In this document: positions 1-64,000 of the stretch, piece after piece | How the letters are laid out: every line of letters begins with the position of its first letter | Numbering within the stretch: the stretch's first letter is position 1 | Assembly (NCBI GenBank): GCA_947179485.1 | Contig: OX359246.1 | Location: 57,391,632-57,455,631, forward strand | Length of the DNA: 64,000 bases | Origin: Allacma fusca | Lineage: Eukaryota; Arthropoda; Collembola; Symphypleona; Sminthuridae | Direction of reading: 5' to 3' | Notes under the pieces: generated by a model | Told to the model about the DNA's origin: nothing | The model's input: the letters and a program-made list of their open reading frames with translations, nothing else | The model's database searches: none | Position numbers and translations under genes: made by a program

Positions 1-1016
1 TATTGGAATCCACTTATATTCTGAAATATATTAACCTTCATTAAAATTTAAGTTATGTTATATTTGAATTCAAATTAAGTAATAACGAGCGATTGTTAGG
101 AAAATATTTTTTATTCTATTTAAGATTCTCAAAATGTCTAGAAGATGCAAGACAAAATGAAAACAATATTGTAATATATAAACAATATATGAAACAATGG
201 GCCATGGACACTTTGGCTGACCCGTGTCAATCGTGCCAAGATATAATTTACATTTATTGAATTCTTAAAATTCCTACTCAGGTTTCTCCAGTCTCAAAAG
301 TTGTCCATACAAAAAATATTTACTATTACAAAATACGAATGCTGTGCTAGCACCCGTGTCACATTTTTTTATCGTCTCATTTGGTTTCCTCGTTTAGATG
401 GTGCTAGGGATAGGGAGCTATGTATATTCACACGAGCATTATGTATTTAGCATCCCCTGGTTTGTACATCTACTTGAGCGTCTATTCTCATCTTGTAGTT
501 TGTTAGACTAGCACTCTAGAAAGGAAAGGCGTTGGGCACTTCGTGAGCGTTCATGGTTGCAGTGATGGCGCACGTACCATGAAGTGATATTAATTATTCC
601 AGTTGTGTTTCATTTTGAGGTTGAACTCAAATAATAAATGTTACTAATTTTTTACAGTATATATATATTATATGAATAATTAATTAGTATAGCATGGTTT
701 TATTCGTTGGTTATATAGTATCGATTTATGGCCATAGCCCCAACAACCTATTGCAATACTATATTCATTTAAAATAGTTCCAGTTACAGATAAATTATTA
801 TCTGTAATAAGTAATCCTTATTATCGGTACAACGCTCTCTGTTATAGCTTTGATTTTGAAATCCTGTATAATAATAATATTTGGAATTTAGTTTTTTTTC
901 ATTTTATTTGTCAAAAACCAGCTAGTACAAAGACATCGGATGCAATTTGAAGGGCAACATTTCCGGAGAGTTTTGAATCATAGTGATTTATTCTTGCTGT
1001 ATTTTTATATGATCAG
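1..1016. other. Intergenic, no gene recognised
   Basis: AT-rich sequence with many stops in every frame. I see no conserved domain, RNA gene or clear repeat here. It precedes the candidate exon at 1017. Confidence 0.5.
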
Positions 1017-1094
1017 GTACATATATCGGGGGTGAAACTTCTGAAGAAGTTGTAGAGATCCTTAATACAGGGAAAAACGTAGTGTTTGCTGATA
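1017..1094 (+). other. Candidate orphan coding exon
   Basis: A 78-base open segment is bounded by an acceptor (gatcag, ending 1016) and a consensus donor (GTAAGT from 1095). Read in phase it gives a peptide containing TYIGGETSEEVVEILNTGKN, followed by VVFADS. Both boundaries are phase 1, so it would be a symmetric exon. The composition is protein-like and faintly recalls the ligand-binding region of arthropod ionotropic receptors, but that is only a guess. No partner exon was found: the opposite-strand desaturase begins only 72 bases downstream. It may be a relic of a lost receptor gene or chance. Confidence 0.3.
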
Positions 1095-1166
1095 GTAAGT
1101 ATACAGTCGTATAACTAATATTATTCTGTGTGTTTTCATTGCTTGATAAAAAGTTTCAGTTAAAAA

Positions 1167-4100
1167 CTATAGGGTCTTTTTACTGGTCCATACAGCTTGC
1201 TCTTGAGTTTTCTGCCTTTGCTCAAGATCATACTGGAAGGAATGGGGCCTGTTACGAGCCAGTTGGTCCAGCATTCCAGTGTGCAACTGACCTTGAGTAA
1301 GGTATATCAGTTGTTCATTGAATTCCTTCACGGTCTCTTCAACAATTGGTTTAATGTGATGTATTTTTGAAATACATATTGCCGGGAACAAATGATGAAG
1401 ATTGTGATCCCCGAATGTGGTCATTATTTGGAATAAATTACGGGAATAATCCTCAATTTTTACACATGTTGCATCCAATACGCATAACCTGTAAAATTTC
1501 CCAATATAATTTCAATTCGAAATCCATGCTGTAACTACAGATTACTTTTGACATAGAATCTGCATCGTCGAAACTTCAAAAACGAATACTGGGATCCACT
1601 ACTGATATACCTGATCCTAATATAATAAAATGCTAATTTTACCCGTAATCTGGGTTCGGTCTCGGTTCATCCCCATCATGGAAACAAATCGGATGGTGAT
1701 GAGCTGCATTTAAACCAGTTGCGGTCACCCAATAAGAGCAAACCATGTGAAGCAGGCACCAGTACCAATACCCAAGCTGTGAAAAATACAAATACACGAA
1801 ATGTTTTACACCCAGGTTGAAAATATTGGTATTCCATATTAAGCACTAACCATAAAGCCTCCATTCGTATACTGTAAAAAATACAGGAGTTCCACCCAAG
1901 GTAAAAGATTTTCAACCCGAAGTTTTTGCTCTCCTTTAAAGACGGACACAATTCTGAAGATATGCACAAAATGAAACCCCAGCGCGTATACAAGATGAAA
2001 ATAAATCTTTGGTTTGAACCGCTGGGTCTGGGATTTCTTCCTATTTGATAAAAACTCCAGGAAAGGATGCAACCATAATATTTCAACGTCCTGTAAAATT
2101 CAGTCAAGTTCTCGCATGAAGACTCTGTCAATTAACACAACAACAATTTTTTAACAAAGGTATCCAGAAACTATGCAACGTCCTCACCAAAGCCGTATTA
2201 GGAAACACGTGATGACTGAAAACATGCTCAATCCTCCACTCATAGTGCGAGGAAAGACTTAGATCGAAATAATACTTCCGCCAGTTGTCTCTAATGTGTA
2301 AGAAGTTATGCGCAGTCGTAGTGCTCATTCCAAGGGCAATGCCTGCCAACAGGATAATCATAGAGGAGTCGCACGTTACCCCCAACCAACAGAGTAGGAA
2401 AACAGTCGTCACCAGGAAGTCTTGCATCAAGCGAATCCCCCATGTTGGACCGGTGCCATTTTGCTATATAAAAGTAATTTAGTAACGATAATCAGATGAA
2501 AAATATACGGACATTTTTATTTGAACACCCTTTTATTTAGGGGCGAAGTGAAACGAAGTTCCCTATTTGTTATCGTGTCGATGTCTGATTGCCTGCTTGC
2601 AGGGCTGGTCATTCGAATCGGAATTAGAATATTTGAATCGGTACTCCTTTGATATAGAATGGTACTCTTAAATTTTGTTGAGAAATACTCTTAAAACTTG
2701 TTTCAAGTATATTTAGTAGCATATTGAGGAAAAAATATCTATTCGAATAGCATTCAAAATGTATTTCAATTAAATTGGAATTTATAGCGGTTATTTGAAT
2801 AAATTGAATTGGAATTTTTATTTCACAAAACAAATACATTCGAATTAGGATTGGAATCTGGTAAGATTAATTGTAAGCGGAATTGTGTCCATATATTTCG
2901 AATGTTCTAGTCCTGTTGCTTGTCCGTCCGCATGATAACTATACTGAATATGAAATTTTTTTGATAAATTTGTTCAGCAATTAAACCTGTGCTACCAAAT
3001 ACATGTAATTATAAGCTGAAATCATCACTGAATTAACACTTTGTAAATTATCGTGTCCGGCGTACTGCCACCTTCACAACTGCCAAAATCACAACTGCCA
3101 CCCGGTGAACTGCCACAAGCACAACTGCCACAATTATTTTTTGCCCCCTCCATAAATACTTGGTTGATAACAACTGCCACAATGCCAACTGCCACATAAC
3201 GAACTGCCACCGGAAGTCATGATAATATGCCATGATAAGTCCCATGATAAAACCAATGCTAAGTCTCATGGTAAAATTAATGTTGTCTCATACTTTCGCA
3301 CTATCTAGTACTCAATATACTTATTTTATTTTTTTTAAATCAAAAAAGGCATTAACACTTAATTTAATTGCAAAATATAATTGGCTATGAGACTTAGCAT
3401 AGTAATTTGCTACGAGACTTAGCATAGTAATTTGCTATGAGACTTAGCATAGTAATTTTGCTATGAGACTTAGCATAGTAATTTGCTATGAGACTTAGCA
3501 TAGTAATTTGCTATGAGACTTAGCATAGTATTCAGCTATGAGACTTAGCATAGTATTTAGCTTTGAGACTTACCATAGTTTAGCTATGAGACTTAGCACA
3601 GAAACATTCATAAAGCTTTTTATATATAAGGGGCAGATGTGGAAGCGGCAATGAGTTATTGTGGCAGTTGTGCAGGTGGCAGTTATTTGTGGCAGTTGTG
3701 CCTGGGGCAGTTCGCCGGGTGGCAGTTGTGATTTTGCAGTTTTGAAGGTGGCAGTACGCCTAGAATCGTAAATTATAGTTCAAATTAAATTAATTTTGCT
3801 AACTTTCATAACAGGTCGAATATTTTTCTTCAGTGTTTTGTAAAATCCATGTTCCTCAAATGTGTAGGGCGAATTTCTGGGATGGGGAGCGTCTTTTACA
3901 TAATATGTCTCTAAAATAGCTTCCACTTTGTCAACTGCAACAACATGTGTATTTTCGACAAGCTCCGTTATATCCATTCCTTGGGTCATTTTGAGCCATT
4001 CGAACCCACCAGGGTGATGAGGAATAAAAGGTTTTAAATTGTACAACTTGTCATGTACCCTCCATAAATTTTTATCGATGTTATCATCTCGGATTTTCCC

Positions 4101-4351
4101 TACAAAAACAGAAACAGAGCTTCTTGATCCCAAAATGTTGTTACTATATATCATATTTTGATTTCAATGTGTTGACTAGTCATTTGAGTCTCACCTCGTA
4201 ACCAGGATTCGGGTGTGCTATACCATCTATCCCTTTTCTCGGATGAACGTAGCAAACGAGGGAAACTGGATTGACCGGACGGGCCAACGTATTTTGCTCT
4301 CGGGTCACCCTCACGCCTGGCCCAGTTCCTCGGGTAGGCTGGGAATCCCAT
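1167..4351 (-). CDS. Cytochrome b5-related fatty acid desaturase family protein
   Basis: Six exons: 4351-4195, 4099-3804, 2463-2188, 2090-1851, 1776-1643, 1488-1167. All junctions are GT-AG with matching phases, giving 1425 nt and 474 aa. Exon 1 starts MGFPAYPRN and ends TPESWLRG. Exon 2 is a cytochrome b5 domain with the haem-binding HPGG core and a second His in ENTHVV. Exons 3-6 form the membrane desaturase domain with histidine clusters HNFLH, HVFSHH, AAHHHP and HNLHH. The order of b5 domain then His boxes, and SWLRGK leading into the b5 domain, matches the insect Cyt-b5-r group rather than front-end delta-5/6 enzymes. The family is an ER-membrane di-iron oxygenase type; its substrate is poorly known. 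Intron 2 (about 1.3 kb) carries the inverted-repeat element at 3044-3775. No break was seen. Confidence 0.88.
3044..3775. mobile_element. Inverted-repeat (MITE-like) element with tandem core
   Basis: The two ends are inverted copies over roughly 85 bases. Both begin TAAATTA or TAATTTA, followed by GGCGTACTGCCACCTTCA and a run of iterated AACTGCCAC units. No target duplication was resolved. The centre holds the tandem array listed separately. The element sits inside intron 2 of the desaturase gene. Small open frames rich in Gly, Cys and Ser across the left arm are products of the AACTGCCAC iteration, not genes. Confidence 0.7.
3383..3600. repeat. Tandem repeat, about 26-bp unit, about 8-9 copies
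   Basis: The unit is close to GCTATGAGACTTAGCATAGT plus AATTT. Successive copies differ by single bases, and the array ends where the right inverted arm begins. Each unit contains a partial palindrome (CTATG / CATAG). Confidence 0.85.
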
Positions 4352-5761
4352 TGTAATGGGACGTTTTTGAAGTAAAAATTTATTTTATTTGGAAAACTAT
4401 TTCTCTACTGTCCGTGTAAATTTGATTCTTGTGTAGAGATGACTTTTCCCATAGTATAATCCAATGTAGATGTTTTCGTAAACAAAACTTTACTGAAGGT
4501 TATTCATCGGTCAGGACAGAAGGCAAGTTTTTGCAATGCACAGAGTTCTAAGCAAAAAAGAACACTGCTTGGCCGAACTGGTTTGTCTGATTTTGTGAGG
4601 ACCTATATGTGCTCCACTGAACTGGGCGACGTTATACATTATATGTTCTTCCCTGAAAGATGAAAATCCCATCAGGAAGAGCATCTTGCAGAGCAAAGAA
4701 TCAAGGTTCACAAGCCTATGCATGATGTACGTTTGACGTTTGGGATCTCTGAATTTAGCAAGCGTAATGTGGATATCAGATTAAAATGTAAATCTGCCTA
4801 CCTTAAAATATTTTATCGTAAGAGTTACCGGACATGGTAAAGGTAATAATTTAATACATTATACTAAATTAAAAGTAAAAATCAGAACGAATAAAAACAT
4901 TTCTGTATATTACAGCATGAGGGTACTGAACAGGAACCCCAAAAGCAAGAAGGTATGAAAGTGTGCTTTATACTCATCATTACCAAAGATGCGGCCAACA
5001 ACCTGTATTTGAGCTTCCAACCATTTATTCTTTGCACGAAATTCAGTCAGGGAAACCCTTTACTGCCGTACGAAGTATAATAGTTATAGCTAGTGTAGAG
5101 TAAGTCCACATATGTATATAATGTACACAAACATAAATGTTGCACGGTGAAAAGCACAATATAATTTCAGAGACTACTTTCCGCTTACGTTACGTATATG
5201 TTCACAATGAATCAGGTGGAAGAATTATACAGTAAGATGTGCAAGTGTTAACTCATTCTCAGTTCCACAACTACTACATATAATGATTGCACTTGTAATG
5301 CTTGCAAATGGCATGTGATTGTCAAACTTACCTTTTCTGACAATAAGCTAATATTTAATAGCTGAAGAAATGCCTTACTTAATTCTCTCTACTTTTAAGT
5401 TATGATTTGAAGGTCCAGTAAAACGTTTGGTCTCTGGAATGAACTGCTGTCGTCAATTTTTAAAATATTCTCCCCGAGTTGGAAGGTATCACCAGGACCA
5501 GTAATTATATAAAATCCTGCTCCTCTCTTTCCGGAAAAAATTGTACTGCATTTGCAGAATGTTTATTTGTGTTCAAGTAAAGTACCGTCAATTCAGCCCT
5601 ATAAGAAAATACTGACCTGCCCATAGAATCTCTGACTCACTAAAAATGAAACTGCTGGAGTAATTAAAATTGATGGAAATTTTTTATTTTCATATTTCTC
5701 TCAAGGTACGCATCACATTTATCCTACTTTCGTTTTTTTAGTTAAATTAGTTTTGCAAAGG
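4352..5761. other. Intergenic, no gene recognised
   Basis: This is the 5' flank of the minus-strand desaturase and presumably holds its promoter. No domain-bearing reading frame, RNA gene or convincing repeat was seen before the hAT-like element at 5762. Confidence 0.5.
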
Positions 5762-6221
5762 CAGAGGTCAGGCTTTTGTAAGTTTCCCTGGATGATAATT
5801 TCTGAATTTCCCTGCTGATTCTTATGTCCCTGTAGGGAGGTCCTCAACGATTTCAAAAATCCCTGCTGAAATAAAGGTCAAACATTTTTCAAAATCCCTG
5901 TTAACAATAATGATACATATCCCTACAATACGTCCAATCCCTGTCAAATAAGGTCAACCAATCTGCAAATCCCTGTTTGTTAACAAATTTTCCTGAAACA
6001 CGACAATAAATTTAAAAATCCCTGCCAAAGAAAAGGTCAGCGAATTTAAAAATCCCTGTTCGCAAAAATGAAACCCTTCCCTGCCAGAAATATTTTGTCC
6101 ATGGGAAGAATCTTCCCGTCTTCCCGCAAAAATGAAACCCTTCCCTTTGCGATTTTCCCTGACAGAAATATTTTGTCCCTGGGAAGAATCGTCCCGTCTT
6201 CCCACAAAAATCCTACCCCTG
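5762..6221. mobile_element. hAT-like non-autonomous element, TCCCTG-iterated
   Basis: The 460-bp element has imperfect terminal inverted repeats: CAGAGGTCAGGCTTTTGT on the left, and on the right end, read in reverse, CAGGGGTAGGATTTTTGT. It is flanked by near-identical 8-bp duplications, TGCAAAGG (5754-5761) and TGCGAAGG (6222-6229). The interior is dominated by repeated AATCCCTG/TTCCCTG motifs. A related but truncated stretch lies at 54310-54480. No transposase is encoded; open frames inside come from the repeats. Confidence 0.75.
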
Positions 6222-6323
6222 TGCGAAGGCAATAAATTTGGGAGTGGTAACTGGTAAAGATCGTTTAATTATCTTCAATTGCTGAGAAGGTATATAAGCG
6301 GAAATGTACTGGTGCGTTACAAG

Positions 6324-7180
6324 CAGAGCTTCTGTTGGGGACAAAATTCTTGTCCCGTCCCCGTCCCGTCCCGTCCCGATATTTTTTCAAAACCTTTGTC
6401 CCCAGTCCCGTCCCGACAATCGGGACACGGTGACAAAAACCATGTCCCCGTCCCGTCCCCAAAAAATTATAAAAACGTTGTCCCCGGTCCCGTCCCGAAA
6501 GTCAGGACATGGGGACAAAAATCTTGTCCCCGTCCCGTCCCCAAATTTTTAAAAAACGTTGTCCCCAGTCCCGTCCCCAAAATTTAAAAAAATATTGTAC
6601 CCGGTCCCGAAAATCGTGGCATGTTAACAAAATTTCTGTGCCGTCCCGATAATTAGTGAAAACAGTTGTCGACATTCTCATACCGAAAATCGGAACATGA
6701 GGAAAATTTCGTACAAAATATATTTGTACCAAAAACATACAAAACACATTTATAGAATCGTGGCTCCAAGATTCTTCCTTAACTTTTTGAGCAACAAGCC
6801 TCATTTTCTACAACCTAAAATCGAATGTCTTACATTCGGTGAAATAGTGTTCACAGAATAGTTTACTCATGAGCATTAAAGCTGAAACGTTATCCTTGTT
6901 CTGCTATGCTTGCTCGTCCCGTCCCGTTATACACACAACCAAAAAGCATGTCCCGTCCCGAATATAATGGGGACAATTGTTTTTGTCCCCGTCCCGTCCC
7001 GAATATAGTGGGGACAATTTGTTTTGTCCCCGTCCCGTCCCTGATATAATGGGGACATTTTTTTTTGTCCCCGTCCCGTCCCGAATACGACATGGGGACA
7101 ATTATTTTGTCCCCGGGGACGCCCCGTCCCGGTCCGTCCAGTGTCCCGACGTCCCGTCCCCGTCCCCGGCAGAAGCTCTG
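6324..7180. mobile_element. hAT-like non-autonomous element, GTCCC-iterated
   Basis: The 857-bp element has termini CAGAGCTTCTG (left) and CAGAAGCTCTG (right), a perfect 11-bp inverted repeat followed by a second GGGGAC match. Flanks are perfect 8-bp target duplications, GTTACAAG at 6316-6323 and 7181-7188. Two GC-rich blocks (6340-6605 and 6910-7165) consist of GTCCCCGTCCCGTCCC-type iterations. The middle (about 6670-6805) is unrelated unique sequence with a second copy near 53812-53960. Gly/Arg/Asp-rich open frames across the blocks are translation of repeats. Confidence 0.9.
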
Positions 7181-7188
7181 GTTACAAG

Positions 7189-7987
7189 CCGCTTAATCCG
7201 TTCCACAGCGCCCATTATTCCTCCAACGTTCCAAGTTAAAGTGAAACTAATGAAGAGTTTACGAAACATTAATCATTTTGTCAAAACCAAAAATGATGGG
7301 AAAGCTAGGGAATCTTCAGTTACTACCTGAGTTGTGCCTACATTTAATAGTACTTAATTCTTAAATCTGGCTCTTTGTGTTTTGTTTTAGTACATAATAA
7401 TGTGATCCAGATATTTCTCGACACATTTTCCCGACAGTATAATGAGATTTTTTTATTTGCGTAATTGCAATCAAAATTAAATTCACACTTCTTTAGTCTA
7501 AACAAAAATTTAATTGAAAGTGAAATTATGGGTTAAAAATATATGCGTAGGGTTTTCTTTAGAAGTTCTCATCAAAATTGTGTACATTATGCATACTATT
7601 ATGTACGAAAACAAAGAATGGTCTTTACTGGAAACATATTTAGCAATGCAGGTGCCATTCACTATCTAAATGTACGTTTGTCAGACAAGTGTGCGAACCG
7701 GACGTAATTATTAATTAGGTGCGAAACCGGCTTCAGGAAAGCTTCCTAGCAATCTTTGCATGTTCCAATTTTTTCCCCCGGGAATCTGGTATTTTCCATT
7801 CCCAAGGATTACAATATTAAATGTCATGTCTCAACTTTCATCACAAGAAGATGCTTTCACATTGTATTCCTAAGTTGATTCGTAGGATATGGTCAGTTCC
7901 AAACTTCCCAAGACTTGGTGCTCTTAAAATAAAGACAAGAATTTATTTTGGTCAGTGTAATATCAACACTCTTAAAATATTGTCAAG
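7189..7987. other. Intergenic, upstream of CRAL-TRIO gene 1
   Basis: No gene recognised. The region presumably carries the promoter of the gene starting at 7988, but no core element stood out. Confidence 0.45.
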
Positions 7988-9242
7988 ATGCGGAGTGCTG
8001 CGCTAGGGAAAGTTTGTTTAGCCAGTTCCTGTGTAATATTGCTAGTTCTTGCTGGTACTGCAGAGATTGCCGACATCACCGCTCCTACTAGTACAGATAA
8101 AGTAAATGGGGACATTTTTAAAGGAAACGTGTCAGAGAATAAGTATCTGACCGAGAGATATTTCGCGAAAGTATTTACATACCTCAGAAACTCACCAGCC
8201 TTCAAAAATGCCACGAAACAAGTAAGCAACAAGGAATTTAAGGGAAAATATCCTTAAGAAATAAACGATACGACTATGCGTTTTTTTTCTTCTGCAGGAC
8301 ATAATAGATCTAGTGACGGAGTTGGAATCATGGGAACCACCAGAGCGTCTGATTCAAAATTTACCCTATTATTTAGCAGGCTACGACTTGGACGATCGAC
8401 CTGGTAACTAATTTTTACACTTGAAAATTTGAATGAGTAATTTCGTATATCAGAGTTTGAATCGGAAATAGTGATACTTACTTACTGTGTATGGTTAGTT
8501 TGGGTAGCAGAAGTTGGGAAGTACGATCTTCGGGCAGAAGTGGAGCTAGGGGAAGAAAATATCCAAGCCTGCCTCAAATATTTATTCTTAGCAGTGCATC
8601 GGATCGTCAAAAGTATCTATGACCGAGACACGCCCGAACGAGAAATCCGAAACGCGGTCTTCATTATCGACCTTGAGGGCTTTGATCTTCTCCAATTTAG
8701 CCACACCAAAAGTACGAATCATTTCAATCCGCAATAGTAAAATCTATTTCTGGGAATCCAATTTCATCATGGTATAATTTCATAGATAAAAATATAATTA
8801 ATAATCGGTGATTTTTATTAAAAGCCATCTCCTTATGCCTTCGTCTTACAAGAGACTACAAGGAAGTTACGCAAGAGTTTATGGGTAATTGCGTCTTCGT
8901 CAATGGTAATTTTGTCAAGCTATTTATACTTATATATGAATATGTATTTATATATTTATGCATATATTATATTTATATTTAAATATGAGTTGACGCATTG
9001 GTCATTGTATCATAACACGTTTTACAATGAATTTTTTTCTCATTTGCACAGTGAATCACATCGGGGAGCTGGCAGCAGCTCTCTTTCGTCCAATATTGGG
9101 GAGTCTAATGGAGAGGATGCAGCTTTTTGGAACAAATAAAGCTAAATGGATCCCACATTTACGCCGAATGCTCCCTGAGAATGTCATACCAGCATGGTAC
9201 GGAGGCAGTAAAGATTTCAAGCCCATTCAAATATATGGATGA
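7988..9242 (+). CDS. Secreted CRAL-TRIO (SEC14-like) protein 1
   Basis: Exons 7988-8221, 8298-8403, 8499-8711, 8825-8905 and 9052-9242; phases 0,1,1,1; 274 aa. Residues 1 to about 27 form a signal peptide (hydrophobic run CVILLVLAGTAE). A short helical segment (YLTERYFAKVFTYLRNSP) follows, then LPYYLAGYDLDDRP and the lipid-binding fold beginning VWVAEVGKYDLR. Exon 3 carries IIDLEGFD, the usual V-x-D-x-x-G-F strand; exon 4 carries RDYKEV; exon 5 carries LFRPILG, GTNKAKW, AWYGG and a C-terminal IQIYG. This matches the SEC14-like end (RPxLG, YGTNK, PxxYGG). The family binds and moves lipids or small hydrophobic molecules. The ligand is unknown, and secretion is predicted from the signal peptide. 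First of five tandem paralogues. Confidence 0.85.
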
Positions 9243-10746
9243 AGATTGAAATGAAATTAATAATTATGAACGTGCCAGTAATTATTACCATCCACATTTG
9301 TAATTTGTAGCTTAACGCTGGTGCATATGTATGCATGTAAGTTCGTCCTCGGAATACGGAAACCATGTAATATAGTAAATGCAATTATTTCATATATCAC
9401 ACAAATAGAGCGTTTCTTATAATTATTGCATTTAATGCACACATTGACTGAACAGGCAAAATTAACTGCAAAAAATTAATTTAGAGGCTGATGAGTGTCA
9501 GGAAAAAATGGATTGAATGAATAATGAACTGAAACAAAAGTTTAATTTTTTGTTGAAAATATCACTTATGACAGTCCCATGTGAGAAAGCTCAGAAATTT
9601 CCAGATGGAGCCACAGACACCAATCCCCTCTCCTAATTCGGAATGAAATTGGAATAATTTAAACACAAATTTCATATTTACGAACTTAAATAGAAGAGAG
9701 TAGGCCCTGCGACGGAACTTCTCATTAAATGCCTGGCATGTAACACCAGTGCAAGAATTTTTTAGCTAGCTTGTTTCTCAATTATTGTATTTCTAACACT
9801 TTTAATAATAACTTGCGCTTTTCCCAGTCATTCCCACACTGAGTATCCAATTTATTGGAATAAAAACTTCAAATGATATTCATTAACGATAATCATCCTC
9901 GCATGATCAACGTGATTCTAAGACAGTTAATTACTGGAATTTTTTACGTAGGACGGAGACACTTGCGTGGGAATTTGCATACTTGGGTTCAGAATCAGAA
10001 ATTCCTATTTCAATAACAGTCTCTAAATATCCTACTCATTTTAGCACCCTAACTGACCCTCAGACATTCAGTTGATTTACATTTTAGTAGTTGGAGAGAG
10101 CTCACAGAACACCGATCATAGAACACGGCCTTTAGGTTCCACTGGCATTAATACAGCATCCTATAAAAACTGAATCAAACAGTACCAATGTATTACGTGT
10201 GAAAGAAATGGACCGCAGTTGCAGGTATTCTCGAATCGGAATTTGTAAATGATAAATACGTAATATTACAATCATCATTCAAAATGAGGTGCATATAGTA
10301 GCTCAATGATTTATTTTATCCTATTCCAACTGCCTTTGTGAATGTTGATGTTGACTGATAGAGATGTGTACAAGTTTAAATAAGTACAGCTATTATTCCT
10401 TTGCGTATAAACAATAAATAATTATTACTACACACAATATGAGGATATGAAATGACTCCTACAGAGCATTTGTTGTCCTGTGACAATCTGTAATATAAAA
10501 AATACTCTACACAAAATGTTCGTTCAAATGTAGACAGTATAACGTATAACCTTCGAGCATATGTTATTTACAATTTATTTGTACATGCATACGTATAAAT
10601 GGTATATATGTATGTATCTGTAATATTATTACAGAAGGAACAAATTCCAATGAGAAAAAAAATTCTCGCCTATCAGTTTGTCTGGATTCATCATCTTTAT
10701 AATAAATTCAAGGAATTTTAATAATTCTAACGAATAATCTGTAACC
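9243..10746. other. Intergenic with a decayed duplicate block
   Basis: No gene recognised. The stretch about 9820-10100 resembles 17280-17560, the upstream region of CRAL-TRIO gene 2; shared landmarks are ATTCATTA followed by AATCATCCTCGC. It may be a duplicated 5' flank from an earlier round of cluster duplication. Confidence 0.4.
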
Positions 10747-11469
10747 ATGAATATAAAAGCACTTGTTCTTTTATTTCTTGCAACGGGTAATTTAGTTTTC
10801 TAAACTTGCTTTAATATTTTTTCATTTAATATTATGGCTTATAATATTATTGTTGTTAAGTTTAATTTTATCCATCTCCCAGTTAAAAATAATTGTTTAA
10901 AAATAATACCCGGAACATTTTTTTTCGTAGAAGCGGCAGTCCGAAAACCTTTAATTTCCTCAAAAGAAGAAGCAGAGTACATTGCCTTAGATACCACCAG
11001 GTCTCTACTCCCTGACCCTATCCTAGTTCAAAAAATAGAGAAAGATGTTGCACTTATTCGTAAACAGTTCCCAGAAGTTGCTAACACCGTCTACCAGGGG
11101 AGGAAGTACACAGGGAAGCTTAAAATAAGTGAATTCTCTAAAGATGTAGAGGACAAAATTAACAGAAGCAAATTTGGTCCAATCGTGAGCGGCAAGGACG
11201 GAGTGATTCAATTCAAGGAGCACTTCAACCCAGATGTTCTTTCCAGAGAAATTAAAAAGCTAACCGGCGTCTCTGCGGATCCTATTTGGATCAGACCCCC
11301 CGATTTTGGAGATATCGAGTACAACAGGGATGATTTGACTTACACCTTTAGAGAAGGCTTAGAAAATTGTAAGCCAAAATGTACAGCCAATAACTACTAC
11401 ATATACCAAATCAATAGCAATGGCCAGATTACTTTTGACGGCGAGCAAGCTACAGATATTGAATATTAA
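10747..11469 (+). CDS. Small secreted protein, function unknown
   Basis: Two exons, 10747-10786 and 10931-11469, joined phase 1 (donor ACGG/GTAATT, acceptor TTCGTAG), give 192 aa. Exon 1 alone encodes a short hydrophobic leader, MNIKALVLLFLAT, typical of a signal peptide that is cut just after the junction near EAAVRKP. I prefer this start to reading exon 2 upstream through the intron. The mature part is charged, with long predicted helices (SSKEEAEYIALDTTRSLLPD onward), a proline-rich turn (DPIWIRPPDFGD) and a single CKPKC pair near the C-terminus. No domain family recognised. It lies between CRAL-TRIO gene 1 and the esterase and shares no sequence with either. Confidence 0.7.
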
Positions 11470-12184
11470 TTACTACACCTTCGAAAGTAAAAATATTTTA
11501 GTTTGTCACTATTCCAAAATACAATTGAAATAAAATGTCAAATTCATATCAAAGGCGTAACCTTCTAATAAGTCTCTCTGTAATTCTCTGAAACTTTTAA
11601 CCTTTTTTCTAACTCAGAGCTTCTATAGTCTCCTCGTTTTCTGGGTTGGACCTTTTTATTTTCCTAAATTTGATTATTTTCACAAATTTCCAAAAAAAGA
11701 TTGATTCACACCCGTTCCAAAAACAAAGCTACATCCCATGATTTCACTATTTTATTTACACACACAAGCAATGTGTGTATGAACAACATAAACTGATAAC
11801 ATTCTACGGATAACACTACACCTTTAAATTATCTATGTATTTGAGAACTTGGTTTCCATATTTTTAGTTTTTCTAAGATCTCAGCCACTGTTTTGAATTT
11901 AAAACAAATTGAACCGTACATACAAACATAAATTTTATGTAATATTATTTAAACAAAAGACAATAAATGGTACCGAAAATCTCTAATAATTGTAAATTCA
12001 ATAAATCACACAATGTAATATAACCACAGACTGAAAAAGTATAGCTGGTTGCACTATGTAAGAATATAAATTCCTGACTAAAACCCGACTAATGAAGAAT
12101 AATAATGAAACAAATCATCGGATCAATTTTAATTTAAGATAACTCTTCGGTGGAAAAGTATTTAAAATCTTCGACATAGCTTAC
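11470..12184. other. Intergenic between convergent genes
   Basis: This holds the 3' ends of the secreted-protein gene (plus) and the esterase (minus). The sequence is AT-rich with no reading frame of interest. Confidence 0.5.
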
Positions 12185-15002
<2,818 letters not shown>

Positions 15003-17707
15003 GATGTAAAATTGCAAACTAGGACTCAATCAGAGTTTAACGAATTTTGTTGGATGCAGCAGACCTTGGGTGCACTTGTTACTGTCAAAATATATTTTTA
15101 AATTTTATCTCCAGTACCAGGTAGCTGTGAGGTTCACTTCCAGCTGACTTGTCATGACAGACAATAAGAAATTTGATACATCGTAAAGTATAGTTGCAGT
15201 TGCGGCTTCGATAACATAAAACAGGAAATATGTTCTCGTGCATGGTTGTACCAGAAGTCTAGGATAAATCCCGTGTTGATGAACTTGACGTAAAGGAGCA
15301 ATAGTATTATGCAAATTGATTTTGTTAGGTTTGTAAATGCTCATGTAATATGTAGTAAGATAATTTTAGAATAAATCAGAAATTATCTGACAATTATTGA
15401 ATAAACAACGATTAAAACATGTTTTTTATCCATATTTTAAGAAATTTGAAAAATGCAAATATGATATTGCTCTCACTGTGTTAAAAAATATGGAGTCTGT
15501 ACATGAAGCAAGGTAGCCAGATATCTCTGCTTTAAGGTAGCATAAAGTTTTAAATCTAAACTTAGAATTGTGGCATTCGAGGTAAGTAGTTGAGTGGTTC
15601 ACTGGTTGATACATCGGAGTAATTTTGATTACTTTTCCTACTAAGTATTACGGAAAGTGGTTTGCATACAGTGATTGCATAATTATTACATTTATCTGTG
15701 TTTTCCGAAACTTTGAAATCCTAATTTGGGAGGCGTATCTGTAGTCAAATTCACTGATGTGTTTTTACCGAAATTTCATATTTTTTTCCGAGAAGAAATC
15801 ATCTGAGACTTTACCACCCTACGGCGGCGTGTGATTAGTTTGAAGAGCTCACTGTCAAGCAATTTAAATGAAATCATATCGTTGTTACATTTTGGCGGGA
15901 TATTCAAAAACGTGACCGTCTTGACAAATATTCCCGCAACCTGAGCGTTGGCTCTAGGGTCGAAGACAATCTTAAACTAACGAACTTAAACTTCAGATTT
16001 TGACCAAGTTTGGTCGGAATCCTAATTCCGTTGTCTTCGCTGATTCAATTATTTTTCTAGGACGATCTGCCACCCCATTCATATTTTGTCTCCTCCAGCT
16101 AGCAAACAGAGTTACCCTATGTTAGCTATATTATGCTATTATACTATGATAATCATACGAGCAGAATGTTCCCAGCTTACTGATAAATCAACATGTGAGA
16201 CTTCCCACCCCAATCAACATGATGTGCCGAGATCTAATCTCCAAGATACCATCCGAAAAACAAGTGCAAGCACATCAGGATTTTAATAGAAAAATTCACA
16301 ATATACACATACTAGACCTAAACAATCTACATAAAGATTAGAGTAGACATAACCCTAATGTGAATACATGGAGATCCAATTGCTTGAGATTAGCCTCAAC
16401 ATTATGTCACTACAGGAGATAACTCTTGAAAGTATAATAAAATTTCCATGAATGAAAACACATAGATACATATATTTGACTTGCGTGAAAAAATGTACAT
16501 TTCAGACTTAATTTTTGTGAACTTTCAGTAGCAACTGACAACTGCCTAAAATTATCAAATAACATCTATAAGCTCCGAATGAGCTGAGTAGTAGTGAAAG
16601 TTAAAGTATATATGTATGCTTCACTAATAAATGAATATTTATTAACCTGGGTCTTTGTGTTTTCCTTAAACATATAATAATAATGCTTGCCTAATGCTTC
16701 CCAAAACATATCCTTTCAACATCACCATGAGATAGAGTAATTCGTAGCATAATAATTGTCATTGAGATTAAATTCCCGCCTCTATATTATTCTGAACCAA
16801 AATTGAATTAAAATGTAAAATTCTTGACAACTAATCCAATGATGAGGGAATTTTTCTCATACATAAAATATACCACATTGCAACGAGAACAAGTAATAAT
16901 TTTTCATGGAAACATATGCAGCTGCTTGCTACTCTGTTTATTACGTATATACATTGTGCGGATGCAAAATAAACTGGGAAAAACGCACATGCCGGCGAGT
17001 GTCCAGAAAAAATTACATACTTCAGAAATTGTAAGTACCCAAGATATTTTTTGATTCACTGAAAACATGGCTCATTACGGCCGTCCCAATTTCTAAAATT
17101 CTGAGAATAGTGCAAACACGAATTCCATCAATTAAAAAATTTTACACCTGGTTAAATAAGTTTTTCTTGCTACTCATTAACTGACTGGAATTTAAAACTG
17201 CTATTTTTTACTATGTAACTTGTTATAAGCTGTAACATAATTATTGGATTTCAGATACTTGATTGTTTAGGCTACTTGAATTTTTTCACTCATTTCCACG
17301 CTGAATATTCGAATGAAACTGTGGAGTAGAAACTTAAAGGGTATTCATTATCCACAATCATCCTCGCGTGTTCAACGTATCTCTTGCACCCAATTATAAT
17401 TTTTTATATACAGAAATATCTCTTGGGAAATTACGTTCCGAAGCTCCTGTTTCTATAAATGTCTCTACAATTCATAAACTCTTTTGAGGCTCTCTGTCGT
17501 TAGTATTTTACCCATTCATTATACAATTCAATACTTGATACCCCTTAATGTTTCAGACTTCAGGCCCAGTAACCCCAGATATTTCAGGTGCGAGTCCTTC
17601 GATCCTAGTATAGTCAGCAGTGTTCTTGACAAAGCCCATTTCTTTCCGATTTTAACAATATAATTATAATTACGTATATACATAATTAGATATTCCTGAA
17701 TTTCGAA
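15003..17707. other. Intergenic, 2.7 kb
   Basis: The left part is the presumed esterase promoter, the right part the upstream region of CRAL-TRIO gene 2. The block 17280-17560 resembles 9820-10100. No other coding or RNA feature could be supported. Confidence 0.45.
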
Positions 17708-19559
17708 ATGCGAGCAAATTCACTCCATTTCCTGATTTTTATCGCTTCTGCCGTTTTGTCTTCAGCGGAAGAATTGCCAGATGTTACTGTCACAACTGAA
17801 GTAACCCCAAAGGAGCAGGAGGAAGAAGCATCTTCAAATGATTATCTGTCAGAGAAGTACTTCCAAAAAATTTACAAATACATTCGAAACTCAGCAGAAT
17901 TCCAAAGTCTTACAAAACAAGTGAGGCTCATAAATTAATTTTTTGCTGTATGGAACTATTAATTATTGCACACGACATATGCTAACAAAATTTGTTTATT
18001 GTATAATTTATAATGCTGTCAACTCCAAAGGAGCTATTCCAACTACTAAATGAGCTGGAGACGTGGGAAGTGCCGGAGCACTTTTCCAAGAACTTCCCCT
18101 ATTATTTAGCTGGCCACGACTCTGCAAGTCGACCAGGTACAGTTCTTTAAAATTTTAATGCTACTCAATGCGAAATGTGCGCAAAAATAATTACTGGAAT
18201 TCCCCCTGAATATTTTTGCTTTAATAGAGAAAATGTGCTTATAAAGGGATCCCTCGTAGTGTTGACCACACTATACATACATAGTGGGTATCATCTGCAA
18301 AAGAAAATTTTATTATACTTTTATTCGCAGTTTGGGTCGCAGAAGTAGGCAAGTACAATATCCGAGCTGAGGTGGAACGTGGTCCAAGGAATATTGAAAT
18401 AGGCATGAAGTACATTTTCCTTACGGTTCATAGATTCATTAAGAGTTTGTACGACCAGGACACGCCAGACAGAGAAATTCGACATGCGGTCTTCATTGTG
18501 GACTTTGATGGGTTTGATTTGCAGCAGTACGGCCATCCTGAAAGTATTTTACCTATAATTTTGAGAAATAAATAGATATATAAATATTTGCTACATGATC
18601 CCATTCGGTTATAAAAATCTAAACTTGTTTTGTTTTAAATATTTTAGCTCTCGCACAGCTGCTGCGTGTTTTCAGAGAGTACAAGGAAGTCATTGATGAG
18701 CTCGTAGAAAAAAGTATTTTCATAAATGGTAAGCAATCCTTGAAGCCAGAGATGTTCAAATGATTTTCCCTTCCTTCAATCCTTTGAATGCAAAAAAATA
18801 TATTCATTTCCTTCCTTCAGACCTCTTCAGATTGAAGGCTTGGAAACAAAATTCCTTCCTTCACCCTTCCTTCGAAGTTGTTTATTGAGATCCTTCCTTA
18901 AGCCTTCAGTAATATTCTTCCCTCACCAAATTCCGTCTTCCGCAATACTTTATTTTCATATATGAGACAACAAAGTCAAGAAACGAAAACGCCAGAAACC
19001 GTCTTTCCATCGTATTATATGTACCCTGGTACGTTACATGTGAATGAAAGCGCGTATTGACAGCGTTAGAGTTAGTTGTCATGAAAGGTACATTCGGCGC
19101 GCGAAGGGTGATTGGGAAGCACCCTTCCGGCAACTTCAATTTTTTCATTAATGCGCTGAAGCCTTACTTGTTCCTTCGTAATTTTTTTCACCCTTCGTTC
19201 CCTTCCCTTCATTTCTTTCGAAAGAAGTGCATCCTTCCCTGAAGGAAGGCTTCTTTGAAGGGTACCCGTCGACGGGTGAACATCTCTGCCTTGAACTCAT
19301 TCTTTTTTGTTTTTCAGGTTATTGTTTGGTTTTATTTAATTTAAACATTATAATCCTGTGTACCACAGTGAGTCCAATGGCTCGTGCAGGAGTAGATATG
19401 TTCCGACCAATCCTTGGACGAATAATGGAGCGTGTTGAGCTTTATGGTCCTAGTAAGGACAAGTGGGTAGAACGGATTAAAGAAGTCCTCCCTATAGAAG
19501 CCATACCCCCGTGGTACGGAGGAAACAAATACTTCAGACCTCTCCAAATCTATGGCTAA
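17708..19559 (+). CDS. Secreted CRAL-TRIO (SEC14-like) protein 2
   Basis: Exons 17708-17920, 18031-18136, 18331-18543, 18648-18728 and 19369-19559; 267 aa. Signal peptide MRANSLHFLIFIASAVLSSA, then an acidic linker and YLSEKYFQKIYKYIRNSAEF. Exon 2 ends FPYYLAGHDSASRP; exon 3 begins VWVAEVGKYNIRAEVE and holds VFIVDFDGFD; exon 5 holds MFRPILG, YGPSKDKW, PWYGG and IYG. The last four exons match the paralogues base for base in length. Intron 4 (640 bp) is enlarged by the hAT-like element at 18747-19288; the splice sites around it are intact. Its spacer sits about 2.7 kb past the esterase 5' end. Confidence 0.85.
18747..19288. mobile_element. hAT-like element in intron 4 of CRAL-TRIO gene 2
   Basis: The 542-bp element has perfect 12-bp inverted ends (CAGAGATGTTCA and TGAACATCTCTG). 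Flanks are CCTTGAAGC on the left and CCTTGAAC on the right, an 8-bp duplication with one indel. The interior is rich in CCTTCCTTC iterations on both halves. It adds length to the intron without touching splice sites. Confidence 0.82.
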
Positions 19560-20063
19560 AATAATTGATTATCTATTAATAATTATGCCGGAATGTTATT
19601 TTATCTTCCATTAAAATTCTTCAGTGTTGTACTCTTTAGTTAATTTAAAATATCTACAATCAATAAAACTTACAAATTAAAATCAAAATTTGATTCGGAG
19701 TTACCACGACGGTTCTTGGTGTATCTACTTGGTACTTTGGGATTTTGCACATTTGTACAAGTCATATAGTAAAATAAGGGGATAGAATAATTAAACGTAA
19801 AATAAAATTTCCTTTGATCATTCTAACCTGCGGGACCTGTAGCTATGAAATGTGCAACCTACAGACTTACAAATAAATGTAAATTAGGGTCGGGATTAGT
19901 TGCATGATGGCGAAAGCGAAACCGTATATTCGCAATTCTCCAGAGTATAAATATTATTCCGTGCATGTAAATTTTCAAAACTTGATTTATTTTGTATCCA
20001 TGAAGTGACACTACCAAAATATTCACACCTTACTGAAGAACATTTAATATGTTAATTCCCTCA
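19560..20063. other. Intergenic
   Basis: 3' flank of CRAL-TRIO gene 2. No gene seen. Confidence 0.4.
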
Positions 20064-20440
20064 GATGATGAACAAATTTAGTGCTGGATAAATTAGAGAA
20101 ATGGGAAGGACCAGATCGACTAAAAAAGAACTGTCACTATTATTTTGCTGGAATAGACCCAGTAAAAGCCCTTCCAATTTTAAACAGAGCTCTGTTTCAT
20201 TAAAGTTATTCAAGAGGAGTTCTACGCACATATGGGAATCTCATTGTTATTAATTTAGGGAATAACCACAAGAAAAAAATAAATTGTAAATAAAAAAAGA
20301 AATCTCCTGGGAATCTCACCCTGGTTATGAGCTTGTCAAGATTAATGGGACAAATAAAGCCACGTGGATACTACAGATCCGAACATACTTCCCTGCTAAC
20401 CTTATTCTATGAGGAAGGAAAAATTTTAAAACTGCCCTTA
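20064..20440 (+). pseudogene. Decayed CRAL-TRIO fragment A
   Basis: Two separate remnants in the order expected for this gene family. At about 20070-20165 the sequence reads LVLDKLEKWEGPDRLKK then YYFAGIDP, the exon-2 block of the paralogues. At about 20325-20440 it reads NGTNKATWILQIRTYFPANL, the exon-5 block, interrupted by a stop where the WYGG segment should follow. Exons 1, 3 and 4 were not found, so this is a partly deleted gene copy. Confidence 0.75.
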
Positions 20441-21377
20441 TTTGTCTTATGAGTAGCTAAAAGTATTATGGAAAATAGCAAATAAAAGAATATCCCATGT
20501 GTTTAAACTCTACCAACATTTTTTGATAGGAGGGTGTTCAAATATCTGGGTTCCTAATGAGAAAACATCATTAGAGCGGGCTATCTAAAAGCAATAGCAC
20601 ATACTGTAGGCTGAATCATGCACATACTTATATGTGTTATTCCAGTTTTGCCTGCTCATTATTACCATGTACAACGTCATGGGAAAAAAATTCGTCCACT
20701 GCAAAAACAATTCTAGGGTTTATAATTGGTTCAACATTCTACATTTCACCTGAAATAGTGTAAAAAATCTGGTTTTAAGAGCGTAGATAGGAAATAGGAA
20801 ATCACTCTTCCTTAAGAATGGTATTTCCCCACTTGTCAGACAAAATCAGCAGAACTAATCCTGAGTCACTCACTAACAATCAAAAAAGTTTAAATGCATG
20901 AGTCACAAAAAGACTCAACACTTAATTAAATAATTCTGTAAATGATTTTGAAACACATTACAGCAAGCATATTAATAATACGGGAAGTCTGTAAGTTTGA
21001 CTCTAAATCTTTGCGTTTGAGATTTTATCGTGTGAACATAATTATTTCAAGGAGTAATGAAAATAGCGTGCAATGAAGCCATTCCCTCTCCACACTTCAC
21101 CATTAATCCTCCATAATATTTCCTCATTTATGTATACAATAATTAAATTTGAATTTAGCCACTGGAATTTTCCTGCCCCAATCTAGTTTGTATCCGGAAA
21201 AGGTGTTGGTGTGAATGAGCAGGATTGCGTAATCAGTGTTTTTCTTAAAACACAATACTCCAAGTTCAATTCCCGGTTTGTGTTTCTACGCAGGCGGAAT
21301 TAAGTCAATGCATTTTTCCCAAGTGACGCCTCAGCAAACGATTGTCTTGGTAAAAATTATTATTACTCTTCATCAGC
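20441..21377. other. Intergenic
   Basis: No gene or repeat recognised; presumed upstream region of CRAL-TRIO gene 3. Confidence 0.4.
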
Positions 21378-22580
21378 ATGCCCAGATATCATCTCTTAAC
21401 GATTTTGCTCGTCAACTTTCTTTCGCTGTTCTTCCCTTTACTATATTTTACGAATGGGCAAGAAATAATGGAAATAATTCCAGTGACTGAAGTACATTTC
21501 CAGGAAAGTCAAGCCAGTAATCATAATATTACGGAAAAATTATTTAAAAAACTCGGAACTTACGTTCGAAATTCCCCGGGTTTCCAGAAATATTCAGCTC
21601 AAGTAAGTTTGTGAGAATTTAAATATACAGGAACAAATGTTCTCTTTGATTACACAGTAAATGCCATACGTACCACATGAAGCTACTTTTACGTTATCGG
21701 AATTTAAAATAAGGGGAATTATTTGTGTTTTTAGGAACTCCGGAACTTAACAATTGAATTAGAATCTTGGGAGGAGCCAGAGGAGTTAACAAAAAAATTC
21801 CCATATTATTTTGCAGGGTACGATTCTAACGACTGGCCTGGTAAGACATTTTTTGAATCGGTATTAAATTTTATATTTCCTTTATAACTATCTGATTAAC
21901 CATCAACACCTTTCCTTGCACAGTGTGGATTGCTGAAGTCGGGAAATTTAATATCCGGCGCGCAGTGGAGCTGGGCAATGAGGAACTCTTAGTCAAATAC
22001 ACATTTAAAGCAATATACAGAATTATTAAAACCATACATGACAAAGATAGCCCAGAGGAGGAAATCCGATTTGGAGCTTTCATCCTTGACTATGATGGTT
22101 TTGATTGGTACCAAATAAATCATGCGGAAAGTAAGATAATTCTCAAACCTTCCATAAAATATATTTATTCTTAAATTATTTTTTAAATATGACTTGACTT
22201 GTTCGCGTTTAAGCTGTAAACTTCATGCTCCGAGTGCTACGAGACTACAAGGAAGTCATTGAGGAATTTTTGGGCTATTGTATGCTAATAAATGGTAATT
22301 TTATTTGATTGTTTTGAAAACTCAACTCTAAAATCATTTAGGAATAATTAACGCTGTTTTAAAACGTTTTTTTCCTATTTTGTAACCAGTCAGCCATCCA
22401 GCCCAAGTACTGATTAATTTAGTCCGCCCTATACTGGGTCGAATGTTAGAGCGCGTTGACGTCTTCGGGACAAACAAAGTCAAGTGGATCCCAGCATTGA
22501 GGAGAAAGTTCCCTGAGAACATCCTTCCACGTTGGTATGGAGGAAACCTGACGTTTAAGCCGATACAAGTTCACGGTTAA
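21378..22580 (+). CDS. Secreted CRAL-TRIO (SEC14-like) protein 3
   Basis: Exons 21378-21602, 21735-21840, 21924-22130, 22214-22294 and 22390-22580; 269 aa. The N-terminus is a long hydrophobic leader (LLTILLVNFLSLFFPLLYF). Then ITEKLFKKLGTYVRNSPGFQ, FPYYFAGYDSNDWP, and exon 3 beginning VWIAEVGKFNIRRAVELG. Exon 3 is two codons shorter than in the paralogues (NEELLVKY in place of a longer EEN...KY), leaving the frame intact. FILDYDGFD, RDYKEVIEEFLGY, LVRPILG, FGTNKVKW, RWYGG and a terminal IQVHG complete the family pattern. No defect seen. Confidence 0.85.
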
Positions 22581-23355
22581 ATAATAATTATTTCAGTTCC
22601 TCAAGAATGCTGGATCCGTTCATTTCTGCTATATTAAATCCAGTGCCAGAAAGTATTTATTTGTATATAAGTACAATGGATGAGTCAATTGCACGAAAAG
22701 GATAAATATTAAGGATCTACTTTTTTCATGAAGTAAAGCTCATTTTATTGTTATTACTCTTGAAATTACCAATTTATCTCACTATCAAAACAAATACTGT
22801 TTTTTAGTGTAATGAATTTGAACTTGATTTTTAATTTCCTCAGGACCATCCTTTTCACTATTTTTGTCAAAAATGTTAGAGCGTTTAACTAAAATGTAAA
22901 ATATCCATATAATGATGTTTACAAGGTTATATGCTCTTTTGAATTGTGCTGTGAAACATTGTGCTACATGAAAAAAATACTTGTTTTTGCGTTTTCAAAG
23001 AATTCCCATGCATCCTTTACGAGTTAAGTTTTCTGAAAGCATTTATAGATTTTAATCAACAAGTAAACTCAGGAATATTTCTGGAGCTTTGTGAGATTTT
23101 TTTATCATGGATGTTCTGGTATAATGTATACTCATCACAAATGTACATACATATGTTATTATATGCTACCCTTATGCAGCGATCATTCTGGAATATATTA
23201 TATCCAGATGATATAATCATAAATATCCCAGATTGTGAGTAAATAAATTTAGATCAGTTATAATTTCTAACTTGACGCAATGGAAAATATTTGGTAATAA
23301 TTGACTTCCTGCCAGGGTGATGTATAATTTTGAAAAACTAATTCGTACAATTGAT
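22581..23355. other. Intergenic
   Basis: No gene recognised. The last ~110 bases (about 23245-23355) resemble intron 2 of CRAL-TRIO gene 5 and belong to the duplicated fragment that follows. Confidence 0.45.
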
Positions 23356-23487
23356 TACAGTTTGGATGTCTAAAATGGGTAAATTTTGCGTTCGTCGAGA
23401 AGTGGAATTGGGGGAAGAGAACCTCAAAATATTGCATAAGTACGCCTTCCACGCCGTTTACAGAATCATTACGACTATTGCCGTCCA
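23356..23487 (+). pseudogene. CRAL-TRIO fragment B (truncated exon 3)
   Basis: After an intact acceptor (GATTACAG) the sequence reads VWMSKMGKFCVRREVELGEE and continues through KYAFHAVYRIITTI, then similarity stops abruptly. It is closest to exon 3 of CRAL-TRIO gene 5, and the preceding intron also matches that gene (CTTGACTTCCTGCCAGGGT in gene 5, nearly the same here). It is therefore a genomic partial duplicate, not a retrocopy. No other exons are present nearby. Confidence 0.8.
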
Positions 23488-23965
23488 TTTATTCAGAGAT
23501 ACTCGATTCTAAATTTTTTCATTAAGCTGTGGAGTATGGTGTAATTTACTCTCATACTTTACATGGATTTCTCATTTCGTATGTGATATTATGAGTACAT
23601 ACGTAATAATATTCACACGGAGTGTAATTATTAATAACTATAATTTAGTCTGAACATAGTAGTACAGGACGTGCAATATAGCATACAATAAGAAACTTAT
23701 CTCGCATTTCATGTGAATATACATATGACTCAACCAGGAAGTAGGTACGCATTATTGGAAGTTTACTTGAAAACTTGGAATTTTCCGCCGTGTTAAATTG
23801 GAACCAGATGTTTACCTTCAAAGGGTTGTTGTTCCGCGGCATTTCCTCTGCACAAATATATGGAGGGCTAAATATCTATCCTGGCTAAGCATTCAGCGAG
23901 TACTGTGGTCTTTAAAACATTGGAAGTGCCAAATCTTTTACTGATTTCGGAACTCTTTCACAAAG

Positions 23966-25407
23966 ATGGAACTCCAAAATTTTCCTCTCAAGTTTTCTAT
24001 ATTTCTGCAAATAATTTTACGCTGTAACTTTATAGGAGCAATTCCGGTTGAAGATACAACCACGGAAATATCCAAAACACATTCACAAGACAATCAACCG
24101 GATAGAAACAGAGAAATCAATGATGAGCTATTTCATAAAGCCCGCTCTTATATTTTATATTCGCCAGGTTTCAGGAATTATTCTGCTCAAGTAAGTTCCT
24201 GAAATCATATTTTGAAGAATTTTAAATATTTTAAATTCAAAATGTTTTTCTGTTACAAATTGTTGCACTCTTACAAAAGCTTCATGTTGACATTGGCTGT
24301 GCAACCTAATTTTGATTTGGTACTTTTAGGACTTCCGAGATTTCTTGAACGATCTAGAAATGTGGGAGGAGCCAAACAATCTGAAAAAGGGCTTTCCATA
24401 TTATTTCTCTGGGCACGATCTCGAGGACAGGCCTGGTGAGTTCCGTCATACTGCGCAAACTCTTTCATTAATTTTGTCGGGTAGAAATTTCAGTGTGGCA
24501 TAGTTTTGAAGTGATTTAGCCAAACCAACATTATATTAATCCTTATTTTAGTGTGGTTGGCTGAGATCGGCAAATTTAAAATACGTCAAGAAGTAGAGAA
24601 GGGTCCAAAAAACGTGGAAATCATCCTCAAATATACATTTAAAGCCATATTGCGAATCATTAAGACTATTCAGGAAAAGGATACACTGGAAAAAGAAGTT
24701 CGACATGGGTCATTTCTCTTGGATTTTAATGGCTACGATATGTATCAGATTGCTCACATGGATAGTAAGGACACTCGCTGCAAGTTTTATGACAATTCAA
24801 AATGATTAGAATTGATTGTTAATTACAGTAATTCATATAGAATTAAAATATGGAAATTTCTCCTCACAGCTCTGGCTTTCATGCTTCAAGTGGTGAGGGA
24901 CTATAAAGAAGTCATTGACGAATTCATGGGTTATTGTATAATTGTAAACGGTATGCAAGTTTAATTAAAGCGTCCTGTATGGGCATTCTACAGATACTAC
25001 AATTCTCCGTATAATGTAGACATTTGAAGATTAACATGTACACAAACCAAATTCATTATGAAAATGCAGTTTTTCTCTCTTTAAGCAGATTTTAAATTAA
25101 AGCAGTATGCTTTTTCAGTTTGTATGGATTTACATGTGTACATATGTAATTATTTTTGGTTTCGTTTGTATCATTAAACAACCTACTAACTTTAGACGTG
25201 TTTTCAATTTCTGTAGTGAATCCGCTCGCTCAACAATTGCTTAACCTGATGCGTCCAATGCTGGGTCGAGTATTCGAGCGGATTGAAACCTATGGTATGA
25301 ACAAGGCCAAATGGCTTCCTATCGTTCGGAGACAATTCCCGGATTATCTCATTCCCAGCTGGTATGGAGGAAGCCCGACCTTCAAACCTATTCAAACATA
25401 CGGCTAA
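23966..25407 (+). CDS. Secreted CRAL-TRIO (SEC14-like) protein 4
   Basis: Exons 23966-24190, 24330-24435, 24552-24764, 24870-24950 and 25217-25407; 271 aa. A signal peptide (MELQNFPLKFSIFLQIILRC...IGA) is followed by a polar linker and ELFHKARSYILYSPGFRNYSAQ. The core reads FPYYFSGHDLEDRP, VWLAEIGKFKIRQEVE, FLLDFNGYD (Tyr in place of the usual Phe), RDYKEVIDEFMGY, LMRPMLG, YGMNKAKW (Met where the paralogues carry Thr or Pro), SWYGG and IQTYG. All junction phases match. The first exon is the most diverged part across the cluster, as expected for a fast-evolving leader. Confidence 0.85.
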
Positions 25408-25489
25408 AGTCTCACACCCTTATTTTATATTTCACACATGCGCAATAGCTTAAATAGTAAACAAAATACTTTTTTCCGTTCTATTCTAT

Positions 25490-25975
25490 CCTCTCTTCTA
25501 AGTTGAAAGAGTGGATAGTCTCCGTCTCCGTGTCCGTGTCCGTGATGGTAAGATTCAAATATTCGCGCGCTTTTTTTATTGGCTGAGCCAACAATAACTG
25601 GCTAAATAAATTATTAAAATTATTTTTTTTAAATTAAAAAAAATATTAAAGCGTTATAATGTTGTGCACTTTTTCTTTTTTTTTTGAATGAAAAAAATAA
25701 TGTTGCTCAAATGAAAAAAGGATGTTAAAAAGTCTTAATAACTCGAAATTATTAAAAATTTAATTTAATTTTTATTTTTTATTAATTTTTTTGCGGATTA
25801 GAGATTCAAACAGCGAGCTTTTTTATTTGCTGAGCCAGCAATAGCTGACTAAATAAATAATATTATTCTAAAAAAATTAAAAGCATTATACAGTAGCAAG
25901 GGCGGCGACATTTTCACGGGCAGCCGTCCACAACCAAGACTCACTCTTTCAAATTATGAATTAGAAGAGAGAATC
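25490..25975. mobile_element. Inverted-repeat element (MITE-like)
   Basis: Left end CTCTCTTCTAAGTTGAAAGAGTG and right end CACTCTTTCAAATTATGAATTAGAAGAGAG are inverted copies, separated by AT-rich sequence with two GCTTTTTTTATT...GCTGAGCCA-type repeats. A CAGTAGCAAGG...CACGGGC segment (about 25895-25925) recurs near 54990-55025. No target duplication was identified and nothing is coded. Confidence 0.5.
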
Positions 25976-26024
25976 ATTTTAAAAAATTTAAAGCAAAATT
26001 AAATGAAAAAATTGTTTTACCGTA

Positions 26025-26155
26025 CATTAGTCTACACATTTACTAGGGCTGTGCAGCTAGCTATTGCATACAACTGTTATTTACTGTCTACCCTTTTTAC
26101 ATTTTCCTCGCAAAGCCAGCAATTTGCTGGCTGTGCAGTGCTCGTAAGTGTTCAT
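26025..26155. repeat. Dispersed repeat, copy 1 of 3
   Basis: About 130 bases from GTCTACAC to GGCTGTGCAGTGCTCG match the reverse complement of about 47090-47220, and partly match 54730-54830. Shared landmarks are CAGCTAGCTATT and CAACTGTTATTTACTG-type strings. Confidence 0.7.
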
Positions 26156-27480
26156 AAACGTACCCAGGCTAGTTCGTTTGATGGACTCTTTCAAATTAAA
26201 ATTTTGTATTTAATTTGTGAAAGATCGTATTAGACAGGACGGCCTGAACTTATTGTGAACTGCCATAGACAATTTTTCCGATTAAAATAATATTTCCCGT
26301 GAATTACATGTATTTTTATTTCTAATTTAAATGAAACAGAAGATTGCATTCCTGTACAACTGTTCCCTAATTTCTTAAAACAACAAATTTAAATACTGGG
26401 TTTTGTGCAATATTGTATTAATGGGAATTAAATTAACGATGTTGCTATTTACTATGGAAGAGATGAATGAGCAAGCTGGATTTACTAACAATGTTTAATC
26501 TTTCCCTTCATTTTCTCTGTTTTGAGGAATTACTATCCACGTACTTTTCAATCCACTACTATAATACGAAAAGTCTTGGAAATGAAACCCATTTGAAGAG
26601 TTAATACAGTAAAGAAAAATTGTTATTATTACTGTTCATTTATTAAGACAACTTGATTTAGAGTCTGAAAGTGTCTAGTTTAAAAAATAATGAGACAGAT
26701 GAAACTGAATCAGCAGAGTATGTACTTACTTGAAACGATGGGATTACGAGAATTAAATTTACACAAAAAAAGAAACATGTGGAAAAATCACACATTGTGT
26801 GAAGAAAGTATTCTGACACGAGAGCATAACTACAGCTCACTTTGAGTATGAAGCACGTTTTTAAGAAATACTTTTAGTGAACCGATATGTATAGTATGTC
26901 TGTCAATGTTTTCAATGGTTATATATATGTATACATAACTCGTTTTTAATTTTACTCCTTATAATAAAAAGAAGTCCATAGTGTCTACTCTCATTCATGT
27001 TCTTATTGTTTGGTGAGATTGAACTGTATTTCCTGCTATTCTGGAGAAATCCCCCCAAAATAAAATTTAATGGCTGGAAATTAACTTTTTTTGCCGAATG
27101 TCTTCCTTTTACAGATTCCTCCCTTCTTTATTTCATCTACATAGCGTGCATGTCAAATTTCTTTTCACCCAATACACTTGCCAGATACCCTTTTCGTTAA
27201 TAGCGTGTGAACGTGTGTCGTAATTGGGTGCTAAGTACATCCATTTTAATTTAAGCTCTTGTAACATTTCTAATAACCCGGAATACATTCCTCTGTTACA
27301 CTTGTGGAATTTCAGGATTTTTTTGGCCGGACCAAAATCAGAGTTTTAAAAGCTTACTCATCTTCCACTAAAGCTCCCAATTTAGTATCTATTCGGCATT
27401 TATCTCTCACGGGTGTTGAAAGTCAGACTTGGTTTGAGTTCATATCAAACTTTTAAATTTCGGTAGCATTGCCCATCAAA
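26156..27480. other. Intergenic
   Basis: Upstream region of CRAL-TRIO gene 5. No gene or convincing repeat seen. Confidence 0.4.
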
Positions 27481-28841
27481 ATGGTGGACGGGAATCGCAC
27501 CTGGAGATTTTTAAATTTGATACAATTATCCCTGGTTTTGTCTTGCCCTCTTGTTTGCATCACAGTTGCACAAGAAACGACGGAGGTTACAGCCCTGGAC
27601 TTCCAGGAAATTGATCTGTCCGACAATAAACTTGGCACTGACGACATCCCTGAGAGCCTTCTTGATAAAGTTTGGACATACATTCAAAATTCCCCATCAT
27701 TTAGAAATTATTCTAAACCGGTATGGGAGAATTCACAGTGGCGGTTGATTATATCACTCAATTAATTTCTGCATTAGTAAAGTTCTTGGGGAATCTTTTA
27801 GCCTTTTATGCTTGTATTTTCAGGAATTACTGAAATTCATGAAGGAACTTGACACATGGGAGGAGCCAGATCATTTGGTGAAACATTTTCCATATTACCA
27901 TGCCGGATATGATGCTGAAGATAGACCCGGTAAAGTTCTTTCCAGCTAAAGAAAAGTCCAATGAAAATGGCAGAATTTAATGTTAATATTGTAGCAATGG
28001 AAAATTTTTGGTACTTGACTTCCTGCCAGGGTAATGCATAAATTTGAATTCCTACAATTGATTACAGTCTGGATGGCGGAAATGGGCAAATTTAACGTTC
28101 GTCGAGAAGTGGAATTGGGGGAAGAGAATCTCAAAATTTTGCTCAAGTATGCCTTCAATGCCGTGTACAGGATCATTAGAACGATTCATGAGAAAGATAC
28201 ACCGAAGCAGGAAGTTCGGTATGCATCATTCCTATTCGATCTCGATGGGTTTGATTTGTACCAGTTTGGTCACGCTGCTAGTAAGTTTTTCATATATTCA
28301 TCTCGCATTCCTATCAATTTTGTTCCTATCAGGATATTAGACGTCTTGACAAATTTCCGAAGTACTGTATGCATTTGTATTTCAGCGATGATGTTCATCC
28401 TCAGAGTGTTTCGGGAATATAAGGAAGTCATCAGGGAGCTTTTGGGATATTGTATGCTTGTGAATGGTAATTTATACAAAATTAGTATTGGATCTTTTTA
28501 CTTTACAATAATTTATTACAAACATATAAAATTACAGACAAACAATTTGAAAGTCAAAACTATTTAGAACTTATAGTAGCTTGTAAAATCAGTTCAAGAA
28601 ATAAGGGTTTATAATAATTTCGATATTTTTAATAATGTACAATTTCGAAGCAAACCACTTTGCACAACTGACAATAAATCTCGTTCGCCCGATACTTGGT
28701 CCGGTTCTTGAGCGCGTTGATGTGCATGGGACGAACAAAGGAAAATGGCTTCCAATGGTGAGACGACAATTCCCGGAAGACATTATCCCACTTTGGTATG
28801 GCGGAACTCCAAAGTTTAAACCTATTCAAGTTTACGGCTGA
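27481..28841 (+). CDS. Secreted CRAL-TRIO (SEC14-like) protein 5
   Basis: Exons 27481-27720, 27824-27929, 28068-28280, 28386-28466 and 28651-28841; 276 aa. I take the ATG at 27481 (MVDGNRTWRFLN); the hydrophobic run LSLVLSCPLVCITVA is the signal peptide. The core includes LLDKVWTYIQNSPSF, FPYYHAGYDAEDRP, VWMAEMGKFNVRREVE, FLFDLDGFD, REYKEVIRELLGY, LVRPILG, HGTNKGKW, LWYGG and IQVYG. The acceptor before exon 5 (TTCGAAG) is weak but is the only one that keeps phase and matches the paralogues. It is the source of fragment B at 23356. Last gene of the array, with the receptor pseudogene converging from the right. Confidence 0.84.
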
Positions 28842-29423
28842 CTCAATATCTGCTCCTGCGGATCTGTCGTAAATATTATTAATTATTACAGTCCAGTTAA
28901 GCTTGATGTAAAGCTGAATAAAAAAATCATCATTCATCGTAATATATTTGTTTTTAATAACACATACAGCAAAAATAATAACACATCCAGAGGACTTAGC
29001 ATAATTAATGTTTTAACTAATCCAAAATTTTAAACGATTTTGGATTTAGTAGAGGTCAATAAATTCGATGTTTTATACGCACTACAAATACGCGGGAATG
29101 TAAATAGTATTAGCTTTGAGAAATTACAGTATTGAGACGGATTTTAATTTTTTATAACGAGTAAATTTATTAAATACAATGTTACATTTATGTACGGTGT
29201 AATTATGCCATCAGTGGATATTATAAGAAACGGATCTAACAAATGGAACCATAAATGTATATTTATTCGGAACTTATCTCATAATAAGTCTTAAAATAAT
29301 GGTAGTGTTGCGCTCTCAATGAAGCTAATTAAATATAATGGCAAGAACCTGCTCCTTGAAATTCTTCTGCAGGAGAACAAAGTTCATCTTATGGAATGGA
29401 ACTCACCTTTCAAGAATTTCATT

Positions 29424-31828
29424 TTATGCATTTCGATTGCCAACAATTAAAGACACAGTATTGTCGATGATAATTCCCATGAATGTCAAAGTCAACGGTC
29501 TGTCCACATACCCAAGCCATCCATTCAGCGTAGTGCTGCGCTCGGGTCAAGTATTTATAAAAATCCGACCACGAACTTGACTTGACCCCGACTTCTCAAG
29601 TACGTATTTCAAGGTAACCCGAACTTGACAATTTCAGTTCAAGTAATACTTGAATGTAACAAGTTCGGGTTTTCAAGTAATTCTCAGATTACTTGACCAT
29701 GATTTTATACGCGCGTTTCGGGTCCAACGTTAACTTGACTTGACCATGACCCGAACTTGACCATGAACTTGAACTTTCAAGTACAAGAAACCTGACTTGT
29801 ACGACACCAAAATACTTAAATTTTATTGGAGAAAAATTTATATTTGTCAGGTGTGTACGTGAACATACTTCTACTTCGTTTCTAACACACTAGGTTTCAC
29901 CCAGCATAATGCGAGCAACCGCCTCTAAAAACAAAAATTGTATTTTTGACCGTTCTCATTGAATGTAGAATGTACAATGAAGATCTACTCTGGTTTCGAG
30001 TAGCCGGTGTGTCTGGTGTCTCAGTTGACATTTTCGGTAACACAGAACTCCTTTTAGGTTTTGTTGACATATTCTATTGTAAAAATGGGTGAACATTTTT
30101 AAATCAATTTCTACGGAGCCGATCCATATGAGTGTTGAGCATTCTTTTGTATTTACACACGGAACAAGTTAACTAAGGCCTCTTAAAATGATGCACTAAA
30201 ATTCCGCTTTAAGTTTTATTTAGTATAGTGAATCGTAAGTGAATTGAAAACTCCCTCAGCCATGGAGACTTGCTCAAGCATGATTACTTGAACTTGTACA
30301 CGAAAAACTCAAGTTCGTGGTCAAGTACTTCTAAATATTTACTTGAACATGACCAAGTACTTCGTTCAAGTAAAATAATTATTCTTGACCACGTACTTGA
30401 CTTGACGTAAGAAATCATGGTCAAGTCCATTAAATTCCTGAACACGACCCGAACCGTTCATAGTTTTAATTTTATTTACTTGACCACGACCCGAACGCGA
30501 ACTTGACTTGAAATAATCGTGGTCTACTTGTACTTGTGCGCAGCTCTGATTCAGCGTACGAATAGGCTGGATGCTTTTAAGACATCTTCGAAATAAAGAC
30601 TTTCCTCGAAAATACTTCCAAGAATCCAGGACTCTCAGAGACGCCTCATATTGCTGGGCCGCTGAATTCACCATGATTACATTAATGTAGCTCATGGCCA
30701 ATGTCACAAATACTGCTTTGAGAGTTAGTGCCGAAACAACCAGGTAGATATTAATTGTGGTAAAAACGACATATGCCAGGAAACAAACAAAGTACACACG
30801 ATTCCAAATACCGTTATGTTCACTTTGTAGAACCCGCAACATATCAAACTTGCTTGCAGTGTCTTCCAAATGTCTGGAAGGGTGTTCCTTCGACTCAGAT
30901 GATTTCAGCTGCCTAGAAGTAAAAAAAATATGAAAATGTTTTTGATGCTTATGTAATAATGTGTGTTAAAAAAATAAGGAGTGATTAATTGATAAATATT
31001 ATTAAGCTGGTCTTTTAAAGGGAATCCATGTACCCTAAGTGTTTGCACAGTACGTTTCCATGATATTCCATAATAAGGAAAGTCCAATGACAGACGAACG
31101 TGTGAATACAAAATACATAAAATTAAAGGATGCTCATTCCAACCCTCACTATATTTATACTTTTTCCGTTTTTGAGCATACTGGTCATATGGTATGGTTT
31201 CTCTGGCCGCATGATCATTCGAAGAGAGTACACCAGTAGATATATTGTAAAAATAATTGCTGACTTCCGCATGACACTGCTGGAATGCCTTGGATTGTTT
31301 GAACGGTTACTGCTATACTCACGAGACTTGATTTGGTTAGCTATACAGAGGTAAAATGTCTCGTTAATTGAATTTATTGTGTATGCATCAATTTATTTAT
31401 TACAGATAATCATTAGGAATTTTAAAATGTGACACTGCTAAAAAGGTAAGTAGAAACGTAAACGCACCTGTCTCTTCGACGTCTAAACTTAACAAGTGAT
31501 TCATGTAGTTTTTAGTGCCATTCCAGTCACAACTTATTCTCATATACATGTTGAGTATATTTAGTATGCCCACTGTGAAAGCCAAGAAATCCGAGGAGTC
31601 ACTTCCAGTTGACTTTCCTCTCCGAAAATAGGAAACGTGGACGAAGCGAAAGAGGAAGGTAGCTGTGTAGATTAAATACAATAATGTATTAATGATACAA
31701 TGCAGCTTCTTCCACTTGTATTGAACTAGCTCCACCCGCCGAGTTTTTGGATTCCATTGGAAAGGGAAAACTCCAAGTGTGTACCCAACTTTGAACGTTT
31801 GAAAATAAATCCAGAATTCGGGACTCAT
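29424..31828 (-). pseudogene. Gustatory-receptor-like gene, broken by a stop and a transposon
   Basis: Exon 1 is 31828-31468 (MSPEFWIYFQTFKVGYTLGVFPFQW..., two membrane segments), exon 2 is 31340-31034, exon 3 starts at 30912. Phases fit at both introns. Exon 2 carries an in-frame TAA at 31123-31125 inside a membrane helix (...VGMSIL, stop, FYVFCIHTFVCHW). Exon 3 encodes the late helices and SLFRRCLKSIQPIRTLN; the frame is then cut by a 1018-bp hAT-like element (29531-30548). Beyond it, in frame after the target duplication, come GWLGYVDRPLTLTFMGIIID and NTVSLIVG, the typical C-terminal helix, ending at 29424. Without the lesions the length would be about 380 aa, usual for 7-transmembrane chemoreceptors. 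Exon 2 is the least certain part; if misplaced, the stop could be an artefact, but the insertion stands. Confidence 0.75.
29531..30548. mobile_element. hAT-like element, CAAGTACTTGA-iterated, copy 1
   Basis: The 1018-bp element has ends TAGTGCTGCGC and GCGCAGCTCTG (inverted, differing in two outer bases), flanked by perfect 8-bp duplications ATTCAGCG (29523-29530 and 30549-30556). Both flanks of the interior are packed with ACTTGA/TCAAGT and CACGACCCGAAC-type motifs; the centre is unique. It interrupts the last exon of the receptor gene. Copy 2 is at 35086-36095. No transposase encoded. Confidence 0.92.
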
Positions 31829-32184
31829 TTAAGCCATGATTTGTACGGAATGTCAAAACAGTTATTATTCAAGTTTGGCTCAATTAATATTCTTTTACTG
31901 TGAACAGAATTTCGCGTGAAATCCTTTGCACCAGTATTTCGTATAAGCTGGTTTTGCATGTATGTTGCAGGTGACGACCCAAGAGACACTTAGAAAATCA
32001 TCGAGAGTTTTTAATTTATTTGATCATATTTGTGGACTAATTACCGAATATTTATACATATAAATGCCTGGGAATTAAAATCTAATATTCCATAAGGGAT
32101 AAAAAACGTTATAAACTATTTTCAGGCTTCATTTTGTGAAAGAGGTGTCATTAAAGTACTTCTGTGTAAATGTTTTTAATTAAC
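31829..32184. other. Intergenic
   Basis: 5' flank of the receptor pseudogene. Nothing recognised. Confidence 0.4.
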
Positions 32185-32602
32185 AACATTTTAGGAGATT
32201 TCCGCATTTGGAATTGTTAATATGTCATTCAGTCAAAAATATTTCGGTGGAAAGATCTTGTCTTACTTAAAACATTACCCAATAGTTATTCATAATTTCA
32301 TTCATGTCAATGAAGTTAGAGCAAAATAAATATTTGAAGAGCCACGTCCGTATTTAGGATGTGCCTGGAAATCGTTAAGGCCACATTATGTACGCATTTG
32401 ATATGGGTTGTTTTATAAGATAATTATTCATTTATTATTTATAACATTTTAAGAGATTTCCACATTTGGAATAGTTAATAATCTGATGTCAATCAGTCGA
32501 AAAGATTTCGGTGGAAAGAGTTTATGTCTTACTCAAAGCAGTGCCTAATAGTTCCTCATAAATTCATTCATGTTAATGAAGTTAGAGCAAAATAAATATT
32601 AC
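32185..32602. repeat. Two-copy tandem duplication
   Basis: Copies at about 32185-32333 and 32440-32602 share AACATTTTAGGAGATTTCC-type starts, ATTTCGGTGGAAAGA, and the ending AATGAAGTTAGAGCAAAATA. They are spaced about 255 bases apart, diverged by perhaps a sixth of positions, and noncoding. Confidence 0.8.
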
Positions 32603-35085
32603 TCATTTTGGCCAAGATTTGTGAATAGTATCCAAGGCATACCGTGGGTTCAACTATTGTCGTTTGACTTTGAACATAATTTAGACCTAAATGATGTATA
32701 CGTAATTTCAAAAATAATGCCTATGTGATATTCCAGGTTGCGGTCCGGGAAATACCAAATGGAAAAAATGTTTCCTTGTATATGCGGCTCAAAAATTAGA
32801 AAACTTCACTGGTTTCTCAGTCTCAGATTAGCGAATGTTGACCACAAGTTTTTGCTTAATATCACGCACACTAATATCACGCTAGTAATATTTAATATTA
32901 GGGCCGACATATTTCACCGACATCCTAAAATTAAAATTTTACATTTTTCTCACTCATTTTTGAAATCATACGATTGACACAAGATTATTATGACGGAAAT
33001 ATTAACGGATGCAATTCTCAATCATACTCACTGAACGATTTTGTTTTCGTTTCCATTTTGTGTAATTGTCCAAAATTGTATATATGACATATACAAACCT
33101 AGCAGTAAATCGCATTTTTTACACTAGAGTGCAGAGTATTGCATTTTTTTAAAATGAGTGTATATTTTTGTGTTCTCGTCCTCGCACTCATGAATAAACA
33201 AATCTGTGGTATTTACTCGCACTCATAATTATGAGTGCACGGTTGTAATAACATGCACTCGTCCTCAAAGTAAACCCGTGAGTACACTGAGTGCGAGGTG
33301 AGTGCGAGTGCTGCACTCTGTCCTCATGAGGATGTGCATCTATGCACTGCCTCCCTCTCTTTCGTTCACACCCTGTATTCACCATCACCCTCGCATTTTG
33401 TGAGAGTGAGGCATCCCTCAATCTCTCGAGAGGATGCCAATGTATGGCGTTCAGTAAATTGACACAAATACATTTGTGTACATACGTTTACTTCCACAGA
33501 TAAAAATGGAGCATCATTCAGGATTCCTTGAAGGCTGTAAAAAACTGTGAATGAATATTTTATTTTTTGTGTGATTATGGCAGAAATACAATTGCATTTC
33601 CAATATAGTATTTTATCGGAAGAATTCAAATGATGAAAGCTTACATTAAATTAATATCCCTATACATAGTATACTTACCACTTGTCAAAGCTTTTGTCAA
33701 TACTTACACTGCCTTCTGTGTACTCACCATTAATGAGCTGTCTGTATTGATTTTAATCGGCACAATTTTAATTCCTTGAATTGTGACAGTGACGTATTGT
33801 ATATTGGGCGTGGGATTACAAATATGGTGGTGGCAATATGTCAAAAGTCAACTTATACCTATTAACTACACTTCCGTATGCCACAAAGGAAACTTGAATA
33901 CTTCCTCATTTAAATAATTCATTAATTAAAATCCAATTGGTTATGAGATAAATTAATAGGAACAAACTGTTTCCACAAAAATGGTTAAATCTGGCTACCA
34001 TTTGAAACGATTCAAAAATTAGAATAAAACTTCAATATTCAAGCTCTTATGATTCGAATTTTGGTGAACTCAACTGAAAACATTCATTCGTAATGGGACC
34101 AAGTCAAATTCAATGATTCTCATTGTCAGTTTGGCCAGGGTGGATTTACGGGTTGGCCCACCCTGCCAAGGTAAAGGCCAAGGTAAAAAAATATTAACGA
34201 ATAAGGCACTCAGATAGCATGCGTAAAGGCCAACAAATCTATTTTGAGTGTTAGGGCCAGGGTAAAAATTATTTGATTAATCCACCCCTGCAATTTGTCC
34301 TAATCAAGTTTCTCTAACTAACAACATTTTCAAAATCTGGCCGAAGATTCGGTGTTTAGTTGATCATTTTCAGTTGGGCGGGAAAATACTCAAGTGCTTC
34401 TTCAATTAATAATTAGGCGAGTAAGGCCAATATCAATTCGTACAAGAACGAATGTCCATGCCGAAAGGCTTGTCATTTTTTATCTTCGCAATAAATTTTA
34501 GCAGGCTATTTTTTATTCCTTTGGTATTATAAAATGTAAAACTCCAATGTTCTCTTCACAACGATAAATACGATTTTAGCTTTTCAAAAAGAATCATTGA
34601 ATTTACCCGCGAAATATATTACTCTCTCGAAAGGAACAGCTCTATGTTTTATTTATGTAGTCTTCTTGTCTTGATCCATTTCACTCCATACTTGGGCTAA
34701 ATGAGACGTGAGGGAGTCAATTCTAATTCTGAGAAGCATCTCTCTCACAGTGCAGATTTAGCTTCAGCTCAGGTGATTCAAGCCTTGTGAGACTCGTAAA
34801 ATAATAATACTGTAAATGTCTTCAGAGTATTGGACCCAACTAGTACTTAAATTATATTTGACGTGATTCCCAACGTGTTTTTTCAGCATTGTAGTTTAAC
34901 CCACCGGTAAGTGTTTTTTAAGCTTAACTGTTCATCCCAAAAAAATAATACTGCCACCTTTTCTATACGAGCAACGAAATTTTTACACTAACATTGATAC
35001 TTTCTTACATGGCAAAAAATTATGCTTTTTTCTACATACAGACGAAATTGTTGCATTATAGCGAAAGCGACCTTGTGCTATACGC
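32603..35085. other. Intergenic with a GAGTGCGAG-rich patch
   Basis: No gene recognised. 33132-33420 is rich in GTGCACTC/GAGTGCGAG iterations and begins CAGAGTATTGCA, with TGCTGCACTCTG at 33309-33320. This could be a 189-bp hAT-like remnant, but the flanks are not duplicated. The same motif recurs in 43330-43760. The remainder is AT-rich without features. Confidence 0.45.
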
Positions 35086-36095
35086 TAGTGCTGCGCTCGG
35101 GTCAAGTATTTACAAAGATCCGACCACGAACTTGACTTGACCCCGACTTCTCAAGTACGTATTTCAAGATTACCCGAACTTGACATTTTCAGTTCAAGTA
35201 AAACGTGAATGAAACAAGTTCGGGTTTTCAAGTAATTCTCAGATTACTTGACCATGATTTTATACGCGCGTTTCGGGTCCAACTTCTACTTGACTTGACC
35301 ATGACCCGAACTTGACCATGAACTTGAACTTTCAAGTACTTTCATGTAATCCATTGGACATCAAAATACTTAAATTTTATTGAATTTATATTTATAATGA
35401 AAGCAAACCTGGGTTTCTAACACACTAGGTTTCACCCTGCATTTTGCGAGCAACCGCCTCTAAAAATAATAATTATTGTATTTTTTATTCCTTTCAATGA
35501 ATGTAGAACGATGGTACACTGCAGATATGCTCTGATTTCGTGTAGCGGGTGGGTCTGGTGACTCAGTTGATATTTTCGGGGACACAGAACTCCTCTTGGG
35601 TTTTGTTGCCACATACTATTATAAACATGGGTGCTAACATTTTTAAATCAATTTCCACGGAGCCATATGAATGTTGAGCTTTCTTTTGTATTTGCGTACA
35701 CGGAACAAATTAACAAATGCCGCTTAAAGTGATGTATTAAATGCCGTTTTAAGTTTCATTTAGTACAGTGAAGCGTAAGTGAATTGAAAACTCCCTTACA
35801 ATCAGTCATGAAGAATTGCACAAACAAAATTACTTGAACTTGTACACGAAAAACTCAAGTTCGTGGTCAAGTACTTCTTAATATTTACTTGAACATGACC
35901 AAGTACTATGGTTCAAGTAAAATAATTATACTTGACCACGAACTTGACTTGAGGTACAAAATCATGGTCAAGTCCATGAAATACCTGAACACGACCCGAA
36001 CCGTTCATGGTTTTAAATTTATTTACTTGACCACGACCCGAACGCGAACTTGACTTGAAATACTCGTGGTCTACTTGTACTTGTGCGCAGCTCTG
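35086..36095. mobile_element. hAT-like element, CAAGTACTTGA-iterated, copy 2
   Basis: The 1010-bp element has the same ends as copy 1 (TAGTGCTGCGC / GCGCAGCTCTG) and perfect 8-bp duplications CTATACGC at 35078-35085 and 36096-36103. The copies are closely similar throughout, with a few short indels in the centre, which suggests fairly recent shared activity. It lies just upstream of the chloride-channel gene. Confidence 0.93.
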
Positions 36096-36277
36096 CTATA
36101 CGCAATGCATTATGATTTCTAAAAGAAGCATTGATTTCATTAAAAGCGGTCTTAAATCCTCGTGTATTGAAATTTTTGCAATAAAGAACCTTGACATAAT
36201 TTTGCGTGACTTCCAATTTAAAAAATAAGGTTTATTAATAATAAAAATTTTGAAATACAAAAAATTAGAAAAACAAA

Positions 36278-39200
36278 ATGAACGCTTCCAAGGGTGAGGT
36301 CCTCACCCTCATTGAGGATAAGCATCCAAAACCTGGGCTGGGGAAAGATGAGCAATTAGGCTACCAACACACCCTGGTAAGTAATAAAAGTGTACATTTA
36401 AAAAGAGAGCTGGCTCATATGAGTCGCATATCGCATATGAGGATGTGCTAGTTTCAGTCGTAAATTACATGGAGAGATTATATAATTAGCAAGGACAGGG
36501 AAAAAAAAGAAGAGCCGTAAACTGTGAGGGGAATTTGGAGCCCACTCAAGTCATCTCTCTGTTTTTGAGATGAGACGGTGGAATAACTACATGTTAATTT
36601 TATTCCTGCTAATTAATTCTACTGCTGTTTTCCTCCTGTACCTTTACTACATGATTGAGTTTGGATACGGCGTGTGCCTGTTTTACAACATTCGTGATAA
36701 TCATGTTCTTGAGTAAGAATTCCCTTCGTATACACTTCCCCTACCAAAATAACTCTTGTCGAATATCTGGCAATTAAAAATATGACCTTATAGGTGTATA
36801 TGGCATGGCATTTTCCCTCCCCTGAAGCATAACTAAAATAAAAGACTCAGCCATTGAATATTTTGTTGCCTAAAAATTACTGAATTTTAAACAACTTGTC
36901 GTAACAATTTCATTAGAATGAATACAATTATTAGATGTACGGTCGTTACACTCAAGACCTATCCACTGCTGCCAAGGAAGAAGCCAAACGGTTGAAAGCA
37001 TTGGAAGCCTATGATCGGAAACGGAGGAGGGAGGAATATTACTCTCGTAAGAAAGATATTAAGCCTCGTTGGAAGGCTTTAGAACCAATTTCCGATGGGT
37101 TTGCCTTCGTTTGGAGCAAAACGGTCTCCCGGCTTGGGGAAGATTGGGTCTACCTTGCCATGCTCGGGGTGGTCATGGCAATTATTAGTTTTGTCATGGA
37201 CACGGGAATCGGCACATGTAACAAAGGTAATAGTAATAATTATTACCTTAATTAAATTTTAAGGATGACCATAATGAGAGTTCGTTTGTAGAGATGACCA
37301 TTAAGATGCCATTAAATGTATGTCATGATTTTTGTAGCAAGAACTTGGCTGTTTTTTGACTTAAATCAGCATGTAGCTTTGCAGTACTTTGCTTGGACGA
37401 TTCTTCCCATTTGTTTGGTCCTATTCTCAGCTGGATTCACACATGTCGTTGCTCCTCAAGCTATAGGTTCAATTTATGTATTTATATAAGATGTCTATGG
37501 ACAGTGCACTCTCGCCATAAGGGATGCTGAAACGAGCCTTCTTGACTTCGTTTGTTATAAATAGTATCCCTTATATGTATGCGTAGTTTGTAGAATCCGG
37601 ATCCCTTATATCCGAAATCTCTTATTAAGCCATCACTTATAGAGAAAGTGCACATTACGTCTCTGCTAAAATCCCGAGAGAGGGGCACAGTGAGATAAAT
37701 AGCCCTGTTTGTGTAATTACATATGATTAGATAATTATTGGCACATATGAACAATGTTTGTTATCTATATTTTGCTAGGATCCGGTATCCCTGAGATGAA
37801 GACTGTGCTCAGAGGTGTGATCCTCAAGGATTACTTATCCTTTCGGACGCTGTTTGCAAAAGTAGTGGGACTCACCGCATCTTTAGGAAGTGGCATGCCG
37901 TTGGGGAAAGAAGTGCTTGAAAGATCTAATTTTGCAGCATTCCAAATTACATTTTTAAGAGCAATATTGAAGATAATCTGAAAAATGTGACCGTTATCTA
38001 GGGTCCATTTGTGCACATTGGCTCAATGGTTGCAACAATACTTGCCAGAACACGGATGTTTCAAAGTATTTATCTGAACCAGTCCAGAGGGATGGAGATG
38101 CTGGCAGCAGCTTGCGCTGTTGGTGTTGCTTGCTGTTTTGCAGCCCCGGTAGGTGGCGTCCTGATGAGTATAGAAGTAACATCCGTTTATTTCGCTGTTC
38201 GAAATTACTGGCGGGGATTTTTTGCGGCAGCTTGTGGAGCCTTGTTTTTTAGGCTTCTAGCCGTATGGTTTCAAGGACATGGTAATCTTTTAATATCATT
38301 TTGTAGGCTATAGATTTTGATTTTTATGCGAATAATATTTCGAAAAAATGTACTTGCAATTAGTCATATTTGAATGACAAGAATCAGGGTCAATGATTAC
38401 TCTGCAGAACGTTTGCGTCGATATTTTAACATTGAATGGAGGGTTATGGCAGAGGAGTACATTGTATGTTTCATTTAGTAAAGAACTTACTGTTTACGGA
38501 ATTTTTACCGACAGAAACCCTGAAACCCGTGTTCAAGACCTACCTTGGAAGTGAGTTCCCTTACGATCCGCTAGAACTGGTAGTATTTGCTGTAATTGGG
38601 TTTGTAGATTTCTTTTCTTTGCATTCTATCTATGCGTTAGCAAGAATTCTAGCACTAATTGTGAATTTTATTTTATTAATGAATATTATTTGCTGTGGAA
38701 TAATGTGCAGGGCTTTTTAAACCGGAGTTATTAAATTATGTACATACTTATGCTGTGACAGCGCGTGGTTCTTGGGTTCTGTCGTTAATTACTTGTTTTT
38801 ATACTTACAGCGCCATCTCGGGGCTGGTGGGAGCTGGCTTTGTTCTTTGTCATCGAAGATATGTTTTGTGGATGCGAGGGAATAAGCAGCTGAATGCATT
38901 TCTACAGAAAAAGTAATGCTGAAGTTACAAATTAAAAATTTTGGTATGTTCATAAATGCAGTGGAGTTTAGTTTGGAAAATTTTGGTGCATAGAATTATT
39001 CTTGTAAACAAATTATTTAATTATGTGTCCCGACTTTTGCTCCTCCAGTCGATTCATCTATCCTTTTTTTGTGACTTGGTTCATTGCGTCCATCAACTTT
39101 CCGTTCGGGCTTGGGCAGTTCATTGCTGGGGCATTAACTACTCATGATCAGGTCAGTTTTGTGGCAGAATTTGTAAGCATAGAAAAAACAAAACCCAACC

Positions 39201-41499
39201 CCAAAGACTCCCCTCAATTTATGATTACTTGTCCTCAATAGTAATTTTAATAATTGGCTGTGCACAATTACATTCGCAGGTTGTGACGCTTTTCTCAAAC
39301 TTCTCATGGACAAAAAGTAACTTCACTGTGGAAGAAGTGACTGTGGTCAAGCATTGGATTAACCCTTTTACAGGAATTTTTGTAAACATTCCATTGTACA
39401 TGCTGGCTACAGTGAGCTGCTTTCTTTTCCTCTCGTTAAAAAACTTAATAGCTATTCCGAGTATTCCGACAAACATTTAAAATGTCAAATGTTTATGCGT
39501 AGTTTTTCTTGTCCATCCTGGCATCAACACTGCCAGTTCCTTGTGGAAACTTCGTTCCAGTATTTAAGCTTGGCGCAGGATTGGGTAGATTAGTTGGCGA
39601 AGCTATGTACTACTGGTTCCCTGGCGGAATTAATTATTATGGCGATAGGTGGCCCATTGTCCCAGGTTTGCTGAAAATTGCCAAATATTTTCCATGAAAA
39701 TGAAAACATTTAATGTGGACAAGTAAAACATATGGATATTTTCTGCAGGAGGATACGCACTAGTTGGCGCTGCGGCGGTATCAGGCGCTGTGACGCGAAC
39801 CATCTCTATTTGTGTGATTGTGTCAGAAATGACGGGACAAATTACGTACATTATTCCAGTTATGATAGCTGTTCTGATCTCAAATGCTGTTGCTGGCCTC
39901 CTGCAACCTTCACTATTTGATTCTATAGCACTTATAAAAAAATTGCCGTACCTTCCTGATTTCATACCCTCTGCTGCTGGTAATACTAAAATTAATGGCA
40001 TTTTACATTTCTTTCTATATAAAGCATGTTTACAGGACTTATGCACTGTTTTAATTTTTGCACCCTCCCAGAGGAAGCTTACAACGTGCTAGTAAAGGAC
40101 TTTATGGTTCCAAATGTAAAATACATTTGGTACGGGATGAGCTACAACGAGTTGAAAAATATTTTGGGTGATAGTCCTACTCTGACTGCGTTTCCCGTCG
40201 TTGATAATCGAACAAACCGAATTTTACTGGGTTCTATTGAAAGGCCTCACTTAATCAAGGTTAAGTGCTATCTTCAAAGGATATGTATGTTTTCTTTGAA
40301 TTTGACATAGTTTACCAATTGTTTCACAAATTTGTTTATTTGATCATAGAGCATCGAGAGGCACATTGGTCGGGAGAGAAGGATCAAAGCTGCAGCAACC
40401 TGGCATAGGGAAAATATGAAAATTGCTCTTATGAAGCAGGAGAACGAGTTGCGTCGGCCATCTCGCTTCGAAGTGATACCGGTGCCATCGATAACATTGT
40501 CTCCGACAATCGACGATAACGATGCTATGAATCGAGTCACCATTCATGTAAAACTTTGAATTCAAAAGCTCCATATATTTTAAATGAGAGGTAGGTGGCT
40601 GCAGTAATATTTGTTTGTGAATTTAGGGAGCCACCCCGTTTTTGTCACCGTTGAGGTTGCATTTGCCGCCTAAGAAATCTATTCTAAAGAAGACTTCATC
40701 CTTTAGCTTCCATAAACACGGGCAAGGTCCTAGCAAGTTACGGTCGCCGTATCAAACAGTCACCGGAGCAGAGTCCGGTATTGCAAAAGCATTCCATAAT
40801 ATTTTTACCAAGTCCTCAGCTCTCAGGGATGCCAATGAGGAAATTGGGGCAGAAGATTTGTCACTTCCAACAACACCCACCGTCAAAAAGACTGTGCAAT
40901 TGGTAATTACCGTACCACTATGTGTTTGAAATGTAGTATCAAACGATAGTTAGTCGAAATATAGTAACCATCCCAAAGGATTTTTGTAACTTGATAAATT
41001 ATGTTATTATTAAAAGCCCCGGGAACGCGTAATTGACATGTCCCCGGAGGAACAGGAAGCTTGGGAGGAAGAAGAAATGCAAAAGCGGGTGGACCTAAGT
41101 CGATGCACAGTTGAACCATCTCCGATTCAGCTAGTGAGCAAAACAATGCTACTCAAAGTACATTCCTTGTTTTCATTACTCCAAATCAATCGTGCGTATG
41201 TGACTTCGACGGGAAGACTAATTGGAGTTGTTTCTATGAAGGAGGTAATTTATTCTGAAAAATCTTCCAGGAATTAAAACATGTACATCAAATTGTTTCA
41301 TAAATTAAATCAGAATATGGTGCCATTACTGTTATTCCAGCTTCGAAGTGTAATTGAGCAATGCAATTCAGGAAGCTTCAAGCCTATCGTCCCGGAAGAA
41401 AAGAATTCCAGTGTAGAAGATCTTCTTACTCCCTTAACTGATGATTATGATTCCAGAGATGAGCTCGACGATGACGACGAGGACGATTGCATACCATAA
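36278..41499 (+). CDS. ClC-a: ClC-type voltage-gated chloride channel (ClC-a/ClC-2 group)
   Basis: Sixteen exons: 36278-36376, 36935-37226, 37338-37466, 37779-37912, 38002-38281, 38515-38599, 38811-38912, 39049-39151, 39280-39411, 39503-39665, 39749-39979, 40072-40259, 40350-40547, 40627-40902, 41017-41244, 41341-41499. Every phase matches; 2799 nt, 932 aa. The cytosolic N-terminus holds YGRYTQDL and leads to [12 protein letters not shown]. Selectivity motifs are GSGIPE, GKEGPFVH (with the gating Glu) and GNFVP. Two CBS regions follow: exon 12 ([19 protein letters not shown]) and exon 15 into exon 16 ([30 protein letters not shown]). The tail is a run of Asp ending DDCIP. The complete pore motifs point to an anion channel of plasma membrane, in insects used in epithelial chloride transport. 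A poly(A) signal AATAAA lies at 41762. The last exon is duplicated at 56808. Confidence 0.95.
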
Positions 41500-42668
41500 A
41501 TATCTGCTAACTCCTGTAGTACTATTCTCAAATATTAGACTTTTAAACAGTGTAACGTAACCCACCATTGCATTCAAGTTGACTTGCTACAAGCATTAAA
41601 ATAATTAGAAAATAATATTGGAGGGCAAAATTTGCTATGGCTATATAGATAAAACAGTTGTATTCAGATCTGTATAAATATAGACCCACACAATACACAA
41701 TGTAATTTGTTGAGGATCCGAATGAATGTAATTTTAACAGTCAGGAATGTTTCTGTAATCAAATAAACTGTTAGCAGTATATGGCTTAATTTCTTTTAGA
41801 AGTTCATGTGAGTATTTAAAAGTTATCCCTATTTGTACGAATCGTAGCCTTCATAGTCTGAGTTCTGGAAAGACAAAAAAACAGGAATTACGAGCAAGGA
41901 AATTATTCTGAATTTATCTCTGAATAAGGAAAGAGTCTCTAATAATAATTATCTCATTCCGCCGGTATCGTTTCAGAATGTTCTCGAAATGTGTGGGATA
42001 TTTTACTTTGCTTGCATTTTCATTCCATACCAAAAGTCTCTTGGTAACTGACATTTCTGCCTGTTTTCCCTCACTAATTGAATTACGTAGCAGACGTTTA
42101 CCATCCTCTGGAGCTGTTGTTCCTTCCTCGGAAATGCAACTGACTGAAATTGGAATACAAATATCGGATTCGTTTTTTTATAGGAAAAGTAACAAGAACA
42201 AAAAGAATGACGAGATTTTGCTTGTGTCCAAAACATCTCTGCAATAATTGAGATCGCCATGATGGATAGTACAAGGGAGGACTTCATTTCAATGAACGTT
42301 GTAATATTTTATGGATTAATAATACGACCAAGTATTTACTTATCAAGCGAAATTTAGATAGTTTATGTGACTCTTGTGGGTTTGTGAGTGTGTTTTATGA
42401 GCCCTAAAACAGTGTATTAGGTATATTGTTAATGCCATTATGGATTCTAGGTATTATAGTTTATTATTGTTTTGAGAATTGAGATAAATACTGTTTCCGT
42501 GAATTATAATTTCATGAATGAAAGCAAGAGTTGTAGTAACTTGTTAATGGCTCATTATCAACAGAAAAACCAAATGAATCATCTCTTCTAGTCGGACATC
42601 AACTCCAAATTAGTTTTGAATTACTTGCGTGTGTACGGGCCAATTGTAATTTATCACATCCTGAAGGG
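41308..42668. repeat. Segmental duplication, copy 1
   Basis: About 1.36 kb nearly identical to about 56770-58135 in direct orientation. It starts a little upstream of the last chloride-channel exon (AATCAGAATATGG) and ends near TTATCACATCCTGAAG. It carries that exon, its 3' UTR, and a small convergent gene, which is broken in this copy. A minisatellite begins immediately after its right end. Confidence 0.93.
41829..42287 (-). pseudogene. Decayed copy of a small secreted prohormone-like gene
   Basis: Counterpart of the three-exon gene at 57293-57755. The leader is preserved (MKSSLVLSIMAISIIAEMFW). The donor after exon 1, GTAAGT in the other copy, is GTCATT here; the donor after exon 2, GAG/GTAATT there, reads GAG/ATAATT here. 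Exon bodies are otherwise close, including KRLLVWNENASKVKYPT, FENILKRYRR and a final NSDYEGYDSYK. With both donors lost, normal splicing looks impossible. Unspliced it could still yield a 94-aa leader-bearing peptide with an unrelated tail. Confidence 0.72.
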
Positions 42669-42674
42669 TCTCAC

Positions 42675-42835
42675 CAAAACACTGAACAACTGAACATTAC
42701 ACTAAAAAACTGAACATTTGAAAAACTGAACAACTGAGCAACTGAACAACTGAACAACTGAACATTTGAACAACTGAACATTTGAACAACTGAACAACTG
42801 AACAACTCAACATTTGAACAACTGAACCCTCTAAA
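42675..42835. repeat. Minisatellite, about 10-15 bp unit
   Basis: Irregular tandem copies of AACTGAAC and CATTTGAACAACTGAAC. The array sits exactly at the right boundary of the segmental duplication and is absent from the other copy. Confidence 0.9.
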
Positions 42836-43089
42836 ACACTGATTAGAACTGACCCACTGACCTCCCCAGAAACATTGACTAGTACTTACCTGCTTATAGT
42901 TACACTGCTAGTGGCTGCATGCAATGTACATATGTACATATAGGGTTACACATTATTTTTCGTTAGCTTTTTAGCTAGCTCATACAATTATCTAAAGTAG
43001 ACTATATAATTTTATTTAAAAAAACAAGCTTACACAGTACTAAATCTCATACTAGTTTTTTTATTACACCCAATAAATCCTAACAACAT

Positions 43090-43260
43090 GTTATGCATTT
43101 GAAATCCTTTATTATTAAAGAGCAATTTCTGTCCGTTTATTTAACGTTTTGCACTTTCATAGTTCAATCGCCTGACACAACGCTCCAAAGGGGGCATTCC
43201 AAGCACTCCTTATTATTAACGAGCCCTACTTGTCCGTTTATTTAAAGCGTTACTCTTAAT
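43090..43260. repeat. Short two-copy direct repeat
   Basis: CCTTTATTATTAAAGAGCAA...TCCGTTTATTTAACG at about 43107-43150 recurs as CCTTATTATTAACGAGCCC...TCCGTTTATTTAAAGCG at about 43207-43250. Noncoding. Confidence 0.6.
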
Positions 43261-43300
43261 ATAATCGCGTACGATTTAGGCATACCACAAGTCTCTATAA

Positions 43301-44180
43301 CAGGGCTTGATACATAAACCGTTTGGCTTTTAATTTCTACGCACTCGCACTCATGAGTGACCATGATGAAATCTTGCACTCAAACTCGTAACAAATTAAA
43401 ATTAGCGCCATTTCAACGAATCCGCCAAAGAATAACTCTGAAGCCGTCCACTGTACTGACGATAGCTCACATTTTTAGCGGAAACGAAATTATCAAAACG
43501 CTAAATGCAGGCAAAATGTACTGAGTTTGTACGTGTAGATGGGGGCAACATGCATTCCATTAAGGAATATATGAGTTCCAAATACTGCCCTCACACTCTC
43601 ACTCAATGACTGCAATCTATTTTTATGGCACTCGGCCTCACAAACTGAGTTCTGCTTAGAATGCCGCGAGTCTCACTCGGCACTCAAATTTTGAGTTCTG
43701 AGTGCGAGTTGAGTGCGAGTTTTGCTCTCAAAACTCGTGAGTGCGCCGATCAGTGCTTTCGCCGAATTATAATATTAAGAAATCTCGAACGTCCCCGCGG
43801 GACGACAGCCCCTGACAATATCACTGCCCTTACTATTGTATAGCACTTTGGTTGTATTGTATGCATGTATATATAGTATACATATAAGCTTTTTAGCCTT
43901 TATTGTAATTTGTACACGCGAACCTACAACGCACACGTAGGCCTAGGACTTTAGGAGAGAAAGTGAAGATTTAATTAGTCCTTTTATCAACTTCAAATTA
44001 AAATGTAGTGTTATAAGCATACACTATGTAAGCTATATGCATACATACAAAGACACGAACCAAGATCAGACAACCAAAATTAAATCTTCCTACCGGACAA
44101 TTTACCGACGAGTCATGAATGGTGTGTATGGCAATTTTGGATTCGATTCTGTGACGTTGCGGATTAATTGACAAGCCCTG
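43301..44180. mobile_element. Candidate hAT-like element, GAGTGCGAG-iterated
   Basis: The ends read CAGGGCTTG and CAAGCCCTG, an inverted pair of nine bases with weaker similarity inward. The left half is filled with CACTCGCACTC / GAGTGCGAG iterations, as in the better-supported elements of this window. The flanks (CTCTATAA and CTTTTGGG) do not match, so the boundaries are unproven. Confidence 0.45.
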
Positions 44181-47080
44181 CTTTTGGGTTGCTATGCAGT
44201 GGTAATTTCGGGGGAAGGACGTATAACTTCAAACCCCCAAAAGAATAAGTAAGTTGACTTAGAAAGTTGGAATTTGGGGAGAGGCAGGATTGATTTCAGC
44301 TATATATGGAAAGAGCTTTAAAATTTGTGCGATGAAAGTTAGTACATGTATTCACTGATTGTGTTGAATTATATCTTTGACAGCTGGGGCGTTCTACAGC
44401 AATTGACTGACAAGACGACTGTGAATAGACTAAAGGCATCCGTTCAAACAGTTCTGAATCAGTTTGTACACTAAGCGATCATTTGTTTCGGCATTTATGA
44501 CCATTTGGAGGAACTAAGATAGCCACAAATGCCTTATTTGACTTTCTGGATACCCAAGCCGTGGGTTTCCTTCATCCGTCTTTCGGAATAATTGAAGATT
44601 CGACTACAATATACATCACGTAATGGGTACGGGTATGGGAAGTCACTCAGTACTAATGTAATGTAATGGCTTTATTGTCGAATCAACTCACTGCAAGCAC
44701 TGATTTCCCGTGGCAGGCTGTAACCACTTTTTGGCGCCCCCTCTAGAACATATGTGTTACGAAATAATATTTTTCCACATTTAAGTTCATGTTGAATTTT
44801 CGAGAGGTAGTTAAGCAAATAAATGTCTATTTTAGCCGAGAACATGAAGCCTTTAAAAATCGGTGGATTTTATATTATGAGGTGCTAACAACTGCACATC
44901 CACAATCAAACAACGCTCAAATCTTCCCTCACATAAGCTGATGGCGGTCGATACCCTTCCATGGACATACCTGGCATATATGTGTAAATTCGATGTCATT
45001 AGCCTCCCGCTTGTGTCTCCAGTCTCCACCAGAAGCATGCCTGAGAAGAAAACGCTTTGGAAGAGCGGAACTTCCCAAACTTATCGTATGGTGATTTGTT
45101 TGCTCTTGTAATTCATTTATACATTCAAATATTTTTTCGTATGATTTTCGAAGATTATCTGTAAAGTAAGTAGGAATAAATTAGTCGAAGTTGTTTCATT
45201 TGTTAAATGGATATTAAACCAGCACTGAAGCCCTGTCGTGTCAAGATACGCAAGAATAAGTTTATTCCTCACAAGAGTGATCTTTATGTTAAATTTAAGG
45301 TATGAAAGGATATATTTAGTACGCTATTGTAGATGAATTGAACGATGAAAGTAGAAACAATATTGTAACTGATATTTTAAACCATTTCCTCGTGTGAGTT
45401 TGAATTTGTGTAGCATTGAGAATGAATTGACTCATGGGTTTGTGTATTTCTGCTTCTTTATGACAACTTGAGGATGGGTATTAGCGACAGTCTTAAGACG
45501 ATTTAAGGGTTGACATTTAATACCCAACATTATCTTTGGTCAAGTATAGTTCAAAAAACATGATACCGACTGGCTTCTTGAAAATCGTGGTCCAGAATGT
45601 TAGATGACGCACTTGTAGAATATTGAGCAGAGGTTAGATTTATTGTTGTGAAGCATTTTTCTGTATATTTTAGATGTCGTAGACGCATCCGGTGACAACA
45701 ACAACCCGGCCTGCAATTAGATACATGCAGAAGCAGTCCAAATTCAAAGGGGTTTTTGGTTAGAAGTCAAATAGGGTGTCTAGTTTTATATATGTACGTA
45801 TATGTTATGCATGCCTTCAATGGTTAACGGATTATAAGTCCTACACACATTCGATTCATGATTCATGACACTTGCCTGTAGGACGAAGCCAAAGAGAGTC
45901 AGAATCCTTTCCGCCCGTAAAATGTCTTGAAAACTGAAATGATCATATAGATTTTATGGACCAATCTATTTTATTGAGACAGAAGGGATTAGACTTAGAA
46001 ATGTGCCTATGACGGTAGTTACTTGAGTAAAAATCACAGCTGTGCCTTAAAACTTAAGAAATTAACACACACTGTTCTTTCGCGATGAAATAATCACTTA
46101 GCGTTTCGCTAAGAACTGCCACCTGGGGGAATCGGTGAGAACTGAGAGCTGTCATGCGTTAAGCAATGGCTAAATAATAACATGAAACGCGTGTTTAATG
46201 TCGGTAGTGCAATTGGACATGTATAGCTGTCATGTGTTCAACATATCTTAATTTTTGACAGGCAATACCGATGGCATTGACTCAGGTCTACAGGTGACAG
46301 CGACGGTGGCGTTTAGGAACATGTTTAAAAATAACAAGGTGTTGATTCAACTGTAACGAATAAAGAACCAGGTCATAACGACTCATCAAACGAGCAATCA
46401 CGAGACGACGATGTAATTTCGGGAGCTATTACTGCTCAGAATTACTGGTGAAGGACGACATTGGACGGAATTTGCCGACTTCGACGTAAGTTGGGTTTGT
46501 AGTTGGAGGTAAAATTAAACCCTAGTTTCTGTATTGTAGGTACTTTGCATCTACGAGATTCTTCTACTGTGAATACAGCGTTCAAGGTACATCGCGAGTT
46601 ATCAAGTTGAGATGCCATCTTGAGAATTACTTGAAGTTCCCTGTCACTGTTTTGAAATTACATGACCCGATCATTCCAGTGGTTGTCAGTTAACGGTAAC
46701 TTCACATTTTTTACATGTCAGACTAAATCTTGCTAAAACAATTTGAAAGCGTTCTATTTCGATCTTAATCGAATATTGTACTTTTCAAAATCTTGCAGCG
46801 CATCATGGGAAACTTGTGGACAATTCCTGCAGTGGTGAAATGGGCATACCGGGGAGCATTCGTCACGGGACTGTTTCTGGGGAAATTTAATTTATAGTAT
46901 TACTTAGTGTGTGTAAAGTAGCATGCATAATTGACGGTACGTAAAATTCAAGTATTGTTTTCATGTAAATTTATCCCAAGCAATCGTTAATTATATTTAA
47001 TTTAAAGAATTTAATTAATTTATTTATTGCTGACACATATTTCGAAACAATGCTTTCAGCATTTTTTTCAAAGTTCCAGT
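44181..47080. other. Intergenic, possible isolated exons only
   Basis: No recognised gene. Two weak coding-like pieces on the plus strand: 45207-45299, reading MDIKPALKPCRVKIRKNKF and ending at a GTATGA donor; and about 46540-46694, open after a TTGTAG acceptor and reading RFFYCEYSVQGTSRVIKLRC to a stop. They could be parts of one unrecognised gene or chance. No domain could be named. Confidence 0.3.
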
Positions 47081-47089
47081 GTACCTACA

Positions 47090-47220
47090 CGAGCACTGCA
47101 CAGCCAAACATTTATAGTTCAGAGAGGTAAATGTAAATAGGAAAGGCAGTAAATAGTTGCATGGAATAGCTAGCTGCGCAATGGCAGTAAAAGTGTAGAC
47201 TAACGCACCTTCAATTGGTT
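47090..47220. repeat. Dispersed repeat, copy 2 of 3 (inverted)
   Basis: Reverse complement of the repeat at 26025-26155, for example GAGCACTGCACAGCCA on this strand against TGGCTGTGCAGTGCTC there. Confidence 0.7.
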
Positions 47221-47489
47221 AATAAAAATAAATTTCAGACTACAGATAATTAACTTTTACTGTGTATATTACATTCTCTTCACCCAGTATAGTTCTCATC
47301 GATCTTCATATTTGTCTACAAATACTTTCACGTGTTTTTAAGTCGTGCTTCTACAAACTGTTACTTATAGTTTATCAGTGACAAAAAACACGCGTTTTTA
47401 ACCAAATGCCTACTTCCCTAAAACTGTGACCGCGCAACTTGTTTATGGTCCTGAAGTGTAGTTTCGATTAAAAGCAGTCTACATGCAGT

Positions 47490-47690
47490 TTCACTTTAAA
47501 TTTAAAGATTTGTTTTCACGAAAACTATTCAACCGACTTCAGCCAAGTACTAACTAACGATTACTTTCGACACAAGCATTAACAACAAATTATTTAGTTG
47601 AAATCGGTCCAGTAGTCTTTGATATATCGTGCTGAAGGTTACACGGACGTGCGAACGTACACACAAGGCTATTTTACGAGATTGATAACG
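47490..47690. repeat. Possible retroelement 3'-end relic
   Basis: Contains TTGAAATCGGTCCAGTAGTC followed by TACACGGACGTGCGAACGTA and CACACAAGG. This arrangement, GAAATCGGTxxAGTAGT then iterated ACAxAC, is common at 3' ends of arthropod non-LTR elements and derived SINEs. No reverse transcriptase frame is attached. Confidence 0.35.
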
Positions 47691-47699
47691 CCACCCTGA

Positions 47700-49237
47700 A
47701 AACCATAACTGAAATAATATAAAATAATAAATGAAGTAAGAAAGTATGAACTATCTGAAGAAATTTATTTATCAAAGATTTGTGAGCTGTATTTCAACCT
47801 ATACCAAATATGTAGTGATCACTTTCCATCAGTAATCCTCGCCACATGCACACTCGGATCGGAGTGATATTTTGTTGGAGATTAGCTTCGTGGCCCAAAG
47901 TCACTGCGAGAACAAAATCCTTGCCCATCTCGCCCTGGTTTGCGCGAGAAATCGTGCAGGTTTTAAATTCTAACTCGTCGATAAAAGCCGCCCATATCCA
48001 CCTTAAGTTTTCCAAAGCTAAATTAAGTAAGAAATTTTCATTGATGAAAGTTAGTGCTATATTAGATGAATGGTACATTTACGGCATCCATTCATCATAA
48101 ACCGCGTACCGTTCGTTCATTATGAAAGTATACGCGCATGTAGACCATGTTGCTTTTAGTGAACACTGCATGCCGTTTATTTTGCTATTAAGAAGGCAGG
48201 TTACTTATTTAAAATGTTTTACAGGGGCAGTACAAGGCTTGCTGGGCACAGTCTACCCAACTTTTTCGCATGGCCTGGAGTACGGCCTAGCCCCTTTCGG
48301 CGGGCCCAATTTCCCCCACGTCCCATGTTTGGACAGGAGAACTAACATGTACGTGGGGAAACTGGGATGACATAATACAGCACTGGATAGAAGTAATAGT
48401 CGGATTCCATTTATTAGAGTCCGGAATATCTCGACTGCTGGTGTCCATGCCCATTATTTACAATAGGTTTGTGTAAAACAATTTTATGATTAAATGATAA
48501 GGACAAAATAATAAAAGCAAATATACGTATTTTGTACTCACGGAGAACACATAGGTTGTTGTTTGATTCTGCGCCTTAAAATGTTCCACAGGCCGGCTAT
48601 GGGGTTTCTGTGGGACATTTTACCGACAGAGTTGTAGGGGCTTGCTTTCGTAGATGCTTCGCTTTTTTTTAATTTAATAATTAAAATTTATTCGGTCCAA
48701 TGTTGTTACCCGTTGAAATTGAAACGAAGCACCCCGATGGGTTCCTCCGTCTGTGGTCGCAAAAACTCAACTTTCCGGTGATGATGTGTCCATTATTCTT
48801 ATTCTTGCACTTGAGTTCACATAATATCAGCTGATACTGTGTGACTCAATCTTTCGAATTTTATTTTTCCAACACAACAGCAACCACAAACTATTCACTG
48901 ACAACTGAAATTTCGAATGTAAATTCCCCATAAGTTACAAACACGTTTGTACTTCAACGAAAAAAAATTACAAATTTTCAGGTCTACGAGACTAAACTAG
49001 GCAGTTTGACAAGTACGTTACATGCTAATCTCGCGTGTAACGTAGCGTTCATTTGTATATAAGGGAATCTTTAGCCCTCCCCATGAAAAAATGGCAAGAT
49101 CGGAATATTTTTCTCAGTTGTCTTTTTTCCCCTTAAACAATATTTTCTTAAGCTTGCTCTTCATTTACAGCATAAAATCCCAATTATAGACGTAAGGACT
49201 CTTTTGAAACCTTAATTAAAACTAATGGTTTAAACCA
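47700..49237. other. Intergenic
   Basis: Slightly GC-richer patches at 48235-48370 and 48560-48780 without recognisable coding or RNA features. The segment around 48035-48085 (ATATTAGATGAATGGTAC) has a rough inverted counterpart near 56410-56445. Confidence 0.35.
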
Positions 49238-49425
49238 AGGTACAAAACACTTGAAATTTTAATATTTTCAATCCAAAATGCTTATATTTCGTCGGGCACA
49301 AATCTTGCATTTTGCATTCCACCCATGTTAGTTGTACTCATCTCTTTTATTATTTTGTTTTTACTTACACAAGTAACCGTCTCCACATAAGCTCCTTAGA
49401 ACGAATAAATACCCTTAGAATCAGA
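49238..49425. repeat. Direct repeat pair with 56187-56403
   Basis: About 190 bases, including CAATCCAAAATGCTTATATT, TCGTCGGGCACAAATC and CAAGTAACCGTCTCCACATA, recur almost unchanged at 56187-56403. The second copy has an extra ~30 bases (CATCTTGGCCGTGAATTTAT region). Noncoding. Confidence 0.85.
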
Positions 49426-50689
49426 CCTGGATAACCGAAAAATAAGGTTTCCATTAGTTCGTCATACGTTATTGTAATTGTTTTCGGTTTTGGTTTTTGT
49501 TTACCGCTATTCTAAAATACTGTTATCGGTTATAACCGTGTTTAAGCAAAATGGATTCGGTTAAACGATTAATAACGGCATTCAGTAAATTTTATTGAGC
49601 TATTTTTAAATTTATTTGATTAAACTAATAACACTAGTATTATTCAAACATTTCAAAACCACGGAACTTCATAACATGTACCATTCAAAATCCGTTTGTT
49701 CGAAGAAACAAAACGGCATTCAGTACCTCACCCTTCATACAGCTTCGTCTTTCAGATAGAACAAACGTTAGGGCAGAAAACAGGCGCTCAACACTCACTT
49801 GAGTCCCAGGAACCCAAATAATTAATCAAGCTACATATCTCAATGAAGTTGGACCAATACTGGTCCACTATTTGAATAGATCACACTTTACGCACTTTTT
49901 ATATTTTTTACTCGGAATTTTCTCATGTAATTTCTTATATCATATAATATCTGTGATCTAATATCATATAAACCTTCCAACAATGCTGTTCTACTGGAAA
50001 CAGAAGCCATATATGCAGATTCTGTTTTTGTCTTCATTCCTCAGAAATACTTCAAACGGGTCTTCCTTGTCATTAGAAACATTAGCTTCAAGCTGGTCGA
50101 CAACTTGTTAATAAAAAGGAGCTAACAATTAGCACTATTAGCAGAAATCGAAATATGCTGAAATTAAAAACAATTAGCAAAAGCATATGTATGTTTGCAT
50201 AAAACTAACAATACACATACCGAAATAAGCTGAAATTAAATGAATCTAATAATAAGCAATTTATGTGTACTAGGTAATTAACAGAGTTACATTCCGAATG
50301 GTGAAAAGTAAACTCTTCCTAACTGATATACTCATCGGTTAGTATTTCCTCTCCCCCAGTTCCCAAGAATCTCATGTGTCTTAGCATGTTCTTGTGTCTA
50401 AATCTTCGGAAATATTGCCCACGAAATTAATTGTTTAAATACTACATTATTATCTTAATTATTTATTCAGTGCACATTTATCGTTACCAATAAGCCTCGT
50501 AAATATGGTCAGTGGAGTAACAAATAAAGCTACTTTGTGTAATCTACATTCAAAATCTTTAAAAAACACTATTGAACCCCTTCTGCATAAACAAAAACAA
50601 GAAACTTATGACAGACAAATATTTATCATAGCTACTCTCGGATGCCAATATTTATATCAAAATTGCCATTATTGCATATTCGTCTTCTT
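49426..50689. other. Intergenic
   Basis: No gene recognised. 49430-49570 is rich in CGGTTATAACCG-like strings, possibly another small inverted-repeat element whose ends I could not define. Confidence 0.3.
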
Positions 50690-50915
50690 CAGCCTTACTG
50701 CAATATGGTTTTTAAGGCTTCTCCGGCAAAACAGTATGTAATAAATACAAACTGGTAACCACTGGATAAGGACTGCTCAGGTTTTGCCTTTAAAATAGTA
50801 TGTTTGAATCGGAAACTGACATCCCCTGGATCAGGACTGCTCCGGCATCTCCTGCAAAATGGTGTGCAAGAATTGGAAACTGGTACACCCTGGATCAGAA
50901 CTGATGAAAATATGA
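50690..50915. repeat. Tandem repeat, about 65-bp unit, about 3 copies
   Basis: Units carry GGATCAGGACTGCTCCGGC, then CAAAATGGTGTG-like and GGAAACTGGTA-like blocks. The copies differ at many positions, so the array is old. Confidence 0.75.
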
Positions 50916-51050
50916 ATCAACACTGGTAAGCACTGTAAGTAAGCCACGATGCAGGATGAGCGGCAATGTACAAAGTTTGTTACATAGAAAATTTTGTGAG
51001 ACATTGTAATACAATGTACTATATAGCAGACGATATAATGGATCAATGCT

Positions 51051-52196
51051 TTGATTCACACCTGGTTGGGTAATTTGCGCGAATACAAACACAGTGTCTT
51101 GGACTTTGAAGGATGTAAAGTCGAATTATTGCCGTTCTTTTCCTTTGTAAGTGAAATTGAAACAGTCCGTGTAATATCGTATCCACAGAAATATGATTAC
51201 TATGAACGTAAAGCTTTAGATTTCCAAACCATTGCAAACCAGAAGTGAAAACATGTGAAAAAGTTCGTTTCGGTGAGCACAAAACACGATGTGGCTTATT
51301 CCTTAAAATTGTGATACCTTTAAGCAACTGTGAAAAATTGGAGGTTCAACGATTCTTGCCAGAAGAATTTGAGTCTGTCAATTTTTATTCCCCCGAAGAG
51401 TGGGGTTGAAGTGAAATCGACAAAATAGATAAATTGATTGAAAAATGTGTTGATAAAGATTTTTACTATGTCCCTGATATTTACTTCGTAATACGAAGTT
51501 ACAAAAACGTGAACAACCCATTTCACATTGCTAGAGTAGATTCACGATTAAGTTTCTATGAAGGAGGTATCCAGGATTTAAGGAGACCTTCGAATTTGTT
51601 GAGAACCCCCGGAAGTTATGCTGCCTTCCACATTGAAGATTTATCGGAATGCTCAACAATGTATCACTTCTTGGGAAGCACATCAATTTTTATTATTATT
51701 CAAAGGAATTCGACAGATGATTTTGAAACAAATGACAGAATAGCTTCACATCAAGTCCAAATGTCTAACAGCATTAAGAAAATATAAACTTGTGCTTCTT
51801 GAGAAACGAAAAATCCATTACACTGTGGTGTATTTAAACCCGGGTGAGCAAATGTTTATTGCTAGCCGAATTTACCACAGTGTCATCAATGCTGGCGTGA
51901 ATTTTGCCACATCGGTTGCCTATAATAATGCGCGATGGGGATATTTAGACATGAAGCAGTGCACATGTAAAGGCTCAAACCATAGCCGTTCTGACTATTT
52001 CAGCATGAATCAAATCAACAGGAAATTGGTTAAGTACGAAGCAAAATATAATGCAATTCTGCAGCAGCGTATTCTGGAACGTGCCAGTGCTTTCGTTTGT
52101 GCGATATGTGAAAACGTTTTTTCGACAAACTGGAATTTAAAAATGCACATGAAAACGCACAACCCAGTGAGAGAATGTAAATTTCCCTTGCAATAA
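51051..52196 (+). pseudogene. KDM4-like JmjC plus C2H2 sequence, frameshifted, intronless
   Basis: The frame with protein similarity changes near 51240 and again near 51750, and meets a TGA at 51407-51409; no intron explains this. Core landmarks: RTPGSYAAFHIEDLSECSTM aligns with the JmjC iron-binding HxE segment, and after the second shift YLNPGEQMFIASRIYHSVIN aligns with the distal His strand. Next come NFATSVAYNNARWGYLDMKQ and CTC, the KDM4-type zinc cysteines. A single C2H2 finger follows (CAIC, 12 residues, HMKTH). The HxE...H triad is readable. The left part, about 51051-51240, is less certain. JmjC proteins of this type are nuclear, 2-oxoglutarate-dependent histone demethylases. Lack of introns suggests a retrocopy. 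Canonical KDM4 has no C2H2 finger here, so the parent would be unusual. Confidence 0.68.
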
Positions 52197-53811
52197 TACA
52201 GTAATGATTATTTAATATTATTCAGTGCAATCACATTAATCACTATTATTTTCTTATGAATACATGATCCGACATAAAAGTGAATGTTGTAAAGGATCTA
52301 TGATTTCAGCAGCAGCACAATTCTTTGGTTGATGTTTTTGCGAAGTTAGTGTAGTGTGACTTATATCAACAATTATGTACATTTATTTTTTATTTTTATA
52401 TTCATTCATAAGTGGTTTTGTTATACAGTAGCGTTTTATTTTATATATATGCCACTATGCACTTGAAATGTCATTGCAATGTTATGCACTTCTAAACTGG
52501 TAAATTCACTGGTGAATGTTATTTGCAAAACAATTGTGGAACAGATTGAATCGCCACACGCCTGAACCAGACCAGACAGATAATCAAAAAACATTCCAAA
52601 CCAACCCCAGAGCTGGTTCACAATCAATTGAATACTCCTTTGATATCTCCATATAAAATCCATAACATTCTTTCCTAATTACTGATGACCAGAAATATTT
52701 TTGAATACAGTAAATCCAGTGTTGTCTTTTGTTACAAATAATAGCTAAATTTAAAGCTCAATAGTTAATTAAACCGATGTTCCCCAATATGACGGACGTT
52801 CCGGAGCGCCTGATTGTTACGTAGGGCTCAAATCGAGAATACAGAACGCTTAGGACACGAGTACAAGCTGGCTGGAATTAAACAATAGCGTGAAGAGGAC
52901 AGGGGTTAATAACAATAAGCAAAAAACCAAGCTAATATCTTCCTGCGTTCCACAAGGAAATAATTGACCATTTGTGGCAGGTGGAGCTTTCCCCATGAAT
53001 TTTTGTCTGAAAAAGGTTACTACTAAAAAGCCGTTCAGGCAGTAATCAAGCAGGTCCAAATCACTACAAGAAACAAGGGGTCACGGCTTCCTGTATCTAT
53101 GGCAATTGATTAAGACTTAGCATAGCTGTGGCTTTATTTCATCCGTCATTCTGGAAAGTTGATGATGCGAGTCTAAAATGGCGGAGCGGAAATTATCGTA
53201 TGCAGTGAGCAACATAAACTGTCGTCTTCACAGAAATATGGTGTTAAAACAATTGAAGTCGTTGGGTCGATTATTGGGGTTCGTGGTACGTTAACTAATC
53301 ATTTTGAAGATTTTCGGAATCGATTAGGTCAAAGGCAGGCACTTTTGAAGAAACAATAACGTGTTATTAAAGTAACTTATAAGATAGCTCATAATCACAT
53401 GTATAATATAAATGCATAAAGTAAATGCTACACAATTTGAATTAATTGAAGTTGCAATATTATAACTGAATATACTATGTCTTTAGGCAACCACTTGCAG
53501 TGTTACATAGAAATTTAAATTTTCACAACAATTACTATTCTCTTTATAAACAAGATTTACGTGTAAATCTTAATTACAAGCTTGCTTAAGTTGCACAATT
53601 TGTTGCTTATTGTACACTAAGGTTTTTTATGGATTACAATGTATTGTGATGGAAAGTTCAGAATCTGTAAGACCTTCCCCTTTTCAAACGGAACCTCCTG
53701 AAAAACAAAAATCATTCAAATGAGCATAGCGAAAATTTAATTGTGCTTGCAATTAGTTCAGAAGTTACTTGGACTACAATATAAATATGTAATTGGAAGT
53801 AAACTGTAATT
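52197..53811. other. Intergenic
   Basis: No gene, RNA or clear repeat recognised. Confidence 0.4.
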
Positions 53812-53960
53812 CCAAAAATCGGAACATGAGCAAAAATTCGTACAAAAAATATTCGCACCAAAAACATAAGAACGCATTGATACAATCCTAGTTCCAAGAT
53901 TCCGCCTTATGGCAGATTAAATTACGGCCTAATTAATTTTCTGAGCAATAAGCTTCCCCA
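53812..53960. repeat. Copy of the unique core of the 6324-7180 element
   Basis: Shares AAAATCGGAACATGAG, TTCGTACAAAA, ACCAAAAACATA and a TTCCAAGATTC-type string with 6685-6785, but lacks the GTCCC blocks and termini. Either a decayed relative or the donor of the element's interior. Confidence 0.75.
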
Positions 53961-54309
53961 TGTTAATTCCTATATACCAGGGGTATTACTTTAACCCACA
54001 AATACATATTAATTTTAAGTTTACTCGATGAGACTAGTCTCGTAATTATTATGTACATTACAGTTATTAGAGCGGAAGGACATATTAGTCGTAACTAATG
54101 CGTTTGCAATGTAAATGGTCAAAAATTGCATTTGAACTCGAACCGCAATTACCTGGTGTAAAATAACCTTAATTGAGCCGAACTGGCGAGTTCAATCAGT
54201 TGTTGTGGTTAACTTGCAATTGACAAAAAACAGTAGTGGTCTCCGTGAGATTTCTTCACCATTTCAGTGACAGCCATACCCAAATCCAAGCGGACAGATT
54301 TTTGTTGAT

Positions 54310-54480
54310 ATCCCTGGAAGATAATTTGTGAATTTCCCTGCCGAACCAAATGTCCCTGCAGGGAGGTCCTCAACGATTTCAAAATGCACTGCTGAGAAAA
54401 GGTCAACGATTTTCAGAATCCCTGTATATCTGAATCCAAAAAATAATTTCCCTACAAGACGTCAAATAAGATTTAAATTA
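54310..54480. repeat. Truncated copy of the TCCCTG-iterated element
   Basis: TCCCTGGAAGATAATTTGTG, CCCTGCAGGGAGGTCCTC and AACGATTTCAAAAT match 5790-5870 nearly base for base, ending near CCCTACAAGACGTC. Terminal repeats are not recognisable, so this is a fragment. Confidence 0.8.
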
Positions 54481-54729
54481 TTTAGTTAAGATCATTCTCC
54501 CTGTGAGATAAGGGCTTTTACTAGTACTATCGTTTATAATCATATCCAGGCCGTGGTGTCTACACAATTCAAACTACTCGGCACAACCCAGGCAGTATAG
54601 ACTTGGCTACTACTCTTTTGGGCTTTTATATGTGCTTCACTCCCTGTATTTTGTGCCCAATACATAAATCACACCCTGACATTTTATAATTTATACTACA
54701 ACTTAGCATGTTACCGGGCGTTAAGCATT

Positions 54730-54830
54730 ACTAGAACGTCAAAGCCAGCTAATGCGTACAACTATTTACTACTTTCGATACTTACACATGCCTTCCGGAG
54801 CCAGCAATAACTGGCTGTGAAGTGCTAGTT
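54730..54830. repeat. Dispersed repeat, copy 3 of 3 (partial)
   Basis: CAAAGCCAGCTAATGCGTAC followed by AACTATTTACT and AGCCAGCAATAACTGGCTGT correspond to 26060-26150. Confidence 0.6.
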
Positions 54831-56186
54831 TTAGATAACACTGCCCTGAGAAGTGGGATAACTATCAAATGACACGACGAAAAAAACAAAATAGAATTTA
54901 GAAACTTACCTCACTCCTAAACGCGGTTGATAGTTTCGCGAGAATATATTGACATAAAGGCTAAGCTTTGCTGGTATAGCAAAGCAATATACAGTAGCAA
55001 GGTCGGGTATATTGACACGGGCGACATGCATAACAACCGCATCAAATAATGTGGCCTTTCCTCAACCTTCCATCTAAAGCATAAACAAATTCACAAAAAA
55101 ACAAATTTTAAGAAAATGTAATTTATTCAGGTCGATTTGTGGATAAAGCTCTTACAACCATTATGATATGAAGCAGATCATTTTTGCATCATCAAATAAG
55201 TTCAAACACACAAATATTGTGCTTCCATTGGTGTGCTCGTCAAAATTGTACAATAAGTGCAATAACTCGTGATTATTATTTAAATTAGTTATTAGAGCGG
55301 AATGACTTATTGAGACACTTTGTATTTATTTCCCATTCCCTTCTATTATTACATTTACAAAGCACGTTCAGGAGTTTCTTATATTATGAACTGAAGTAGA
55401 GTTTTGTGTAGTGACACCAGATGTCACCAGATGAGTATTACATGATATTCTGCTATTTTCCTTTACATATATTATGCTAGTAATGTTGTAAACTTGTACA
55501 TCTCTTTTTTGCAAACCAAATGGTTTACAGTTTAGTTCCGATAATAGAGTGAACTGAATTGAATTGAATTGCTTTTTACTGAATTTAAATTGGACGAGAT
55601 TAGTTTTGTTACGGATGGGTAATAAACCTTAAAGCCAGCTTCCATACGATTTTTTTATTGTAACAATAAATAAAGCTACTGCAAACAAACTAATTTTAAA
55701 CCAGACTGTTTTTTAATTCAAACCAATGGTTTAAATCAAGGTACATGTTCACGCGAAGGCATGAAGTTTCTTTGAATCTTTAGATTTAGTCAAATCAAGA
55801 TATAAGAGCACTGACTCAGGTCATTGCTTTTGTGACCCTCCACTTTTTCCTTTGTAATTTTCTCATTTGATTAACTATTTTTACTCTTAATGCCTCACAA
55901 ATGCTTTCTTATTCTAATATTGGTCTAAAACCAGAGCTAACAAGACAGTGCGAAGAACCACATCAGGTTGTCCTCTGTCTCATACATAATTCGGTCTATT
56001 TTGTAAAGTGTTATTTTTGAGCTTATTTAAAGTCTCATTTTCCCCGTTTGTTAGCAAAGGTCACTTCACTCACCAGAACACTAATCATTTGCATTGACAC
56101 ATTGCATTACCTGCTCTCATTCTCATTCTCCCACAGCAATCACTCAATAAAGCTAGTCTTTAGCGTGAACCATTGTTACATCATAA
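54831..56186. other. Intergenic
   Basis: No gene recognised. 54990-55025 (CAGTAGCAAGG...ACACGGGC) recalls 25895-25925. Confidence 0.35.
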
Positions 56187-56403
56187 ACAGTACAAAACAC
56201 CGGAAATGTTAATATTTTCAATCCAAAATGCTTATATTTCGTCGGGCACAAATCTTGCATTTTGCATTCCACCCATGTTAATTGTACTCATCTCCTTCAT
56301 TATTTTGTTTTTACTTCATCTTGGCCGTGAATTTATTTACATACAACACAAGTAACCGTCTCCACATACGCTCCTTAGAATCAATAAATACCCTTAGAAT
56401 CAC
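56187..56403. repeat. Direct repeat pair with 49238-49425
   Basis: Second copy of the pair, carrying an internal segment of about 30 bases (near 56308-56345) that is absent from the first copy. Confidence 0.85.
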
Positions 56404-56807
56404 TTATGATGAATGCGTAGCATACATGTGCCATTCATCTAATATATCATCGACTTTCGAAAATGACAATTTCGTATGAGATTTCTCGTTAGAAAATTTA
56501 AGTTGGACTTATTAACGAGTTAGGATGTACAAATTCTGCGTAATTTCCCGCCCAAACCAGGCCGGGATAGCCCGAACTTTTGTTTTTGCTGGGACATGCG
56601 CCAGGTTACACAAAATTTAATTCGGATCCCGAGTGGGCATATGGCGACGGTTATTTGTGAGCACATGATTTAATAAAAAAATAAGAAAGAAAACAGGACA
56701 TTGTGTGTTTAACTATAGTGAAGTAAATAATACTACTAGCTTTTCGTCTTGTACGTTTAGAAATTTGGAATCGTAATCAGAATATGGCGTCATTACTGTT
56801 ATTCCAG

Positions 56808-56966
56808 CTTCGAAGTCTAAATGAGCAATGCAATTCAGGTAGCTTCAGGCCTATCGTCCCGGAAGAAAAGAACTCCAGCGTAGAAGATCTTCTTACTCCC
56901 TTAACTGATGATTACGATTCCAGAGATGAGCTCGACGATGACGACGAGGACGATTGCATACCATAA
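56808..56966 (+). pseudogene. Duplicated terminal exon of the ClC gene
   Basis: A full copy of ClC exon 16, from LRSLNEQ to DDCIP and its stop, preceded by the same acceptor (TTATTCCAG). Of seven differences from 41341-41499, four are silent and three change residues (V to L, I to N, K to R). No other channel exons lie nearby, so it cannot encode a channel alone. As its acceptor, frame and stop survive, it could in principle act as a distant alternative last exon; I think a passenger of the duplication is likelier. Confidence 0.8.
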
Positions 56967-57292
56967 ATATCTGCTAACTCCTGTAGTATTCTCATATATT
57001 TGACTTTTAAACAGTGTAACGTAACCCACCATTACATTCAAGTTGACTTGCTACAAGCATTAAAATAATTAGAAAATAATATTGGAGGACAAAATTTGCT
57101 ATGGCTATATAGATAAAACAGTTGTATTCAGATCTGTATAAATATAGACCCACACAATACACAATGTAATTTGTTGAGGATCCGAATGAATGTAATTTTA
57201 ACAGTCAGGAATGTTTCTGTAATCAAATAAACTGTTAGCAGTATATGGCTTAATTTCTTTTAGAAGTTCATGTGAGCACATAAAAGTTATCT

Positions 57293-57755
57293 CTATTTGT
57301 ACGGATCGTAGCCTTCATAGTCTGAATTCTGAAAAGGCAAAAAAACAGGAATTAAGAGCAAAGAAATTATTCTGAATTTATCTCTGAATAAGGAAAGAGT
57401 CTCTAATAATAATTACCTCACTCCGCCGGTATCGTTTCAGAATGTTCTCGAAATAAGTGGGATATTTTACTTTGCTTGCATTTTCATTCCATACCAAAAG
57501 TCTCTTGGTAACTGACATTTCTGCCTGTTTTCTCCCACTAATTGAATTACGTAGCAGACGTTTACCATCCTCTGGAGCTTTTGTTCCTTCCTCGGAAATG
57601 CAACTGACTGAAATAAGAATTCAAATATCAGAGTCAATTTTTCATGGGAAAAGTCACAAGAACAAAAAATATTACTTACGAGATTTTGCTTCGGTCCAAA
57701 ATAACTCTCCAATAATTGAGATCGCCATGATGGACAGTACAAGAGAGGAATTCAT
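57293..57755 (-). CDS. Small secreted prohormone-like protein
   Basis: Three exons, 57755-57680, 57607-57417 and 57328-57293, with consensus donors (GTAAGT, GTAATT) and TTTCAG-type acceptors; phases 1 and 0; 100 aa. A signal peptide (MNSSLVLSIMAISIIGELFW, cut near TEAKS) is followed by a short Cys-containing stretch (LSCISEEG). The rest is broken by basic pairs: GKR, TKR, LKRYRR. These would release pieces such as LLVWNENASKVKYPTYFENI and an acidic, Tyr-rich C-terminal peptide, SENSDYEGYDPYK. This layout is that of a neuropeptide or peptide-hormone precursor. I do not recognise the family, and the function is inference. It lies antisense to, and downstream of, a duplicated chloride-channel exon. 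The second genomic copy (41829-42287) has lost both donors. Confidence 0.68.
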
Positions 57756-58135
57756 TTTAATGAACGTTTTAATATTTTTTGGATTAATAATACACGTCTA
57801 AGGATTAACTTTTTAAGAGAAATTTGGATAATTTCTGTGACTCTTGTAGGATTGTGAGAGTGTTTTTATGAGCCCTAAATAGTATATGAAGTGTATTATT
57901 GTTGTCATTATAGGTTCTAGTTATTGTAATTTATTGTTTTTTGAGAATTGAGATTAATACTACTTCCGTGAATTATGATTTCATGAATGAAAGCAAGCGT
58001 TGTAGTAACTTGTTAATGGCTCATTATCAACAGAAAAACCAAATTAATCATCTTTCCCAGTCAGATATCAGTTTCAAATTAGTTTTAAATTACTTGCGTG
58101 TGTACGTGCCAATTGAAAGTTATCACATCCTGAAG

Positions 58136-58559
58136 AATGTAACATGGCATGTTGAATACACGGAAATTTACTTGCTTTGAGATTTCTACATACTATAGTT
58201 TTACGCCATTTATTCTTAGCTATAAATTCTTATCAATGAATGGAAGTCAGTAGGAAGTTAAGAATCTAGGTGGCTTTGAGCATCTATTTCTGCTACAAGT
58301 AACGAATACTCGTAAAAATATGTACACATTCGGTTAGTTATTATGAGTTCAAAAATAACGATTCCAACGATTTGGGTCCCAATACAATTGTTTATTCGAG
58401 CTACTCAAGCTACTGATAAATGAGCAGGAAACAAATTTTTTCCAACACCTTGGCCAAAACTGTTGTCACAACAAACAACACTAGCAGTTTTTATGAGTCC
58501 GCTACCTCAAAGGTAAGCAATTCAAGAATAAATCTAAAGTTGAAAAAGTAAGTTATTAT
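58136..58559. other. Intergenic
   Basis: 5' flank of the small secreted gene. No feature recognised. Confidence 0.35.
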
Positions 58560-59244
58560 GTCAAGTAAACATAAAGATATAATAATCATAACACGTGACA
58601 TATAACTTCATATTTATCGTAGCATAAATGTACGTAACAACATAGAAAAAAAATAATTATACTGGACTGTCATCACTACATATGATCATTACTACCGCAT
58701 TGAAACTCACATTAAACACTTTTTTTGTAACACTGTTACGGAACTTAAATACATTGCATGGCTGGACAAAATAATCCTGTGCAAATTGATACAGTCGAGG
58801 TATATATTTGCTCGTTCAATAAAATGTGATTTTTTTTAGCAGAAAGCTCAAAGTAAGTCACTACGAATTTGAAATTCTAAAAATTCAGAGCAGTATAAAG
58901 AAAAATCAAGAAGGAAAAAAATCGAGGACAAAACAGCCAGCTTAAAGAATGGCAGTCAGGAATTATCACTCAAAAAGGAATTGAATGGAAATTTACTCGA
59001 ATGCATAGTTGAATGTATAACCATTTATGTACATGTTATATTAAAAACTAAAATTCAGTTTCACTAAAAGCAAAACGGTTTAAAAACTTTGTTGTGTATT
59101 GGTCTTATGTAAGTAGACCATTTTTTACTTGTAGTGAAACTAAATATAAACCATTTTGCTTTTAATTATAATGCACTTGTATCATGTTAACTGCCTCTTC
59201 TTACAAGATTATAAATATCGATTCCTGTAAGTACTTTTCAATTA

Positions 59245-60073
59245 CAGTAAAACCTGTATATAGTGGTTTCTCTAGGGAACCTAATATTTGACCACTATGT
59301 ACAGTGACCACTATACTCAGTATAGTGGTCATGGACCACAATATAGGGTATATATGTATATTAAATGAATATTTTAACGCGTTTAAGAAGACATCTGGTC
59401 GCATTTTTTGTACATAATCATTAATTTTTGACCGTTTAAAAGTTTTCAACTTGTGTTGAGCAAGATATTCTGTATAACGATAATTATTCTATATAGTAAT
59501 TCTAAATATGGTTTTTGAATACTAGGTGAAATAGTTTCCAACTATCGTAAAATTACTTTATTATTGACGCCGGCAGATTCTCCGCAAATATAATTTAAAC
59601 AAATATAATATTTCTTCTTCCAAGATTCAATACAAACATTGCTTGCTGGCAATCCTGCCTACACGAATTTCAATTTGAGATTTTCCAATAATTCTAATAT
59701 TCTCTATTTTTCGAAATGAAAATCAAAGTGTTTTTGAACTGTGCGTGGTATGGAGGTATGGTACCGGGAATATGCTTTATTTAAGAAACCGTAATCTAGA
59801 ATAATCTTAGAAATCTATAGAAATTATGAGCAACGATTTCGTGTGCACATGGTTTTTAATGCTGACCACTGTATTCAGAGCTCGAAGCATGCATTTCGTC
59901 ATGAATGGACATAAACCAGGGACCATTATTGACAGGGGACCACTATAGAGAAAACCACTGTATACAGGGTTAACGTAATGTTAAAACATAGGGCGCATGA
60001 CGGGGACACACGATATTGGCCACTGTGAACAGGAGACCACTGTATAGGTGGTCACTATATACAGGTTTTACTG
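59245..60073. mobile_element. Tc1/mariner-superfamily (pogo/Tigger-like) non-autonomous element
   Basis: The 829-bp element has inverted ends CAGTAAAACCTGTATATAGT, continuing G, that are identical over 21 bases and flanked on both sides by TA (59243-59244 and 60074-60075). Internally it repeats TAGTGGTC/GACCACTAT motifs. No transposase frame is present. The TIR style resembles pogo/Tigger elements of arthropods; that grouping is from recall. Confidence 0.85.
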
Positions 60074-60203
60074 TAGTTACATTTTTGCATCATTAAAACT
60101 GAACACATAGGAAAAGGCAGAGTTCTGTTTACTCCAATGCAATCTATTTGACGTACGATCCTACATTGTACATGCACTACTGATTATTTATATCTGTGTA
60201 CAC

Positions 60204-60978
60204 CAAAGGTGTCCAAATGACTCAGCCTATCCTATATCCTTCCTATTTATAAAATTTGAACCGAGCCTACATATATGCCTACATTTTAACCGCCGAATAG
60301 ACCAGCCTATCCTACATTCTTCCTATATGGGGTCCAGCAAGCCTACATATTAGCCTATATTTCGCTAAAAGGTTAACTCAACGAATTCTACACCCTTCCT
60401 TATGTTCTTTCATAACTGACAGACTATAAGACCATTCTACTCTAATAAATTAAAAATCCTGTCTCAAGTAAATGGGGTTGAAATAAAATAGTTTAGGTTT
60501 GTACACCTTGACCAAAGCCATAATATCAAAATAGTATGGATCTTGATTTGGTTTACACGGGAAATAGTACGCAAATTTTACAACATTGGTCAAAAGGGAT
60601 GTCACACTTAAGATTTCCTTAAGTTCCCACTTTACCGAATATTTAGAAGTTTTGATTTCGGTGAGGTTTCAGCGCATATCAAGGCGAGATAGCACGTACT
60701 TTTCACCACTCCATAAAACAGTTTACAAGTACCAGGCGTCGACTATTCTTTAATTTTCATTTTGTCCATTCCATATGCCATTAAATGAAGATGACATGAT
60801 TCAATAGCCTACATGTATGCCTATAATTCTACGACGGCTGAGCCTACCTATTTTGTAGGCTAGGTTTTAAGTGTACGTTCTTGCACCCTATTTTGCCTAC
60901 AAGCCTCTTTAATAAAATCCTCGCACCCTATAAATAGCCTACAAATAGGCCTATATGTAGGATAGGTGGACACCTTTG
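60204..60978. mobile_element. hAT-like non-autonomous element, GCCTAC-iterated
   Basis: The 775-bp element has perfect 11-bp inverted ends CAAAGGTGTCC / GGACACCTTTG and perfect 8-bp target duplications GTGTACAC (60196-60203 and 60979-60986). Both ends of the interior carry repeated AGCCTATCCTA / CCTACATATATGCC motifs. Inserted into the interspersed repeat, 130 bp from the TA-flanked element. Confidence 0.92.
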
Positions 60979-61100
60979 GTGTACACATTCAAGGAAATCG
61001 TGGTTTATTACTTCAATGCAAACCTTTTGGCCCATAATCCTAAGTACTCGCCTAATAACTACCCTGTAGTGTTTGCCCACACTTAGAACATACAGAAGGC

Positions 61101-62099
61101 TCCACCGTTCTAAAAGGACCATTTATTAATAATTTATTTTCAACAGTTCTATTGACAATTAGAACTTGTCGTTTTCACACTTAAAACACCCCTCTTATAG
61201 TTTACTGAATTCAATTAATGTTTCGGGGCGCTTTCGGAAAATAACAATTCTTGGAGCAAGGCAAGCCAAAAATTTTCACGGGAAAGGCATCGAGAGTGTT
61301 GAAATATGTATATCAGACTCTTGATAATAATTGTTACAGTCACTGACTTGTAAATCTGCGGTGCGGAGACCATGGGTTTTAGAGTACTATGTGGAGATGT
61401 GATGCCATAAGGCACTCTGCGGCATTCAAAATCGGAAGAAATTCTTTAATGTAAGGTTTTCAGGCGTAGCTGACATGAACAATTTGCCCTGAGCATTACA
61501 TTTTTGGCCTTCTAAGGAACGTAATAAACTCCGTCTCACTTAACCCACAGGTGCAGACTCATACCACAAAAAAGTTGTCCAGGCCACAACCCATTAGTCT
61601 AAAATTTGTTTTCCTTCCTAGTGCTTTACACATTCCGATGTCATACTTTTTAATAAATAGAAAACAATGGGTAAACCGATTTTCCAACTTATTGTTAGTA
61701 ATTTTGAGCACTTATCAAACGCTCTACAAATTTATTATTAAGCACAAACATGTCGTACATGCTAATACTGGAACATGGGGCGGGCGCACCTTTATGGCGC
61801 TACAGGATCGCCTGTGTTCTTACTTATTAATTTCATAAAATACTAATTGTAAGCTTTAAAAAAATTCTAACTTTTGGTTCTTAAATTTACTCCCTATAAG
61901 CCCCTTGGACAAGTTTTACATTTGGAAAACACAAACATGACAACTTCAAGTTTGAAGCCAATTTTGCTGGACAATACATTCGAGTTTTTGAATGAATTTT
62001 TTTTCTACGTAAATAGTAGTAAATGTTTAATTAACACATTCCCGCTAAGTTAGTAGCCTCATATCATCGTTAAACATTAAAAAACAAAACAAGAATCCT
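61101..62099. other. Intergenic
   Basis: No gene recognised. An open frame near 61551-61838 has no protein-like composition or known motif. Confidence 0.35.
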
Positions 62100-62900
62100 A
62101 GATTCATAAGTAACCGTTAAAAAAGTACCCTAAAAGTTGCAATAATTAAGACACATAACATATACATATGTACATAATTTCATATTTACAGCAGCTTGCG
62201 TGTATACAACAACACATAGCACAGTCGAAGTATATGCATACGTATTTGCTCGTGCAACAGAAATTTGTTTATTGACACAATACTCAGAGTTGATCAATAA
62301 AAATTTGAAATTCTAAGAATGCTGAGTAAGATAAGGAAATAAGATCCAGGTCAAAGGTAAATAGTGCAGTGTGAAGAATGTTCGGTAGGAGTTATCATTG
62401 ACATGTACTGAAGAAACGCCACCCGCACACATACTACGACGTTACAATCATCAATAAAAAATATCATCGGCGTGGAAAAGTAAAAATAGTGCAAATTGTA
62501 CACAACCACATACATTTTTTATTAAAAGTAAGACTTCCGCTTCATTAAAATCAAAATAGCTTACCGTATTACATTTTTGTCTGTAAGTATGCCATTCTTT
62601 GCTTGTAGGAAAACTATATGCAAACGTCTATCCATACCTGTAAATAAATTTAAATGAGTTGTATCTTTGCATATTTACAACTGACTACATTGCATGTTGC
62701 ATCTCATCTATCTGCTTATCAATATCTGTGTATATAGATATAAATACACATGTACATTGTCTAGAAAAACGAGGTTCACTTATATGCAAACATTTTGGCC
62801 CATAATCCTATGTAATCTTAAATATTTACCCAGTTAAAACAAACATGACTGCCCTACTTTTTCGTGTCGAATTTTTAAAGTAATTCGTATTGCATTGATC
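62100..62900. repeat. Interspersed repeat, copy 2 (uninterrupted)
   Basis: Parallel to 58560-61100 without the two insertions. Diverged, with several small indels; noncoding. Confidence 0.65.
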
Positions 62901-63448
62901 TGCAAATATGTCCAGCATTTGAAATTTACTGTATTCATCTATCTTTCTATAGTCATGGTATAAAAGATACCATCAGCTTGTTCTCTCCATCAGTTAGTAC
63001 TTTTACTACCATCTTGACTATTGGAGGACCTAATGCTTGGATTTACTGTTTCACTTCACAGATCTTTGTAGTAGGCTGAAAATACTTCTTTTATTGCATT
63101 GCTTGCTGTTCACGTAAGTTGCGTCTGAAATTATTCACACACGTATTTCCTCTACATCCACATACTAATTTATCAAATATTGTGCTATAAGGGACAGTCT
63201 TATTCTCATATAAAAACTTATTGAAATTAGTAATTTAGGTGCTAATGTGTACCGAAAGTTACACTTGAGGGGCACATAAATATTACGGATAATGAGCACT
63301 CATTTGCTTTCAATTCAGAGTGTAGGTGTATATATACGTATATATCTATATATAATCATTATGCTTTAAACCATGCCTGTTTGGTTAAATACTAATTTTC
63401 TACACAGTGTGAGTAATATTTATGTTGTTTATAACATTTAGTTCAAAA
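62901..63448. other. Intergenic, upstream of the atlastin-like gene
   Basis: Contains an acceptor-like TTTAG directly before the start at 63449, so a 5' UTR intron is possible. Nothing else recognised. Confidence 0.35.
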
Positions 63449-64000
63449 ATGCCAGCCCTGACGATCCTTGAGATCCACGAAAAAAGTTTTGAAATCAACT
63501 TCACGAACTTCAGCTCCGTTCTTGACAAGGTCCCGGATCTCCCGATTGTTATAATATCCTTAAATGGCTGCATGAGAGAGGGAAAGTCTTATATCCACAG
63601 TTACTTCATGCGTTATCTCAAAAATGAAGGGAGACCTCATTGGTTTGAGTCGGTCCTGGCAGACAACGAGATGTTTTCCTGGCGAAGTGGTTCTACGAGA
63701 GAAACCGTTGGAATTAACATTTGGTCTGAACCTTTCATCACCCAACAGAACGGACGAGACGTGGCAGTTCTTCTCCTCGACTGTCAGGGATTGTTCGACC
63801 CTAGCACAACCTACGCTCAAAATGCTGCAATTTATGCATTCAGTAGTCTCCTTTCTTCCGTGATGATTTACAACGTGAAGACGAAAATTGAAGAGGACCT
63901 CCTACAAAAGATTCTTTTATTTTCCGACTACACCGACTCTATTTCCAGCAAAAACCCTGAGCACCAAGACACAAAGCCCTATTTCTTGTTTCTTCTCCGG
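63449..64000 (+). CDS. Atlastin-like dynamin-superfamily GTPase (N-terminal part)
   Basis: Starts MPALTILEIHEKSFEIN and stays open for 184 codons to the window edge. Features in order: P-loop NGCMREGKS at about residue 43; MRYL helix; MFSWRSGSTRETVGINIWSE with the switch-1 Thr; GRDVAVLLLDCQGLFDPST, the G3 region (DxxG kept, but Cys where atlastins usually have Thr); then ALSS-like FSSLLSSVMIYNV and IEEDLLQKILLFSDY. This is the GBP/RHD3-type GTPase domain of atlastins, which fuse ER membranes through trans dimerisation. The G4 (RD) motif, middle domain and C-terminal hairpin lie outside the window, so membrane anchoring cannot be judged. A TTTAG acceptor just upstream may mark a preceding exon. 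GBPs are the main alternative, but IWSEPF favours atlastin. Confidence 0.87.
   Translation, partial: MPALTILEIHEKSFEINFTNFSSVLDKVPDLPIVIISLNGCMREGKSYIHSYFMRYLKNEGRPHWFESVLADNEMFSWRSGSTRETVGINIWSEPFITQQNGRDVAVLLLDCQGLFDPSTTYAQNAAIYAFSSLLSSVMIYNVKTKIEEDLLQKILLFSDYTDSISSKNPEHQDTKPYFLFLLR

Follow-up and report, generated by a model that had tools for sequence, protein, structure and literature searches.

Proteins of the Sec14/CRAL-TRIO type are mainly known as cytosolic lipid exchangers. The solved relatives, found by sequence, of the proteins described below are Sec14p, YKL091C and SEC14L2/3. In springtails, an expansion of Sec14-like genes has been described, which comprises 154 genes in Folsomia candida and is also present in Orchesella cincta; the available text of this study takes cytosolic (yeast) Sec14 as the model for the expansion, and the terms 'secreted' and 'signal peptide' are absent from its main text (PMC5490193). 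SEC14 is likewise termed cytosolic in the available part of a paper on another springtail. According to the accessible portions of two further papers, a CRAL-TRIO protein is among the lipid-binding proteins abundant in the vesicle-depleted fraction of the excretory/secretory products of Haemonchus contortus (PMC10785392), and the calyx fluid proteins of a wasp include SEC14-like protein 2 (PMC10605793). Both are precedents for secreted CRAL-TRIO or SEC14-like proteins, which weakens any claim to a first sighting; among the open-licence papers listed, none describing an arthropod family of secreted CRAL-TRIO proteins was found.

Here, we analysed a stretch of 64,000 nucleotides of the springtail Allacma fusca (the window). 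Five of its genes appear, with a probability of roughly 75%, to encode secreted minimal CRAL-TRIO (Sec14-fold) lipid carriers, whose export is predicted.

The five-gene array

Gene models were derived from splice enumeration, a gene model and Pfam matches, and degraded copies were located with a family HMM in six frames:

7988..9242, + strand: CRAL-TRIO gene g1, 274 aa; exons 7988-8221, 8298-8403, 8499-8711, 8825-8905, 9052-9242
13687..15029, - strand: carboxylesterase exons (PF00135) between g1 and g2, a neighbour outside the CRAL-TRIO family
17708..19559, + strand: CRAL-TRIO gene g2; exons 17708-17920, 18031-18136, 18331-18543, 18648-18728, 19369-19559
19883..20409 (about), + strand: degraded extra copy with remnants of exon 1 (E 0.048), exon 2 (E 2.6e-6) and exon 5 (E 9e-4)
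21378..22580, + strand: CRAL-TRIO gene g3; exons 21378-21602, 21735-21840, 21924-22130, 22214-22294, 22390-22580
23342..23509 (about), + strand: orphan exon-3 fragment of a relic copy (E 1.2e-15), 83% identical to g5 over 41 aa
23966..25407, + strand: CRAL-TRIO gene g4; exons 23966-24190, 24330-24435, 24552-24764, 24870-24950, 25217-25407
27481..28841, + strand: CRAL-TRIO gene g5; exons 27481-27720, 27824-27929, 28068-28280, 28386-28466, 28651-28841

The five CRAL-TRIO genes reported by an initial annotation of this DNA are real, and the observation was confirmed and broadened. Each gene consists of five exons separated by GT-AG introns and, as had been noted, exons 2, 4 and 5 measure 106, 81 and 191 nt in all five genes, while exon 1 varies (234, 213, 225, 225 and 240 nt from g1 to g5); exon 3 has 213 nt in four genes and 207 nt in g3. 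For several exons other splice sites were available, and the joins used are those consistent in all five genes; both the first exons and the cleavage sites were predicted computationally. The genes had been called tandem: all five lie on the + strand, but they do not directly adjoin one another, since pieces of the esterase and another + strand ORF separate g1 from g2. Two degraded family copies lie inside the array. A search with Rfam returned nothing above its thresholds within the window.

In a phylogenetic tree, g1 to g5 form one clade (99/97 fork), which bears out the proposed local duplication. The identical exon lengths, in contrast, are not a trait of the array itself, as a last exon of 191 nt is found again in 26 of 32 rows from elsewhere in the genome (34 rows with group B, a second type of array described below, omitted; two genes counted twice) and the 81-nt exon 4 is also shared by relatives there (exon 4 counted in the 17 rows scoring above 5 bits). 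The exon architecture is therefore inherited and older than the array, and its use as a sign of recent local origin was rejected. A genome search, in which 150 of 478 candidates were scored, gave at least 150 last-exon places; the family extends across the genome, and the array is just a small part of it and not special.

Domain content, predicted leaders and C-termini

The CRAL-TRIO identity of the proteins held up in the profile search: Pfam CRAL_TRIO (PF00650) matches all five at E <= 0.1, with a best E of 2.1e-15, and the match of g1 reaches 54.1 bits against a curated cut-off of 22.6. The domain can be aligned over about 175-180 residues with 3q8g, 4uyb, 4omj and 1aua (E 7e-6 to 1e-3). 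None of the five proteins has a Pfam match to the CRAL_TRIO_N helices at E up to 0.1, and the six CRAL_TRIO_N exon matches in the genome all lie outside the window genes. Furthermore, the introns between exons 1 and 2 of the window genes are only 76-139 nt long and thus leave no space for N-domain exons.

Leaders were scored with the matrix of von Heijne (1986), all 15 position columns of which sum to 161, against a cut-off of 3.5:

7988..8053, + strand: signal-peptide-like leader of g1, 22 aa, score 5.5
17708..17767, + strand: leader of g2, 20 aa, score 6.0
21378..21458, + strand: leader of g3, 27 aa, score 7.1
23966..24040, + strand: leader of g4, 25 aa, borderline, score 2.4
27481..27570, + strand: leader of g5, 30 aa, score 6.9

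A signal peptide had been proposed for all five genes; four (g1, g2, g3 and g5) exceed the cut-off, and g4 is borderline. Shuffled N-termini reach the real score in 191 of 2000 cases for g1 and in 159 of 2000 for g4, and an internal stretch of g3 likewise lies above 3.5 (score 4.1).

Across the family, the last residues are G, GR or GK in 52 of 56 C-termini; the remaining four are not KDEL-like. The count started from 62 pattern matches, six of which were dropped as chance matches after visual inspection. The C-terminus is a near-invariant aromatic-Gly. These termini bear on an alternative in which the proteins enter the secretory pathway and then reside in the lumen of the ER or Golgi, or remain anchored through a leader that is not cleaved off, and handle lipids within the secretory route. 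Leader cleavage is a prediction, and g1, g3 and g5 have hydrophobic stretches that might serve as anchors; however, a retention-type C-terminus is absent among the 56 and most leaders carry predicted cleavage motifs, so that we regard retention or anchoring as unlikely.

Two positions of the presumed lipid headgroup site were compared with YKL091C. Opposite the lysine of SKIFILG, 32 of 35 family last exons encode R or K; opposite the glutamate of PERMGK, 7 of the 19 exon 4s counted encode E, among them those of all five window genes. Both positions are, as we assume, part of the phosphatidylinositol-binding barcode; with the glutamate present in so few of the family members counted, binding of phosphatidylinositol cannot be taken for granted. 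The barcode is described, and E204 and Y68 of Sfh5 are named, in the available text of a published study (PMC7462610). Cysteines are scarce in the outside loci (1 in 1015 residues of exon 2, 3 in 416 of exon 4 and 0 in 1870 of exon 5). This was set aside as support for secretion, as exon 4 contains a cysteine ahead of its end in all but one of the window genes, and the outside counts stand without a comparison with cytosolic paralogues.

Leaders and linkers of relatives elsewhere in the genome

The outside loci used for the tail-match, upstream and exon-length tests were selected mostly by similarity to g5. When first exons were chosen by similarity of their 3' tails and by donor quality, they were recovered in 11 of 34 outside rows, which included two of group B (the 23 rows lacking a strong tail match were counted neither way), and the leaders of 10 of these 11 score at least 3.5. 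An ORF upstream of exon 2 with a score of at least 3.5 is present in 30 of 38 rows, as compared to 4 of 38 antisense, 11 of 65 shifted and 34 of 380 shuffled controls; the set comprised 38 of 39 rows (one had less than 700 nt upstream), two of them from group B and one gene represented twice, and 6 of the 36 window-type rows have no leader under this rule. A fresh set of 20 loci, hand-picked down the genome's last-exon list while avoiding places examined previously (one locus, L045, had only 424 nt upstream), contains a leader-like ORF in 16 cases, with 1 of 20 in antisense and 18 of 400 in shuffled controls, and four loci without one; with a shorter minimum ORF, the numbers are 17 of 20, 1 of 20 and 25 of 400. 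Control regions thus pass the cut-off sometimes (5 to 17%), but far less often than the loci themselves, and the idea that hydrophobic ORFs arising by chance explain the leaders was rejected. Some of the passing ORFs (e.g. L003 row 10 and L055) may be other than the true first exon.

In the wider family, the linker behind the leader abounds in N-glycosylation sequons: 16 genes together carry 28 of them in the mature part of exon 1, against 12.6 (sd 3.0) after shuffling, and none of 5000 shuffles was as high; the reversed-sequon control gave 13, and exon 1 of g2 has zero sequons.

Conventional paralogues of the same genome look different. The N-domain motif is kept in 10 of 10 examined and a leader is absent in nine. 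The group B arrays (L028-L034) have the N-domain helix motif at all seven loci and a leader-like ORF at one, L031 (score 4.8); the start points of the single-frame genes L021, L022 and L023 give leader scores of -3.6, -3.9 and -3.5, and their N-terminal helices were recognized by eye. L027 (score -5.0) was omitted, because its ORF begins within the domain, and L024-L026 were outside the scored set. These paralogues share the CRAL-TRIO domain with the window genes, and L031 and L029 also have putative donors in the same phase, after a conserved proline and a conserved asparagine (by eye); they differ from the window genes in that N-terminal helix motifs are present and leaders mostly absent. 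The C-termini of group B as read differ from the window type, although L033 (one of seven) ends in Gly too. In the tree, a 100/99 branch separates 35 window-type rows from seven conventional or group B rows; the four group B rows were pieced together roughly from open stretches, and exon 3 or 4 is incomplete in several of the other rows.

These data can be set against the view that the genes encode ordinary cytosolic Sec14-like proteins, in which case the leaders would be an artefact of choosing ORFs that begin with ATG, the real first exons being free of a signal peptide. The cytosolic models in the springtail literature cited above (as far as their available text goes) and the low score of g4 speak for it, but it is very unlikely in view of the 10 of 11 passing leaders on exons chosen by tail and donor, the excess of leaders relative to antisense and shuffled controls in both sets, the sequon enrichment behind the leader and the short exon 1-2 introns of the window genes. 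The earlier proposal of secreted CRAL-TRIO carriers is thus supported, as a prediction, by the leader scores of four window genes and by leaders and sequons in sampled relatives.

Neighbouring genes, a putative mechanism and comparison with known systems

The esterase neighbour noted previously was recovered: PF00135 exceeds its cut-off in three of five ORFs tested (14823-15026, 14047-14247 and 13687-14004), stays below it in ORF 12862-13359 (16.9 vs 27 bits) and has no match in ORF 12185-12469; the carboxylesterase gene probably extends to about 12862. A supposed chemoreceptor relic was not confirmed, as the 7tm_7 match of the candidate is below the cut-off (E 0.0049; 16.7 vs 26.6 bits) and no test result marks it as a relic; two more neighbouring ORFs gave no chemoreceptor match. 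A cytochrome b5/desaturase gene and the esterase are as close to the array as this candidate, or closer. The suggestion of the initial annotation that the proteins carry odorants or pheromones in sensory lymph, which would fit predicted secretion, a large family, tandem copies with relics and a possible chemoreceptor neighbour, is unsupported and hardly probable, as nothing connects the family with sensory tissue and that neighbour is both sub-threshold and no nearer than the other two genes.

Secreted carriers are the most likely reading, based on the leader, the sequon-rich linker of the wider family, a CRAL_TRIO domain without CRAL_TRIO_N, the aromatic-Gly end, local duplication and the size of the family. 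The leader would direct the protein into the ER, where it would be cleaved off and the protein N-glycosylated; the CRAL-TRIO pocket would then take up one lipophilic molecule and carry it, outside the cell, from one membrane or surface to another, candidate sites being the gut lumen, the haemolymph or the cuticle. The switch from a cytosolic to a secreted protein may have been a single event at the base of the lineage, in which a signal-peptide exon took the place of those encoding the N-terminal helices; later duplications would have retained the exon pattern and varied leader and linker.

C-terminal alpha-amidation is an enzymatic step of the secretory pathway and otherwise typical of peptide hormones. 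The near-invariant Gly, Gly-Arg or Gly-Lys terminus would be a substrate for it. It is tempting to speculate, though we consider this unlikely as a whole, that a single radiation of secreted and N-glycosylated CRAL-TRIO carriers makes up a main part of the largest gene-family expansion of springtails, that it began with the exchange of helix exons for a signal-peptide exon, and that the C-termini of these carriers are amidation substrates. Leaders in most sampled relatives suggest that springtails may have made this carrier an exported one on a grand scale. If these leaders hold, the Sec14 fold moved out of the cell on a large scale in a springtail lineage, the published expansion may have been interpreted with the wrong compartment, and one may ask what kind of lipid outside the cell (cuticular, dietary, toxic or signalling) requires so many carriers.

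Among the systems described, the CRAL-TRIO protein of H. contortus belongs to another phylum and was compared by its description, the available part of which omits a signal peptide, loss of the N-domain and a gene family. Yeast Sec14p and YKL091C/Sfh1 and human SEC14L2/3 share the CRAL_TRIO domain with the window proteins, and the lysine of SKIFILG in YKL091C has a basic counterpart in most family members counted; the window proteins differ from them by a predicted signal-peptide-like leader and by the lack of CRAL_TRIO_N helices. A conventional Sec14-like assignment is at odds with the absence of CRAL_TRIO_N from all five proteins, and a leader-free, cytosolic one is contradicted, at the level of prediction, by four of five leader scores. 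With its at least 150 last-exon places, A. fusca resembles F. candida in possessing a very large springtail CRAL-TRIO family.

Gene models and surroundings of the array

Five tandem CRAL-TRIO genes with a common exon plan, g1 to g5, had been proposed for the window. Acceptors, donors and reading phases were enumerated, and the five-exon model that is consistent across all five genes was kept. This confirmed equal lengths of exons 2, 4 and 5 (106, 81 and 191 nt in every gene) and a variable exon 1 (213-240 nt); exon 3 has 213 nt except in g3 (207 nt). Every intron has GT-AG borders, the spliced products comprise 267-276 amino acids, and identity to g1 is 41-49% for g2 to g5.

Features of the window
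1167-1508, minus strand: fatty acid desaturase piece (Pfam, sub-threshold)
3780-4160, minus strand: cytochrome b5 piece (Pfam, above cut-off)
6389-7115: short GTCCC-rich tandem arrays with repeat units of roughly 36-82 and 41 nt
7988-9242, plus strand: g1
10804-11469, plus strand: 221-amino-acid open frame between g1 and the esterase, no Pfam family above cut-off
13687-15029, probably on to 12862, strand opposite to g1-g5: carboxylesterase pieces (Pfam)
17708-19559, plus strand: g2
19883-20409: relic CRAL-TRIO copy, scattered remnants of exons 1, 2 and 5 (g1-g5 profile, E 0.048, 2.6e-6 and 9e-4)
21378-22580, plus strand: g3
23342-23509: relic CRAL-TRIO copy, isolated exon-3 fragment (g1-g5 profile, E 1.2e-15)
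23966-25407, plus strand: g4
27481-28841, plus strand: g5
31400-31825: 7tm_7 chemoreceptor ORF (Pfam, sub-threshold)
39727-40089: chloride-channel piece
51744-52193: JmjC/zinc-finger piece

CRAL-TRIO membership was verified by Pfam, which matched CRAL_TRIO in all five proteins; no match to the N-terminal CRAL_TRIO_N was found in them at E values up to 0.1. The domain match begins near a Trp-x-x-Pro-Glu stretch encoded by exon 2, and exon 1 contributes the leader, a linker and a short conserved tail. Searched against solved structures, a profile built from g1 to g5 matched 14 distinct sequences (E 7e-6 to 1e-3), all named YKL091C, Sec14 or SEC14-like 2/3 proteins. Both relics sit within the array; the exon-3 fragment shares 83% identity with g5 across 41 amino acids, which suggests a copy of fairly recent date. 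The esterase reported beside the genes was recovered; the proposed chemoreceptor relic has a sub-threshold match. The cytochrome b5 and desaturase matches possibly belong to one front-end desaturase gene (1167-4163, minus strand), and the open frames on both strands of the tandem arrays are probably not genes.

Predicted leaders and C-termini

The initial annotation placed a signal peptide in all five genes. Under the 1986 weight matrix of von Heijne (each of its 15 position columns adds up to 161), g1 to g5 scored 5.5, 6.0, 7.1, 2.4 and 6.9, so that four of the five passed the cut-off of 3.5 and g4 did not. Per 2000 shuffled N-termini, 191, 14, 28, 159 and 69 scored as high, and g1 and g4 have the weakest leaders. 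Since shuffles reach these scores and an internal stretch of g3 also exceeds the cut-off (4.1), individual leaders are not decisive, and the case for secretion stands on the family as a whole.

Outside the window, first exons were chosen by 3'-end similarity and donor quality, with a strong match in 11 of 34 rows; ten of these carry a leader of at least 3.5 and the remaining one scores 2.3. A second rule, which takes the best-scoring leader among ATG ORFs within 700 nt before exon 2, was passed by 30/38 rows, compared with 4/38 antisense regions, 11/65 shifted regions and 34/380 shuffles. The eight misses comprise two rows of group B (conventional CRAL-TRIO arrays of this genome), g4, one gene with a more distant upstream leader, one row at 2.3 and three in which no leader was found. 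On 20 fresh loci, 16 passed, against 1/20 antisense and 18/400 shuffles. Behind the leader, 16 genes contain 28 N-x-S/T sequons (at least one in 14 genes), compared with 12.6 (sd 3.0) in shuffled sequences, none of 5000 shuffles being as high; reversed sequons number 13 in the same stretch. Sequon enrichment is evidence separate from hydrophobicity. A leader-like upstream ORF occurs in one of the seven group B loci (L031, score 4.8), and the scores of three conventional genes with a single reading frame are -3.6, -3.9 and -3.5.

The last exons encode a near-invariant aromatic-Gly end, which in some cases precedes one final Arg or Lys, for example at 9189-9242 and in the loci L001, L011, L013 and L038. 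After six chance matches had been discarded by eye, 56 family C-termini were kept: Gly is the final residue in 48 of them (39 Tyr-Gly, 6 Phe-Gly, 2 His-Gly, 1 Arg-Gly), four finish with Gly-Arg or Gly-Lys, and four have other endings. C-terminal amidation needs ends of the shape Gly, Gly-Arg or Gly-Lys, and the family C-termini resemble such acceptor ends; it is also possible that the terminal Gly is kept for a structural reason. As read, group B C-termini are unlike the window-type ones, except for the Gly-ending L033 (1/7).

A genome-wide lineage and its exon plan

The searched assembly comprises 392,743,791 bases in 91 contigs, with the window at G000:C8:57391632-57455631. A search with g5 gave at least 142 matches (140 of 744 candidates scored). 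The last exon of a more distant member matched at least 150 places, all last exons, a floor because 150 of 478 candidates were scored; a few contain stops, and some may not be functional genes. Of 32 gene rows modelled at other loci, representing 30 distinct genes, 26 have a last exon of 191 nt, five of 194 and one of 206; exon 4 has 81 nt in 15 of 17 rows scoring above 5 bits, and exon 2 has 106 nt in 11/32, the remainder 82-115. The equal lengths in the window are thus inherited.

CRAL-TRIO loci outside the window
C8:46.1-46.8 Mb, C1:56.8-57.0 Mb and further sites: large, separate CRAL-TRIO exon arrays (genome search)
G000:C8:57387600-57391000, minus strand: L035, placed in the predicted secreted lineage; it lies a few kb upstream of the window, opposite in strand to g1-g5

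In a midpoint-rooted tree of 42 rows, g1 to g5 form one group (support 99/97), and a branch with support 100/99 splits 35 window-type rows from seven conventional and group B rows. The proposed birth by local duplication is supported by the grouping of the five genes; their exon lengths recur outside the window and were not born with the array. L035 (leader score 4.4 by the upstream rule) is the earliest branch of the secreted lineage under this root. N-terminal helix motifs were found in all seven group B loci by motif search rather than Pfam. These seven loci were sampled from the separate arrays and carry the motifs on exons of their own, so that the genome holds at least two large CRAL-TRIO lineages. 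Phase-1 junctions after a conserved Pro and a conserved Asn, seen by eye, also occur in two group B genes, and the ancestral exon plan thus appears common to both lineages.

Possible function and known systems

Sec14-fold proteins hold one lipid in a gated pocket, and an exported shuttle carrying a single lipid would be the simplest mechanism. Of two aligned residues relevant to phosphatidylinositol binding, the acidic one is E in 7/19 members counted and the basic one is kept in 32/35. For the odorant-carrier role, also proposed initially, predicted secretion is the one supporting point.

According to the Folsomia genome paper, 154 Sec14-like genes place this family among the top expanded ones, and the number in two springtails far exceeds that of any other hexapod then known (PMC5490193). 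Cytosolic yeast Sec14 served as functional model, and the terms "secreted" and "signal peptide" are absent from its main text (PMC5490193). Group 2 allergens and acyltransferases are also expanded in Folsomia (PMC5490193), and lipid handling in cuticle or gut would therefore be a first guess for the role. In a microarray study, Folsomia Sec14-like genes responded to a lipophilic toxin, two being up- and one downregulated (PMC3325419), and SEC14 was termed cytosolic in the springtail Megaphorura (PMC2726227). Among the open-licence literature matches listed, no account of a secreted CRAL-TRIO family from springtails or other arthropods was found. Extracellular CRAL-TRIO proteins are not unheard of, since the vesicle-depleted secreted products of a nematode contain an abundant CRAL-TRIO protein (PMC10785392) and SEC14-like protein 2 is mentioned for wasp calyx fluid (PMC10605793).
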